Notes under the pieces: generated by a model
Database searches by the model: none
What the model saw: only the letters and a program-made list of their open reading frames with translations
What the model was told of the DNA's origin: nothing
Assembly (NCBI GenBank): GCA_947646735.1
Contig: CANTFK010000420.1
Location: 31,534 to 95,533 of the forward strand
Source of the DNA: Peronospora farinosa
Taxonomy: Eukaryota > Oomycota > Peronosporomycetes > Peronosporales > Peronosporaceae
DNA: 64,000 nucleotides
Direction: 5' to 3'
Shown here: piece after piece, positions 1 through 64,000 of the stretch
Layout of the letters: each line of letters starts with the position of its first letter
How positions within the stretch are numbered: position 1 is the first letter of the stretch
Translations under genes and position numbers: made by a program

Positions 1-236
1 ATCGCGATCCGATATTAATTATTAGTACCGCGATCCGATGCTAATTATTAGTATCGCGATCCGATATTAATTATTAGTACCGCGATCCGATGCTAATTAT
101 TAGTATCGCGATCCGATACTAATTATTTAGTACCGCGATCCGATACTAATTATTTAGTACCGCGATCCGATACAAATTATTAGTATCGCAATCCGATACT
201 AATTATTTAGTACCGCGATCTGGTACTAAAATGGTA
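1..236. repeat. 26-27 bp tandem array inside element R (about 9 units visible)
   Basis: Units follow the pattern cgcgatccgatNctaattatt(t)agtaN, with alternating variants ending in tat or tac. The first unit is cut by the window edge. The same array has about 16 units in copy 2 (24661-25075) and about 5 in copy 3 (30241-30360), so it varies in copy number between R copies. It is direct and contiguous with no spacers. Confidence 0.9.
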
Positions 237-932
237 TTATATCCGAGCGAGGTAGCGATCCAGATCGCGGCGATATTGGAGTGGACCACATTACAAGATC
301 TGATTTTTCCGAAAGGGCGATACGTAGCAACAGATCCTGAGCTACAGATAGTCAAGATCATAGGTTTTGGTATTTGATTGGTTAACATTAATAGAGTTCA
401 ATTTGCTTCTAAATACACGTGTCGACTTCTCTTCCGGGCTGGATTCTTTGGCCTCCCGACGTCTCAAGGAAGTCTACATACTACGCAAGTCATATCCCTG
501 GATTGTTTGGCCAGGGATTACAAGAACTCTCAACAAAACAACTCAAGCTGCGATTGGACGCAGAGGACTAAGAATTCCAGATACAAGATCGCGAGACGGA
601 TCAAGTGGTCAGAAGGCAAGCGGATCAAGTATCTACATTTTTGGACAAGGCGATCTCAAGAGAGATCAGGGCGACTCAAATAGAGCACCCCAAGAACAAC
701 TGCGATCGTGTGAGGAATTCCACGCGATCGCCCCCCACCTATCCCTAACACAATCAAGTTCAACATCGACTCAAGTCTACCGAGAAGAGAGCAACCCGCC
801 CTACCGACGGGTACACAAGGTGAGGAAGGCTATACACACGGAATCGGGGTACCCCCTCCGTTAGTCGGTCGTCCGGGCGCCAGTGGAGAGTTGGGATCGC
901 ATCAGCAATTTTGCGAATCCCACTCCACCACA
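1..932. mobile_element. Element R copy 1 (right part), candidate Ginger-like non-autonomous DNA transposon
   Basis: This is the right part of a repeat seen complete at 24238-25777 and 29845-31053. It ends in CCACA at 932, and the next bases are TATG, the target duplication seen around copy 2. Copy 2 shows imperfect terminal inverted repeats starting TGTGG. TGTNR ends with 4-bp target duplications are features reported for Ginger DNA transposons. No conserved protein is encoded; the open frame at 367-864 has no recognisable domain. It interrupts the RT of the gypsy element at 933-5004. The alternative is a solo LTR, since the ends are also TG...CA. Confidence 0.6.
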
Positions 933-1860
933 TATGCAAATAATTGGCAAGGCCAAGCCACTTACGCAAGTACTTCTGCGACTGTGAAACAGGCCAATCG
1001 ACGATGGATTTGACCTTAGCGAGATCCGCTCTGATGCCTTTCTTCCCAATGAAGCACGTTGAAAAAGGAATCTCTTCGACCCCGAAAATGCACTTAGATG
1101 CACTATCATCAAGCTTATTAGTGCGCATGCACTCGAGCACAGCTCGTAAATGAACAATATGATTCTCGGTATCCGACCGCCCATGTCCAGCACGACTATG
1201 GACAAAAATGTCATCAAAGTACGTCTGTGCATAATTTCGATGGGGTCGAAACAATTGCTTCACCAAACGGGTAAACGTAGCCGGAGCATTAGATAGCCCC
1301 TGGGGCATCACTAACCGCTCCTAGAGCACACCGCTTGGAGTACTAACAGCATTAATCGGAATATCACTAGCTCGCATGAGCAATTGGTAATAAACATCGA
1401 CTAAGTCGAGCGCACTGCACATGGTACAACCGACCATATTGTTCTAAAGAACATCCTTTCTGGGTATTGGCGTCTGTGCAGGTATAGTGGCTGCATTGAT
1501 CTTATTATAAGCGTGAACAATACGCCAATTATCATTCGATTTCTTGACACAGAATGTCGGTGTCGAGTGCGGAGATTTGCTCTCGCGCACCATACCCGCC
1601 GCGTGCTTTGCACGAAAGAACTCGTCAATGACGTCACAATGTTCTTTGGGTAAAGGCCACTGCCGTGTTACACAGTATTTGGTTCCGGGAACCAAGTCAA
1701 TCTCATGACGTACACCTTTATCAGGAAGTAGAACAGACGGTGGATCATGGCACACCACGTCCTGAAATACCTTAACTAAAGGATAGTAGGGATCTGAAGG
1801 GTCCTTCACAATAGATGCCCCACTACGTGCACCAAGCGCCGCCTTGGTATCGTCAAGTAC
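933..1860 (-). pseudogene. Reverse transcriptase of family A copy 1, broken
   Basis: This is the gypsy RT domain read right to left. The fingers region is at 1809-1444 (motif VTRQWPLPK, then SPHSTPTFCVKK). The palm is at 1311-940, with MPQGLSNAPATF and the intact active site YFDD at 1221-1210. Between them, around 1440-1310, there is a frame change and an in-frame stop. The frame runs to the conserved ANYLH motif and is then interrupted by element R. In an intact element RNase H would follow. It is recognised by RT motifs and by its near-identity to 25782-26654. Confidence 0.85.
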
Positions 1861-1941
1861 CTCATCTATAAGCGAGGATTAGCTCAGCTCGAGGCTAGGT
1901 TGCATGACCACCATATCAGATCGATCCCCAGTCTTCAAGGC

Positions 1942-2643
1942 TTAATGAATTTCACACACAAACATTTCGTCTAGCTCTAAGAGAGCGTTAAATGATGAAA
2001 GGACTCCAAGGTCAACCTCACCATCTACGTCACCTGTCACTACGTGAAACAGGATATACAACTGGTCAATGACATCACTACGAGATAAAATAGACGCCTT
2101 GCGTCTCGCAGCCTCCATCTGGCGACGCTGCTGTCTCATTGACTATACCGTACCTTTTATAGTAATTTGGATACCATCACACCTAAGCTCGATATATGCC
2201 TTGACCTTAACCTGCTCTATACTCGAGCCGATGTCATTGCCGACATCCAATGAGTCATCGTCACATGTGACATCATCACTAACAAGATCTTCTACCTTAG
2301 CTTTCTCTATACGAGAGATGATGTCATTACCGACATCTAGTCAATCGCTATTGCTGCAAATGTCACTAACAAGGTCATCAACCTTAACTTGCTCTATCCT
2401 AGGGCCGATGTCATTACCGACATCCAGTGAATCGCTATTTCAGAAAATGTCACTAATAAGGTCATCGATCCTAACTTGCTCTATACGAGAGCCGATGTCA
2501 TTACCGACATCCAGTGCCTCAGTATTACTATGAGTATCATTCAACGGAGTACGTGCCGCTCCACTAGGTATCACTGAGCTCTGCTCGACACTATTATTAT
2601 TGACATTGGAGTTTATCAATTCAGACACTCCAATGTCCAGCAC
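1942..2643 (-). repeat. Tandem repeats in the protease-RT linker, family A copy 1
   Basis: On the minus strand this encodes repeated blocks around LDVGNDIGSRIEQVKVDDL with a spacing of roughly 96 bp, four to five copies, acidic and low in complexity. Two blocks carry in-frame stops. It joins the protease to RT. Families B and C have unrelated tandem repeats at the same place. Copy 2 (26787-27488) differs from copy 1 mainly in one block near 2450-2500, as expected for slippage or conversion inside repeats. Confidence 0.75.
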
Positions 2644-2682
2644 ACTAACTGACTCAGTTAATGGCTCGCGCCAATAGCACTT

Positions 2683-3090
2683 TTATTTCCTAGCAAAGGT
2701 GGGTTCATGACTCTCCAAAGCTTCGCTAGGAACACTGCGCGTTGCGCCTAAGGTTTTGGATCTCCAATCGATCCACGGCTCATGGCGTTCCAGCCAGGCC
2801 ATACCGAGAATGAGATCATATCTCGAGTCCAAATCTAGGACAAGACATCGTTCAACGCTATTGAAGTCTAAAAAATTCACACCTAAGCTCAACGGAACTT
2901 TAGGAACGGTGACACATACACCTGTAGCGAGACGAACGGTTATACTGTCACTCCTCTTGCGCTTTTAGCGCCTCAGCATACAGCTGACTCCCTTCAAGGG
3001 ACCGACGCCGGACATAATTACCCGACGCCCCTGATTCAATTAGAATTGGCCATGTTTCTCAAAGCCTTTAGCGGTTGCCGACACAACCAA
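2683..3090 (-). pseudogene. Retropepsin-like protease of family A copy 1, with Asp-to-Glu at the active site
   Basis: The C-terminal half reads YDLILGMAWLERHEPWIDW at about 2835-2780, the usual flap and ILG motif of gypsy proteases. The active-site motif lies at 3036-3022 and reads E-S-G-A-S, where the family has D-S/T-G-A. A frame break separates the two parts near 2960. Copy 2 has the same Glu, so it predates the duplication of the element. Family membership is clear; activity is doubtful. Confidence 0.7.
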
Positions 3091-3189
3091 CAAGCCTGGC
3101 TTGTTTTTCTGCTCCATGGAAGCATCCACAGAACCACCTGGGGCTAAGCCCTGTTTACATATACCTCTTATAGGTTTACAAAACTTAAA

Positions 3190-4216
3190 TCTTTTCTAGT
3201 AGGGCGCCCCGCACCTACTGGGAGCTGACGTTTTCCCCTGCCGTGATCGCCTTTTGGCTAGGAGTAGGAGTACGGCTCTGCTGATTCTGACGTTGCTTTC
3301 GCAACGGAAAGCTAGGGCGGATATGCCTAGTGATTCCGCACATGTAACATCTACGGATGTTACTTTGCTGCTCAGCAGCTTGAAGCTCAGCTTCTTCAGC
3401 ATGGCTGAGGTCCATGGTTCCGCCCTGTTAGAAGCATTTGAATCATACGATGGTAAACCATAGCGAGCAGATTTGAAATTAAATTCAGCGTTAAACGCTA
3501 TGCTTACTGCCTCTTCGAAAGTCGAAGGCTGGACACGGAAAACTTCTGTCCTGGCGACCCCAGTACAAAGTCCTTTCACAAATATAATTACTCGCACTTC
3601 CTCTGCCAGATGGTCCTGCTGCATAGCAGCAAATGCGAGTTCTCAACTCTTGGACATGTTCCGACAATTTTTTATTACCCTGTCGAGTAGCTAAGAAGCG
3701 TGAGCGCACATGGTAAGCCTGATTAGGCGGTGCAAACACGCAATTTACTTGATATTTAAGCATTTCCCATGTGGAAAATGCGGCGTTTACAGAGACATCG
3801 CTCGTTAGAGCTCACTCTCTAGCTCTCACACCGAGCTTAGAAATGGCCAAGCCAACTCGTTGCTTATCTGGAACAAGCATGGCGGCATCCATTGCCATTT
3901 CAACTTCTCGGATCCAGAGGAGAAGATTTTCTCCCTCCTTCCCCTCAAAGGTCTTTACGTTTAAAACGAGTGGGCGAGCCTTTGGCTCTGCATCAGGCAC
4001 AGGTACCGGGATGTGCTGTGTAGGCGCAGCTGACGCTGCCTGGTCATGGACCTGCCCGAGTAGCGTTGCCTCATAACGCATAAAGGCCTTAAGGCGAGCA
4101 TTGAGGACCTCTGAGCGTCGGGCCAAAAGGGCCTCTATTTGATCGGGCCCAACGAATGCAGATAATTTATCTAGTGCGAGTCGTTGCGCCTAAGAGAGGT
4201 GATTTTGATTCTCCAT
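3190..4216 (-). pseudogene. Gag of family A copy 1, broken
   Basis: The ATG is at 4216. Codon 9 is TAG, whereas copy 2 has GAG. The frame then continues through the capsid-like region ([20 protein letters not shown]) to about 3812, shifts frame in 3763-3491, and shifts again to 3624-3196. The C-terminal zinc knuckle reads C-Y-M-C-G with a His, but the last Cys is replaced, so the CCHC is incomplete. Gag normally forms the particle and binds RNA. Confidence 0.8.
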
Positions 4217-4258
4217 CCTCACAGAGGGTCAGTCTTAAAGACTCAGGTGTAGGATTGA

Positions 4259-4275
4259 CTACTAGTGCTACCAAG
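4259..4275 (-). other. Primer-binding site of family A copy 1
   Basis: Immediately inside the LTR, the minus strand reads CTTGGTAGCACTAG. The same TGGTAGCAC follows the 5' LTR in families B, C and D. It would pair with a tRNA 3' end GTGCTACCA. Which tRNA that is cannot be told from this window. Confidence 0.6.
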
Positions 4276-5004
4276 TGCAGCGGAGCTGCACAGCTCTTTA
4301 ACCAGAGGAAGACTTTAGGCTGAAAGCCTCTTAGTTCTATAGAACAATCAAAAGTTACGGCTAAAAGCCACTTTGTTCAAAGGAACTAATTAAACGACTT
4401 AAAAGTCACCCTGTTCTAAGGAACGAGGAAAGAGACCTTTAGTATACAAGTAATAAGCTTAAGGTTCAGAGAACCAACGCACAGAGTGCAAGAACAAGCT
4501 AGAAGCTTAAAGGTTCATAGAACCAACGCACGAATTGCACAGGAGAACAAGTCAGAACGACTTGAGAACTAATTTTATTTATGCATTGAGATTTTATGAT
4601 TAATCCTACTCTTAGTACCCTACACTAAATTAATTACTATAACAGTAATTATAATATGCAGACTTCGTTATGGGACAATGTGTCGTCTTAACATCTGTGT
4701 ATGATGTACTTAGTACAGCGTTCTCGACTATCGAATCGTAATCGATAAGATACGGTATTACCGAATACCGTAATCGATAAGATACGGTATTACCGAATAC
4801 CGTATCTTAACGATTACGATTCGATAGTAGAGGTATTAAGTATAAGCGTTAAAGATACGGTATTACCGAATACCGTATCTTTAACGCTTATACTTGATAC
4901 CTCTCTAAAGAGAAGTAGTATCAAGCATACATTATATGCAATTAAGGAAACTTCAGCCGTAAACTTTTGGAATGATTTTCCAACCGTCGTGTACCCCGTT
5001 ACAT
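4276..5004 (-). mobile_element. 5' LTR of family A copy 1 (729 bp)
   Basis: On the minus strand it starts TGTAACGGGG at 5004 and ends ...CTGCA at 4276, directly followed by the primer-binding site. It is longer than the two LTRs of copy 2 (591 and 638 bp), mainly through extra palindromic sequence at 4728-4903. The stretch 4276-4560 is a string of short hairpins. The outer flank is a copia gag relic; no target duplication can be tested because the other LTR is outside the window. Confidence 0.85.
4728..4903. repeat. Expanded palindromic module in the LTR
   Basis: The last hairpin has 35-nt arms at 4830-4864 and 4869-4903 with a 4-nt loop and one mismatch. Just before it, the motif gatacggtattaccgaatacc is repeated inside another inverted repeat. 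The matching place in copy 2 (29590-29660) has only one short stem, so the module grew in copy 1. Confidence 0.85.
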
Positions 5005-6042
5005 GTCCAGCTCGAAGGGGTGCAATCTTTTCAGCTTGAGTGAGGTATGCGACCCGGTTTTCGTCGTACTTGGCCATTAGACCGTATTAAGCTCACATAA
5101 TGTGTAGCAGACAGCGTTGTCAAGCACCTGCGCGTCGTCTCCGCCACATGCACCACTCACTGCCACCAAGTAGAGGTAATGCTCGGGCCAGATCCTCTTT
5201 ACATCATTTTTAGCTGTAAGTTGCTTCCTTGACTGGGATGCTGTAGGGCTGTATTGAACGTCTGATGCAGCCACTCCATGACATGTGGAATTGTCGGAGT
5301 CTGGTGCCACCACGTCTCGACCTGCTTGTTGTAGTATTGCTCAGCCGAATCACTCAGGTAGTGATCAAGCAAATCGTTTTTCACGTCTTCGGATTAGTCA
5401 ATGATACATGCCGCTTGAGCGTACTGGACCTGACGCATAAATGCAGGTCCCCAGTCAGGAATTAGCCTCGATACAGCTTGGAGCCATCAAACTTCCGAAA
5501 CGTCAGCCGTCGTTAGCGCTCATCTGAATCTCGCATTGCTCGCTGCGCGTCCGAATCCATCCTTCTCGCGTAATCTTGAGCCACCGCGAGCTCCAATCTA
5601 GAATACGGTGCGCGCATCGGTGGCGCTGCTTATGGTGCCCTCCATTCTGGCGCCGCATGATGGACTGCTTCATGATGTAGCATGCTCGCGCGACCTTGTC
5701 TAGCTCTTGTACGCACCGGGCAATGCAAGAGTGCATCGATAAGCGAAGTTGCGCCACCGCGATTGTTGGAAAGCACAGAACGGAACATTTCTGACTCAAT
5801 CACGCACATCATCCGCTCGTCTTCATCGATTTCTGCTGCGGGACCTCCATTTGCATTATGGCGCGCTTGGAGGTCGACGAAAGTCGCGAGTATCTGCGTG
5901 TTGTCGTCGTCGACTTTCGTAAGCCGTCGGTACGCCTTAGCTACCGCTGGCGACGCTGCGGTCCTTTCGTGGCCGTCGTCGAAGCTGACTGGCGTTGGCG
6001 CGCATAGTTCGCCGTCGGAGCCAGTTGTTGGGCTTATAACCC
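5005..6042 (-). pseudogene. Copia-type Gag relic
   Basis: Minus-strand frames encode pieces typical of oomycete copia Gag. In order these are an N-terminal low-similarity part (6091-5630), G-P-A-F-M-R-Q-V near 5440, LLDHYLSDSAEQYYNKQVETWW at 5370-5305, EHYLYLVAVSGACGG at 5220-5160, and AKYDENRVAYLTQAEK at 5075-5030. At least two frameshifts and one stop (near 5395) break it. It is cut at 5004 by the LTR of gypsy A copy 1. A similar relic lies at 62600-63590. Identification rests on remembered family motifs. Confidence 0.65.
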
Positions 6043-6290
6043 GTTCAAGTAGATGCGTAGTACTCACTAGGTGGTTATTGAATACTAACATGCAATTGGT
6101 CCTTAGTTCGCTAACAAGAGCTACCTCAAAGCCACTCCTTTATCATACTAGACTCACTATACCATACTCACTGATTTACCTTGACCAATGACTGTAAACG
6201 CACTCGTAATTACTGACCGTCATCATGTCCGTAATCCTGCGTCTGTTCAACAGGCGCTCAGCGGTGAGATAGAGTACCTGACCTTCAACA
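6043..6290 (-). mobile_element. Copia LTR (5' side of the Gag relic)
   Basis: The first 130 bp match 55543-55700, the LTR beside a copia pol relic. One end is gttcaag (TGTTCAAG in the other copy), and the other is cttcaaca at 6290, the complement of TGTTGAAG. It lies directly upstream of the gag relic on the minus strand, as a 5' LTR should. The two copies diverge over the rest of their length. Confidence 0.55.
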
Positions 6291-9200
6291 TTCCCATCTT
6301 CAACACTTTATTTCTTCTCAGCAGTCTGAACTCTGGGGCGGGAGCCTTTCTTGTTTAAGGAGGGTTCTGGCTGCTCAGGTTTGCGTTTTATGTTATTTCA
6401 TTTCTCTTATGTTCAGACTCACGAACTCTGATAAGATTATACCTCTACGTCAATCGTACCCATAACTTAGCGGTCAAAATTCTGTATTAATTATAGTAAA
6501 ATGGAAAAAAGCCTTATGATACGGAGAGGGCTTATCCTTTCTTGCTCACCTTGAATTTATCAAAATCTGATTGGTCAGAATGCCAAATCGGAAACATCTC
6601 ATCAAAAATACAAAAAAATAAAGTAATATAGGAATTACAATCCCCAATCTAATCAATATAAAATGAAGCTTTTAATGAGATTCGCGCGAATCAGTCAAAG
6701 ATGTCGAACGCCTTATCTTGTGTATTACACTATCGATAAGCATAACGAGTGACAGAGATGATGAAATTCGAAACAAACTTAAGCGAGATGATCGCTGGAT
6801 TCTGAGTATGGCTGATCTTAACTTTTATTCGAATAAGTTTCTTCTTGGCTGTAGACCTTTTGCAATCTTGAACCCTTTTTAATTTAGAGATGCTACATCA
6901 AGTCGTGCAAGGATATATTAGCTAGCTATTTACTCCTGAGAAACCTTGACTTTTGACTTAGTAAGTCTCTTGCATAAGGTTACGTTCACAAGAGTCTTAG
7001 ATATCGACATCTAAGACTCTCGCCTTTATAGTTGATATTGGCCGAAACATGGTTGTTTATGATGTCAACGGTCGCCCTAAGGACCTCATGATTTTCGATG
7101 AAATACATTATTAGTCCATTGGAAGAGTAATTCAGTGATTCCTTATTCGGTTCAAGCAGATCGGGTTTTTAAATAAACTTACGTGCTGACCAGACAAGGC
7201 TTTCATCGCCTTTTGGTTATATAATCTCTGAGCTGGCTGACCATTCGACGCCAATGCGAAGTTCCACTTGAAATGGTTGCGGTTGTCAAATGTTACCCTC
7301 ATTGATGCATTCCGATTGAAAAGTTGCCGGATAAACAGACCGAGACGCTACGAGCGGGAGCAAGTGTCGTATAGACAGACGAAGACGTGATTCGTGTAGT
7401 CAGTCATATTGAGATTTGGTTATGGTTTTGATTCACTCCTGCAAGTTCTAGATTATGGTCATTTTCTTTAGACAGACGAGAAACGATTATGATGTCCTGC
7501 ATCATGACAACACCTGCCTAAAAATCGGTTGCATCGTTGTCTTGAGGGTGATCAGTGGAACGGGTTCACTGAAAAAGCATCATTATTGTAACAGGTTGGA
7601 TTGACCTAATGAAATGTCTCTATCAGTTCTAACGAGATTCATTAAAGTTGTCGACAAAGCCAGCAAGTAAAATTTCAACGGGCTCAAGCGATGATAATGC
7701 TCATGCTTGCAACCACACTTGTAGTGATAACATAGAGGAAGATTTACAAATACTCGACAAAAATTCGGTTGAGGGTGAAAATTGGGAATAAAGATTGGAC
7801 AAGCTACTGCGATTGGTATCATAACGTGGAAGGGACGGGTGAGAACTAGGTACTGTATGAAAAATGATCTAATGATTTGCTACGACAAATTAACGATGAG
7901 GGAGCCAAAGTGGTGCACAATAGACCAGGAGAGATACTACGACTGGCGGTGTCCCCGCGCCACGCGTCAATGCTTCGACAATAACGCACAAGTCAGCTCA
8001 ACGGACCGCGCAAGCAGTCATTAAGGTTTCTACACCCCACGACACGCGCCGTCGCTCCGGTGACCGCGCATTTTATACAAACGGGCCGCTCGAGCGGCCT
8101 ATAAGGACATAAACAACGGACACGTCTGCTGCTATGCTGATGCAGCATAGCCGGACAATTCCGGGAGCGTCACCCCAGATGGCAAGCTCTGTACAATCAG
8201 CGGACTCGATCGACACCCTGCGTTGCTAACCAGGCTTAGGAACTACCAGACATCCTGCAACCCCTGAATGGTTAAATAGACTCGTCTGTCCCTCTCTCTA
8301 TCTCCGTCGTCAAGTCTGCATGAATAAAAGAGACATTATTTATCACCTCAGCGTGCTTCCACAGCTTTGATCACACAAACCTTATCGTCTGTTGTTGTCT
8401 CTTGATAGTTTAATCTACCACTTTCCCTACGTGGCTTCTTTGGCACATCACGCAGAATAGCCAGCGTGTCTTTTCTTCAGCCACTCTATCGAAACCCCTT
8501 TGAAACGAACCTAAAATGTCCCTCCACGAACGTCCGTCGACGAATTTTCGTCCACGATCCGACACAACTTTCATTAAAGCTGTTGGCGGTCAACGAGTTA
8601 GACGATTTAGGCTTTCCTTGCATTTCTCACCTGGAATGGCGATAGTTTTGTCTTTAGAATAATTGCAACGGGGGTACATCGATACATCGATAAATCAAGG
8701 ACACCATAAAGATCATCTTGTAGGATCTCCTCTTTTTCGAAAATTCGATTGACGAGGAAGTCGACAATGGAATGATCATCGTCGGTCCGTTAAAAAAACC
8801 TTGCCGACCATGCAATATACATGCTTAAACGCAGTAAATTTGAAACAGTGGCGCAGCTGCCTTGCGCGAGAAGCTTTCTGGTAACCATATGCCTACGATG
8901 GCATATTCGATTAAAATCAATGCCATGGCATATGAGACCTTCAAGAAAATCTACCGCCTAAAAACTAAGCATATGCTTTCGCTCGCTTAGGCGTAATTCT
9001 TGCACAGATTAGTGTTGTGTTGTGTTGTGGGTGATTGCTCAATCTGTAGTTGGAAACTTGTTGTGGACTGTTTGCACCCAGGAGTTGAGCTTCTACCTGA
9101 AGCACCAGTTGAAGGATTGGTGCCGATTTGAGGCGAATCGTCGCTCGCTGCTTGTCCGATTCAACAACGAGCTGTTCGTGATATCCAAGCCAAACGATGT

Positions 9201-9488
9201 TACGAACCAAGCAAATGGTGCGCTATGCGGTTCTCATAGTCCAGAAGTTTTGCAAAACGAAAAGTATGTGCGTCCTTTTGTGCATACGGCTTAGATTCAA
9301 TATGCCTAATTTCGTTGTTTGGCTGTATCATCCCGTTGGCACTACAACAGTTCGTCGAGCGTTGGCAGCGACCAACAATCAGACGGAATAATACCCACGA
9401 GTAATCCCATGTACTTGGGCAAGCCAAACAAACTTGTGAAGTATGTGACGTGGCATTCCGGAATTCTCTTCGAAGATATCAAACGATC
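6291..9488. other. Gene-poor AT-rich spacer
   Basis: No convincing gene was seen. Short open frames (7583-7822, 7782-8024, 8965-9294) have no recognisable domain. A perfect 12-bp inverted repeat with a 6-nt loop lies at 6991-7020. A 9-bp hairpin (gctatgctg/cagcatagc) lies near 8131. The stretch 8040-8350 has a TATA-like tttatac and an aataaa signal and could be a decayed LTR, but no pair or duplication was found. The final part should contain the promoter of the transporter gene. Confidence 0.4.
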
Positions 9489-11081
9489 ATGACCACGCTC
9501 CCAGACGAAACGTCCCCATTGCTTCCTCTTTCTCATGGGCCCCTTCCGTCCGGTAGAAAATATCATTATCGTCGTGAATCGTTCGAGACGGGGTTCCCGC
9601 TTATTGTTGCTGAAGAGATTGATGTCCAACAAATTGTTCAAGAGCACATATCGTCGAAAAGGAAACCTGAGTGGACTACAGTCTCCCCGTCGCCTTGTCA
9701 ATGGTTGAAACGTAATTGTGCCGTGTCATTTACCCTGCTAATGTCGGCAATTGGTGCTGGTACATTGGCGGTGCCCTATACTTTTGTGCTGTTGTCACCT
9801 GTCCAGGCGATACTGATGTTGTGCTGTGTCGGACTTGCAATGGGCTTTACAGCTGATACACTTGTGGGCATTCATGTATCGGTAGCAGTGGAGAGCACGA
9901 GTGGACCGCAAGGGAATCGAGAGACGTACCAAAATCTTGCCTATAGAGCTGGTGGTAAAGCATTGGCTCGATTCACTGGAGCATTGACGGCTTTTGCAGT
10001 CTTTGGGGCGTGTGTGGGCTGTGTGCGTGTGGTGAAGGACATGGTGCCGATGATGCTACCGGCTGTTATTGCTGGGTTTAAACAACAACCATTGGAAATG
10101 CAGGAACATGATGCAGTTATCGCAGTTTGGGTCGTGGGGCTGATTGTGGTGGTGCCTTTGGGATGTTTGACTAAAATTTCGGCGCTGCGCTTTTCCTCAT
10201 ACTTGGGCGTTGCATTCTCGGTGTATCTCGTAGGTGCTGTAGCATACCGTGCTATTTTCACAGGCGGTAACGATGACAGTAATGCATTGCCAGCGTCGGT
10301 CCAGAATACTGAAGCACCGTTGTTCTGGCGCATCGCTGAAGTCGTGGGAATTTACAATTTTGCGTTCATGCTTCACCTCAATGTGATTCCGTTGTTCGCA
10401 CAGCTTGTGGCTGCTGAAACGACAAGAAGCCAACGAGTACATGACAAAGATATTGAGGAACTTGGCAGGGCGGAAGCCCCTGTGTCCATCCACATCCTGC
10501 AAAGTGCTAGACAGTCATTGCGACGTCATCTAATTCTAGCTGTAGGCACGTGTGTGGTGCTTTATGCAATTTTTGGCGTTTGCGCCGCACAGATCTATGG
10601 AAGCAAAACGCAGGGCAACATTTTGCTGAACCTCACGAATGACCGAATCATGGCGGTACCTCGCGTGGCAGTGTTGTTGACGATATTGTTTTCGTTTCCA
10701 CTCTTATTCCACCCGCTTCGGTCGTTAGTGCTCGAGATGATTTTGGTTTGTACTTCTCACAGCGCTGTTAAAAATGTGAGCGAGGGACACAATCAAGATA
10801 ATGAACTGTCACGAACTGTACGAGCTGCCGTGTCGGGGCTGCTGTTATTTGCACAGATCTTCTGCGCTTTACGTGTGCCAGGAATTCAAGTGGTGTTCTC
10901 GCTTGTGGGATCTAGCATCTTGCTGATGCTGTGCTATCTGTTTCCACTGATATTTTACGTACAACTTGTACCGTGGCGCTCCAGTCGTAAGGGAAAGACA
11001 CGCCTTTTTCTCCTGTCAGCACTGGCTGTGGTCGCATTTGTAGTGTGTGTCGCTGCCACGCTGCAACTGGTTTTCCAGTAA
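9489..11081 (+). CDS. Amino acid transporter, AAAP family (SLC38/AVT-like)
   Basis: This is a single-exon 530-residue protein with no stops, so probably a live host gene. Residues 1-70 form a hydrophilic cytosolic tail containing DETSPLLP, which fits the acidic dileucine vacuole/lysosome sorting signal. The first membrane helix holds the family motif SAIGAGTLAVPY, typical of the Aa_trans fold, followed by about ten more hydrophobic segments up to the C-terminus. A long loop near residues 315-345 is polar. Such proteins move neutral or cationic amino acids using a proton or sodium gradient, often on the vacuole. I chose the ATG at 9489; an in-frame GTG at 9450 would add 13 residues. The substrate cannot be told. 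Nothing points to an operon or neighbour link. Confidence 0.85.
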   Translation: MTTLPDETSPLLPLSHGPLPSGRKYHYRRESFETGFPLIVAEEIDVQQIVQEHISSKRKPEWTTVSPSPCQWLKRNCAVSFTLLMSAIGAGTLAVPYTFVLLSPVQAILMLCCVGLAMGFTADTLVGIHVSVAVESTSGPQGNRETYQNLAYRAGGKALARFTGALTAFAVFGACVGCVRVVKDMVPMMLPAVIAGFKQQPLEMQEHDAVIAVWVVGLIVVVPLGCLTKISALRFSSYLGVAFSVYLVGAVAYRAIFTGGNDDSNALPASVQNTEAPLFWRIAEVVGIYNFAFMLHLNVIPLFAQLVAAETTRSQRVHDKDIEELGRAEAPVSIHILQSARQSLRRHLILAVGTCVVLYAIFGVCAAQIYGSKTQGNILLNLTNDRIMAVPRVAVLLTILFSFPLLFHPLRSLVLEMILVCTSHSAVKNVSEGHNQDNELSRTVRAAVSGLLLFAQIFCALRVPGIQVVFSLVGSSILLMLCYLFPLIFYVQLVPWRSSRKGKTRLFLLSALAVVAFVVCVAATLQLVFQ

Positions 11082-11871
11082 TCGCCTCGAGCAGCAAGCG
11101 GAAACTTGTAAACGTCTTGGCAATGACGTTGCTGCGATTGTGTATTAGGTCAAGATCGTGAGTTAGAATTATTAGAAGGTATCAGAACGATGTGAAAGGT
11201 TGCATAGGCTTAGAGGTAGCAAACAATTTGCGAACTAAGACCTGCATATATCTGTACTTTGCGTTTGCTCACCTGACCTGTACTTTACCTTATGAGCCCG
11301 AGCGACATCACCATGTCGATATCAACTCCACGAGGTGACCAAGAAGGGTGCGCTTACACATGTATGCCATATTACTAAGCTATCTCGAAACTTGTTTTCG
11401 ATTGGCCGCTTCACCAAGGATGTTAGCCCAGTCACCTTCAAGCGTGGCGGTTGCTCTGTTAGAATCAAACGATCTTCGATGGAAGCTCGGCGATCGCGAA
11501 GGTATAGGGCGAAAAAAGGCATCGTATGATACCGATTGTGGCGGACGAGGCTAATGTAAGAATCTCGATAGGATGCCATGGGGACACCACTTTGTACCTC
11601 TGGGCCCTTCGACCTGGTCATATTGGCCATGGTGGTCTCAATACTATCGCCAAAAAGAACTATGGCGTTGGTAATGACATTGCGTCAGTGAAGCAGTGGG
11701 AGATGTGTGACAGGTGCTCAATCGACGAGCAAACACGGCTGCGCTACAGTAAGTCGTCACCTAATTGCGCGAAAGCAAGTGCTGAGAGTCATTCATAGCG
11801 ATACGGGTGGCCCCAAAAAACGTCAACGTTAAAGAAAAATCTACTTCGTCACTTTCATTAACGACATGTCA
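11082..11871. other. Spacer between transporter and gypsy B
   Basis: Short overlapping frames at 11322-11630 (-) and 11526-11798 (+) have no recognisable domains and no sign of selection. The first 100-200 bp should be the transporter 3' UTR. Nothing else was seen. Confidence 0.4.
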
Positions 11872-12476
11872 TGTAACAGGGTATCTAGTTACACGTAAAC
11901 ATTAAGTAATATACTTAATGTTTGGTCTAAAAGTATCCATGATTACTTTTCACCTATCACTTGGGTGCGATACACAAATGTGATCCACCCTCGTGAATGT
12001 GATATCCATTTATGGATTCACATGAGAAGGGATGACGCTAGTTGAAGCTACGCATCACGACGTCTCAGAAGGACGTCAGTTGCGATCTTAAATCTAGATT
12101 TAAGATCATGCGACAGGATACGCTTCTAAAGAGTCGCGTATCCGATCAATATATATATATATATATAGCCAATCAGTAGTTAAGTATATATTTAGTTATA
12201 ATTAATTAAATATAGCTCAGTCTTGAATTTACTTCAACAAACGCACCACGCACGAGAAGTTGAAAGACTTCTGCGTGACGTCGGTGTTATAAGTGTTAAG
12301 AAGTTCGTTGCACTCTCGCTTAAGCGAGAGGCAACTGGTGGTACGACTGCTTAAGCAGTCGACCAACCTCCCAACCACCCTCGCACGCGAAGGTAAGACG
12401 GTATAACCGCTTCCTCGCTTGTGCATAAGGTGTGTGCTCGTAGTACGAGGCAACTTCGTAGAAGTGCCCGTCTACA
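11872..12476 (+). mobile_element. 5' LTR of family B
   Basis: It starts TGTAACAGGG and ends CTACA. It is made of serial palindromes, for example cattaagta/tacttaatg, the perfect 24-bp gatcttaaat/ctagatttaagatc near 12090, gatacgc/gcgtatc, ctctcgctt/aagcgagag near 12315 and gactgctt/aagcagtc near 12350. An AT microsatellite lies at about 12151-12167. Confidence 0.92.
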
Positions 12477-12477
12477 C

Positions 12478-12490
12478 TTGGTAGCACTAG
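12478..12490 (+). other. Primer-binding site of family B
   Basis: TTGGTAGCACTAG directly follows the LTR end. It is the same TGGTAGCAC as in families A, C and D, so all four likely use one tRNA primer. Confidence 0.6.
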
Positions 12491-12535
12491 TAGTCCTTCC
12501 CACGACCCGTCTCTCTGAGCGTGCATGTGGTTGAC

Positions 12536-13618
12536 ATGGTCGTTAATATGGACTGGAGTGACTTCCCTCACCTCTCCCAACATCATAGGGAGTTGGCAGA
12601 GCATATGGCACAAAGACTTGGTGAACAAGCCCTGTTCAACCTCTTGCATTGTCCTCCTGAGCAACATGTTGCTCAGTTGGAGCAATTTGAGGCGTTTGTG
12701 CTCGGACAGCGTAGAAACGCGTCCGAGGTAAACAGCCAAGCCACCGCTGAGTCCATCACTAAGACTCAGGATGAGCTTAGGCTTGAGCAAGCACGTAATG
12801 AGGCGCTCAACAGAACTGTTGAGACGCTCTCTGCCCGGCCTGCTCAACCGAGGCCCATTCGGATGGACCCTCCGAAGTTCGATGGAACTAGCCCTCACGC
12901 GATTTTTCACTGGCTATTAGCAGTTGAGGAATGTAGAGTGGCACAACTCATCGAAGACGACACCAGAATGGTGTCGTATGCCATGTCCAACTTACGTGGC
13001 AAAGCGTCAGAGTGGGCATACTCTTCGCTGATGGCAATTGCTGATTCATTTCTATCATGGGCGATCTTTAAGTCAAAGATTCGCGCCATGTACTAGCCGC
13101 CTAACAACGAAGTGTTGCTTATGGCGCGCTTCTTTGGAGCACGACAGGCGAAACGCTCTCTGCAAGAGTTTGTGCAGGAGATGCGTTCGCTGTCGGCGTC
13201 CATCAATGGGGAACCGATACCAGAGCGTATCAAGGTAGCCACGTTCATGAATGGACTTAGGCATGGCCCATCGCGTCAGGCCCTTTTCAGAAAGGTGCCA
13301 GCGACGATGGAAGAGGCAATTGACATTGCCTTAGTTGAGGAGCAATCCTACAACAGCGCCTCGGCGCCAGCCTATTACAGGCCGTCGTCCGAGAGGTCTG
13401 ATGCCACTCCTATGGAGTTAGGCAATGCAGATGTGATCTGCTACAAGTGCGGCAAGCGAGGCCATATGATGGCTCGCTGCTATGCCAAAGTAGCTGCTGG
13501 TGCTAAGGCAGCCATCAAAAGGTCTCCCAACCCGAAGGGAGGTGCGAAAAACCAGCGTGTACGACGCACGGGTTCAGCACCTGCCCAAGATGGGTCGGGA
13601 AATGCGGGAGCGCAGTAG
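12536..13618 (+). pseudogene. Gag of family B with one in-frame TAG
   Basis: One continuous frame is broken only by TAG at 13094-13096. The N-terminus reads MDWSDFPHLSQHH, similar to the C and D Gag start. A coiled region follows, then the capsid-like domain (PPKFDGTSPHAIFHWLLAVEE through EFVQEMRSLS), and a complete CCHC zinc knuckle C-Y-K-C-G-K-R-G-H-M-M-A-R-C near 13440. The tail is basic. Gag packages the element RNA. The amber is probably a simple mutation of a Gln codon. The exact ATG is uncertain (12536 or 12548). Confidence 0.85.
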
Positions 13619-13649
13619 GAGCGGGATGCCCTACTGTCGCGGACTCTGA

Positions 13650-14726
13650 AGCTACCCCTAAGTTAAGATTGATCGAACAAATGAGTAGCATAGTCCCTGA
13701 GGTTCCGAAAGGTCGGACCTCAACCCTTTTGGTCTATATCGCTCGCGTACGAGCTATGACCAAGTGATGAACCTTCTCGTGGATTCGGGTGCATCACAAA
13801 AATTTGTGAAGCTCGCGGCTCTGAATAAGAGACCGGCGAGTTATGAGTCGCTTTGCTAGGATGGCAAGCGAAAAGAGGCGATCGTTGGATTAGAGAACGG
13901 CGCGCTCGTTAAATCGGAGGTAATTCAAGTTGAACTCACCTTCAGTTTCAGCGACTTCTCCTGTAAAAAGAAGTTCACAGTGCTAGGTATGGAGAGTCCG
14001 TATGACCTCATCCTAGGAATGCCTTGGTTGGCTAAACACCAACCATGGATAGACTAGCGTACACGCACAGTCGCTAGCTCTACGCAAGACACCGGAAAGG
14101 ATGTGCTCTTGCGAGAAGCTTATGTGGCTGATGCTGTGTCCAACACAGTCGAGGGTGCGATGACGGTATGTCAATCGACACCAGGAACTACCCAGCTCGA
14201 AAGGAGTGGTGTAGTTGGGAGTGCACTGGCGGAAATCCAGGTGACACATATTCCTACCCAGGTCGAAAGGACTGGTGTAGTGAATGGGGCGATGACAGAT
14301 AGTCATGCATCCAATAGTCCTGCACAGAGCCGAGAGCCTGTGGCAGTTGATGGTGGGCTGACAGCAAGTCAAGCGCCACAAGAACCGGCACAGAGCCAAG
14401 AGCCTGGTGCGGTTGGAAGGAGTGCGTTAGCTGAGGTAGCAACGACACCTTCTTCCAGGTCAAAGGTCGTGGTGACTCGAAGAACGAGCACCAGACGTAT
14501 TAAGACGATCAAGGGCACGTCGAAACGAGTGACCCTTGGATCAGTCTCGGTCCAAGAGGACGGACCTACGAACGAGTTGTTCGAGGCCGTCGAAGACAAA
14601 ATACCGGAGGCATCCTCAGTTGAGGTGCTCCAACTTGTCTTGGCATCTGCCGAGGAGATAGTAAATCTCTCGGAGATGACGTGGGATCGGTTCCTGTACG
14701 AACTAAAGGAAGGAAAATCCACGTGA
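13650..14726 (+). pseudogene. Protease and repeat linker of family B
   Basis: The active site V-D-S-G-A-S lies near 13783. The flap end YDLILGMPWLAKHQPWID ends at about 14055. Two TAG stops interrupt the frame: one after ESLC near 13856, one right after WID where the other families have Trp. The open part 14103-14726 is the linker. It holds four to five degenerate repeats of about 25 residues (for example QVERTGVVNGAMTDSHAS, AQSREPVAVDGGLTASQA), then a basic stretch and a conserved TWDRFLYEL that also appears as TWKDFLM in family C. Confidence 0.75.
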
Positions 14727-14793
14727 TAGTCGCACCAGTTACAGAAGAGAATGTAGGGGCTTTTGCTCGTCGTCCACAATGGACTAGAGCGTC

Positions 14794-15990
14794 TTGGAAA
14801 CCGACAAAAAGAAACTGTTCGCTGCTCAAGGCTGGGATGCCTTGAAGTACAGCCCGTTCTATGATGTTCTGTGGAAACACCGTGATGTGTTTCCAGCAGA
14901 AGTGCCGAGCCGCCTACCGGCCGATAGGGGCATCAGGCACGAAATTGACCTGGAGCCTGGCAACAAGTATTGTGTGACCAGGCAATGGCCGTTGCCGAAG
15001 GACAAGTCGATTACATCGATGAGTTCTTCGACAAGCGAGCCAAGGCGGGACATGTACGTGAGAGCAAGTCGCCTCACTGCAGCCCGACCTTCTGTGTGCG
15101 TAAAGCAACAGGTGGATGGCGCGTGGTTCATGCTTACAATAAGCTGAACACGGCCACCATTCCAGCTCAAACGCCGATCCCGCGGAAAGATGTCTTGTTG
15201 AATTCCATGGGAAAGTCAACTATCTTTTCCACGTTGGATCTGAAGGATGGCTACTATCAGGTTCTCATGAGAGATACCGATGTAGCCAAAACGGCAGTAA
15301 GCACCCCAAGCGGTAGTGGCTTGTGATGCCACAAGGGTTGACTAATGCTCCGGCAACATTCAACCGAGTGGTGGCTCACGTGATGCGTCAGCACCGTGCC
15401 TACGCGCCCCATTACTTTTACGATGTATTCGTGCATAATAGGGCGGAGGACGGTCTGAGCGCAATAGAGTCGCACAAGCGTCATTTAGACGCTGTGTTGC
15501 AGACTCTGGGTGACGCCCAATTATACGTTAACTTGTAAAAGTGCGTAATAGGGGTCCCCGAGATACCTGTACTGGGCTGCATCGTAGGTGCACACGGTGT
15601 ACGAGCAGACCCATAAAAGGTAAAGGCTGTAAAGGAATGGCCAGTCCCACGTCATGTGAAGGATCTGCGCCAATTCCTTGGGCTCGCTAATTACATGCAT
15701 AAGTACAGCAAGAATTATGCGGAGCAGACCAATCCATTTTCTGACCTTTTAAAAAAGGATACAGAATGGACTTGGTCAAAGAAGCAAGAAGATGCGTTCA
15801 CTTCAGTGAAGCAATCTCTTGTAGAGGCACCGGTCTTGGCATTGCCAGATGCGGATAAGCCCTTTAGCGTCGTCTGCGATGCAAGCAATTTTGCAATCGG
15901 CAGCGCGCTCATGCAGAAAGATGACAGCGGCGTTGACCGTGTCATTTCTTATCAGTCTCGGCTTTTAAAAAGCTGCCGAGATGAATTACC
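14794..15990 (+). pseudogene. Reverse transcriptase and start of RNase H, family B
   Basis: RT is spread over three frames: 14794-15147, 14970-15326 and 15323-15538, then 15656-16000. Motifs include CVTRQWPLPK, AQTPIPRKDVL, STLDLKDGYYQ and MPQGLTNAPATF. The catalytic box reads Y-F-Y-D at 15413-15424 instead of YFDD, which should abolish activity. A short deletion at about 15310 shifts frame before MPQG. The RNase H start (VVCDASNFAIGSALMQ) is at about 15870. Confidence 0.85.
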
Positions 15991-17192
15991 CTGTGTATGA
16001 CAAGGAGCTACTTTCAATTAAGTATGCCCTTGTGAAGTTTCGGGTGCACCTCTTGCGCACCGAACCTTTTGTGGTTTATACGGATCACGCATCACTGCGG
16101 ACCGCTATAAATTCACCGCACCTCTCGCCGAGAATGGCAAGATGGCTAACATTCTTCTCTGAATTTAATTTCAAAGTTGAATATAAGCCGGGTAAGTCGA
16201 ATGTCTTGGCTGACGCGTTATCGCGCAGACCAGACTTCGAGGCAAGACACCAGGATAGTGTGTCTCGTGCGAAAGCACAAGTTGAGTTGTCAACATTGGC
16301 AGCCATGAAGGTCTACCATGTGACGAGCTCAATGGCCTCCGATATCAAGGAGTGTTACAGTCAGGACGAACATTGTCGCCTGCTGTTGGATCATTTTGGT
16401 GGACGAAAGGTTACCCTTCCGTCGCACCTCAAAGCGAAGTTTAATCGCTTTAGTTACAGTGATGTCCTGTTATGGCATCAACTGTCACCCTGTGATCCCT
16501 TGAGAATCTATGTCCCTCATGACACAGATCTCAAGCTGATGATACTTCACAAGTGCCATGATGCGCCATCTAGTGGGCATCTGGGCCGTGAAAAGACATT
16601 CTTACGGGTGTCAGAGGAATTTTGGTGGCCCCACCTATATCGGTGGGTGGCCAACTATAATAGCTCTTGTGAAGAGTGTCAGCGCATAAAGCCTGCACCT
16701 TCAAACAGTGCGCCACTGAAGCCACTGCCGATTCCAACTGAATGTTGGAAATCGGTCAGTTTGGACTTCATGTTTGGCTTACCGCCTGACCATAAAGGCA
16801 GGACGGGGCTCTTCGTCTTTGTAGACAGACTGAGCAAGATGTTGCATTTGGCACCATGTAGCACCAAGATCTCAGGAAAAGAGGCTGCCCTCTTGTTCCT
16901 GGATCACGTGTATCGACTACACGGGATGCCCGAGTCCATAGTATCGGACCGGGATCCGCGTTTTACGTCGGGTTTTTGGCGACATGTGTTTGAGCTGCTG
17001 GGTAGCAAGCTCCACATGTCAACCGCTGATCATCCCCAGACCGATGGCCAAACAGAACGGGCCAATCGAGTCGTGGCGGATGTGTTGCGTACCATAGCGA
17101 CTCCCAAAGAATGGAGCAAGCAATTGCTATTCGTGGAGCTCGCTATTAATAACAGTGTTCTTGCCAGTACGGGTGAAACCGTTTTACATTAA
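15981..17192 (+). CDS. RNase H end and integrase core of family B
   Basis: This is an open frame of 403 residues. It holds the RNase H end (YPVYDKELLSIKYAL, YTDHASL, LADALSRRP), the HHCC zinc domain of integrase (H-K-C-H...G-H-L-G and C-x2-C near residues 190-232), and the integrase core. Its DDE residues are in SLDFMFG, VSDRDPRF and DGQTERAN. The core is complete by eye. The frame then shifts at 17170-17195 in the motif that reads ASTGxTPF in relatives. Integrase inserts the cDNA copy. Confidence 0.88.
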   Translation: MNYPVYDKELLSIKYALVKFRVHLLRTEPFVVYTDHASLRTAINSPHLSPRMARWLTFFSEFNFKVEYKPGKSNVLADALSRRPDFEARHQDSVSRAKAQVELSTLAAMKVYHVTSSMASDIKECYSQDEHCRLLLDHFGGRKVTLPSHLKAKFNRFSYSDVLLWHQLSPCDPLRIYVPHDTDLKLMILHKCHDAPSSGHLGREKTFLRVSEEFWWPHLYRWVANYNSSCEECQRIKPAPSNSAPLKPLPIPTECWKSVSLDFMFGLPPDHKGRTGLFVFVDRLSKMLHLAPCSTKISGKEAALLFLDHVYRLHGMPESIVSDRDPRFTSGFWRHVFELLGSKLHMSTADHPQTDGQTERANRVVADVLRTIATPKEWSKQLLFVELAINNSVLASTGETVLH

Positions 17193-18411
17193 CGGACTGC
17201 GTCATCCTCGAACGCCAGTCTCGTTTGTACGCAGCCCGAGTCTTAGTGGGGGAGGGCACCTCACTTCCTCGGTGCAAACGCCAAAAAGGGCCAAGGTTGC
17301 CCTAGTGACACTGCTACTTTAGCAGTGGTCACGTAAATCAAAGAGGAGGCACGGCAAGAAATGCCAGCGCTCCTCGATGATGACACTATAGTGTTATTAA
17401 CAGCGTCGACCCATGAACGACCTCTTGGAGGCTTCATAGGCGAGATGGATGCTAAAAGAGTGAGCGAAGCTCAGCGCTTTGTGGATGAGCGATCAGCCAT
17501 CACACATTAAGCTCAGTGACGCAATTTAAAGCGCACAGGATAAGCAAAAACAATATGCAGACCAGCATGGTCGCAAAAACAATGAACACTTTAGTGTGGG
17601 GGACAAAGTGCTATTAAGTACTGCTACCCTACCTAAACATGAAATTTCTGTACTACCTGGTGGTACTACTAAGATATTGCCCCGGTTCATTGGGCCCTTT
17701 ACAGTGGTTGAAGAAGTTGGAGACCTAAACTATAGGCTCACTCTCCCACCGTATATGAAGTCGCACCCCGTATTTTACGTGGGTCGTCTGAAACGGTATG
17801 TTGATCCAGAAGAGATCACATATCCACATCGATCTAACGAGACCGATGGTGAAGTCGACTGTGAGTCGAGCGTCGCGGCCGATCAGGCGACGAGGAATCC
17901 GAGAGGCTCCCCGTATACGAGCTAGGCGATAGAGGACTCGGCGATCGAGGGGGACTCCGCGCTTGACGCGGGTCTCTCATCATCAGTCGCTCTAAGATGT
18001 CCAAACGGGTCTTCAGGCGGTCATACCCCTGACGGTCCCTCGCCCTCACATCGCGCATATCCGAGGTCAGTCGTGAGACTTGACTCTCGAGATCTGCCAC
18101 CTGCCTCTTCAGCGCAGCGGACTCATCCTTCGACTGAACAGCAGCAGGATAGGCAGCCGCGATTAGGTGGGCGTAATCGCCGCTCCTATCGGGCGCCACC
18201 TGTGTTGGTGGACACGGAAGGGAATACGCGCTTCCTTGTTGGAAGGCTGTTGGCCCACCGGTTTTTGAAGCGGAAGCTCCAAATCCTTGTCCAATGGAAG
18301 GGTTACCCAACGAGCTTTGACTCGTGGGAGCCTGTGGACGCTTTGCGCGTCGACGTGCCTGGGCTGGTGGCTGCTTATGTGAAGCAGCACCAGCTGTCTT
18401 CTTTCTACTAG
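17193..18411 (+). pseudogene. Integrase C-terminus and chromodomain of family B
   Basis: After the frameshift, 17200-17590 has several stops. An open part at 17596-17925 carries GDKVLLST, RFIGPFTVVEEVGDLNYRL and HPVFYVGRLKRY, the usual integrase tail. The chromodomain is in the frame of 18073-18411: RFLVGRLLAHRF, then ILVQWKGYPTSFDSWEPV. Chromodomains steer integration to histone-marked chromatin. The opposite strand of 17834-18601 is open and encodes the antisense coiled-coil protein. Confidence 0.8.
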
Positions 18412-19279
18412 GTCCGGAAGGACTAGCAGAAGAAGCGTGGCGAGAATTAATTGGGGGTCGCTTACCGCCCATAATTTCATGTGCACGCTTCATGGCGAAG
18501 CTGATTCGCTGCGACCGCTGTTTTGTTGCATCTTCATGCAAGGTAACACGGCGCCGAAGTTCAGCTTCATAGTCGTCGGCTGTTTCTTTAGAACGCAGCA
18601 CGACTGGAATTGGGAAAGCACGACCAAGTGCTTTGCCCTGCTATTTCCACAAGGGAAAGACGCTATAGAATCTATGAGCGTCTATAGTGGCACGCTGTAA
18701 AAGCGCTGCGATAGACCCATCTGAGTTCATCCACTCGCATGGAGGTGGCATTGGTGGCAAGCCACCACTCACGTAGCCGCCCTCGCGATGGCGGGCTAAT
18801 GAGACCGAAGGTGTACTTGGTGGAGCTTTAAGCTCACACTCACCTGAGTCTGACTCTCCATTATGGATTGTCAAGACATCAGCTTGAGAAGTTAAATCTG
18901 ACTGAGTCGCGAATACTCCTTTCGAAGTAGCGCGCTCAGTCTTAGTCGCTGCGCTCGTAGGCGCAGACGACGGGGGTTTTCCTTCGCTTGTAGGAAGCAT
19001 AGATGCTTCCTCAAGGACGGGTGCCTCAAATGATGGGGACATATGTCCCATCAATGCACTATGCTCATCGCCACTTTGGGGTGATGGCAGTGGTGTGGTC
19101 TCGTTGTAGTCTACAATGAGAGATGGATCTTTATCCACATTATAGTGAGATGAAAGATTCGCCTCAGTGCCTGAAGCACATTGCGACGGCTGCGATAAAT
19201 TGCGGCGCGTGCGCTTAGTGATGGACTGCATGGGCGCCTTTGCAGGCGACCCATCAGCCTTCTCACGTTTCGGTGGCAT
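17834..19279 (-). pseudogene. Antisense ORF of family B (482 codons, one stop), disordered plus coiled coil
   Basis: On the minus strand one frame runs from the ATG at 19279 to the TAG ending at 17834, broken only by a TAG at 18643-18641 (codon 213). The ATG lies 105 bp inside the 3' LTR. The N-terminus is basic (MPPKREKADG, TKRTRRNLS). Then come a long Ser/Pro/acidic region, an arginine-rich block (KETADDYEAELRRRVTL), a Ser/Pro/Arg region, a coiled coil (ALKRQVADLESQVSRLTSDM) and an Arg/Ser tail. No known domain was recognised. It overlaps the sense chromodomain. A similar antisense frame exists in family A at 21050-22333. The function is unknown; a nuclear regulator is only a guess from layout. 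Confidence 0.6.
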
Positions 19280-19384
19280 GAGAATTGAGTAGACCAAGCG
19301 GCGCGTTTTACAACGGCTCGCAGTCTCTCTGTCTCCTAGGCGATGTTTTACAAGATGTAAAAATCGTTCTAAAACGGGGGATGG

Positions 19385-19988
19385 TGTTACAGGGTATCTA
19401 GTTACACGTAAACCTTAAGTAATATACTTAATGTTTGGTCTAAAAGTATCCATGATTACTTTTCACCTGTCACTTGGGTGTGATACACAAACGTGATCCA
19501 CCCTCGTGAATGTGATATCCATTTATGGATTCACATGAGAAGGGATGACGCTAGTTGAAGCTACGCATCACGACGTCTCAGAAGGACGTCAGTTGCGATC
19601 TTAAATCTAGATTTAAGATCATGCGACAGGATACGCTTCTAAAGAGTCGCGTATCCGATCTAATATATATATATATATAGCCAATCAGTAGTTAAGTATA
19701 TATTTAGTTATAATTAATTAAATATAGCTCAGTCTTGAATTTACTTCAACAAACGCACCACGCACGAGAAGTTGAAAGACTTCTGCGTGACGTCGGTGTT
19801 ATAAGTGTTAAGAAGTTCGTTGCACTCTCGCTTAAGCGAGAGGCAACTGGTGGTACGACTGCTTAAGCAGTCGACCAACCTCCCAACCACCCTCGCACGC
19901 GAAGGTAAGACGGTATAACCGCTTCCTCGCTTGTGCATAAGGTGTGTGCTCGTAGTACGAGGCAACTTCGTAGAAGTGCCCGTCTACA
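19385..19988 (+). mobile_element. 3' LTR of family B
   Basis: It is nearly identical to 11872-12476, with a few substitutions near the start and a small change in the AT microsatellite (about 19663-19679). It ends CTACA at 19988. The antisense gene would have to be driven from this LTR. Confidence 0.92.
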
Positions 19989-20347
19989 TGTCCCACTTTT
20001 GTATGGTATACGAGAAGATAGTCTAACCCGCACCCACAGAGAATTTAACCCGCACCCACAACAAATTCAACTCGCACCCACCCATTACTCATTTGATCCC
20101 TTCTAGTTTTAAATCGGCATTGCACGGAGTAAATGCGCGTCTATAGTCCATTTTCCGACAATTGAGTTGACTGCTCCAAAGTTTAGTTATCATGGCAAAT
20201 TACAGCGAAGGCTCCTTGAGCTCTGGCTTGCTAGGTGACCAAGAGATTGACGTCGGCAACTCTTCCCTTGAACATTACGATGCCCCTTCTCATAGATTTA
20301 ACTCTAGCATTAATTTTTGACAGCCAAACCATCTTGCCTATGCTTCA
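19989..20347. other. Spacer between elements B and A, with a truncated small ORF
   Basis: Three near-repeats of acccgcacccaca lie at about 20028-20085. A 42-codon frame (20192-20320, MANYSEGSLSSGLLGDQEID...) has no recognisable domain and could be a truncated remnant or noise. No other feature was seen. Confidence 0.35.
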
Positions 20348-20938
20348 TGTAGCGGAGCTGCACAGCTCTTTAACCAGAGGAAGACGTTAGGCTGAAAGCC
20401 TCTTAGTTCTATAGAACAATCAAAAGTTACGGCTAAAAGCCACTTTGTTCAAAGGAACTAATTAAACGAATTAAAAGTCACCCTGTTCTAAGGAACGAGG
20501 AAAGAGACCTTTAGTATACAAGTAATAAGCTTAAGGTTCAGAGAACCAACGCACGAAGTGCACAGGAGAACAAGTCAGAACGACTTGAGATCTTCAACTC
20601 AAAATGAAAGATGATTTTATTCATGCTTTAAGATTTTATGAATAGTCCTACTCTAAGTACACTACACTAGATTAATTACTATAATAGTAATTATAATATG
20701 CAGACTTTGCTATTGGACGACGTATCGTCTAAACATCTGTGTATGATGTACTTAGTACAGCGTTCTCGACTATCGAATCGTAATCGATAAGATAAGGTAT
20801 TACCGAATACCGTATCTTAACGCTCGTTCTTAATACCTCTCTAAAGAGAAGTATCAAAATGCATTATATGCAATACAAAGGGGACTTTAACCGTAAACTC
20901 TCGGAAAGACGCTACAATCGTCGTGTAACCCCGTTACA
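20348..20938 (-). mobile_element. 3' LTR of family A copy 2
   Basis: On the minus strand it starts TGTAACGGGG at 20938 and ends at 20348. It is preceded by the polypurine tract GGTGGGGGAGAG (20939-20950). It is 591 bp and contains the same mini-hairpin string as the other family A LTRs. Confidence 0.88.
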
Positions 20939-21049
20939 CTCTCCCCCACCAGACTGACGTTCCCATAGAATGTCACTCGACATTTTTCCTCTTAGAGGTA
21001 GTGCTTTAGCGAACACTTAAAACCTCACGGTTTGTTCACGGCATATAAC

Positions 21050-22333
21050 ATGACGCCTCCTGGCAGTGAGTCACAGACTCTTCGGGACCTCGTTGACGAC
21101 AACCTTGACGAAGCGGTTGATTACGAAAGTGACACCGTCTTTGTGGGACCCGATGGGTCCCCTTTAGCCACCCTCACGGGTGAAGATGACACTAGTCATG
21201 CACCGAATCCGTTTCCTGAACGTGGTGCTGCAGATGCGCTAACAGCGTTACGTGACCCGCCTGAAGTGTCATCAACGGTAACGGTTACCAACCCACTCGA
21301 CGAGCGGCAACAGAAGGCCATCGACCAAGAGGAATGCGCCAAGCGCCGGACGAAGAATATGGCGAGACTTCAGGACCACCGAAAGTACAGGTTCAAGCCA
21401 CCTACGGTGGAAGAACGCCTAAAGGAAGCAACTGGGCATTCCCTTTCTGGCTGTACCATTGGGCCTGAGGCCATTTCACCTGAGGATGTTGCCACGCGAA
21501 CGGCACTTCGAAAACGATATCTGGAACCCCACATTACTACACAAAGCCAATACTTGGCACGCCTTAACAGGCAAGTGCGCGGTGCGCCAGTTCCTCCCAT
21601 AAAGGGTGTTCCCATCCTTCGGTTCGCGGGGAAAACCGAGGACGAAGAAGACACGGCTTTCAGCCGCTGGGCGCATTATGCGTGACGTTTAAGCAGCATG
21701 TGGGCCCTACGGGCAAGTGCCGATGTGGCAGATGTTCGACTCGAACGGAAAATGCGTTACGATTACGCTAAACTGAAAGCCCGTGAAAAATTGAAATCTC
21801 AACGAACGCATTATGTGTCTGCTACCTAGCACCCCAATTTTTCGGCTTCACCTGTAGCCGAGAGTTTACGACAGGCCGAGGCCGCTAACTCGCCTACACC
21901 CACCACTACTAATGAGAAGCGTCAGCGCCAACAGGCTGACCCTGCGCACGACGCTCAAAAAAGTCCACGGCGTATAAGCAATCCTGCCAAAGGGGAACCT
22001 CGAACTCCCATGAGTCTCACGACTCAGAATATCCCCGCCACTTCACCAGATACTGGTTTTGACCATGGCGGCGACGTTTCTGCAACAGACGTTCAACACA
22101 GAACTGAAGCTTCCCCTGTCCATCAAGCAAAGCCGGAGGAGGCCGGTGTATCGGCACAAGCTCATGCCGAGCTTCTTCAAGAGGTGCGGTTTCTACATGA
22201 AGATATGCATTCGATGAACTCCCGTCTTGAATCACTGGAAGAGAGCCGAACCCAAATGCAGGGTCAGCTTGACCTGTTAGTGCCGATGCTTCGTCCCGCG
22301 ATAATGCCGATGAACTCGGCGCGAGAGCCTTAG
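21050..22333 (+). pseudogene. Antisense ORF of family A copy 2 (428 codons, two stops)
   Basis: One plus-strand frame runs from the ATG at 21050 to the TAG at 22331, opposite to pol. It is broken only by TGA at 21683-21685 (codon 212) and TAG at 21827-21829 (codon 260), with no frameshift. The ATG lies 111 bp inside the 3' LTR. The parts are an acidic N-terminus (MTPPGSESQTLRDLVDDNLD), a charged middle (DERQQKAIDQEECAKRR), an Arg/Lys block (VADVRLERKMRYDYAKLKAR) similar in pattern to family B, a Thr/Pro/Asp region, and a C-terminal coiled coil (AELLQEVRFLHEDMHSMNSR). The last third overlaps the chromodomain on the other strand. No known domain was recognised. Confidence 0.6.
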
Positions 22334-22637
22334 CGTCTATTTGGGACGGATCCCGATATGGTTTTAGCATGCCGACGTAGAACACAGGATGTGTACGCAG
22401 TTTGCGCGGCAAATTAAGCGTATACGCTAGGCCTTTCTTGGCAAAGACCGTAAAGGGTCCGATAAAGCGCGGACGCAACTTCGTCTTACACCACATCAAT
22501 AAGTAGGTCCTTAGAATTAAGTAAGACTTGGTCTCCGACCTCATAGTAATCAATACAACTTCGGCCTTTCGCATCTGCATATTCTTTTTGTTTGTCTTGA
22601 CTATCAGCCATTGCGTCTTGCACATGTCGTAAGACAT
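21940..22637 (-). pseudogene. Integrase C-terminus and chromodomain, family A copy 2
   Basis: The minus-strand frame 22637-22017 has RFIGPFTVFAKKGLAYTLNL, HPVFYVGMLKPYRD and the chromodomain start (LQFCVERLLQKRRRHGQNQY, LVKWRGYSES). A TGA at 22019-22017 stops it inside the chromodomain. The same frame then continues D-S-W-E-F-E-V-P, the usual chromodomain end. The stop is a serine codon on the antisense strand. Confidence 0.8.
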
Positions 22638-23600
22638 TCCGTCGCGTTGCGAGAAACACCTTCACCTGTTCCTTAACAGTAATAAGGCTGAAATCAGCAA
22701 GCCGATCGGCAACCTCTCCTCCACCAAGCCCTGAACCACTCGGTGGTAGCGTTAACGGAACGCGTGGGTGTGTGAGGCCATTCACATAGAACGGAGTGTA
22801 GCCGGTAGAGGCGTGCACGAAGTCATTAAGTGCAAACTCAACTACAGGGAGCATAGAGCTCCATCGCTTAGTCGTTACAGCACAAAAGCTGCCAGGGATA
22901 TCCTCAACGACTTGATTAACACGTTCAGTTTTACCATTGGTCTGAGGATGATCCGCTGTAGACATGTCCAAACGGGTGCCCAGTACCTGGAAGACGGACT
23001 TCCAAAATTTACTCGTGAAACGTGCATCACGGTCATAAACAAGTGCCACTGGCAAGCCATGTTGGCGAAATACTCGGTCGATAAACAGCTCCGCTGTACC
23101 TACACCATCGATCGAGTCTGGCACAGCCTCTAAGTGAGCCATCTTGCTCAAACGGTCCACAAAGACCACAATACCTGTATTGCCATGCGAATCTTTTGGT
23201 AGGCCAAACAGAAAGTCCATATTAATGGACTCCCAGCACCCAGTGGGAATAGGCAAACTAGCCAGCGGCGCTGCCGAATGGGGCGGGGGTTTCACCCTGT
23301 TGACACATTTCACACGTACGCACATATGTGCTCACTCCTTTATATAATTTGGGCCACCAATAACTTTGGCATACTTCCCCATAGGTCTTTTTGCGACCCA
23401 AATGACCACCGGTGGCGGTGTCATGTACCTCATAGAGGATACGATACTTCAGGTCCTCGTCATGAGAAGCCACAATACGCGGAGGATTCGCCACATCTGT
23501 ACAATAGTACAACAGCCCCTGATCGATAGAATATCGATGGAGGCTCGCACGTAATCGTGCTGACAATTTAATGTACGAGTCTTTAAGCTCATCGCTGCCA
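22486..23600 (-). pseudogene. Integrase, family A copy 2
   Basis: The zinc domain is in 23566-23258 (GGHLGRKKTYGEVCQSYWW, then C-E-M-C). The core is in 23325-22486. The DDE residues sit in INMDFLFG, VYDRDARF and NGKTERVN. A frame change occurs between the two frames near 23290. VYDRD replaces the usual VSDRD and NGKTE the usual DGQTE, so activity is uncertain. Confidence 0.85.
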
Positions 23601-23632
23601 AGAGCATATAAAAACGCTATACAATGATCGTC

Positions 23633-24233
23633 TTAAGCGTATGCCGTACGAATGAGATTGGTGATAGAAGACGACAACGTCGTAACATGAGCAAGCTCAT
23701 AGTCAGGTTTGCGTGACAACGCATCAGCCAAAGAATTTTGCTTGCCCGGATTATGTTTCACCTCGAAATTATATTCAGTAAAGAATGACAGCCATCTGGC
23801 CATTCTCTGCGAGAGATGTGGCGACTGAGTCGCAGTGGGTAAAGACGCATGATCGGTATAGATCACAAAAGGCTTCGAGCCCAGCAGATAAACTCTGAAT
23901 TTGACTAGAGCATACTTCATTGCAAGTAGCTCTTTGTCATGAACTGGATAGTTCCTTTTTCAAGCTTTCAGCTGGCGAGATTCAAAAGCGATCCACGCCC
24001 ACGGCCTTCACCATCTGTTTGTAACAGAGCACTTCCAATGGCAAAATCCGACGCGTCACAGACGACGCTAAACGGTCGTACAGGGTACGACAAAGCCAAA
24101 ATAGGAGCTTGAAGATGGCTTGAGTTCACCGCTTGAAAAGCATCCTCATGTTCGGCATGCCAACACCATCCCACATCCTTTTCAAGGAGATTGGATAATG
24201 GCCGAGCCATATCAGCGTAATTTTTGCTGTACG
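23633..24233 (-). pseudogene. RT end and RNase H, family A copy 2
   Basis: This starts right after R with TYSKNYADMARPLSNLLEK, then RNase H motifs VVCDASDFAIGSALLQ, YTDHASLPTATQSPHLSQRM and SLADALSRKPDYE. A frameshift lies near 23960. It completes the RT interrupted at 25782. Confidence 0.85.
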
Positions 24234-24237
24234 TATG

Positions 24238-25777
24238 TGTGGCGAAGTGAAGGAGTGAATTTCGCAAAGTGTGATTGCATATTTTCGGTTAAGTCCGAAA
24301 TGGCCAATATTAATGAGTCGCGATCTCGTGGCCAATATTGATGAGTCGCGATCTCGCAGAAAGGTTTCAAGACGATGTCAAATAGGATGGAAAACAGTGA
24401 ATGGTGTAGTTTGCACTTCTATGTGGGGTCAAATATGGCCTAGAAACTACGCTATTGCGATCTCCAGTATTTCCAATGGCGATCCGCGTGGATCAAGATC
24501 GCTAAGGAGGAGGATGGGTACATCCAAGCATGTGGAAGACGGTCTGGTGTGGATCACGTCGCTATGGAGGATTGGAATGGTGGATATGATATGTCACATA
24601 GATGAATTATCTCACATGACCTGAGAAACGGTGAAGAGGACAAGTCGTGATCCGACGGATCGCGATCCGATGCTAATTATTAGTATCGCGATCCGATATT
24701 AATTATTAGTACCGCGATCCGATGCTAATTATTAGTATCGCGATCCGATATTAATTATTAGTACCGCGATCCGATGCTAATTATTAGTATCGCGATCCGA
24801 TACTAATTATTTAGTACCGCGATCCGATGCTAATTATTTAGTACCGCGATCCGATATTAATTATTAGTATCGCGATCCGATACTAATTATTTAGTACCGC
24901 GATCCGATGCTAATTATTTAGTACCGCGATCCGATATTAATTATTAGTATCGCAATCCGATACTAATTATTTAGTACCGCGATCCGATACTAATTATTTA
25001 GTACCGCGATCCGATACAAATTATTTAGTACCGCGATCTGGTACTAATTATTTAGTACCGCGATCTGGTACTAAAATGGTATTATATCCGAGCGAGGTAG
25101 CGATCCAGATCGCGGCGATATTGGAGTGGACCACATTACAAGATCTGATTTTTTCGAAAGGGCGATACGTAGCAACAGATCCTGAGCTACAGATAGTCAA
25201 GATCATAGGTTTTGGTATTTGATTGGTTAACATTAACAGAGTTCAATTTGCTTCTGAGTACACGTGTCGACTTCTCTTCCGGGCTGGATTCTTTGGCCTC
25301 CCGACGTCTCAAGGAAGTCTACATACTACGCAAGTCATATCCCTGGATTGTTTGGCCAGGGATTACAAGAACTCTCAACAAAACAACTCAAGCTGCGATT
25401 GGACGCAGAGGACTAAGAATTCCAGATACAAGATCGCGAGACGGCTCAAGTGGTCAGAAGGCAAGCGGATCAAGTATCTACATTTTTGGACAAGGCGATC
25501 TCAAGAGAGATCAGGGCGACTCAAATAGAGCACCCCAAGAACAACTGCGATCGTGTGAGGAATTCCACGCGATCGCCCCCCACCTATCCCTAACACAATC
25601 AAGTTCAACATCGACTCAAGTCTACCGAGAAGAGAGCAACCCGCCCTACCGACGGGTACACAAGGTGAGGAAGGCTATACACACGGAATCGGGGTACCCC
25701 CTCCGTTAGTCGGTCGTCCGGGCGCCAGTGGAGAGTTGGGATCGCATCAGCAATTTTGCGAATCCCACTCCACCACA
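24238..25777. mobile_element. Element R copy 2, complete (1540 bp), target duplication TATG
   Basis: TATG lies at 24234-24237 and again at 25778-25781. The left end is tgtggcgaagtgaaggagtg; the right end on the other strand is TGTGGTGGAGTGGGATTCGC. With one 8-nt gap the ends share TGTGG, GGAGTG and TTCGCAAA in order, so they form imperfect terminal inverted repeats. TGTNR ends and 4-bp duplications fit the described Ginger transposons. R has no convincing coding capacity; it would need a transposase from elsewhere. It carries the variable 26-27 bp array. The alternative is a solo LTR. Confidence 0.75.
24661..25075. repeat. 26-27 bp tandem array in R copy 2 (about 16 units)
   Basis: Sixteen contiguous units of the cgcgatccgat type. 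The last two read cgcgatctggtac. The higher-order order of variants (gct/att/act) suggests expansion in blocks. Confidence 0.9.
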
Positions 25778-25781
25778 TATG

Positions 25782-26690
25782 CAAATAATTGGCAAGGCCA
25801 AGCCACTTACGCAAGTACTTCTGCGACTGTGAAACAGGCCAATCGACGATGGATTTGACCTTAGCGAGATCCGCTCTGATGCCTTTCTTCCCAATGAAGC
25901 ACGTTGAAAAAGGAATCTCTTCGACCCCGAAAATGCACTTAGATGCACTATCATCAAGCTTATTAGTGCGCATGCACTCGAGCACAGCTCGTAAATGAAC
26001 AATATGATTCTCGGTATCCGACCGCCCATGTCCAGCACGACTATGGACAAAAATGTCATCAAAGTACGTCTGTGCATAATTTCGATGGGGTCGAAACAAT
26101 TGCTTCACCAAACGGGTAAACGTAGCCGGATCATTAGATAGCCCCTGGGGCATCACTAACCGCTCCTAGAGCACACCGCTTGGAGTACTAACAGCATTAA
26201 TCGGAATATCACTAGCTCGCATGAGCAATTGGTAATAAACATCGACTAAGTCGAGCGCACTGCACATGGTACAACCGACCATATTGTTCTAAAGAACATC
26301 CTTTCTGGGTATTGGCGTCTGTGCAGGTATAGTGGCTGCATTGATCTTATTATAAGCGTGAACAATACGCCAATTACCATTCGATTTCTTGACACAGAAT
26401 GTGGGTGTCGAGTGCGGAGATTTGACCTCGCGCACCATGCCCGCCGCGTGCTTTGCACGAAAGAACTCGTCAATGACGTCACAATGTTCTTTGGGTAAAG
26501 GCCACTGCCGTGTTACACAGTATTTGGTTCCGGGAACCAAGTCAATCTCATGACGTACACCTTTATCAGGAAGTAGAACAGACGGTGGATCATGGCACAC
26601 CACGTCCTGAAATACCTTAACTAAAGGATAGTAGGGATCTGAAGGGTCCTTCACAATAGATGCCCCACTACGTGCACCAAGCGCCGCCTT
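25782..26690 (-). pseudogene. Reverse transcriptase, family A copy 2
   Basis: This is almost identical to 940-1860. The fingers are at 26654-26289 and the palm at 26156-25785. The active site YFDD is intact. The frame break and stop between the two parts are shared with copy 1. It has one Ala-to-Asp change in the motif before ATF (LSNDPATF). Confidence 0.85.
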
Positions 26691-26786
26691 TGTATCGTCA
26701 AGTACCTCATCTATAAGCGAGGATTAGCTCAGCTCGAGGCTAGGTTGCATGACCACCATATCAGATCGATCCCCAGTCTTCAAGGC

Positions 26787-27488
26787 TTAATGAATTTCAC
26801 ACACAAACATTTCGTCTAGCTCTAAGAGAGCGTTAAATGATGAAAGGACTCCAAGGTCAACCTCACCATCTACGTCACCTGTCACTACGTGAAACAGGAT
26901 ATACAACTGGTCAATGACATCACTACGAGATAAAATAGACGCCTTGCGTCTCGCAGCCTCCATCTGGCGACGCTGCTGTCTCATTGACTATACCGTACCT
27001 TTTATAGTAATTTGGATACCATCACGCCCAAGGTCGATATATGCCTTGACCTTAACCTGCTCTATACGCGAGCCGATGTCATTGCCGACATCCAATGAGT
27101 CATCGTCACATGTGACATCATCACTAACAAGATCTTCTACCTTAGCTTTCTCTATACGAGAGATGATGTCATTACCGACATCTAGTCAATCGCTATTGCT
27201 GCAAATGTCACTAACAAGGTCATCAACCTTAACTTGCTCTATCCTAGGGCCGATGTCATTACCGACATCCAGTGAATCGCTATTTCAGCCAATATCACTA
27301 ACAAGGTCATCGACCTTCACTTTATCTTTACGAGAGCCGATGTCATTATCGACATCCAGTGCCTCAGTATTACTATGAGTATCATTCAACGGAGTACGTG
27401 CCGCTCCACTAGGTATCACTGAGCTCTGCTCGACACTATTATTATTGACATTGGAGTTTATCAATTCAGACACTCCAATGTCCAGCAC
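26787..27488 (-). repeat. Protease-RT linker repeats, family A copy 2
   Basis: Same repeat blocks as 1942-2643. The block at 27285-27360 differs from copy 1 at about ten bases in a row (KDKVKVDDLVSDIG in place of IEQVRIDDLISDIF), much more than the rest of the element, suggesting block conversion. Confidence 0.75.
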
Positions 27489-27527
27489 ACTAACTGACTC
27501 AGTTAATGGCTCGCGCCAATAGAACTT

Positions 27528-27935
27528 TTATTTCCTAGCAAAGGTGGGTTCATGACTCTCCAAAGCTTCGCTAGGAACACTGCGCGTTGCGCCTAAGGTT
27601 TTGGATCTCCAATCGATCCATGGCTCATGGCGTTCCAGCCAGGCCATACCAAGAATGAGATCATATCTCGAGTCCAAATCTAGGACAAGACATCGCTCAA
27701 CGCTATTGAAGTCTAAAAAATTCACACCTAAGCTTAACGGAACTTTAGGAACGGTGACACATACACCTGTAGCGAGACGAGCGGTTATACTGTCACTCCC
27801 TTGCGCTTTTAGCGCCTCAGCATACAGCTGACTCCCTTCAAGGGACCGACGCCGGACATAATTACCCGACGCCCCTGATTCAATTAGAATTGGCCATGTT
27901 TCTCAAAGCCTTTAGCGGTTGCCGACACAACCAAC
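27528..27935 (-). pseudogene. Protease, family A copy 2, same Asp-to-Glu change
   Basis: The E-S-G-A-S motif is at 27881-27867 and YDLILGMAWLE near 27665. A frame break lies near 27795, as in copy 1. Confidence 0.7.
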
Positions 27936-28033
27936 AAGCCTGGCTTGTTTTTCTGCTCCATGGAAGCATCCACAGAACCACCTGGGGCTAAGCCCTGTTT
28001 ACATATACCTCTTATAGGTTTACAAAACTTAAA

Positions 28034-29060
28034 TCTTTTCTAGTAGGGCGCCCCGCACCTACTGGGAGCTGACGTTTTCCCCTGCCGTGATCGCCTTTTG
28101 GCTAGGAGTAGGAGTACGGCTCTGCTGATTCTGACGTTGCTTTCGCAACGGAAAGCTAGGGCGGATATGCCTAGTGATTCCGCACATGTAACATCTACGG
28201 ATGTTACTTTGCTGCTCAGCAGCTTGAAGCTCAGCTTCTTCAGCATGGCTGAGGTCCATGGTTCCGCCCTGTTAGAAGCATTTGAATCATACGATGGTAA
28301 ACCATAGCGAGCAGATTTGAAATTAAATTCAGCGTTAAACGCTATGCTTACTGCCTCTTCGAAAGTCGAAGGCTGGACACGGAAAACTTCTGTCCTGGCG
28401 ACCCCAGTACAAAGTCCTTTCACAAATATAATTACTCGCACTTCCTATGCCAGATGGTCCTGCTGCATAGCAGCAAATGCGAGTTCTCAACTCTTGGACA
28501 TGTTCCGACAATTTTTTATTACCCTGTCGAGTAGCTAAGAAGCGTGAGCGCACATGGTAAGCCTGATTAGGCGGTGCAAACACGCAATTTACTTGATATT
28601 TAAGCATTTCCCATGTGGAAAATGCGGCGTTTACAGAGACATCGCTCGTTAGAGCTCACTCTCTAGCTCTCACACCGAGCTTAGAAATGGCCAAGCCAAC
28701 TCGTTGCTTATCTGGAACAAGCATGGCGGCATCCATTGCCATTTCAACTTCTCGGATCCAGAGGAGAAGATTTTCTCCCTCCTTCCCCTCAAAGGTCTTT
28801 ACGTTTAAAACGAGTGGGCGAGCCTTTGGCTCTGCATCAGGCACAGGTACCGGGATGTACTGTGTAGGCGCAGCTGACGCTGCCTGGTCGTGGACCTGCC
28901 CGAGTAGCGTTGCCTCATAACGCATAAAGGCCTTAAGGCGAGCATTGAGGACCTCTGAGCGTCGGGCCAAAAGGGCCTCTATTTGATCGGGCCCAACGAA
29001 TGCAGATAATTTATCTAGTGCGAGTCGTTGCGCCTCAGAGAGGTGATTTTGATTCTCCAT
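28034..29060 (-). pseudogene. Gag of family A copy 2
   Basis: The ATG is at 29060. The first frame is open to 28656 ([20 protein letters not shown] to GVRARE), then shifts to 28607-28335 and again to 28441-28040. Unlike copy 1, codon 9 is GAG. The zinc knuckle is degenerate in the same way (last Cys lost). It is a broken capsid protein. Confidence 0.8.
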
Positions 29061-29119
29061 CCTCACAGAGGGTCAGTCTTAAAGAATCAGGTGCAGGATT
29101 GACTACTAGTGCTACCAAG

Positions 29120-29757
29120 TGCAGCGGAGCTGCACAGCTCTTTAACCAGAGGAAGACTTTAGGCTGAAAGCCTCTTAGTTCTATAGAACAATCAAAAGTT
29201 ACGGCTAAAAGCCACTTTGTTCAAAGGAACTAATTAAACGACTTAAAAGTCACCCTGTTCTAAGGAACGAGGAAAGAGACCTTTAGTATACAAGTAATAA
29301 GCTTAAGGTTCAGAGAACCAACGCACAGAGTGCAAGAACAAGCTAGAAGCTTAAAGGTTCATAGAACCAACGCACGAAGTGCACAGGAGAACAAGTCAGA
29401 ACGACTTGAGATCTTCAACTCAAAATGAAAGATGATTTTATTCATGCTTTAAGATTTTATGAATAGTCCTACTCTAAGTACACTACACTAGATTAATTAC
29501 TATAATAGTAATTATAATATGCAGACTTTGCTATTGGACGACGTATCGTCTAAACATCTGTGTATGATGTACTTAGTACAGCGTTCTCGACTATCGAATC
29601 GTAATCGATAAGATACGGTATTACCGAATACCGTATCTTAACGCTCGTTCTTAATACCTCTCTAAAGAGAAGTATCAGAATGCATTATATGCAAAAAAAG
29701 GGAACTCGACCGTAAACGTTCGGAATGACGTTATACCCGTGGCGTAGCCCCGTATTA
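29120..29757 (-). mobile_element. 5' LTR of family A copy 2
   Basis: The start near 29757 is decayed (gtagccccgtatta instead of gtgtaaccccgttaca). The inner end at 29120 is followed by the TGGTAGCAC primer site (29111-29119). It holds the mini-hairpin string and a single short gatacggtatt stem. Confidence 0.85.
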
Positions 29758-29844
29758 GCAAACGTGGGAGAGGTCAGCTTGAATGCGATCGAAAAGTGGC
29801 GAGCAAAATAAAGTCACACGCAAAATGATGATGCCACTAATATA

Positions 29845-31053
29845 TGAGGCAAAGCGAAGGAGTGAATTTGGCAAAGTGTGATCGCATATTTTTGGTTAAG
29901 TCAGAAATGGCCAAATTTGATGGATCGCGATCTCGCAAAAAAGTTTCGAGATGATGTCAAATGGGACGGAAAACAGTGAATGGTGGAGTTTGCAGTTCTA
30001 TGTGAGTTAAATATGGCCTAGAAACTACGCAATTGCGATCTCCAGTATTTTTCGATGGCGATCCGCGTGAACGCGATCGCTAAGAAGGAGGATTGGTACA
30101 TCCAAGTATGTGGAAGGCGGTTTGGTGTGGATCACGTCGCTATGGAGGATTGGAATGAGGCAGACATGACACGTCATATAGATGGACCATCTCACATGAC
30201 CTGAGAAACGGAGAAGGGGACAAGTCGTGATCCGGCGGGCCGCGATCCGATATTAATTATTAGTACTGCGATCCGATATCAAATATTAGTACCGCGATCC
30301 GATACTAAAATAAGTACCGCGATCCGATACTAAAATAAGTACCGCAATCCGATACAAAAATGATATTAGATTTAATCGAGGTAGTGATCTAGATCGCGGT
30401 GATATTGGAGTGGAACACATTACAATATCTGATTTTTTCGAAAGGGTGATACGTGGCAATCGATCCTGGACTACATATAGGCAGAATCGTAGGTTTTGGT
30501 ATTTGATTGGTTAACATTAAAGAGAGTTCAATTTGCTTCTAAGTACACGTGTCGACTTCTCTATTCCGGGCAGGATATTTGGCCTCCCGACGCCGAGAAT
30601 ATCGACTACAAGTGCACCCTGGATTGTTTTGGCCAGGTGAAGGAATTCTCAACACAACAACTCAATTGCGATCGGACACAGAAACAACAAGTAAGGGCAA
30701 GGCAAGCAAGTGCAGGACGGATCAAGTGGTCAGAAGGTTCTGCTCAAGTGGTCAGAAGATTCAAGCTTCGCCTTATTGGTTTATTGGGATCTATTGGTAC
30801 GATCAACAAACAAGTGCTCGGTCGATCTTGTGAAGATTTTCACAAGATCAGCAAACTCCTTATCCCTAACCCGATTAGGATCAACATCAACTCAAGTCCA
30901 CCGAGAAGAGAGCAACCCGCCCTACCGACGGGTACACAAGGTGAGGAAGGCTATATACACGAAATCGGGGTACCCCCTCCGTTAGTCGGTCGTCCGGGCG
31001 CCAGTGGAGAGTTGGAATCGCATCAGCAATTTTGCGAATCCCACTCCACCACA
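29845..31053. mobile_element. Element R copy 3 (1209 bp), target duplication TATA
   Basis: TATA lies at 29841-29844 and at 31054-31057. The left end is TGAGG (mutated TGTGG) and the right end CCACA. The sequence follows copy 2 throughout but with a shorter array and several indels, so it is an independent insertion. No coding sequence was recognised. Confidence 0.8.
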
Positions 31054-31137
31054 TATAAATTACTGGTCTTGAGTCGAACTGTTCATCTCTGCGAATGGCT
31101 AAGTCTGTGAAAAATTTAAATTATCGTATCGAGTCCC

Positions 31138-31478
31138 TGTAATGAGCTACATTACACACATACTTAACACAAACAAACAATTACATATGTAGACAGGTGC
31201 TGGGCCCGAATAGCGGGCACAGCGTGGAAATTTATTATTGGTCTATTATTGGGGTCCTAAAGTCCCAATATGGACCAATTTTGAATCAACCTGAAATTGT
31301 GTGGTTCCCGAAAGGCGGGAACACTGTCGTATTTATTACAACTAAAATCTTCGTAATTAGTACGAATTAAAACCAAAATAAAAATCAGAGTTAAATTTAT
31401 ATAATACCTAATACTTGGGCTTGAGTCTTCCTCAAGCGCACATGTAAGCTAGTGACGGTACGTTGTAGCCCCGTTACA
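31138..31478 (+). mobile_element. Solo LTR related to family C
   Basis: It starts TGTAATGAGCTACATTACA and ends CCCCGTTACA, with the same internal order as the family C LTR (tattattggtctattattgg, gtggttcccg...gggaac, aaaccaaaataaaaat). No internal region is attached. The flanks tccc and ccct do not make a clean duplication. Confidence 0.75.
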
Positions 31479-31910
31479 CCCTTAGTGCACATCTCACCCA
31501 TCCGTCAGCAACAGAGAATTACAAATAAAAGTACTTCTGTTATGGTAAGAAGACACTTTGTAATGAGATTAAGAAACGGGTAGTTTATCCAACCTTATTG
31601 ACAGTAGCTGATCAGCATCCCGTATTTACTCGAAGCTACAAAATTTGCTTTTCTAGTCGAGTCCACGACACCATTTTTATAAGATATACGATCGTTGCCG
31701 TGGAGGATCATGTAGGTCTTCACTAGTACCTGAATTTCCTCGGATCCAGCACCCGATCAATCTCAATCTGACGTTGAAACGATTGTCAAGTGTAGCCAAC
31801 TGGATTTGAACATTGTCTTAAAATAGTACAAATAGTCACATGGTCCGTTCGCGTAATCATCATTTCAATATTCCGATTTGGTGCCTGTCTCTGGTGCTGG
31901 CCTGCGAAGG
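31479..31910. other. Spacer between two LTRs
   Basis: No gene or repeat was recognised. Confidence 0.4.
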
Positions 31911-32355
31911 TGTAACGGACACCTTCCAATTATAGTGACACAGTATAATCTACTTACACTGTGTCAGTGAGGCTTGCAGATAAAGCTTGTCACCCTTAAA
32001 CGACTCACTTAGAAGGAAAAAAGATAGCTGTATTTATTTTACATAATTATATAATAAAATAAATATCTTATAAATCTAATTTAGCTATGTTAAACTACAA
32101 GAATGTATGTTGCCTTCGTGCCCTCCATTCATTGTGCGCGTCCATCCCTCATTGGCCAACGCGTTGGCTGGTATCATGGCCTATATCAGTCAAAAAAAGG
32201 GAATTTCTAATTCTAAGGACATGCCATTACAACATTATTTATAAGGTAATATTATTAAATATTATTGGTTAAGATAATATTGATGAATATGATTTGCTAA
32301 GATAATTTCGCATTGGCACTTAACCAAGGTTATATTACAGGCTCACCCTGTTACA
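31911..32355 (+). mobile_element. LTR of an older gypsy-like element (family F)
   Basis: It starts TGTAACGGACACC and ends ACCCTGTTACA. The same LTR type recurs reversed at 42603-43069 and truncated at 44044-44292 (shared stretch cattcattgtgcgcgtc). It probably is the 5' LTR of the element into which family C inserted at 33057. Confidence 0.7.
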
Positions 32356-32625
32356 TCGCCCCAGCCCTCAGTCACATTAGCGACTGATTAATGTAGTGAA
32401 AATACATCTAGTAAAGGAGGCACTATTGGTCATAATCATTTTCCAGCCGACAGTCCTAACACGCATGTCCAAGTCCATGCGAGTTGTCGAGAAGGCGGCT
32501 AAGGTCAAGCTACAGGTCTTCTTGCAGCGTCCGTTAAGGCCTCTTAACCTCCAACAGCAGGCGATGATTCATCTGCTGCTAATAAATATCGTTTTGAAAC
32601 ATATGTTGCAGAATAAAGGGGCTTA

Positions 32626-32961
32626 ATGTCACGTGAAGATGTAGATCCAGAGATAGAGGTTATCTACTTTGGCGAGTCGGATGAGTCATTTTTCCTCGAA
32701 GACGCGCACTACGCGGCCTGGCTTGCCCGAAACGGCAGCCTAATCTCTAAGGGACCGAGCTAGTTGAAAAGATCAATGCGCCGCAAATATTTGGATCGTC
32801 TGATGAATCAGACAGACCACCTTTCAAGCCGAGCGTGTCACACTCGGCTCGACACGTATGTCGATTATTCTGTTGACGTCACGCAGGAGGACAAAGATCG
32901 TGGTGTATTACGTGTCGCTCCTAAGCTCAAAACCGTGGATGCTACCACACCTTCTACTTGA
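32626..32961 (+). pseudogene. Unknown acidic ORF inside the family F element, one TAG
   Basis: The 112-codon frame from the ATG at 32626 is broken by TAG at 32761-32763. It begins MSREDVDPEIEVIYFGESDE and continues AHYAAWLARNG, then a Lys/Arg part after the stop. It lies where gag would start after the 31911-32355 LTR, so an N-terminal Gag piece is possible. No domain was recognised. Confidence 0.4.
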
Positions 32962-33056
32962 TTACCCAAGCATCTCAACCGAGCAAGTATCCTTAATCCA
33001 GTCAAAATTGTTGATAAGAACCGATTGATAATGTCTGTATAGCTGTAATCTCATAC

Positions 33057-33374
33057 TGTAATGGGTCTACCTATTACATAAGTAGTTATAGGATTAATAC
33101 ATAATTACATAAGTAGGCATAGGGCAGTATCCGATTAGCGGATACTGCGCGTCATTTTATTATTGGTTTATTATTGGGGTGCCTACCCAATAATTAGCCA
33201 ATAATAAATTGACTTCCATATTGAGTGGTTCCCATGAGCTAGGGAACATATTCGCACTTACTTCGAATTAAAACTAAAACAAAAATATAACAGAGTTATA
33301 TTTACGAGTTAATTAAGAGCGCTTCCTCAACGCTATTCTAGTGTAAGACGGTAACGGGTCCTTAGCCCGTTACA
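33057..33374 (+). mobile_element. 5' LTR of family C
   Basis: It starts TGTAATGGGTCTACC and ends GCCCGTTACA. The primer site CCTGGTAGCACTTCGTAG follows at 33375. Other relatives lie at 31138-31478 and 56858-57175. Confidence 0.93.
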
Positions 33375-33400
33375 CCTGGTAGCACTTCGTAGTCCTTCCA

Positions 33401-34490
33401 ATGACCAGATTCGAGATGAACATGGGCAAGTCTTCAATGGCTCCAGCGGTCTCGCTGGAGCATTCTGATTTTCCACATCTCACCTCGGTAGAGTGGCAGG
33501 CACTACATCGCCTCGCGGCGGTGTTTGGTGACGTCGCTGCTGAGCGCAGTGAAGTCCGGTGATCAACGTGCCGCCATCCAAGACTTTATGGTGCGCGAGC
33601 TCGCCGAAGCGAATCGGCGAGTATTGACTCCCTCGCGCACTTCGCACCATGACGCTATCAAGATGGAGACGTCAGCGTACTCCGGTGATGGTCCGGATCG
33701 TCTCCCCCTCAATCGCTGGTTTCACGAGGTGGATATTGAAATAGCGTCAAGATTAATTGACGCTCCGACGGCAAAGGTCAATTTCCTGTTGTCTCGCCTT
33801 GCCGGTAAAGCCAAGGAATGGTCTCTCGGAAAGCTCGTCGTAGATGAGTCGGCGTTTCCTACGCTGGACGATATCCAGCGTGACTTACGACTGGCTTTCG
33901 AGCCTCCTCAAGATGAATCTCGCTTGCGTGCAGATTTCTTTTCACTCCGACAATCGATGCATGACTACGTGCAGAAGACACGTCATCTTGCTTTGTGCAT
34001 TACCACGAAGCCAATTGACATGGCTTCACAAGTCCATGTCTTTATTTTTGGTATGCAAGAGGGCATGACGCGTTGCTGCCTCACACGTGCTGAGCCAAAG
34101 TCCCTCGAGGAGGCATTTGCCCTCGCGCTTCGTGAGGATTACACTGTCGCGTCGTCGTACCTGCACGCAGCGTCACAACATTCCCGGACGTCTGGCCCAG
34201 AGCCAATGGAAATTGATGCAATTGAGTTCTCTCGTGGTCGCGGCAAATCATTAAGCCGCGACACTCGAAATCCTAACACGATAAAGTGTTTTCGCTGTTG
34301 TAAAACAGGCCATCGTGCGGCTGTTTGTCGTGCACCTGAGCCGGTGACTATGAACACAGCTGTCTCACGAGGAGACGCTGTGTCGTCGGCCGCCAAAAAA
34401 CGAGCGGTTCCAGTAGGCGTGGGGCGCCCTACTGGCAGAAATGGAGCCCCGAGTACTCAGGTGGCAGCTCGGGCTCCTAGACCCCAGTGA
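33401..34490 (+). pseudogene. Gag of family C, one small deletion
   Basis: The ATG at 33401 gives MTRFEMNMGKSS...[15 protein letters not shown]. An 11-bp deletion near 33527, seen by comparison with element D at 57331, shifts the frame. The rest (33525-34490) is open: the capsid-like part has [19 protein letters not shown] and [16 protein letters not shown], then P-M-E-I-D and a complete zinc knuckle [14 protein letters not shown] near 34290. The tail is basic. Confidence 0.85.
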
Positions 34491-35720
34491 TTCATACCCA
34501 CTTCAATGCCACCACCATGCGCGATGATTCGAGACTGATTATTATCAGTCTCCTCGTTGCTGGAGTGAGCGACCACTTCGAGCGTTGTTGGATTCTGGCG
34601 CTACCAACAACTTCTTTCGTGCATCTTGTTTGTCCCTTCTCCTGTCAACTATCACGGTTCGAGAAGGTACAGGTGACATTGTTGTCAAACTTGCCGATGG
34701 ACAACTAAACCGTTCCCGCGTAAAACAGTGGTTTTACCGTACACTTTCGACGGTTTCCAGAGCAACGACGAATTTTTGGTGTACGAGATGAACTATGCAT
34801 TTGATTGCATACTTGGGATACCGTGGCTGTCACGGTATCATCCGAAGATAGATTGGCTATCTCGGTCCGTCAAACGACGAAGCGGTTATGACGTCAGTGA
34901 AGTGTATACTCATTTGTTGGTCGCTTCATCCGATTGGCCTCACGTCAGGGTCGTGAAAGAACTCGCCACGACTAGTAGTCAACACAGAGAGAGCAATGGC
35001 CCTCTGTGCGCAGTATGTTCCGTTACACTGACGGAGCCACAGAACGAAGCGGTCGAACAGCGGTTCCCGCATACACAGACATCGGTCGAACAGGGGTTCC
35101 CGATGCACAACGAGGCGGTCGGAAAGCGGTTCCCGCATACACAGACATCGGTCGAACAGGGATTCCCGATTCACAACGAGGCCGTTAAACAGCGGTTCCC
35201 GCACACACAGACATCGGTCGAACAGGGGTTCCCGATTCTCAACGAGGCGGTCGAGCAGGGGCTCCCGCGTACAAGTACATCGGACGAGCAGAGGCTCCCG
35301 ATAAATATCGAGGCGGTCAAGCAGGGGCTCCCGCAAACAAGTGAAGCGGTCGAAGACGAGCTCCCACTTTTGATTGACGAGAATGGGCGGACTATGGATT
35401 CGCATGAGACCGACGTGGTGGAGACAGAGCTCCCACGTCTAGAGGGTGGTACATCATCCTCTTGTGATAGCGCCGTGCCAGTCTCGAGCAGGGGCTCGAG
35501 ACGCAAGAGAAAACACAAGAAAGGAGCACGCCGATCACCGAGACGACGAACTTCACGTCAAGATGCTGATGCATTTGATTCCGTAGTGACGGAATCCGTA
35601 TGCGCGCTTGAATATGTGGAGGGATTCCCACATCGTGGCCGCTACGTTGAGGTAGCGAGTCCACCGTGCACTGCTGCAGATATCACATCTCTGCCAGACC
35701 TTACATGGAAAGACTTCCTC
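34491..35720 (+). pseudogene. Protease and linker of family C
   Basis: The active site L-D-S-G-A-T-N-N-F-F is at about 34586. After a frame change, YAFDCILGIPWLSRYHPKIDW follows at about 34795. The long linker then carries the 66-bp repeats, an Arg/Lys-rich block near 35500 and the conserved DLTWKDFLM near 35700. Element D has lost this whole region. Confidence 0.8.
35038..35365 (+). repeat. 66-bp tandem repeats (two 33-bp halves) in the family C linker
   Basis: There are about five units, each encoding 22 residues of the type NEAVEQRFPHTQTSVEQGFP. The 33-bp halves share cggtcgaacag(c/g)ggttccc. The last units drift (aaacaagtgaagcgg). The number is a multiple of three, so the frame is kept. 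Confidence 0.9.
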
Positions 35721-36840
35721 ATGACCTCAAGGCCGGCGACATCGAGCAAGTGTGCATCGTTTCAGCCACCGAAGCAGCCAGTGAAGACGTTCTGGAGGCT
35801 CGCCCGAAGAGCGCCGAGCCTAAATCAGCGCGCGAAGAGCGCTTCGCGGCACAGTCTTGGGATGCTCTTCGTGCTTCAGGCAACCCTGTTTACAATATCG
35901 CCCGTGAGTACGCCGATATTTTCCCGGAAAAAATTTCAGCTGAGCTTCCGGCGGATCGTGGTGTGCGTCACGAGATAGATCTCGTACCAGGATCGAAATA
36001 CTGCGTGACAAGGCAGTGGCCGTTACCGCGCGACCAAGTCATCGCTATTGATGAATTTTTCGAGGGTCGCCGCAAGGCTGGCCATGTCCGCGAGAGCATC
36101 TCGCCACATTCGAGTCCGACTTTCTGTGTGAAGAAAGCCACCGGCGGTTGGCGCATTGTGCACGCCTTCAACAAGCTAAATGACGCCTCTATCCCGGCTC
36201 AAACGCCTATCCCTCGAAAAGGCATGGTATCAAATACCATGTCCGGGAGCGAGATCTACAGCGCCATATATCTGACAGATGGTTTCTATCAGATCCTCAT
36301 GAGGGAAAGTGACATTCCGTTTACTGCGGTCATCATCCCAAGCGGAACTTTTTGGGAGTGGCTAGTCATGCCACAAGGTCTCAAGAATGCTCCAGCACGT
36401 TCAATTGGATGGTGACACAAGTACTTCGTACACTTCGCGATTTTGCACTGAGCTACTTTGACGGCAATTTTGTTCACAGCCGCGCTGAGCAAAACTCAGA
36501 GCTATGGAGGTACACCTTCGACACTTAAAGCAGATGTTTTAAGTTATGCGCGAAAATAAATCGTATGCGAATTTGAAGAAATGTGTCTTCTGCGCTTTTG
36601 AGATTCCAGTACTCGGATGCTACGTCAGCAAGGAAGGTGTCCGCGCTGATCCTGAGAAGATCTCATCGATCTGTGCCTGGCCAACGCCCTGGAACCAAAG
36701 TGAATTACGTCAATGACTCGATCTGACGAATTACTTGCATAAGTATACGAAGAACTATGCTAAGCTAATTCAGCCATTATCGACTTTGCTCAAGAAAGAT
36801 GCAGTATGGATATGAACGGCAGAACATCAATCTGCCTTCG
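35721..36840 (+). pseudogene. Reverse transcriptase of family C
   Basis: Motifs RHEIDLVPGSKYCVTRQWPL, SPHSSPTFCVKK, IPAQTPIPRK and MPQGLKNAP are present. A 1-bp deletion before the Phe of the next motif (about 36399) shifts frame. The catalytic box reads Y-F-D-G at 36454-36465, so the enzyme should be dead. More stops occur at 36713 and 36815. Confidence 0.85.
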
Positions 36841-36857
36841 ACTCCGTAAAGAAGAGC

Positions 36858-37300
36858 TTGTCCGAGGCACCGGTGCTGATGTTACCTGATGACTCTAAGC
36901 CATTCCACGTCGTGTGTGAAGCGAGCAATTTCGCTATAGGATGTGCCCTCATGCAATTTAATGACGAGGGTCGAGAGCGCGTCGTGTGTTTTCAATCACG
37001 ACAGATGAAACCTGCCGAGAAAAATTATCCGGTACACGACAAGGAACGTTTGGCTATGCGTTACGCGCTAATCAAGTTTAGAGTATATTTGCTCGGCGAA
37101 AAGATGTTTTCTATCTACACAGATCACGCATCATTGCGTACCGCCGTCAAGAGTCCTCACTTGTCCCAGCGTATGGAACGTTAATTGTCATTTTTTGCCG
37201 AGTATAACTTTGTGGTGCATTACAAGCCTGGCAAGAATAATATTCTCGCTGACGCGCTTTCTCGTCGTCCTGATTACGATCCTCGGCGCGATATGGGTCA
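36858..37300 (+). pseudogene. RNase H of family C, one TAA
   Basis: Motifs FAIGCALMQFND, NYPVHDKERLAMRYALIKF, YTDHASLRTAVKSPHLSQRM and NILADALSRRPDYD are present. TAA at about 37182 replaces the Trp after the Arg that follows RM; element D keeps RWLSF here. Confidence 0.85.
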
Positions 37301-38400
37301 TCAAACGGAGTATGTTGATGACGACGAAGATATCTGTGCGTGTTGTATTGAGTTGGGTCTTAATGCGATGATTTCGGCCCCCGTGCTTTCGATCCGAACT
37401 CAGATCGCTGAATCCTACGCGAATGATTCCTTCTATGCAGGAATCATCAACTATCTCAGGGACCAGAGCAAAAAATTACTCGCGAAATTGACGAAACCAA
37501 CACGCGACAACATCAAGCGTTACGCGCTTGACGGTCCGTTGCTGACGTACACGATGAACGTCTTTGATTACCAGCGTGTCGTCATCCCTGCTGATGACGA
37601 CCTTCGAGCCCGATTGGTTCATGAGTTTCACGACAGCCCATCTGGCGTACACCTGAGTCGCGAAAAGAAGTTTGCGGCTTTTTCTCGGGTATTTTCTGGC
37701 TGCGACTGTATAAATACATCCAGAAATGGATGCGCTTCTGTGAAACCTGTCAGCGTGTGAAGCCCTCGCCATCCTCACAAGCCCCATTGCGTCCGCTTCC
37801 GATTGCTACGGAAGCCTGGCGCTCGGTCAGCATGGATTTTATCTTTGGCCTTCCACCGGATGAACAGAAACGCACGGGCGTATTGGTTCTAGTGGATCGG
37901 TTCAGCAAAATGGTGCATTTTGCTCCGGTCTCCGCGAACATTACGGCGGAGACGACAGCGAAGATCTTCATTGATCTTATCTTTAGGCATCACGGCTTGC
38001 CAGAATCTATTGTTTCGGACCGTGACCCGCGTTTCACTTCGGCTTTCTGGGCCGAATTATTCCAGCTATTAGGCACGCGGTTGCTTATGTCTACGGCGGC
38101 CCTTCCAGAGACGGATGGGCAAACGGAGCGTGTGAACAGAGTGCTCGAAGATGTCTTGCGCAGTTATGCAACATCGTTCTCATCATGGAGTTCATTTCTT
38201 CCACTTGCAGAGTTTGCAATCAACAATGCTGTCCACGCGTCAACTGGGTTGACGCCCTTTTTCGTTAACAACGCGAGGCATCTCGCGTTCCGGCGCTGCT
38301 TGCTCTCTCAGCTTCAGAACACCCTGTTTCTAAGCTTGGTGGGGGAGTATTTACGGATGGAATTGCGCCGAAACTATTGATGATTGATTACGAGGCGCAT
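37301..38400 (+). pseudogene. Integrase of family C
   Basis: The zinc domain at about 37600-37760 is frame-broken (LVHEFHDSPSG then C-E-T-C in another frame). The core at 37730-38380 is open with SMDFIFG, VSDRDPRF and DGQTERVN, and ASTGLTPFFVNNARH. It ends in a frameshift near 38330. Confidence 0.85.
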
Positions 38401-38711
38401 AAGGTTGCTGCCGATGCACCTAATACTGGTAATTTCGTGAACAACGGCATATCTACTCCTGACGCGATGCTTTCCATCGCGTCCTCCGTTGCCAATTTTG
38501 CTCCAAAGGAGAATACGTCGCCTGTAAGTTCGGCTGCAGTAACCGAATCCTACTATTACGACAAGGAATCACGCGTTTTGTGCGTGATGCATTACAAGGG
38601 GCAGTCAACAAGCAAATGGAGAATGCAGACAGAAGAGGTCGAAAGAAAATGTTGATATTTTGAGAAGGTGACAGAGTATTATTATTAACAAGTGGATTAC
38701 CGAACACCTCA

Positions 38712-39935
38712 GTGACGAATTTGGGCGCTAATAAGTTAGAGCCAAGATATATTGGTCCATTTCGGGTTGGTAAGGTGCATGGTGACGCTTACACGCTAGA
38801 CATACCTACATCTATGCGTTTGCACCCGACGTTCTACGTCAGGCGCCTCAAGGCTTACCTGCCGGCGTATCTCCCTTCGAATCTTCCCCGCTCTTCTGTT
38901 CCGGCTCGAAATCCGACATCCCTTGACGACGAAGTTGACGACGACTGGGACCAAGTCCTGCCCGAACGCGTGCAGACTCGATCTGCTGGGGCCCTCCGAA
39001 CGCAGTCGTCTCATGTTGACGTCGGCGCTCAACCAGTACCTGCTGCTCACGTCGAGTCCGCTCAGCAGCCTCAGTCGCAGCATCCGCACGATCTTGAGCT
39101 CTTTCATCCATCTCGCGAGCATCAAGTAGGGCATTCTTCGACTCCTCGGCTTCAGCGCGGAGTAGGCGCAGCTCATCATTCGACTGTACAGGCGCCCGAT
39201 TACGAGAATCGGCGCTCATCGCCAGAGGCCTTCCGTCGTGATGCTCCTCCTCCATTAGTCGATGCATCGGGTGCGCGACGCTGGATTGTCGACCGGATTG
39301 TCGATCACGAGGATCACAAGTCCCAGGCGCTGAGTAATAAGTCGGCGCCCTTGAAGAAGCGTGTCGAGAAACATTACAGGGTTCGCTGGTTGGGATTTTC
39401 CCCGGCGGACGATACATGGGAGCCATCGAGTACGCTGTCCCAAGATGTCCCGGACGTGGTCGAGGACTACGAGTCCCGTAGAAAGAAGGTGATCGCGAAC
39501 GACGCTGCCGGTTCCATCACCGATCTCGCGAGCCGTAATGCTCGCGAGCAACGAAACCACGACGACCTCCCGAGCGACTCCGAGACCGAGACCTATTACG
39601 AGGATCGGGAGCATATGGATGATACGGTTGACGACCTCAGCTACGTGAATGCCGTCGGCGATCGTAAGGACGCGCGCTCACTCGCCGTAGCTCGGACACC
39701 TGGAGCTCCGAAAGGCTTCTCTCATAACGGGAAATCCATGGACGAACATGCCTCGCGCACACACCAAGTCGTCCCATTCCTGCCGGACCGTTCGCGATCT
39801 GCCCACGTTGCACGTTGGACATCCCTCACGAATGTGGACGTAACAAAGGTGATACTCGTCACAAGTCATACGACAGATGCGCCGGCGCAGGTCGCCAATA
39901 GCGTGTCTATCACGCGTTCCCTCGCGACCGTCTAA
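38712..39935 (+). CDS. Integrase tail and chromodomain of family C, 407 open codons
   Basis: It begins with RYIGPFRVGKVHGDAYTLDI and LHPTFYVRRLKAYL. A low-complexity part (residues 70-180) is the reverse of the antisense coiled coil. The chromodomain (RRWIVDRIVDHEDH, then YRVRWLGFSPADDTWEP) is near residues 195-250. About 150 further open codons are acidic and end SITRSLATV. A preceding frameshift separates it from the integrase core. Sense and antisense overlap over more than 1 kb here. Confidence 0.75.
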   Translation: MTNLGANKLEPRYIGPFRVGKVHGDAYTLDIPTSMRLHPTFYVRRLKAYLPAYLPSNLPRSSVPARNPTSLDDEVDDDWDQVLPERVQTRSAGALRTQSSHVDVGAQPVPAAHVESAQQPQSQHPHDLELFHPSREHQVGHSSTPRLQRGVGAAHHSTVQAPDYENRRSSPEAFRRDAPPPLVDASGARRWIVDRIVDHEDHKSQALSNKSAPLKKRVEKHYRVRWLGFSPADDTWEPSSTLSQDVPDVVEDYESRRKKVIANDAAGSITDLASRNAREQRNHDDLPSDSETETYYEDREHMDDTVDDLSYVNAVGDRKDARSLAVARTPGAPKGFSHNGKSMDEHASRTHQVVPFLPDRSRSAHVARWTSLTNVDVTKVILVTSHTTDAPAQVANSVSITRSLATV

Positions 39936-40244
39936 CTAGGACGTAAAGGACGTTCCTTCACGTCGGCTCGCGTTCCAGCGCCTGATGAAGGCACATCAAG
40001 ACCTCTGCAACGCATCGTCGGTATATGCGTTGTTCGTCTCCTTGCCTCTCACTGTACGATATCGCGTGAAAAGGTCCTTCATGACCTCCAGTGGCTCGGG
40101 TTCGACAGCACCTTCAAGACCATACAAGCGCCACGGTATAAAGTCCCCATCCATGACCTGCGGCGCCTGCTCTCTACGGATTGTCGCTTGGTGTTCCCAG
40201 TTCTGGCTGTCAGAGACATTGTTTCGTGGACGCCTAGTGTCCAT
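38848..40244 (-). pseudogene. Antisense ORF region of family C (broken), coiled coil at its end
   Basis: The minus-strand ATG at 40244 lies 112 bp inside the 3' LTR, as in families A and B. The frame reads MDTRRPRNNVSDSQNWEHQA and DGDFIPWRLYGLEG, meets TGA at codon 83 and TAG at codon 103, and goes on to 39678 through a Cys/His cluster (CDEYHLCYVH, CPTC). After at least one frameshift, 39426-38848 is open: Ser/Pro-rich, then a coiled coil (DELRLLRAEAEESKNALLDA), ending DSKGDTPAGKP. The sense strand is more intact here, so coding status is weaker than in A or B. Confidence 0.45.
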
Positions 40245-40356
40245 GCTGCTCAGTTAAGTCTAACTGAGCAGGTTCGGAGTTACGCCGTTGGTCGAGAAGA
40301 AACTTTCTGCGATTCGCGCTTACGTTGAGGTAAGCGCAACTTAAAGAAGGGGGTGA

Positions 40357-40673
40357 TGTAATGGGTCTGCCTATTACATAAGTAGTTATAGGAATAATAC
40401 ATAATTACATAAGTAGGCATAGGGCAGTATCCGATTAGCGGATACTGCGCGTCATTTTATTATTGGTTTATTATTGGGGTGCCTACCCAATAATTAGCCA
40501 ATAATAATTTGACTTCCATATTGAGTGGTTCCCATGAGCTAGGGAACATATTCGCACTTTCTTCGAATTAAACTAAAACAAAAATATAACAGAGTTATAT
40601 TTACGAGTTAATTAAGAGCGCTTCCTCAACGCTATTCTAGTGTAAGACGGTAACGGGTCCTTAGCCCGTTACA
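40357..40673 (+). mobile_element. 3' LTR of family C
   Basis: 317 bp, nearly identical to 33057-33374. Followed by CATAC, the target duplication. Confidence 0.93.
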
Positions 40674-40678
40674 CATAC

Positions 40679-41400
40679 CATCGACGGCAGGCTGGTGGTC
40701 ATTAGAGCCGATATGCTCCAAACGTTTGCATAAGGCCTGAAAACGACTGGAAGGCGTCCTGTGTACTCTTAAGAGACATAAGTCTTCTCAATGAAAGCAT
40801 TTTGTTTGCCAACGCAAAAAACATCGTCAAAAATAAGCTGTAACTTGGAATCAGCCTACGCTCACTCTTGCACTGCGATGACAGCGAGTGCGAGCAGTTT
40901 GCTCCGAAGGCTGCATCACTGGCGTTAAAGCACTACCCTATGCTGTATGCTACCGTAAACATAAGCGATACAAAGCTCCCGGTGGCCGCTTTACACAACA
41001 ATACGGTAGCTAGGGATGGACACACCGACGGGTCTGGTTGTACCAAACGTTAAAAATGTTCAAGTACGTATCTCTCAACTGTCTTACCGTACGGTTTTTG
41101 AGTGGAGATCTAGTACACCAAGTCCCCCACGTTTCAGAAACATCATTGCGGTTTCTTTCATCAACCATGACTGATGTTTCGGGGCCGACTCCGCAAAAAA
41201 CTCGGTCCAGACAAACTTCTAATGAGACGGTCGCTTCACTATTACTGTAGTCGGACAGCGATGAAGATTACTATAAAGAAGCTTTATTATTTGACCGCAG
41301 CTGCTACGTTTTATCGCTATCCAGCTTAAAGCGTTTTGTGACTCGCCATGCCCATACGAATGATAATTTAATGCTCTGTAGAAGCCTATGCTGCCGCCTC
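40679..41400. other. Flank of element C, older repeat DNA
   Basis: This continues the sequence interrupted at 33056. Short frames at 40868-41053 and 41038-41250 show no domain. Probably interior of the family F element or other decayed DNA. Confidence 0.35.
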
Positions 41401-41401
41401 G

Positions 41402-44035
41402 TCATGTTTGCAGCTCGATGGGATGCCAAGGTAGCGAGTGATAGCTGTAGTGTTGTAGTTGAGTATGACTTGTCCATGCGATCGCTTCTCTGAGTCCGTC
41501 CGGATGTAATGGTATGTCCACTAGTTTGATTTCATACAGGAGAAGTTTAGAACCTGCTCCGTAGTCACAAATAGCGCTCAAAACTATGTTTAGATCCTCC
41601 GAGTGGCGCAACTAGACCGTATTATCATCAGCATCCCCAGTCAGTCTAAGTGCTGATGCTGCTGCTTCAGTAAATACTAAATTTCAAAATGAGCCTCACA
41701 CCGATCCAGCTTTAATTAAAACGGTTCTAATGCGAGGATGAATAGGTAAGAGGCACATGGATATCCTTGATGGATTCTCCTCGCATGGTATCCGGAAAAC
41801 CGTGACGCCCAAGTGCCTTCACCAGAAAGTCTCGATCAAGGTTGTCATAAGCATTGGCAAAATCCAGCAGTATGGCCAACGTGTTGCGTGCTTCCGGTCT
41901 ATTTTCGCCATGTGTCGTGCCACAGCGTAGCAGTGTAAAGTAGTGAGGCTATTCCGTCCGCGACAAAGCCACATTTATTTGATTGATTAGTTTGTCTAAC
42001 ACCTATTATACAACCTTTGTGACGATTCGCATGATAATTAAATAATTCGAATTGAGGAGAGCCAATGTTTTGTGGTTGAGCGAGTTGCCTTTCCTCAATT
42101 TTCTTTAGACAAAAGATATTGGTCTCAATGAACGAATCCATAAATATGTGTTGCGCGCACCATTGGCAATAAAGTGCTGTAAGGAGTCACTTCATCAATA
42201 TAATTTCGCTTGCTGTTGTTACCCAGTCGATCTGGGCCACAAGCCATTCCAATTTTTCACGCCAGAATCGCCTGGGATACTATTTCCTTCGTAATCATCA
42301 TAGTGGCATTAAACATCTCTGTAGGCATCCCACTCGCCTGAGGCATCCATTCGATGATTTCGACCATGTGAGTCAGCCCCAGCGATGTCTTATTCATGAT
42401 GTGTTTCCAGGTTGCAGGCATTGTATTCGCGTTTTCCTGTGCTGTAGCCATCTTCACCGAAGTGTTGATATTGTATGGTCGGCGAATTCTGACGAGATTC
42501 TCTTGAAGAAGGTCTGTGTAGTTTCCTGGGACGCCACGCATCCGACTGAAAGAAAGGTACCGAATACGTTTTCGTTTTAAAGTCGCAATTTTGCGCGTAA
42601 AGGGTAACGGGGTGAGCCCGTTACATAATATTGACACTGATATGAAGTGTCAATAAAATATTATTATAACTAATAATATTTTGACAATATTATCTTTTCT
42701 TATAATATTGTTCCTAGATCTCTTTGAAGTTGGAGATGCTCTCTTATTGGTTGATATGGGCCATCATATCAACCAACGCGCTGACCAATGACCGATGGAC
42801 GCGCGCAATGAGTGGAGGGCAAGTTGGCAGCTTACATAGTTGTAGTTTAATACACTATAGTTAACATAGGTTATAACAGATTAGTTTTATTCAGATAGTT
42901 AACTATATTAAATATAGTTGTTCTTTTCCTCTACTTCTAAGCGTATCGTTTAGAAGTAAAGTTTCCTCTGCCTCTTGTGTAAGAGAGGTAATTGAGGCAC
43001 CTGCTCTCACTGTAATCAGTAAAGGTAGAATATAATGTAATCAGTATAGTCGGAGGGTGCCCCATTACATAACGTCGTTAGATTTGATCGTTATGAGATC
43101 GCAGGCGACGAAGTTCCGACTGTCCTCGCCGGGTGTATCCTGTAACTTTTGAAGTTGGTTAACTAGTAGTACCATCTTTGGAGCTTTTTCTCGACGAAAT
43201 GCGCTCGCTCTGGCGTGGCGAATGGTCCGTTTTACCCGGAAAATGCCACTCACGATTTTGACTACGGATGGTCCCATCGTTTTGACTTATCCACACTATC
43301 CAGCGAGTGTACCTCCATATCAGCAGCAAACGCCGCCAATGTACCAACGACAAAGTCGCGAGTTTGCTCACACGCATACGGCGGTGGGTATACTTAAGGC
43401 GGCTTTTAACTATAAATTGGGTGCTTCTGGTCTCGTTGTTCAAGCATAATATCTTTGTGCCATGACTGTAGGCCGTCCAGTGGCGCCGGAGTAGCAACTA
43501 CCACAGCCGTAGAGCATTCGTTTGATAATATCTGTCAATTCTGCTAGACGCAGTACCCTGAGTAGGTGTAGCTACATTTTGTGTACTATACAATGCCCTA
43601 AGTCCGTCAGGTTCTAAATGTGTGAGTTGCAGTGAAACATTAAGATTGAGCGTTTGCAACCACTTGGCAAGCTCTGGTGAACAATGATTGGTGGCTGCGG
43701 TGGTAAAGGAGAGGTCAGCTGAGTTAGCTGGGTGCAGTTATAAACACCACCGACTAATTGGCCGTCTGAAGCCACATATAGCACTTTGTTAAGCAGCGCA
43801 TAAAAGGCCTCTCTGTCCCGTCGCATTCTCGGTGCGTATATGCTAACAAGAACCACCTGTAAATCTGCCGTTTTCACCTTGATCGTCATCAAATTAGGCG
43901 TCCATCATCTTATAAATAAGGTTCTGGGTCTGAGATTTTGCATTGGGGATGCAGCAAAATTGCCACCCCCGCAGAGATAGACTCACCCCCTGACTAGTAC
44001 GATAAGTAGGCGCTCCATTATCGGTCCTTTAACCC
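41402..44035 (-). pseudogene. L1-like LINE relic: endonuclease and RT pieces
   Basis: Read leftwards. The endonuclease piece at 44000-43614 has SAGVAILLHP and VVLVSIYAPRMRRDREAF, then G-G-V-Y-N-C-T. Linker pieces lie at 43497-43065. After a solo LTR, 42600-42200 has LARKIGM-type sequence ending in A-C-G-P-D-R-L-G-N. An RT piece AILLDFANAYDNLDRDFL lies at 41900-41845, and an RT tail with GAGSKLLLYEIK at 41611-41402. Several frameshifts and deletions make it non-functional. The solo LTR splits codons cleanly (SNDV before it, RKIATL after it). Confidence 0.7.
42603..43069 (-). mobile_element. Solo LTR (family F) inserted in the LINE
   Basis: On the minus strand it starts TGTAATGGGGCACC at 43069 and ends CACCCCGTTACC at 42603. 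The flanks are taaag (left) and taacg (right), a 5-bp target duplication with one mismatch. It shares the caatgagtggagg/gcgcgtcc block with 31911-32355 in reverse. Confidence 0.75.
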
Positions 44036-44043
44036 CATCCTTG

Positions 44044-44292
44044 TCTTAGCTATATCAAACTACAAGCATATAGGTTTCTTGGCGCCCCCTATTCATTGTG
44101 CGCGTCAATCTTTCATTGGCCAGAGCGTTGGCTGGTATATTAGCCAGTAAGAAGGGCATTTCTAACTCTAAGGACATGCCATTACAACATTATCGTAAAA
44201 GATAATATTGTTGAATATTATTGGCTAAGATAATATTTGTGGATATAACTGGCAAAGATGATATTCGCATTGGCACTTAACCAATGTTATGT
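44044..44292 (+). mobile_element. Truncated family F LTR
   Basis: It matches 32080-32335 (tattcattgtgcgcgtc, tctaaggacatgccattacaacatt, cgcattggcacttaacca). The first part and the terminal ttaca are missing or mutated. Confidence 0.7.
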
Positions 44293-44686
44293 AGCGGGGG
44301 GAGGGGATTATATCGAAAAGTGTCTGACATGTGAAATTTCGATTAAAACGAGCTAAATTTATGGGAGCTACTGAAATGTACAAGCGCCAATAGAATCTCA
44401 AAAATAATTAGGAACCGTTCTTAATCATACCTAATTTTGCCTCTGACAAACTAGTGCTCACCGGCATTATTCACTTATTCGAGTCTAATGATTTGTTAAC
44501 CTTAAAACAAGGCTTTTTGGTACTGACCCACATGGAGCCGTCGCTGGAATGAGTTGTGGAGTACCACAAGGACGTGTATGCCTTATCCCTTTATCCCTCT
44601 TTACCTTACAATCAGCAAACTATTCCGTAACAGCTACACAATCTAGAAAACGATTGCATGATATTTGCCATTCGAGCTTTGTCAAA
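44293..44686 (+). other. Spacer with a possible LINE RT scrap
   Basis: At 44520-44610 the plus strand reads TDPHGAVAGMSCGVPQGRV, like the GVPQG motif of LINE reverse transcriptases. It is short and opposite to the LINE at 41402-44035. Nothing else was seen; the right end is the 3' flank of the PTEN-like gene. Confidence 0.35.
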
Positions 44687-47283
44687 CTACCGCGCCGTTT
44701 TGCTCTTGCAGTCTACCGTAATGTCTCCACTGACGATCAGCTGAGTAAATGCCAGGGGGTCGTGGTCCATGGCATCGATGAGCCCCGGAAATTTGGTATG
44801 TACAAGCTCGGTAAGCAACTGCTCAGCGTCTCCCATGTGTTTCTGCACCACATAGCGATGCAGCTGGCGACATAGTGTGCCTGGAGGCGAAGCCGTGAGC
44901 CCACAAGCGGCTGAGAGTGCTGGATCCGGGTCGGGATCTGCACCAGTGTGAGAACTTGCACCTCGTGTCTCGCGCATGTATGTCTGCAGCCGTGCAGCCT
45001 CCTGTAACTCGTCCGCCGAATAAATGTAAATACCTGTCTCAACCCCATTAACTTCTTCAAGAAGCAAAGCCCGCTCTCGCGCCGAAAGTGTATTCATCAG
45101 ATCAGCAACGGGTTCAGCTAGCACACATCGAGGCATAGCAGAAACTGAGGTCGATGATAATCGGTCTTCCTCGTTGTCGTTGTAGTCCGTGAACGACAGT
45201 GAACGCGAATCCGTCGCACGCTCGGCGGTTCCAGAATTTGTACTCGGTATGCTGTCACGATCTTCACAATTGCTCGAGCTTGAAGTAGCAGCTTCTGATA
45301 GTTCAGGCTGAAAGGTGTCCTCGCTATGTGGGAGGTGGAACGACAGTTCTGTGGCGTTAAGTTTCGCAGACGACACATTGCGTACAGTGCCATGCGCGGG
45401 CCTTGTGTCGCTCCAACGGCTTTCGTCATTGCTGAGGCAACAATTTCGCTCCGCTCCACGACTTTGCGTCTGGTGCACCTGCTGATATGACGCGCGAGTA
45501 ACAAAGGTATTGTTGTGTGGCACGGAAGGTCGTCGTGGAAACAAGCCATTTACGATGCCGTAAGCAGACTGAGAACCGATCACATTTATCCAAGCCACGA
45601 GATCCTGCTCAGATTCGGCGCCGAACAAGTATATGCGCTGGCCAGCACTTGGAGGGACCACTTTGAAAAAGTGGAGACACTTGTTTCGTGCGTTCACTTC
45701 ATGGGGTTCACAATTCTGTACAGTCACGCGCCGCAAATTCACGACGCCAAGAGGCGTAGCGTCCGAGATGCCGTGATAATACATCATTTTCCCCTCCCGC
45801 GCAACAAACCATCGTTTCTTCCAGTTCTTAACGAAGCCACCTTGCTTATACAACCAACCTTGCATGGTAGGTGTTAGTTCCTCGAGCCGCCAAGACGTCT
45901 GCGGTTGTCGCTCGTTACAAGCCTGGTAAGACGGCACTATCTTTTCGCATGGTTGTGGCGCTGGCGGTGGACGCACAGTCCTCGCTTGCTCCACTTTATC
46001 GGCACAGGTGTTGCTGATACTTTCTGGCTCCACCATGGACGATGATGACGACGATTTTGGGAATGGATTTCCATCCGGGTCCAACATTTCCACGTGACAA
46101 ACTACCTGAAAATTATTCGGGAATCGTCGATTGCCAGCAGCTTCATCCACTTCGACCTTCGGCAGTCGATACATGGTGCTCTGTTTGTCCCACAAACACA
46201 CATACGAGTTGATCGTCAGTTCAAGACACTACCTTGCTCCAGTAATACTACCAGCATACTAAATACTTACGTAGTTGTGGAAGAAATCAGTGTTGAATGT
46301 GAAATGAAACATCTTGACCATGTGTGTGCCCAAAATGTTTGTTGTGTTAGCGTGGAAGCATCTCACCACCACATCACCCTGCACCTCGACATTTACCTGA
46401 CAGTAATTCACCCATAAGTCAGTCAACTATACTACACAATCTATCTCTTTTTACCATCACATACCTCAAAGAGAATCGACCCTTGCGGGTCCGCCAAGTA
46501 CGTTTCAAATGTAGGTTTTTGCCACGAGCTGTTATACAACAAATGTGGTTGATAGTGTTGTGACGGAGCCGGTAAGACCTGTAAAAAGGGGGTGCATCCT
46601 CCGCTCGGTGAAGCTTCAAAATCCGGCACCCCATTGAGCATGATACTTCTAAGCAGCATCTTCTTGGCTGGTGACAAAGGTGGAATCTGTGCCGGCATGT
46701 AACCCAATCTTCTAAGAACTTTAATGAAGTAATAAATATACAAAGCTTGACTTGGAAATCGGACCCCCTGTCCTCTGGCGTTCCAGAAATCTCGAATACT
46801 CGAGTTTGCAAGCTCTCGAAGTTCTCGTTCTTTACGTAACTTAAAGACACTACCATAGTATCCTGTAAGTAACAAGTAACAAGAGCAAACAACACCTGTT
46901 CGACCTTTACCTGCCAAACAATGGACAACCACGACATGTTTGGGACTTTTAGCGACCCATTGGATCATATCGTTCATAATATCAAGTAATAGTTGCAAAG
47001 GGGGTGGATGATGATCTGGAAAACCACATTCACTCACACGTCCTTCAAACTTATTGTAGTCGTAATTCCGTTCACTTAAATTGTAAACACGATAAGCATT
47101 TGGATGTCGGGAATTAAGAAACGTAGAGACTTCGTTAATATCATTTCGATATGTTTTTTCAACACCTGAAGCTGGGTATCCCATGGCAATAAGTTTAGGT
47201 GTTATGTAAGTGAGATCAAGATCGAATCCGTCTTGCATGTAGCGCACGCGCGAGCCAGAAACAGCGGCTCGCAACGCCTTCAT
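44687..47283 (-). CDS. PTEN-type phosphatase with C-terminal PH domain, three exons
   Basis: The exons are 47283-46465, 46396-46271 and 46180-44687, all in phase 0; introns of 68 and 90 bp have GT...AG ends. The product is 812 residues. Residues 1-190 match the PTEN phosphatase (YMQDGFDLDLTYI, FPDHHPPP, P-loop HCLAGKGRTG at 121-130 with Cys122 and Arg128). Residues 190-355 are the PTEN C2 domain across exons 1-3. A Ser-rich linker follows, then a PH domain at about 421-518 (MQGWLYKQGGF, NWKKRWFV). The rest is Ser/acidic-rich with a helical end. PTEN removes the 3-phosphate of PI(3,4,5)P3 at membranes. Human PTEN has Lys where this P-loop has Leu123, so specificity may differ. The start matches the PTEN N-terminus; GTG 21 bp upstream is less likely. 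Confidence 0.88.
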
Positions 47284-48771
47284 GGATATATATTGCTTGT
47301 TCACTGGAAGTGTTGCTGAAAATTAATGAACCTACTTTTTGTTATGTGTTGGGGGTTTTCGATTAATAGACTGAGAATTTGTATGTACCGGTATGTGTAG
47401 AAACGTGTAAACCACTGAAGAAACTGGATATACTGTATTTATAGCTCATTGCTATAAATACAGTATATCCAGTTTCTTCGTTAGCCCGCGGTCGTTCGTA
47501 GTAATGTGCAGTTACCGCATTCAGCTGATTTCATTTAACATAAATCAAACCTTTTGCTTGAAACGACCATCATTCCCAGCTGTCCGCCGTTTCCAGTAAC
47601 CTCAAACCGTTGTCAATTATATTTGTTGATACAATTGATCTTCCAGCCACTTCCTTCATTTATCGCCCCATTCTGGCGATTTTCACTGCCCAGATACAAT
47701 TTTACTTTCACTATTTGCTCGAGAGCACTGTGTTGTCAGTATTCAGTAATTGCAAGAGATATAGAGGCTTCAGTGCACGGACGACAAGTTTATTCTCACA
47801 TTTCTCCACATTTATCGATCATGGAGTGATGGAATCGCTCTGCAATCCTTCCGAGTGATGCCAATTAGTTTTAGTCTAATAGTGTAAAGTATGAATTGAT
47901 ATAAAGGCAATGAAGCATCTTTAACGCACGATGATGGCCCTTGCAAGACGGCCGGAAGTTTATTAGAGATTGTTGCAGATCTCAGATGCATCCAACGCTT
48001 GAGTACTGACACAGAATTTACGGGTGCAGGGAGTGTGCACTTTTGGCACAGGGCACGGAATCAGCATGACAGTCGAGTTGGCAACACAAATTTATATGAG
48101 AGGGCGCGATGGTAGCGACTTTATCGACGAATATGCGCGTAGATTCGTCGATCACTCGATTTTGGTGTAGAAGCGAGTGACGCTCTTGCTGTACCTGGAC
48201 TTGGTACTTACGGTTGCGTCTATGTATTTGCAACGAAGACGAATTTGGATGCATATGTGTACGTCTTACCGTGTAAAACTGTATTGGTCGTATAACTTAT
48301 ATCAAGAGTACATGTATTGTACAGGAACCAACGCGTAAATTGTATATATCAAAGGGCAATCTTTAAAGAGAATTGCTTTCCATCCGAGTGCCATCAAGGC
48401 ATTCACTTCTTCATCATGGTGGTAAGATGACAAAAGAGTACAAACAAATAATTCGAAAAGAACTTTACTTTGAAGCATATCCACGCGCACACTCCATGAA
48501 TCACATGTACACACATTGGTTCCTAAACTAAGTGATTGAATGCAGCCTTGGCTATGAGGTCACAAATCAATTCAGTCAATGTTATCATTATCCCGTAATG
48601 TCGAGCTGGTTTATCACATTGTTAGAAACCACACACGTGTAGTTTATTTGACGTTCAAGATGTTGCAGCTCCAGCAACATGTTTCGGCAAGTACTGTCAT
48701 CGCCATTTTATTTATAATGCCCACTCACCCGCTCGTCACCTAATTCGTGAGGAAATCAGTAGTGTCGATGT
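47284..48771. other. Intergenic region between PTEN-like and C2 genes
   Basis: Apart from the hairpin at 47417-47479, only short frames without domains were seen. The right end is the 3' flank of the C2 gene. Confidence 0.4.
47417..47479. repeat. Perfect 29-bp inverted repeat, 5-nt loop, upstream of the PTEN-like gene
   Basis: The arms 47417-47445 and 47451-47479 are exact reverse complements (gaagaaactggatatactgt... and its partner); the loop is tcatt. It starts 134 bp upstream of the phosphatase ATG, in the promoter or 5' UTR. No other copy was seen in the window. Confidence 0.95.
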
Positions 48772-49518
48772 TTACTCGCAGGCAATTGCAGGACGGCAAT
48801 TATTCTGCCATAAACGGCGACGTGCGTAGCACACAGGCGACGACACGGACGCCCAAGGACCCGTGTAAGTACTGGCATAGACCCATCCATGGTCATCCCC
48901 CTTCTTGGTCGAATAGGCCCATCCAGCTGCTTCAAGTCCTTCTGGCACTTTTGGTGCCACATGATCAAAAGTATCCGATGATGTCTGCAAGTCAAAAGAA
49001 CTCCAATGACGACGTTCTTTGTTGTGTGAAGGTGTCCACTTGCCATCCACATAGTCCTCATTCTCCCAGACACACAATGTCTTCTGTCCATCCGTCTCTT
49101 CTGCATAACAAATGTCCAACTGGATCGTTGTCTTCTTGTCTGGCGACTTGGACGCTTCCTTTAATGCTTCCGGAACTACAAGTTCATATGTCCCGACAAC
49201 TGCTTCATTGGGTCGTCGTTCAAAGGTGGACAATGAAAGACGTAATTCTCCCATCAAATCGTCCATCTTGAAGCTGTCATTGTCCATTACTTGGACCACC
49301 AATTGACGCTCCGTTTTCTGCGACATGTGTGGCAATTCGAACTCGACCGTCTCGGCTGGCTGCCACACGGGATTAAGCGATCCGCTCACACATGAAGAGC
49401 AAAGATATTCATCACCTAACTGGAAAGTCACGAAAGGGTCACTCGCACTTCCTTGGACAAAAGTGTCGGCCACGGGTAAATTGCTGGCACGTAGCAGCGA
49501 TACGATTAATTGGGGCAT
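48772..49518 (-). CDS. C2 domain protein with dysferlin-like (DysF) C-terminus
   Basis: Single exon, ATG at 49518, 248 residues. Residues 1-115 form a C2 domain: LIVSLLRASNLPVADTF, SDPFVTFQLGD, NPVWQ, and the Asp-rich loop MDNDSFKMDD, which should bind calcium. Residues 145-235 resemble the peroxin/dysferlin DysF repeats: W-E-N near 150, KWTPSHNKERRHWSSFD, VPEGLEAAGWAYS, HGWVYASTYTGPW, and a final CYARRRLW. Such proteins act at membranes in a calcium-dependent way, for example in repair or peroxisome control. The DysF call rests on the spaced Trp and Arg pattern and is less sure than C2. Confidence 0.75.
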   Translation of the reverse strand: MPQLIVSLLRASNLPVADTFVQGSASDPFVTFQLGDEYLCSSCVSGSLNPVWQPAETVEFELPHMSQKTERQLVVQVMDNDSFKMDDLMGELRLSLSTFERRPNEAVVGTYELVVPEALKEASKSPDKKTTIQLDICYAEETDGQKTLCVWENEDYVDGKWTPSHNKERRHWSSFDLQTSSDTFDHVAPKVPEGLEAAGWAYSTKKGDDHGWVYASTYTGPWASVSSPVCYARRRLWQNNCRPAIACE

Positions 49519-50337
49519 TTTGTGAGCGTCTCGTATCGAGTGGATTACTGTGGCGTCATGGGTGCTGGCTACGTATCAGGTTCAGCCTCGGCACATAATC
49601 GAGACACGGCAGATAATTTAGTAACAATCGTCAATGGAATACTGGATTATTGACGGTATCTCAGTTACCGACTTTAGCTTAGTAAATACCGGTCTCTAGG
49701 AACTTTCCTCCCATTTTGAAGAACGTTTTCGCTACTCAGATCTGACTCCAACTTCACTGTCGAAGTTATTATCCACTGCCAAATGAACAGCGCCGACCTG
49801 AGCATTCTCCGGATATTCAAACGTATGCAGCCTCTCAATCCATTTTGGTCTTTTCGTCGACGGCTTTGTATGACTCTATCCCTTATAAATCAGACACGTC
49901 AAACTTTAGCTGCAGCTAGTCATAGAGGTGAAGGACGAAGCAGTAGAAGATAAACAAGTCGTCACTTGTTTTCTTCTTCTATTTGATCGTTATAATCATC
50001 TGATTCCATACAATTTGTACTTGTTTCTGTCAACTTTTATTGTTTGCACACGTCACAGCTACTAAAACACGCATGGAGATCCGCGAGCAAGACTTTTCTT
50101 TCAATGGTATCGTGTCTTTTCGCTGAGTGGGGGTAGATATCGTCATTCTGACGGCTTTTGTCTGTTGTACATCACTCTGTTGCTTCTTGGGTTGAATATT
50201 CGTAGATGACACTCGACAGCGGCCACTTATTGAGGTAGTAACAAAAGACGTGAGGACGGCGGACATTTTCAACATCATGGAAGGTGCTCTATTCGGCTAG
50301 GAATAAAGCTGCACGCTGCTTTATTCTGACGGACAAT
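49519..50337. other. Divergent intergenic region between C2 gene and membrane protein pair
   Basis: This should hold two promoters. An 82-codon minus-strand frame (50278-50030, MMLKMSAVLTSFVTTSISGR...) has no recognisable domain and is probably chance. No clear initiator could be assigned. Confidence 0.4.
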
Positions 50338-51219
50338 ATGGTGTTTTTGCACTATGTTTGTTCTTCAGCAGTAAGAGGTGAAGAAGAGGTTTTTGGGGAG
50401 GAAGTTGCGTCGTGGTGGAAGGATGCAGTCACAGAAGAATTCTCAAGGCAGGATATCGTGCTGTTGGCGTTGATCGCAATTTGTGCACTTCGACTGCTAT
50501 TTTTCGTGTGTCACGTGACTTGGAAAATGATGAGACTGATGATGCAATGGTATGATGAGAAGGAACATGATGAGGAGTCCGAGGTGGAGAATGCTGTTAT
50601 CAGCAGTGAAAACTTGAGAAAACAATTGGCGATTATCCGCTTCTGCCATCTACAGTTTTTACTGGTGGTTGAGAAGCTGCAGCGTGAGATTCGAGAAAGC
50701 AAGAACGATGACACACAGCAAATGTTGGCTTCATTGGTTGTGTCGCAGTATAAAGACAAAAAGAAGGTAACGCTTGCAGAAATTTTGGGCACATTGCAAA
50801 AGATTCAAGCGCTGGACAGCTGTTTCAAAGCGTGTAAGATGGAAGAGCATCTTGCAGATATTAAACAAGACGTAGAAGCTGACGAAGAACAACTTTCAGA
50901 AGCATGGGAGCGATTGCAGGATATCTATGCTTCATTTCTTCGAATTCAAACGAGAATCATCCGTCGGCAAACGCGTAGGAAGAAGCGACAATGGCGATTG
51001 CATCAACACGAACAGTTCCAGCAGGAAGAAACCGGACGTTGTCAACGTCGACTTTCAAGTAGCGAAGACCCTACCAATGAGGTGCTGCATGATCTTCAAG
51101 CGTTAACGAGGGAGCTACCTCAAGGTTTTACAGCTGACATGTTCACGTCACTAGGCAACGCCATCCACAATAAAGTGGCTTCTTCTCCCGTAAAAACGAA
51201 GGTAAAATCTGCGTTATAG
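50338..51219 (+). CDS. Unknown membrane/coiled-coil protein, short member of a tandem pair
   Basis: 293 residues from the ATG at 50338; an in-frame GTG at 50284 is less likely. Residues 30-38 are acidic with SWWKDAV. One membrane segment follows at about 45-65 (DIVLLALIAICALRLLFFVC). Then come a charged coiled region (LQREIRESKNDDT), the motif KKVTLAEILGTLQKIQAL, an Arg-rich stretch (RRQTRRKKRQWR) and a polar tail. The motif and layout match residues 180-340 of the next gene (KEMTFAEILTTVEEI), so they are paralogs; this one lacks the C-terminal membrane part. An upstream signal-peptide exon like that of its partner was not found but may exist. No known family was recognised. Confidence 0.7.
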   Translation: MVFLHYVCSSAVRGEEEVFGEEVASWWKDAVTEEFSRQDIVLLALIAICALRLLFFVCHVTWKMMRLMMQWYDEKEHDEESEVENAVISSENLRKQLAIIRFCHLQFLLVVEKLQREIRESKNDDTQQMLASLVVSQYKDKKKVTLAEILGTLQKIQALDSCFKACKMEEHLADIKQDVEADEEQLSEAWERLQDIYASFLRIQTRIIRRQTRRKKRQWRLHQHEQFQQEETGRCQRRLSSSEDPTNEVLHDLQALTRELPQGFTADMFTSLGNAIHNKVASSPVKTKVKSAL

Positions 51220-51569
51220 CTAGAGACTGAGATCTTATGATCATCCAGCATATTATCACGGCGTCAAAAAGACAACTTTGATCTCCAAGGTGTTCAAGGA
51301 CAGACAAGTAGTAGAAATTATTAGCAGTAGAACGTAGTAGGGATTCTGTAATATATCGGTCAAAATTTAAAAATCACAAAATCAGATCCGTTTCAAATCC
51401 CTATCTAAAAATACTGCTTCAAGTGAACTGGTCGAATAGCTCCCCCGTTTGAGTGCCTATAGTAAAACCAGGCGTGGCATATCATGGAAATTTTAGCGCG
51501 TTCCGAGAAACCGCCATTCGAATCATGGAATCGACTCGGCACTTCGTCTTGGAGCACGAGAGACACAAA

Positions 51570-54337
51570 ATGAAGACACTACGACGTCCATTAACAAGAA
51601 ACGCTGCAATGCTGTACTGCATACGACGTCTTCTGGTTGTTACTTTTCTACTGTTGAGCGCTAGTGACGCACGTCGTGTCGTAGCCGAGCCATCGCATCG
51701 TAAGTTTCGAGTCATTATGTAACGTATTATAATTTACTTACGGTCCTTTTTTTGGTGCATCATTTTGGTATTGTAGCATATCGTCGGGTGGAGATTCGCG
51801 TGGAAGATTTTTCGTTTTCGGAGGGATCGGAGCAGCAGCAGCAAGAGCAACAGGTTGTCATTGAAGCTCGGGATATTAAAGGGTCAGAGCTCAAGCCGTG
51901 GCCGTCAGATGACGATCTTCATGTCATTACGTGGGAAATGACAGACGAGACAGACAAGAAGGTTTGGTCTACTAGAGAAATGGAACCAATCAAAAAAAGT
52001 CCAAGCGCAACAGCTGCAGTCGTAGAAAAAGAAGATGACGAGGTTATTGAAGTAGCTGACATTGCTGCGAAAGCAGCTGTTGCTGAAGAAAATGATGATG
52101 CAGCAATAAAGAGATACACGGCATATCGCACGGCTATGTGGTGGTGGAGTGACGAGAAGACTGAGTTGTCGGCCCAGGAACAGGCTGCAGTGCTAGTTGT
52201 AGTGGTGGTGATACTGCTGGTCATTGGACTGGCACTTGCAGTGCTCTGGAACCTGGCGTGGTTTGTGTGGCGCTTTTACCGGGAACGACAGACACTGTAT
52301 AAGCTTTTCAGTGAGCAGAATCCTGTGGTATTGGAACAAGAGCTGCGTAAATTCCCGGTGGATTTGCTGTCCTTGTGTATTAAACATATTGCTTGTGTGA
52401 GGTTGCGGCATTTACAAGTAGTGTCTGATGCACGAGACTTAAAAAAACAGCTTGAGACGGTCGAGTTTCGTGAAATTGAGATGGAATTAGTGAATATGCC
52501 ACTGCATGCGACAAGTCGGAAGGAAATGACGTTTGCAGAGATCTTGACAACTGTTGAAGAAATAACGTGCAGGGCGGAACAGGTAGCTGTGGAAATGATG
52601 CAGTTAGTAGTCCCCCCACGCTGGAAGAATTACGTGGACGAGAGCTCATGGCTAAAGGTTCACGATGAGAGTTTACAAAATTTGCATCTGGAAAATGCGC
52701 GCGTCCAGCAGCTCGCTGAGAAAATCTCAGAACTTCTCGTGGCGAAAATAAATTCAAATGAAGCCATTCCAAAGCCAGTCTTCCTGCTTTTGCTTGCGTC
52801 GCTCCGACAGAACTCAGGAACCCTGCCACAAAACTGTGCTAACGCGAAAGTGACGACTAGTGAGCTAGACGCATTCGCACGATGCTGGAGCGGAAGCATG
52901 ACAATGAGTGGTAGTGTCGGAAATCTTGGCGGCAGTAAGAACAAGGATGAGTTTAGCTTCTTGCTCAAAGCATATGACGAGGTGGCTGAGCAACAGAAAG
53001 TTCGGCAGGAATTACTAGGCGCTATCGAGAGCTTCCAGCCCACAAATGAACCGGAATATGAACAGCTATTACTGCTGGAAAATGCAGACAGTGCGAGCAG
53101 CAATCAGATTACTCGACAGACGAAGCAGGTTGGCACCGCCAAAGCAGCTAACAGCGGAGCCACCGCAGCGTCCATGCGTCGCCTTGAGCGATGGGTGGAT
53201 GAAGCAGAGATGATGGAGATGACGTACGTCGAGGAGGTTGAAAATGCGCAGTTCATGCTGGAGGATGCCCGACGTGACAGCTTCTGCGCAGCTGTTGTCA
53301 GCAACGACGGTAAGGGCCTCGACAGTGTCCAGACGTTAGCAACAAACTTTGTCGCGCTTGGTGCCAAGCGTGAAGATGCTATCCTGAAAGCTGGTGAAAT
53401 TCTAGCGAACCGCTCGAATATGATGCTTTTGGTAAACAGTCTTCGAGGCATGTTTGACCAGCTGCGTAAGCGCGATATCATGAAGATGAATGAACGACGA
53501 AACCGTGATCGCGCCAAAGCTCAAGATAAGCGTAATCGCGTGGCTCAAAAGCTTCAAAACAAGCAGCAGCTGATTGTCGAAAAGATTGAGCGAACACGCG
53601 AGGCCCAGCGACAAAAGGAAGAGGAAGCACGACTTCAGCGACGGAAAGAGGAACTGAAGCAGTTCAACGCACAAAATGCTCGGAAACGTGCATCATTCGT
53701 TTGGGTAATAACCAAAACTGACGTGTTTGTGGTGCTGGTAATCATGGCTGTCGTATTTTTTGAAAATTTGCGGGAGGTGGCTTTCGTAAAACCTTTGTGC
53801 CAACCTGATGAGGATCACTGGTGGACGGTTTCCTGGTGGACACCGGCATCACTTCAAGTGTTCAGTTGTGAAGTAACTTACGGGCTGAAAATCCTGGGTA
53901 TCCTTTTGGCGTTTGGAGTAATTTTCTTTGCTGCTGCGCAGCTCAACCTCGTGGCTGTAATACTACCAGTACTGGGGGCGATTGGCCTCTACTATTTGCG
54001 CGATGAATGGATGAACATGCTCTTTCGCCTACCACTTTTGCTCGTCATCTACGGCTATAACTCAGCTATTCTTTACCTGTTCAATCGCTTCGAAGATCGC
54101 AGTAACGACGAGCACGTTGTCAAAGAAGTGGACAAGGATATTGTTGTCAATCCTACGAAGCGACGGAGTATGTTGCTATACGTAGTGTTTCCACTCTCCT
54201 CATTTCTTTTGACAGTGGTAACGGGTGTCGGTATCGCTTGTGATGCCCCTGAGGAGTGCACCGCTTCGGCTTATACAGCAAGTACGTCTGTACTTGCAGG
54301 ACTGTGGGAATATGCGCGTGGGGCATATCGAATTTAG
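51570..54337 (+). CDS. Unknown secretory-pathway membrane/coiled-coil protein, two exons
   Basis: Exon 1 is 51570-51699 and exon 2 is 51777-54337; the 77-bp intron (GTAAGT...TTGTAG) is in phase 1. The product is 896 residues; an upstream in-frame ATG at 51525 would add 15. Exon 1 encodes a signal peptide or anchor (CIRRLLVVTFLLLSASDA). A Gln/Glu-rich region follows, then one membrane helix at about 180-208 (AAVLVVVVVILLVIGLALAV), coiled regions with KEMTFAEILTTVEEI, a long basic coiled coil (KERRN/RDRAKAQDKR type) at about 620-680, and four or so membrane helices in the last 210 residues. No enzyme motif was seen. It is next to its paralog at 50338-51219. It may be lineage-specific. Confidence 0.78.
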
Positions 54338-54799
54338 AACGCATGGAAGTTTGGAAGATAGAAAGAGCACGAAGTTACGTGCGATTTTTTTGCTGGGAGA
54401 ATACCAAGGATTTAAAGTTTGAAATGTACGACATAGAGATCAAGACTAGCGTGCAAGCGTTGCATGTGCACAAAGGGTTGAGTGGCGTTAGCTGAAAAGT
54501 TTCACAAGTTTGTTTCTCTTTCGGCACAAGACTCTTGTACGGGCGGGATCCCTTCATATCCTGCAAGTTCCGATTGGCCGAGTTTCCTTTGTCATTCTGA
54601 GCTTGTGCTAAAAAGTATCTTCTCCGCTACAATCTCAGGCAATATTGTAGAGGCAGAGCTTCATCGCAGATTAAGGAGATTGACGCAGACCCACTTGCTA
54701 CCTGAAACCTTGATGCTTAATAAACCTGTAAGAATATGCAACGAGAGGTTGTCGTGTAGATTACTCACCGCATCTACTAAAGGAGACGTCGGTAAAATT
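54338..54799. other. 3' flank of the membrane protein gene
   Basis: A 131-codon frame beginning at 54482 has no domain and runs into the LTR remnant, so it is not called. Nothing else was seen. Confidence 0.4.
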
Positions 54800-55248
54800 G
54801 CACCTACATTGAATACGACAAGTCGTTATGTATACAGACGATGGCATACTATAATTACTATTATATGTAGTAATTAATCTAGTGTAGGGTAATTAATGTA
54901 AGATTATCCACAAAATCTTTTTGCATAAATAAAATCAGTTCTCATTTTGAGTCATAGAGATAAAGCCGGTATAAACTTGTTTCTCTTGTGCACTTCGTGC
55001 ATTGGTTCCTCAAACCTCTTGCTTCAAGCTTGTTCTTGCACTCTGTGCGTTGGTTCTCTGAACCTTAGCTTATTGCTTGACTGACTAAAAGTCTCTTTCC
55101 TCGTTCCTTAAAACAGGGTGACTTTAAGTCGTTTAATTAGTTCCTTAGAACTAAGTGGCTTATAGCCTTAACTCTATTTAGTTGTCTAGAACTAAGAGGT
55201 TTTCAGCCTAAAGTCTTCCTCTGGCTAAAGAGCTGTGCAGCTCGGCTA
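54800..55248 (+). mobile_element. Decayed solo LTR of family A, opposite orientation
   Basis: It is the reverse complement of 4276-4700. The order of mini-hairpins is the same (ttggttctctgaacc, gttccttagaac, gtggcttatagcc, ctgtgcagctc), with substitutions that often fall in loops. The TGTAACGGGG end is missing or unrecognisable. Confidence 0.75.
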
Positions 55249-55542
55249 AATTTGTTATTAAACCCGTGTCCAAAGGTTTGCGACACGCTATTAACTTGTT
55301 TTCCCTGTGCTAATAGTGAGAGCTATATGTAAAATTGTCGACTATTTAGGTAGGCAAGACACTAACTATTATACAGTGTATATTGACATAAAGCTACATG
55401 TAACATCTACATATAATCTAGGCAGGCAAGACACTGTTAAACACTGTGATTTACAAGAAGCTTTCACTTCCAGAAAAAAAGCTGATGACATGTCTCACAC
55501 CTTTATGCGCGGGTCGAATAAACAAAGGAGCCTGAAACTTTA
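55249..55542. other. Spacer with a short imperfect direct repeat
   Basis: The motif taggtaggcaagacact (near 55350) recurs as taggcaggcaagacact (near 55420). No gene was recognised. Confidence 0.4.
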
Positions 55543-55869
55543 TGTTCAAGCAGATGCGTAGTCCTCACTAGTTGGTTCATTGAATACTAATATACATTTG
55601 GTCCTTAGTTCGCTAATAAGACCTACATCTGAGCCAGTCCTTTCTCATACTAGCTCACTATATCATGCTCACCGATTGCCTTGACCTTCTAGCTACTCTG
55701 CCTCCTAGTGCTCTCTGCTATTATCAGCCTAAATGACTGGTAGCAACACAACTTACCTGCTTACTACTTGCATTGACCATGCGTGATGAAAATAACGACT
55801 GGTCGCAATTCACATGTGTTTTCCTGTCACTGAAAGATAGTCCATTTTCCCAGCAATCCACTTTCAACG
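55543..55869 (-). mobile_element. 3' LTR of a copia relic
   Basis: One end is TGTTCAAG at 55543; the other is ctttcaacg at 55869, on the minus strand GTTGAAAG preceded by the polypurine tract CTCAAGGGGGAGC. The first 150 bp match 6043-6190. It lies downstream of the copia pol piece, as a 3' LTR should. Confidence 0.7.
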
Positions 55870-55981
55870 CTCCCCCTTGAGTATACTTTTCGTTTTTCGC
55901 CATTTAATCCATCCTTAAACGTGCTTAATCGTCCTTTTTGTCTCTCTAGCCGATTTGCATGAGCTTCCGAATCTATGTAAA

Positions 55982-56820
55982 CTAGATAGCGTCGAGCGCT
56001 TTCGTCATTAGGTAGGCGAGTATCAGCTCCGACCTAATGTAACACGCAATGATCACGTCACGACGCGAGAAGCCACACAAGTTATTCAGCCGAACATCTA
56101 CTTGCTTCGCTTTCATGGAAGATGCCTCACCCGCAATTTGTCTAACCGCTGCCTTATTTTCAACGTGGAGTTGCATTGACACAGCCAGGGCGATGCCGAC
56201 TCGCTTAGCATCTCGCGGAGGCCGAGCATTTCGCGCACCATCTCTGAGGCAGCAACCAGCTCAGCCACCATCGTCGACAACGACACACCACCCTCCTTAC
56301 GCGCGCCCCAATTCACTGCCATACATTTCAAGTGCAGCATGCCTCCAGTCATGGAATTTCTATCGGCCTCGTCGGCCGCGAAGTCAGCGTCACTGAAAGC
56401 TTTCAAACGTGGCGCTTGGTGGCGGTATTGAGCTGTGGTCATCGTGATTTTTACGCTCGCCGTACTTTTCAGGTACCGAGCGATCCTTTTGGCACGTTCC
56501 ATTAGATCAAGCGCGGCGCATGCGTTTGTCGCGTGCATTTATGCATCGCGAAAGCTATGTCAGGTCGTGTGCAGTGCGCAACTCGCAGCAAGCTGCCCAC
56601 GAGTGACTGGAACTCGCGAAGTATTAGGCTATCGGGCGCGCTCGACGAACCGAGTAGTCTGACTGGAAATCATAGCAGTCGTCACTATCTTGCGCGTGTC
56701 AAGTTTTCGCCAATTCCTTTGTGCAAAAAAGGTCGCTAATTTCGTCTTCCTGGTCAAGTGTATAACCGCCGATGCCGTTTAGCCGATCTGCATTCCGAGA
56801 AACTTGCTAACTTAATTAAG
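55982..56820 (-). pseudogene. Copia pol C-terminus (RT end and RNase H) relic
   Basis: Read leftwards: REFQSLVGSLLRVAHCTRPD (about 56640), RIARYLKSTASVK, FSDADFAADEADRNSMTGG, GGVSLSTMVAELVAASEMVR, then after a frameshift near 56160 VRQIAGEASSMKAKQVDVRL and YIRSELILAYLMTKAL. These are the classic copia RNase H motifs. Upstream of about 56650 the frame is broken. Confidence 0.85.
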
Positions 56821-56857
56821 ATCTTTGATCGAAGAAGACGCAAAGCTATCTAAGAAA

Positions 56858-57175
56858 TGCAGTGGGGCGACATATTACATAGGTATTTATAGTAATAATA
56901 CGTAATTACATAAGTAGGCATGGGATAGTATCCGATTAGTGGATACTACGCTTCATTTTGTTATCAATATATTATTGGGTGCTGGACCCACTAATTAGCC
57001 AATACTAAATTGACATCAATTTTGAGTGGTTTCCTTGAGCTAGGGAACATATTCGCACTTAATGCGAATGAAAACAAAACAAAAATAAAAACAGAGTTAT
57101 ATTTACGAGTTCATTAAGAGCACTTTCTCAACGCCCTTCTAGTGTAAGACGGTAACGGGTCCTTAGCTTGTTACA
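56858..57175 (+). mobile_element. 5' LTR of element D
   Basis: It starts tgcagtgggg (mutated TGTAATGGG) and ends gcttgttaca. The primer site CCTGGTAGCACTTTGTAG follows. Confidence 0.85.
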
Positions 57176-57216
57176 CCTGGTAGCACTTTGTAGTCTTTCG
57201 ATTGACCAGATTCGAC

Positions 57217-58250
57217 ATGAACATGGACGAGTCTTCGGTGGCTCCAGCGGTCTCGCTGGAGCATTCTGACTTCCCACATCTCACCTCGGTCGAGTGGAAG
57301 GCACTACACCACCTCTCGGCGGTGTCTGGTGAAAGTATCGTGACGGCACTGCTGAGCGCAGCGAAGTCCGGTGATCAACGTGCCGCCATCCAAGACTTTA
57401 TGGTACGCGAGCTCGCCGAAGCGAATCGGCGAGTATTGACTCCCTAGCGCACTTCGAACAATGAAGCTATCAAGATGGAGACATCAACATACTACGGCGA
57501 TGGTCCGGATCCTCTCTCCCTTCATCGCTGATTTCGCGAGGTGGATATTGCAATAGAGTCAAGATTAATTGACGTTCCGACGGCCAAGGTCAATTTCCTG
57601 CTGTCTCGTCTTGCTGGCAAAGTCAAGGAATGGGCTCTCGGAAAGCTCGTCGTAGATGAGTCGGCATTTCCTACGCTGGACGATATCCAGCGTGACTTAC
57701 GAATGGCTTTCGAGCCTCCTCAAGATGGAATCTCGCTTGCGTGCAGATTTCTTCTCACTCCGACAGGCAAGCTGTCAATGCGTGACTACGTGTAGAAGAC
57801 ACGTCATCTTGCTTCGTGCATTACCACGCAGCCAATTGACATGGCTTCACAAGTCCATGACTTTATTTTTGGTATGCAAGAGGGCATGCCGCGTTACCGC
57901 TTCACACGTGCTGAGTTCAAGTCCCTCGAGTATGCATTTGCCCTCGCGCTTCGTGAGATTACGCTGTCGCGTCGTCGTACCTGCACTCAGCGTCACAAAA
58001 TCTCCGGACGTCTGGCCCAGAGCCAATGAAAATTAATGCAATCGAGTCCTCTCTTGGTCGTGGCAAATCATTAGGCCGCGACATTCTTAATAATAACAAG
58101 ATGAAGTGGGAAGGCAGGCCATCGTGCGGCTGTCTGTCGAGCACCAGCGCTGGTGAGTATGAACACAGCTGTCTCACTAGGAGATGCTGTGTCGTCGGTG
58201 CTGCCGCCAAGAAAAGAGCAGTTCCAGTAGGCGCGTGACGCCCTACTGGC
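57217..58250 (+). pseudogene. Gag of element D
   Basis: MNMDESS...[15 protein letters not shown] is open to a TAG at 57447. It retains the 11 bp lost in family C. Later frames (57541-57795, 57841-58029) are broken. The zinc knuckle region near 58110 is destroyed. Confidence 0.8.
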
Positions 58251-58289
58251 AAGAATAGAGCCCCGAATACTCAGGTGGCAGCTCAAGCT

Positions 58290-59460
58290 CCTAGCTTCAC
58301 GACCTCAAGGCCGGTGACATCGAGCAAATGTGCATCTTTTCAGCCACCGAATCAATTAGTGAAGAAGTTCTGGAGGCTCGCCCAAAGAGCGAGCCTAAAT
58401 CAGCGCGCGAAGAACTCTCTACGGCACAGTATTAAGATGTTTTTGGTGCTTCGGTCAGCCCCGTCTACGAGATTACCCGTGAGTACACCGATGTTGTTTT
58501 AGCAGAAAATTCCTGCTGAGCTTCCAGCGGATCGTGAAGTGCGACATGAGATAGATCTCGTGCCAGGTTCGAAGTATTGCGTGACGCGGCAGTGCGGGAT
58601 CAAGTCATCGCTATTGATGAAATTTTTGAGGGTCGCTGTAAGGATGGCCATGTCCGCGAGAGTATCTCGCCACATTCGAGCCCGACTTTTTGTGTGAAGA
58701 AAGTCATCGGCGGTTGACGCATTGTGCACGCTTTCAACAAGCTGAATGACGCCACGATACCGGCTCAAACGCCACTTCATCGAAAAGACATGGTAATGGA
58801 TATCGGCTCAAACGACACTTCATCGAAAAGACATGGTTATGGATACCGTGTCCGGGAGCGGAATCTACAGCGCCATATATCTGACAGATGGTTTCTATCA
58901 GATCCTCATGAGGGACAGTGACATTCAGTTTACTGCGGTCATCATTCCAGCGGAATGCTTTGGGAGTGGCTAGTCATGCCACAAGGTCTCAAGAATGCTC
59001 CAGCTACGTTCAATTGGATGGTGACACAAGTACTTCGTACACTTCGCGATTTTGCACTGAGCTACTTTGAAGGCAAATTTGTTCACAGCCGCGCTGAGAA
59101 AAAGCTCAGAGTTAGGGAGGTACACCTTCGACACTTGAAGCAGGTGTCTCAAGTGATGCGCGAGAATAAATTGTATGCTAATTTGAAGAAATGTGTCTTC
59201 TGCGCTCTCGAGATTCCAGTACTCGGATGCTACGCCAGCAAGGAAGGTGTCCGCGCTGATCCTGAGAAGATCTCATCGATCTGCTCCTGACCAACGCCCA
59301 GGAACCAAACTGAATTACGTCAATGGCTCGGTCTGGCGAATTACTTGCATAAGTATACGAAGAACTATGCTGAGCTAATTCAGCCATTATCGACTTTGCT
59401 CAAGAAAGATGCAGTATGGATATGAACGGCAGAACATCAATCTGCCTTCGACTCCGTAAA
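58290..59460 (+). pseudogene. Reverse transcriptase of element D
   Basis: Pieces of RHEIDLVPGSKYCVTRQ, FNKLNDATIPAQTP and MPQGLKNAPATFNWMV in changing frames. A 50-bp local duplication lies at 58757-58850 (ggctcaaacg-cacttcatcgaaaagacatgg, twice). The catalytic box reads Y-F-E-G at 59063-59074. Confidence 0.8.
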
Positions 59461-59467
59461 GAAGAGC

Positions 59468-60022
59468 TTGTCCGAGGCACTTGTGCTAATGTTACCTGAT
59501 GACTCCACGCCATTTCTCATTGTATGTGACGCGAGCAATTTCGCTATAGGATGTGCCCTCATGCAATTTGATATTGAGGGTCGAGAGCGCGTCGTGAGTT
59601 TTCAATCACGACACATGAAACCTGCACAGAAAAATTATACGCTACACGACAAGGAACTTTTGGCTATGCGCTACGCGCTAATCAAGTTTAGAGTATATTT
59701 GCTCGGTGAAAAGATGTTTTCTATCTACACAGATCACGCATCATTACGTACCGCCGTCAAGAGTCCTCACTTGTCCCAGCGTATGGCACGGTGGTTGTCA
59801 TTTGTTGCCGAGTATAATTTTGTGGTGCATTACAAGCCTGGCAAGAATAATATTCTCGCTGACGTGCTTTCTCGTCGTCCTGATTACGATCCTCGGTGCG
59901 ACATGGGTCATCAAACAGAGTATGTTGATGACGACGAAGATATCTGTGCGTGTTGTAGTGGGCTGGGGCTCAATGCGATGATTTGGACACCCGTGCTGTC
60001 AATCCGAACTCAGATCGCTTAA
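59468..60022 (+). pseudogene. RNase H of element D
   Basis: 184 open codons with FAIGCALMQFD, YTLHDKELLAMRYAL, YTDHASLRTAV, RMARWLSF and NILADVLSRRPDYD. It is the best-kept part of D and retains the Trp lost in family C. Confidence 0.85.
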
Positions 60023-61460
60023 TCCTACGCGAATGATTCCTTCTACGCAGTCAGCATCAACTATTTCAGGGACCCGAGCGAAAAATTACTCGCGAAGTTG
60101 ACGAAACCAACACGCGACAACATCAAGCGTTACGCGCTTGAAGGTCCGTTGCTGACGTACACGATGAACGTCTTTGATTACCAGCGTGTCGTCATCCCTG
60201 CTGATGACGACCTTCGAGCCCGATTGGTTCATGAATTTCACGACAACCCAGCTGGCGGACACCTGGGTCGCGAAAAGACGTTTGCGGCTATTTCTCGTGT
60301 ATTTTCTGGCCGCGAATGTATAAGTACATCCAGAAATGGGTGCGATCCTGTGAAACCTGTCAGCGTGTGAAGCCCGCGCCGTCTTCACTAGCCCCATTGC
60401 GTCCGCTTCCGATTGCTACGGAAGACTGGCGCTCGGTCAGCATGGATTTTATCTTTGGACTTCCACCGGATGAATAGAAACGCACGGTCGATTGTTATTA
60501 GTAGATCAATTTGGCAAAATGGTGCATTTTTCTCTGGTCTCCGCCCACATTACGGCAAAGACGACAGCGAATATCTTCATTGTTTTTATGTTCAGGCATC
60601 ACGGCTTGCCAGAGTCTATTGTTTCTGAACGTGACCCGCGTTTCACTTCGGCTTTCTAGGCCGAATTATTCCAGCTATTAGCCACGCGGCTGCTTATGTC
60701 ACGGCGGGCCATCCCGAGACGGATGGGCAAACGGAGCGTGTGAACAGAGTGCTCGAAGATGTCTTGCGCAGCTATACAACATCGTTTTTGTCATGAAGTT
60801 CGTTTCTTCCACTTGAAGACCTTGCAATTAATAGTTATGTACATGCGTCAACCGGGTTAAAGCCTTTCGTCGTGAACAACGCGAGGCATCACCGCGTTCC
60901 GGCGCTTCTTTCTCTACCAGCTTTAGAGCACCCAGTCTCAAAGCTTGGTGGGGGAGTATCTACGGATGGAATTGCGCCGAAACTATTCATTACGATGAGG
61001 ATAAGGTTGCTGCCGATGCAACTAATGCTGATAATTTTGTGATCAACGGCATATCGCCTCCTGACGCGATGCATTCCATCGCGTCTCCCGTTGTTAATTT
61101 TACTCTAAAGAGGATTCATCGCCTGTAAGTTCGGCTGCAGTAACCGAATGTCTGTTATTACAACAAGGACTCACGCGTTTTGTGCGTGATGCATTACAAG
61201 AGGCAGTCGACAAGCAAAAGGAGAATGGAGACAGAAGAGGTCGATTGAATATGTTAACATTTTGAGAAGGTGACAGAGTATTGTTATCGACAAGTGGATT
61301 ACCCAACACCTCAGTGACGAATGTAAGCGCTAATAAGTTAGCGCCAAGATATATTGGTCCATTTCGGGTTGTTAAGGTGCATGATGACGCTTAGACGCTA
61401 GATATATCTACTTAGACGCTAGGTTGCACCCAACGTTCTATTTCTGGCGCCCTCAAGGCT
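60023..61460 (+). pseudogene. Integrase and tail of element D
   Basis: GGHLGREKTFAAISRVFSG (about 60255), C-E-T-C, a broken core with SMDFIFGLPPDE, SERDPRFTSAF and DGQTERVN, then the tail RYIGPFRVVKVHDDA near 61345. Stops and frameshifts throughout. Confidence 0.8.
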
Positions 61461-61960
61461 TACCTACTGGCGGATCTTTCTTCGAATCTTCCCCACTCTT
61501 CTGTGTCGGCTCAACATTCGACATTCCTTGACGACGACGCTGACGACGACTGGGTCCAAGTCTTGCCCGAACGCGTGCAGACGCGTTCTGCTGGGGTCCT
61601 CCGAACGCAGTCGTCTCAAATTGACGTAGGCGCTCAACCAGTACCCGCTGCTCTCGTCAAGTCCGCTCAGCAGTCTCAGTCGCAGCAACCGCACGATCTT
61701 GAGCTCTCTCAGCCATCTCGCGATCATCACTAAGTAGGGCGTTCTTTGACTCCTCGGCTTCAGCGCGAAGTAGGCGCAGCTCTTCATCCGAGTGTACAGC
61801 CTACGAGCGCTTCGATGCTGTGCCGTGTGTAGACCGTTCCATGGCTTCTTGCTGATCTTGCGAGCCGCCGTGTTGTTGATTGTTGCTTGCTGCTGTCGGG
61901 GTTGGCGCTGCTGCTGGTGTGGAGTCACATCTTCTTTGTCATCTCCAGCCATCGCTTACT
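61450..61960 (-). pseudogene. Antisense coiled-coil remnant of element D
   Basis: In the minus-strand frame matching the family C antisense protein, 61800-61490 reads DEELRLLRAEAEESKNALL..., meets one TGA, and ends in the same DSKKDPPVGKP-type tail. A 3-bp insertion near 61730 creates a stop on the sense strand but only adds a codon on the antisense. The N-terminal side is Ala/Ser/Gln-rich. Confidence 0.45.
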
Positions 61961-62600
61961 ACAACTGCTCGTTTTTTCGGTCGGACAGCTGTCGAGGTTC
62001 GTGACGTGGTGTATCACATCACCTTTTTATCCTTTCGTAGGTAGATCTTGTAGCCTTTCGTTTCTTCGCTGATGCCTACGATGGTGGTGAGCTACCCGCG
62101 CTGCTGTAGCGAGTTCTTGTACAGGTCCCGATACACGCTGCAGTGAGAGCCGAGCAGGACGATCGCACTAAATTCTGACACGTGCCCGTCAGCACCTCGA
62201 GGGGCGACGCTCGCTTCGTGTTTGTGCGCGTTGGGATGCGGTTCAGGATTTACGCTCTGCAGACTGAGCCGCATTGCTTTAAAGGTGCAGCAACAGTGTG
62301 CATGCAAACATCATGCTTCTCGTCCGGTTCAGCTCCGCCCTTTGCATGTACTCAGCCTTGCCATTGGACGCTTGGTTGCACGCCTAGGACAATTGCCGTG
62401 CGACGCTAGTCTTCTTGCAGGAAAGCTCGGCATTGGTGTACACGCCGCCGCCGTCAGTGCGCAGCACATGGATGCGTCAGCTGAAGTGCTTCTCAAAGAA
62501 GACGAGGAAAGCTTCGAAGTGCTTGACTGCTGCGTACTTTGTTCGCGCGAAGAAGACGCGGCAGTGGTTGACGAAGTTGATCAGGCAGCGGTTGCAGAGT
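61961..62600. other. Spacer after element D
   Basis: Overlapping frames at 62182-62626 have no recognised domains. It may contain part of the copia relic to the right. Confidence 0.35.
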
Positions 62601-63590
62601 TCTGTCTTGCGGCGTCGCTCCATTGATTGAGTGAATTGCGCCAATTATTTGGCATACAGGCAGTCGACACGCGTCGGGTCATACTTGGCGCGCATGACAT
62701 TCTTTAGCGTGGTGGACGATGTTGTCTGAAACTAGGGAGTCTGCGTGGCGTGCGTTGCTGAAAGCCACCATTTAGAGGAAGTGCCCAGCCAATGTTTGCC
62801 TATAATGCTTTTTGTCATGACGATGGCTGGCAGTGATGGTTGTCTTGAGCTTTGCGAGCAGTTGGCACATGATTTAGTTCAGCGTCGGCCTCTGGTTCCA
62901 CCATGTGTCGACATTCTTGTGATAGTACCGCTCATCCGTGCTGCTGAGATGCAGGTATGTCATCACTTCACGTGAAGCCGCAAGGAGACTCGGCCCGGGT
63001 TTACTACGCGCAAGAATGTTCGGCCTAATCGAAGTAGTCGAACCCGAGTCCCTTGTATGACTTAGTTTCGTCGAGCTTCCATATCAGCAGCTTAGCTGGC
63101 TCGCATTCGGCGTCGCGAGCTCTTGCGCTGCGGGTGCTGCTGCTGTAGGACTTGGTGCTGCGGCGGCACCCGCGCAGCTGGCTCCTGCTCGGGTGAGTCC
63201 ATGAGCGCGTTCATCTTCACCGGCCATGTGCGCATGCTCGCACCAAGTGCCGATGCAAAACATGCCGCTCTCGGAAGCGCCAAGCATTTTCTCGTTTTCG
63301 TCGCGCTCCAGCTGCGAAGAGTCCATATTTGTTATGCGGTTGGTCAGAGCGGTAAGAGCCGCTAGGATCTTGTCGTCAGTCGTTGAGCTCCTTTTTGCGA
63401 GCTGGAGAGTCATTGACGACTGCGGAAGCGTGTGCTGGTATGGTGGCGCGTGCCAGCGAGGCCCTTGCGTAACTTGATGTTGCCAGTGTGGTTTTCGTGT
63501 CAGTCATCCAGCGAATGGTCTCATAAACCATAGACAGATATCCGTGTCGCATATAAGTAGGCGACAATATTCTGTATCGCATGTTATGAT
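62600..63590 (-). pseudogene. Second copia-type Gag relic
   Basis: Read leftwards: an N-terminal part 63413-63084 (KILAALTALTNRITNMD, then Ala/Pro-rich), YLHLSSTDERYYHKNVDTWW near 62950-62890, DNIVHHAKE near 62715 and AKYDPTRVDCLYAK near 62690-62650. These align in order with 5005-5640. Several stops and shifts. Confidence 0.6.
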
Positions 63591-64000
63591 ATTTTGTCTG
63601 TATCCTAGCTACTCTATCTCAAAAGCTCTCTGCTCCAACCAGTTCAGACTGACTAGTTGCTAGTCGACTTATCTACTAAGTGTTTGCTCTATGCGTGGCG
63701 GACAAACACCTGGCGCTAAATCGCAGTTTCACGTGTTTTTTCGTGACGCCAAAAATCAGTATAGGCTAAAGCATTTTGTAAATCATACCTGGCCATATTT
63801 TCAAAGTCTTTATATAATCAATAGCAATATCAATTTATAGGACGACATCTATCGATAATTTTATTATAATCTAGTACTACCTGGATACGATGTATGTTGT
63901 ACTTAGTGCTACTGTATCAACTATGGAACCGATACCGATAGTAGAAGGTATTACTGATACCGTTTACTATCACTGCTGATTATAACATATAGCTTATAAC
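63591..64000. mobile_element. LTR remnants at the window end
   Basis: 63595-63660 resembles the copia LTR at 55690-55745 (ctagctactct, gctctctgct). 63830-64000 resembles the family A LTR part 4600-4760 (gatgtatgttgtacttagt, then nested ggtattac/gatacc inverted repeats), diverged and cut by the window end. Confidence 0.45.

What the first reader, a model, noticed from the sequence alone, without database searches (positions are those of the whole stretch)
21050..22333. The same kind of antisense ORF in gypsy family A
A 428-codon frame lies opposite to pol with two stops and no frameshift. It has the same place (3' LTR side), the same end (coiled coil over the chromodomain) and a similar Arg/Lys block (ADVRLERKMRYDYAKLKAR against ADDYEAELRRRVTLHEDATK in B). 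Its N-terminus extends beyond the chromodomain into otherwise non-coding DNA, where it is not explained by overlap.
Basis: partly seen in the sequence, partly recalled or inferred. Interest (0 to 1): 0.85.

Follow-up and report, generated by a model that had tools for sequence, protein, structure and literature searches.

The report
Antisense accessory gene in oomycete retrotransposons
Jumping genes in downy mildews and Phytophthora carry an extra protein gene written on the opposite strand, partly on top of their own integrase gene, and its sequence shows that natural selection preserves it.

Summary
Window 21050-22333 (+) is a decayed copy (two stops) of an antisense gene that is uninterrupted in other copies in the same 46.85 Mb genome. 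It sits between pol and the 3' LTR of a chromodomain gypsy element; its ATG is 111 nt from the LTR. Homologues occur in Peronospora, Hyaloperonospora and Phytophthora.

Its first 286 codons lie beyond pol, and differences there concentrate at the antisense third codon position. In the overlap constraint is divided: opposite the chromodomain the sense frame is the conserved one; over the antisense coiled coil the antisense frame is. Proteins from Phytophthora keep a linker that remains compatible with a chromodomain in the same phase on the other strand, so the arrangement is old. Family B has the same anatomy and phase, a 105-nt leader and a homologous core (profile score about twice the best of 100 shuffles); the coiled coils themselves give no specific match.

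Most likely it is a soluble, self-associating accessory or regulatory protein, translated from an antisense transcript starting at the 3' LTR. It works like plant Retand antisense proteins or HTLV-1 HBZ, but no TRP28, bZIP or known fold was found. Transcription and function are untested.

The parts
21050..22333 (+). Antisense ORF A, decayed copy: 427 codons plus final stop, in-frame stops at codons 212 and 260, no frameshift
   Evidence: uninterrupted in 17 of the 30 best-scoring loci fetched
21050..21907 (+). Part of ORF A beyond the end of pol (codons 1-286), under antisense-frame constraint
21293..21799 (+). Predicted folded core domain (codons 82-250), includes the most conserved block RRLSSM.ALRAS..VADVRLERKLRYDYAKLKARGQL
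   Evidence: AlphaFold2 pLDDT 76-95 per block of ten; conservation
21725..21784 (+). Basic helix, codons 226-245 (residues 226-250 have net charge +6)
21944..22105 (+). Predicted disordered linker (codons 299-352) opposite the pol chromodomain; here the sense frame is the conserved one
22154..22291 (+). Predicted coiled coil (codons 369-414) opposite the spacer between SH3-like domain and chromodomain; here the antisense frame is the conserved one in comparisons of divergent copies
20348..20938 (-). 3' LTR of element A (element reads on the - strand)
   Evidence: repeat with 29120-29753, 94.5% over 418 columns and 97.7% over 215; TG...CA ends read
20939..20952 (-). Polypurine tract CTGGTGGGGGAGAG next to the 3' LTR
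   Evidence: sequence
20939..21049 (+). 111-nt leader between the 3' LTR and the ATG of ORF A
   Evidence: sequence
22017..22661 (-). Pol C-terminus of the window copy: SH3_Tf2-1 and truncated chromodomain
   Evidence: Pfam PF24626 E 1.1e-12, PF00385 E 2.4e-7
22486..23331 (-). Pol integrase core
   Evidence: Pfam PF00665 E 2.4e-6, below its curated cut-off
23258..23959 (-). Pol RNase H and integrase zinc-binding domains
   Evidence: PF17917 E 8.7e-17, PF17921 E 2.7e-20
25605..26165 (-). Pol reverse transcriptase piece
   Evidence: PF00078 E 1.3e-10
28040..29072 (-). Gag-position frames of A (assigned by position and by eye; no Pfam hit)
29120..29753 (-). 5' LTR of element A
17834..19279 (-). 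Antisense ORF B (480 residues around one internal stop at 18641-18643, then a stop codon); ATG 105 nt from the B 3' LTR, which starts at 19385

Best explanation
This is an accessory gene of oomycete chromodomain gypsy retrotransposons, encoded antisense to gag-pol between pol and the 3' LTR, and overlapping the pol C-terminus tail to tail. Shown here: the frame is uninterrupted in many copies, conserved across Peronosporaceae, evolves as protein-coding sequence in the antisense direction, and shares the overlap with pol by dividing it (the antisense linker lies over the chromodomain, the antisense coiled coil over the pol spacer). Inferred: a transcript starting in or next to the 3' LTR runs into the element and is translated into a soluble protein of about 430 residues with an acidic disordered N-terminus, a helical core ending in a basic helix, a disordered linker and a C-terminal coiled coil. 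The protein would self-associate through the coil, bind nucleic acid through the core, and act in trans on the element's own expression or replication complex, comparable to deltaretroviral HBZ or the antisense proteins of plant Retand and Grande elements. My odds: real, selected protein gene 0.97; antisense transcript from the LTR region 0.85; nucleic-acid-binding regulator of its own element 0.4.
For: Uninterrupted copies: 17 of the 30 loci fetched (the best-scoring of 150 scored, 510 candidates) align over 427 codons without stop or gap, and 15 of these 17 also have the opposite pol frame open to the end of the locus. Coding signal: over codons 1-286, dN/dS is 0.13-0.54 in 9 of 9 comparisons with L004; differences at antisense codon positions 1/2/3 are 75/77/157 with the divergent L071 and 26/21/58 with L074; synonymous changes exceed re-scattered changes in 1000 of 1000 simulations for 4 of 5 pairs and in 981 of 1000 for the fifth, the window copy. 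Variants shared by two or more of 30 copies are 17/10/57, private ones 41/34/56 (p 0.0012). Divided overlap: opposite the chromodomain L074 differs 6/18/4, over the coil 19/3/20 (p 1.9e-6); L071 7/20/12 against 21/10/28 (p 0.0014). Homologues: 70 proteins and, with a profile, Phytophthora sojae, fragariaefolia, palmivora and cinnamomi. Mirror test: the linker of 8 of 8 tested proteins, two of them from P. sojae and one from P. fragariaefolia, is compatible with the A chromodomain on the other strand in the same phase beyond 2000 of 2000 controls each. B: same phase and anatomy, homologous core. Architecture.
Against: No transcript, translation or protein evidence was available. Over the whole overlap (codons 287-427) antisense dN/dS is 0.54-3.72, so that half as a whole is not conserved as protein; only the coil segment shows antisense constraint, and the shared-versus-private contrast for the coil is not significant (p 0.21). 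One - frame (offset 2) shares the wobble site and so gives nearly the same counts (53 synonymous, 60 non-synonymous for L072); it is excluded by its 7 stops in L004 and 9 in L071, not by the counts. L073 has core dN/dS 1.14, perhaps a local frame slip. All pairs share L004, so they are not independent. In one search, 7 of 19 proteins lack a strong mirror signal (3 of them B proteins scored with A's chromodomain). No fold match. Nucleic-acid binding rests on charge and helix prediction alone.
Confidence: 0.72

Rival explanations
1. Chance open frame: the antisense frame is open because of base composition and the opposite pol gene, and makes nothing.
For: Long antisense frames over coding genes are common; the overlap half as a whole is poorly conserved in the antisense frame.
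Against: 286 of 427 codons lie beyond pol, where the other five frames hold 7-19 stops in L004; codon-position bias and simulations; 70 protein homologues; relation to B.
Confidence: 0.02
2. Structural or assembly accessory: the protein works in the particle or pre-integration complex (a second capsid-like or nucleocapsid-like factor, or an integrase partner) rather than in gene regulation.
For: Helical core, basic helix and coiled coil would suit an assembly factor as well as a regulator; kept in copies whose opposite pol frame is open (15 of 17).
Against: No fold match; one Ty1 capsid domain appears at E 8.2, i.e. noise. Family B has a recognisable sense gag (PF03732), so a second gag is not needed. 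Antisense expression would separate it in time from Gag-Pol.
Confidence: 0.25
3. Anti-defence protein: it suppresses host small-RNA or chromatin silencing of the element, or antisense transcription itself is the function and the protein modulates it.
For: Antisense transcripts of retrotransposons can feed silencing; an element that makes them would gain from a suppressor (inference). Small RNAs matching transposable elements are reported from P. infestans (PMC3522703, title and start of abstract seen in the listing).
Against: No homology to known suppressors was found in Pfam; no direct test.
Confidence: 0.15
4. A host gene captured by the element, or a host gene family into which gypsy elements inserted, with host-level selection maintaining it.
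For: L071 is a divergent uninterrupted copy with only a truncated pol remnant, next to an MCM-type host gene.
Against: Both families place the gene at the same distance from the 3' LTR and in the same phase to pol; selection shows in variants inherited through active lineages rather than in private ones, as expected for element-level selection. L071 itself has LTR-like sequence on its 5' side.
Confidence: 0.07
5. Env-like or membrane protein.
For: Position between pol and 3' LTR, coiled coil.
Against: Antisense to pol; the most hydrophobic 19-residue stretch averages 0.89 in A and 0.79 in B on the Kyte-Doolittle scale, so no transmembrane segment.
Confidence: 0.01

Closest known systems
Antisense ORFs of plant Retand (Tat) gypsy elements, including maize Grande and rice RIRE2 (PMC11963269, abstract and passages read)
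   Same: Protein-coding frame antisense to gag-pol, between pol and the 3' LTR, conserved across species; a regulatory role is proposed there; Grande's protein is nuclear and, by the title of a reference listed there, transcribed from its own promoter.
   Different: Retand is a non-chromovirus lineage with a 2.9-6.6 kb pol-LTR region; 97% of its clusters encode a TRP28 domain. Here the element has a chromodomain, the unique region is under 1 kb, the gene overlaps pol, and no TRP28 or other Pfam domain is found.
HBZ of HTLV-1 and related antisense proteins (PMC10186651, passages read)
   Same: Antisense gene reaching inward from the 3' LTR; acidic N-terminal part, basic stretch and C-terminal coil; HBZ lowers expression of its own virus.
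   Different: HBZ is a bZIP factor with adjacent basic region and zipper; here basic helix and coil are about 125 residues apart, no bZIP hit, no sequence relation.
Chronos and Archon, oomycete Ty3/Gypsy elements with an archaeal-type RNase H (PMC5348765, passages read)
   Same: Oomycete gypsy elements with a chromodomain at the end of pol.
   Different: They have two RNase H domains; the window's A copy shows one between RT and integrase. The word antisense does not occur in the main text of that paper.
Additional ORF3 genes of bdelloid rotifer LTR retrotransposons (PMC5408684, passages read)
   Same: Family-specific accessory genes after pol, some with coiled coil.
   Different: The passages read describe ORF3 as separate units expressed from spliced messages and do not describe antisense genes; enzymatic or env-like types unlike this one.

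Membership tests
Ty3/gypsy LTR retrotransposon with chromodomain (host element) | Two LTRs, polypurine tract, RT, RNase H, integrase, C-terminal chromodomain | tested here: met
   gag of A assigned by position only
Plant Retand/Tat antisense ORF (TRP28 type) | Antisense frame between pol and 3' LTR | tested here: met
Plant Retand/Tat antisense ORF (TRP28 type) | TRP28 domain (PF04195) | tested here: not met
   no such hit for A at E up to 1 or for B at E up to 0.01
Plant Retand/Tat antisense ORF (TRP28 type) | Carried by a non-chromovirus element | tested here: not met
   pol ends in a chromodomain, PF00385 E 2.4e-12
HBZ-type antisense regulator | bZIP domain | tested here: not met
   no bZIP hit among Pfam families at E up to 1
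HBZ-type antisense regulator | Antisense transcript from the 3' LTR | not testable with these tools
   no RNA data; ATG lies 111 nt (A) and 105 nt (B) from the LTR
HBZ-type antisense regulator | Represses its own element | not testable with these tools
   none
Chronos (oomycete dual RNase H gypsy) | Second, archaeal-type RNase H | tested here: inconclusive
   only RT_RNaseH and then Integrase_H2C2 in 23258-23959, but the copy is decayed and not all of pol was scanned
Env-like ORF | Transmembrane segment | tested here: not met
   maximum 19-residue hydropathy 0.89
Same family as antisense ORF B | Homologous core domain | tested here: met
   hhalign 45.7 and 40.0 against 100 column shuffles (best 22.6 and 16.5) and reversed (14.5 and 15.4)
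Same family as antisense ORF B | Homologous coiled coil | tested here: inconclusive
   19.8 against 21.1 for the reversed profile

The most novel reading that the evidence does not exclude
A retroelement-encoded antisense regulator that arose in or before the common ancestor of Phytophthora and downy mildews, independently of plant Retand and of HTLV: a new protein family with an undescribed fold, fixed tail to tail on the integrase chromodomain. Each protein's ordered part sits opposite the other's disordered part, so neither gene can be lost without harming the other. It would control copy number of the most abundant repeats of these genomes.
Probability: 0.35. Interest if true: 0.88.

Novelty: new variant of a known kind. 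Interest (0 to 1): 0.72.

Why it matters
Antisense genes in LTR elements are known from deltaretroviruses, HIV-1 and one plant lineage. A third, unrelated protein family in a third kingdom-level lineage would suggest that the pol-3' LTR antisense slot is a recurrent place for regulators. The divided overlap is a clean natural case of two antiparallel genes sharing DNA, where the codon phase tells which strand is under selection segment by segment. Practically, gene sets of downy mildews and Phytophthora list these proteins as uncharacterised host proteins; they are retroelement genes. The mirror test (reading an opposite-strand chromodomain from protein records alone) can be reused.

Tried and rejected

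Literature: searches (open-licence papers only) listed no report of an antisense ORF in oomycete retrotransposons; one search listed 20 of 107 papers, 20 of 22, 12 of 42, so this is not proof of absence. Papers of subscription journals are mostly not held.

Full report
What is in the window. The frame at 21050-22333 (+) is as described: 428 codons with the terminal stop, two internal stops and no frameshift. It lies in a gypsy element that reads on the - strand, with LTRs at 20348-20938 and about 29120-29753 (94.5% over 418 columns and 97.7% over 215), a polypurine tract next to the 3' LTR, and RT, RNase H, integrase, SH3-like and chromodomain segments. Gag of A was assigned by position and by eye; Pfam gave no hit for the two pieces tested. 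Neighbouring family B has a Pfam gag hit. The antisense ATG is 111 nt from the LTR in A and 105 nt in B.

Is it more than chance? The genome holding the window (46.85 Mb) gave 150 scored matches from 510 candidates. Of the 30 best loci fetched, 17 align over all 427 codons without stop or gap; these were picked by score, so the share is not an estimate for the genome. In 15 of the 17 the opposite pol frame is open to the locus end. The 858 nt beyond pol have 0 stops in this frame in L004 and in the divergent L071, against 7-19 and 8-22 in the other five frames.

Selection. Against L004, dN/dS over codons 1-286 is 0.13-0.54 in 9 of 9 comparisons (L071 0.23, L072 0.32, L073 0.54, L074 0.27, L001 0.42, L026 0.38, L025 0.24, L020 0.16, L006 0.13). 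Differences fall on the antisense third position (L071 75/77/157, L072 34/21/64, L074 26/21/58). Re-scattering the same changes never reached the observed synonymous count in 1000 trials for L072, L074, L020 and L018; for L001, the window copy, 19 of 1000 did. Among 30 copies, variants shared by at least two are 17/10/57 and private ones 41/34/56 (p 0.0012). So constraint acts while the element is being propagated and relaxes after insertion. One minus-strand frame shares the wobble site and cannot be told apart by counts; it is closed by 7 stops in L004 and 9 in L071. The pairs share L004 and some copies may share ancestry, so they are not independent.

The overlap. Antisense position 1 faces sense position 1, antisense 2 faces sense 3, antisense 3 faces sense 2 (coordinates). 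Opposite the chromodomain (codons 299-352) changes fall at sense position 3: antisense counts 7/20/12 (L071), 8/12/3 (L072), 6/18/4 (L074), 2/15/2 (L073). Over the coil (codons 367-415) the sense wobble site is the least changed: 21/10/28, 16/5/17, 19/3/20, 7/2/11. Segment against segment gives p 0.0014, 0.0020, 1.9e-6 and 7.7e-5. So constraint is divided: pol keeps its chromodomain over an antisense stretch predicted disordered, and the antisense protein keeps its coil over the pol spacer. Against this, dN/dS over the whole overlap is 0.54-3.72 in the antisense frame, the coil's shared-versus-private contrast is not significant (p 0.21), and closely related copies (L006, L018, L020, L007) have too few changes in these segments to judge.

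Family B. The genome gave 150 matches from 993 candidates. The uninterrupted B protein has 481 residues and 14 database hits. In L045 pol ends opposite codon 291 and the phase to pol is the same as in A. In 18 of 19 B copies compared with L045 the third position has most differences over codons 1-280 (no test made); the B overlap has too few changes to judge. Profile comparison A1 against A2 gives probability 96.5%. In my own run with controls, the core segments score 45.7 and 40.0 against best-of-100 shuffles 22.6 and 16.5 and reversed 14.5 and 15.4; the coil halves score 19.8 against 21.1 reversed. So the cores are related and the coils give no evidence. Family C in the window shows no match.

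What it may do. The A model has a core at residues 82-250 (pLDDT 76-95 by block), a coil at 369-414 (about 95) and disorder elsewhere (overall 65.9, pTM 0.36). Residues 1-81 carry net charge -14, residues 226-250 +6. There is no transmembrane stretch, Pfam domain or fold match. An antisense gene next to a 3' LTR, with acidic tail, basic helix and coil, works most like the antisense regulators of deltaretroviruses (PMC10186651, passages) and the Retand or Grande antisense proteins of plants (PMC11963269, abstract and passages). It is a member of neither: TRP28 and bZIP were looked for and not found. The regulator role is an inference at about 0.4; an assembly factor and an anti-silencing factor remain open.

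Novelty. Antisense genes in this slot are a known kind; the protein family, its oomycete chromodomain hosts and the divided overlap are, as far as the searches show, not described. I file it as a new variant of a known kind.

Noticed in passing
L071 (G000:C58:175900-178000), with L075 and L076: A divergent antisense ORF of 440 uninterrupted codons (53% identity to A) with LTR-like 5' sequence and only a truncated pol remnant, directly beside an MCM-type helicase gene reading the same way; a family C element lies on its other side. Possible domestication or recent truncation.
   Followed up: partly
window 1-4772 and 24845-29635: Two stretches 98.1% identical over 4792 columns, i.e. the 5' part of element A occurs twice in the window.
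   Followed up: no
window 29090-29130 (-) and about 12476-12505 (+): Elements A and B have the same putative primer-binding stretch after the 5' LTR (CTTGGTAGCACTAGTAGTC); the tRNA was not identified.
   Followed up: no
window 73-261 and 24659-25106: Array of about 27-nt tandem repeats inside both copies of element A's internal region.
   Followed up: no
G000:C186:226617-227249 and G000:C200:296899-297531 (L077, L078): Copies with 6 and 7 in-frame TGA looked hypermutated; base counts show no C-to-T excess, so a local frame slip is likely.
   Followed up: yes
window 38664-39935 (+): Family C pol ends with a chromodomain followed by about 150 further residues and has no antisense match to A or B.
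   Followed up: partly
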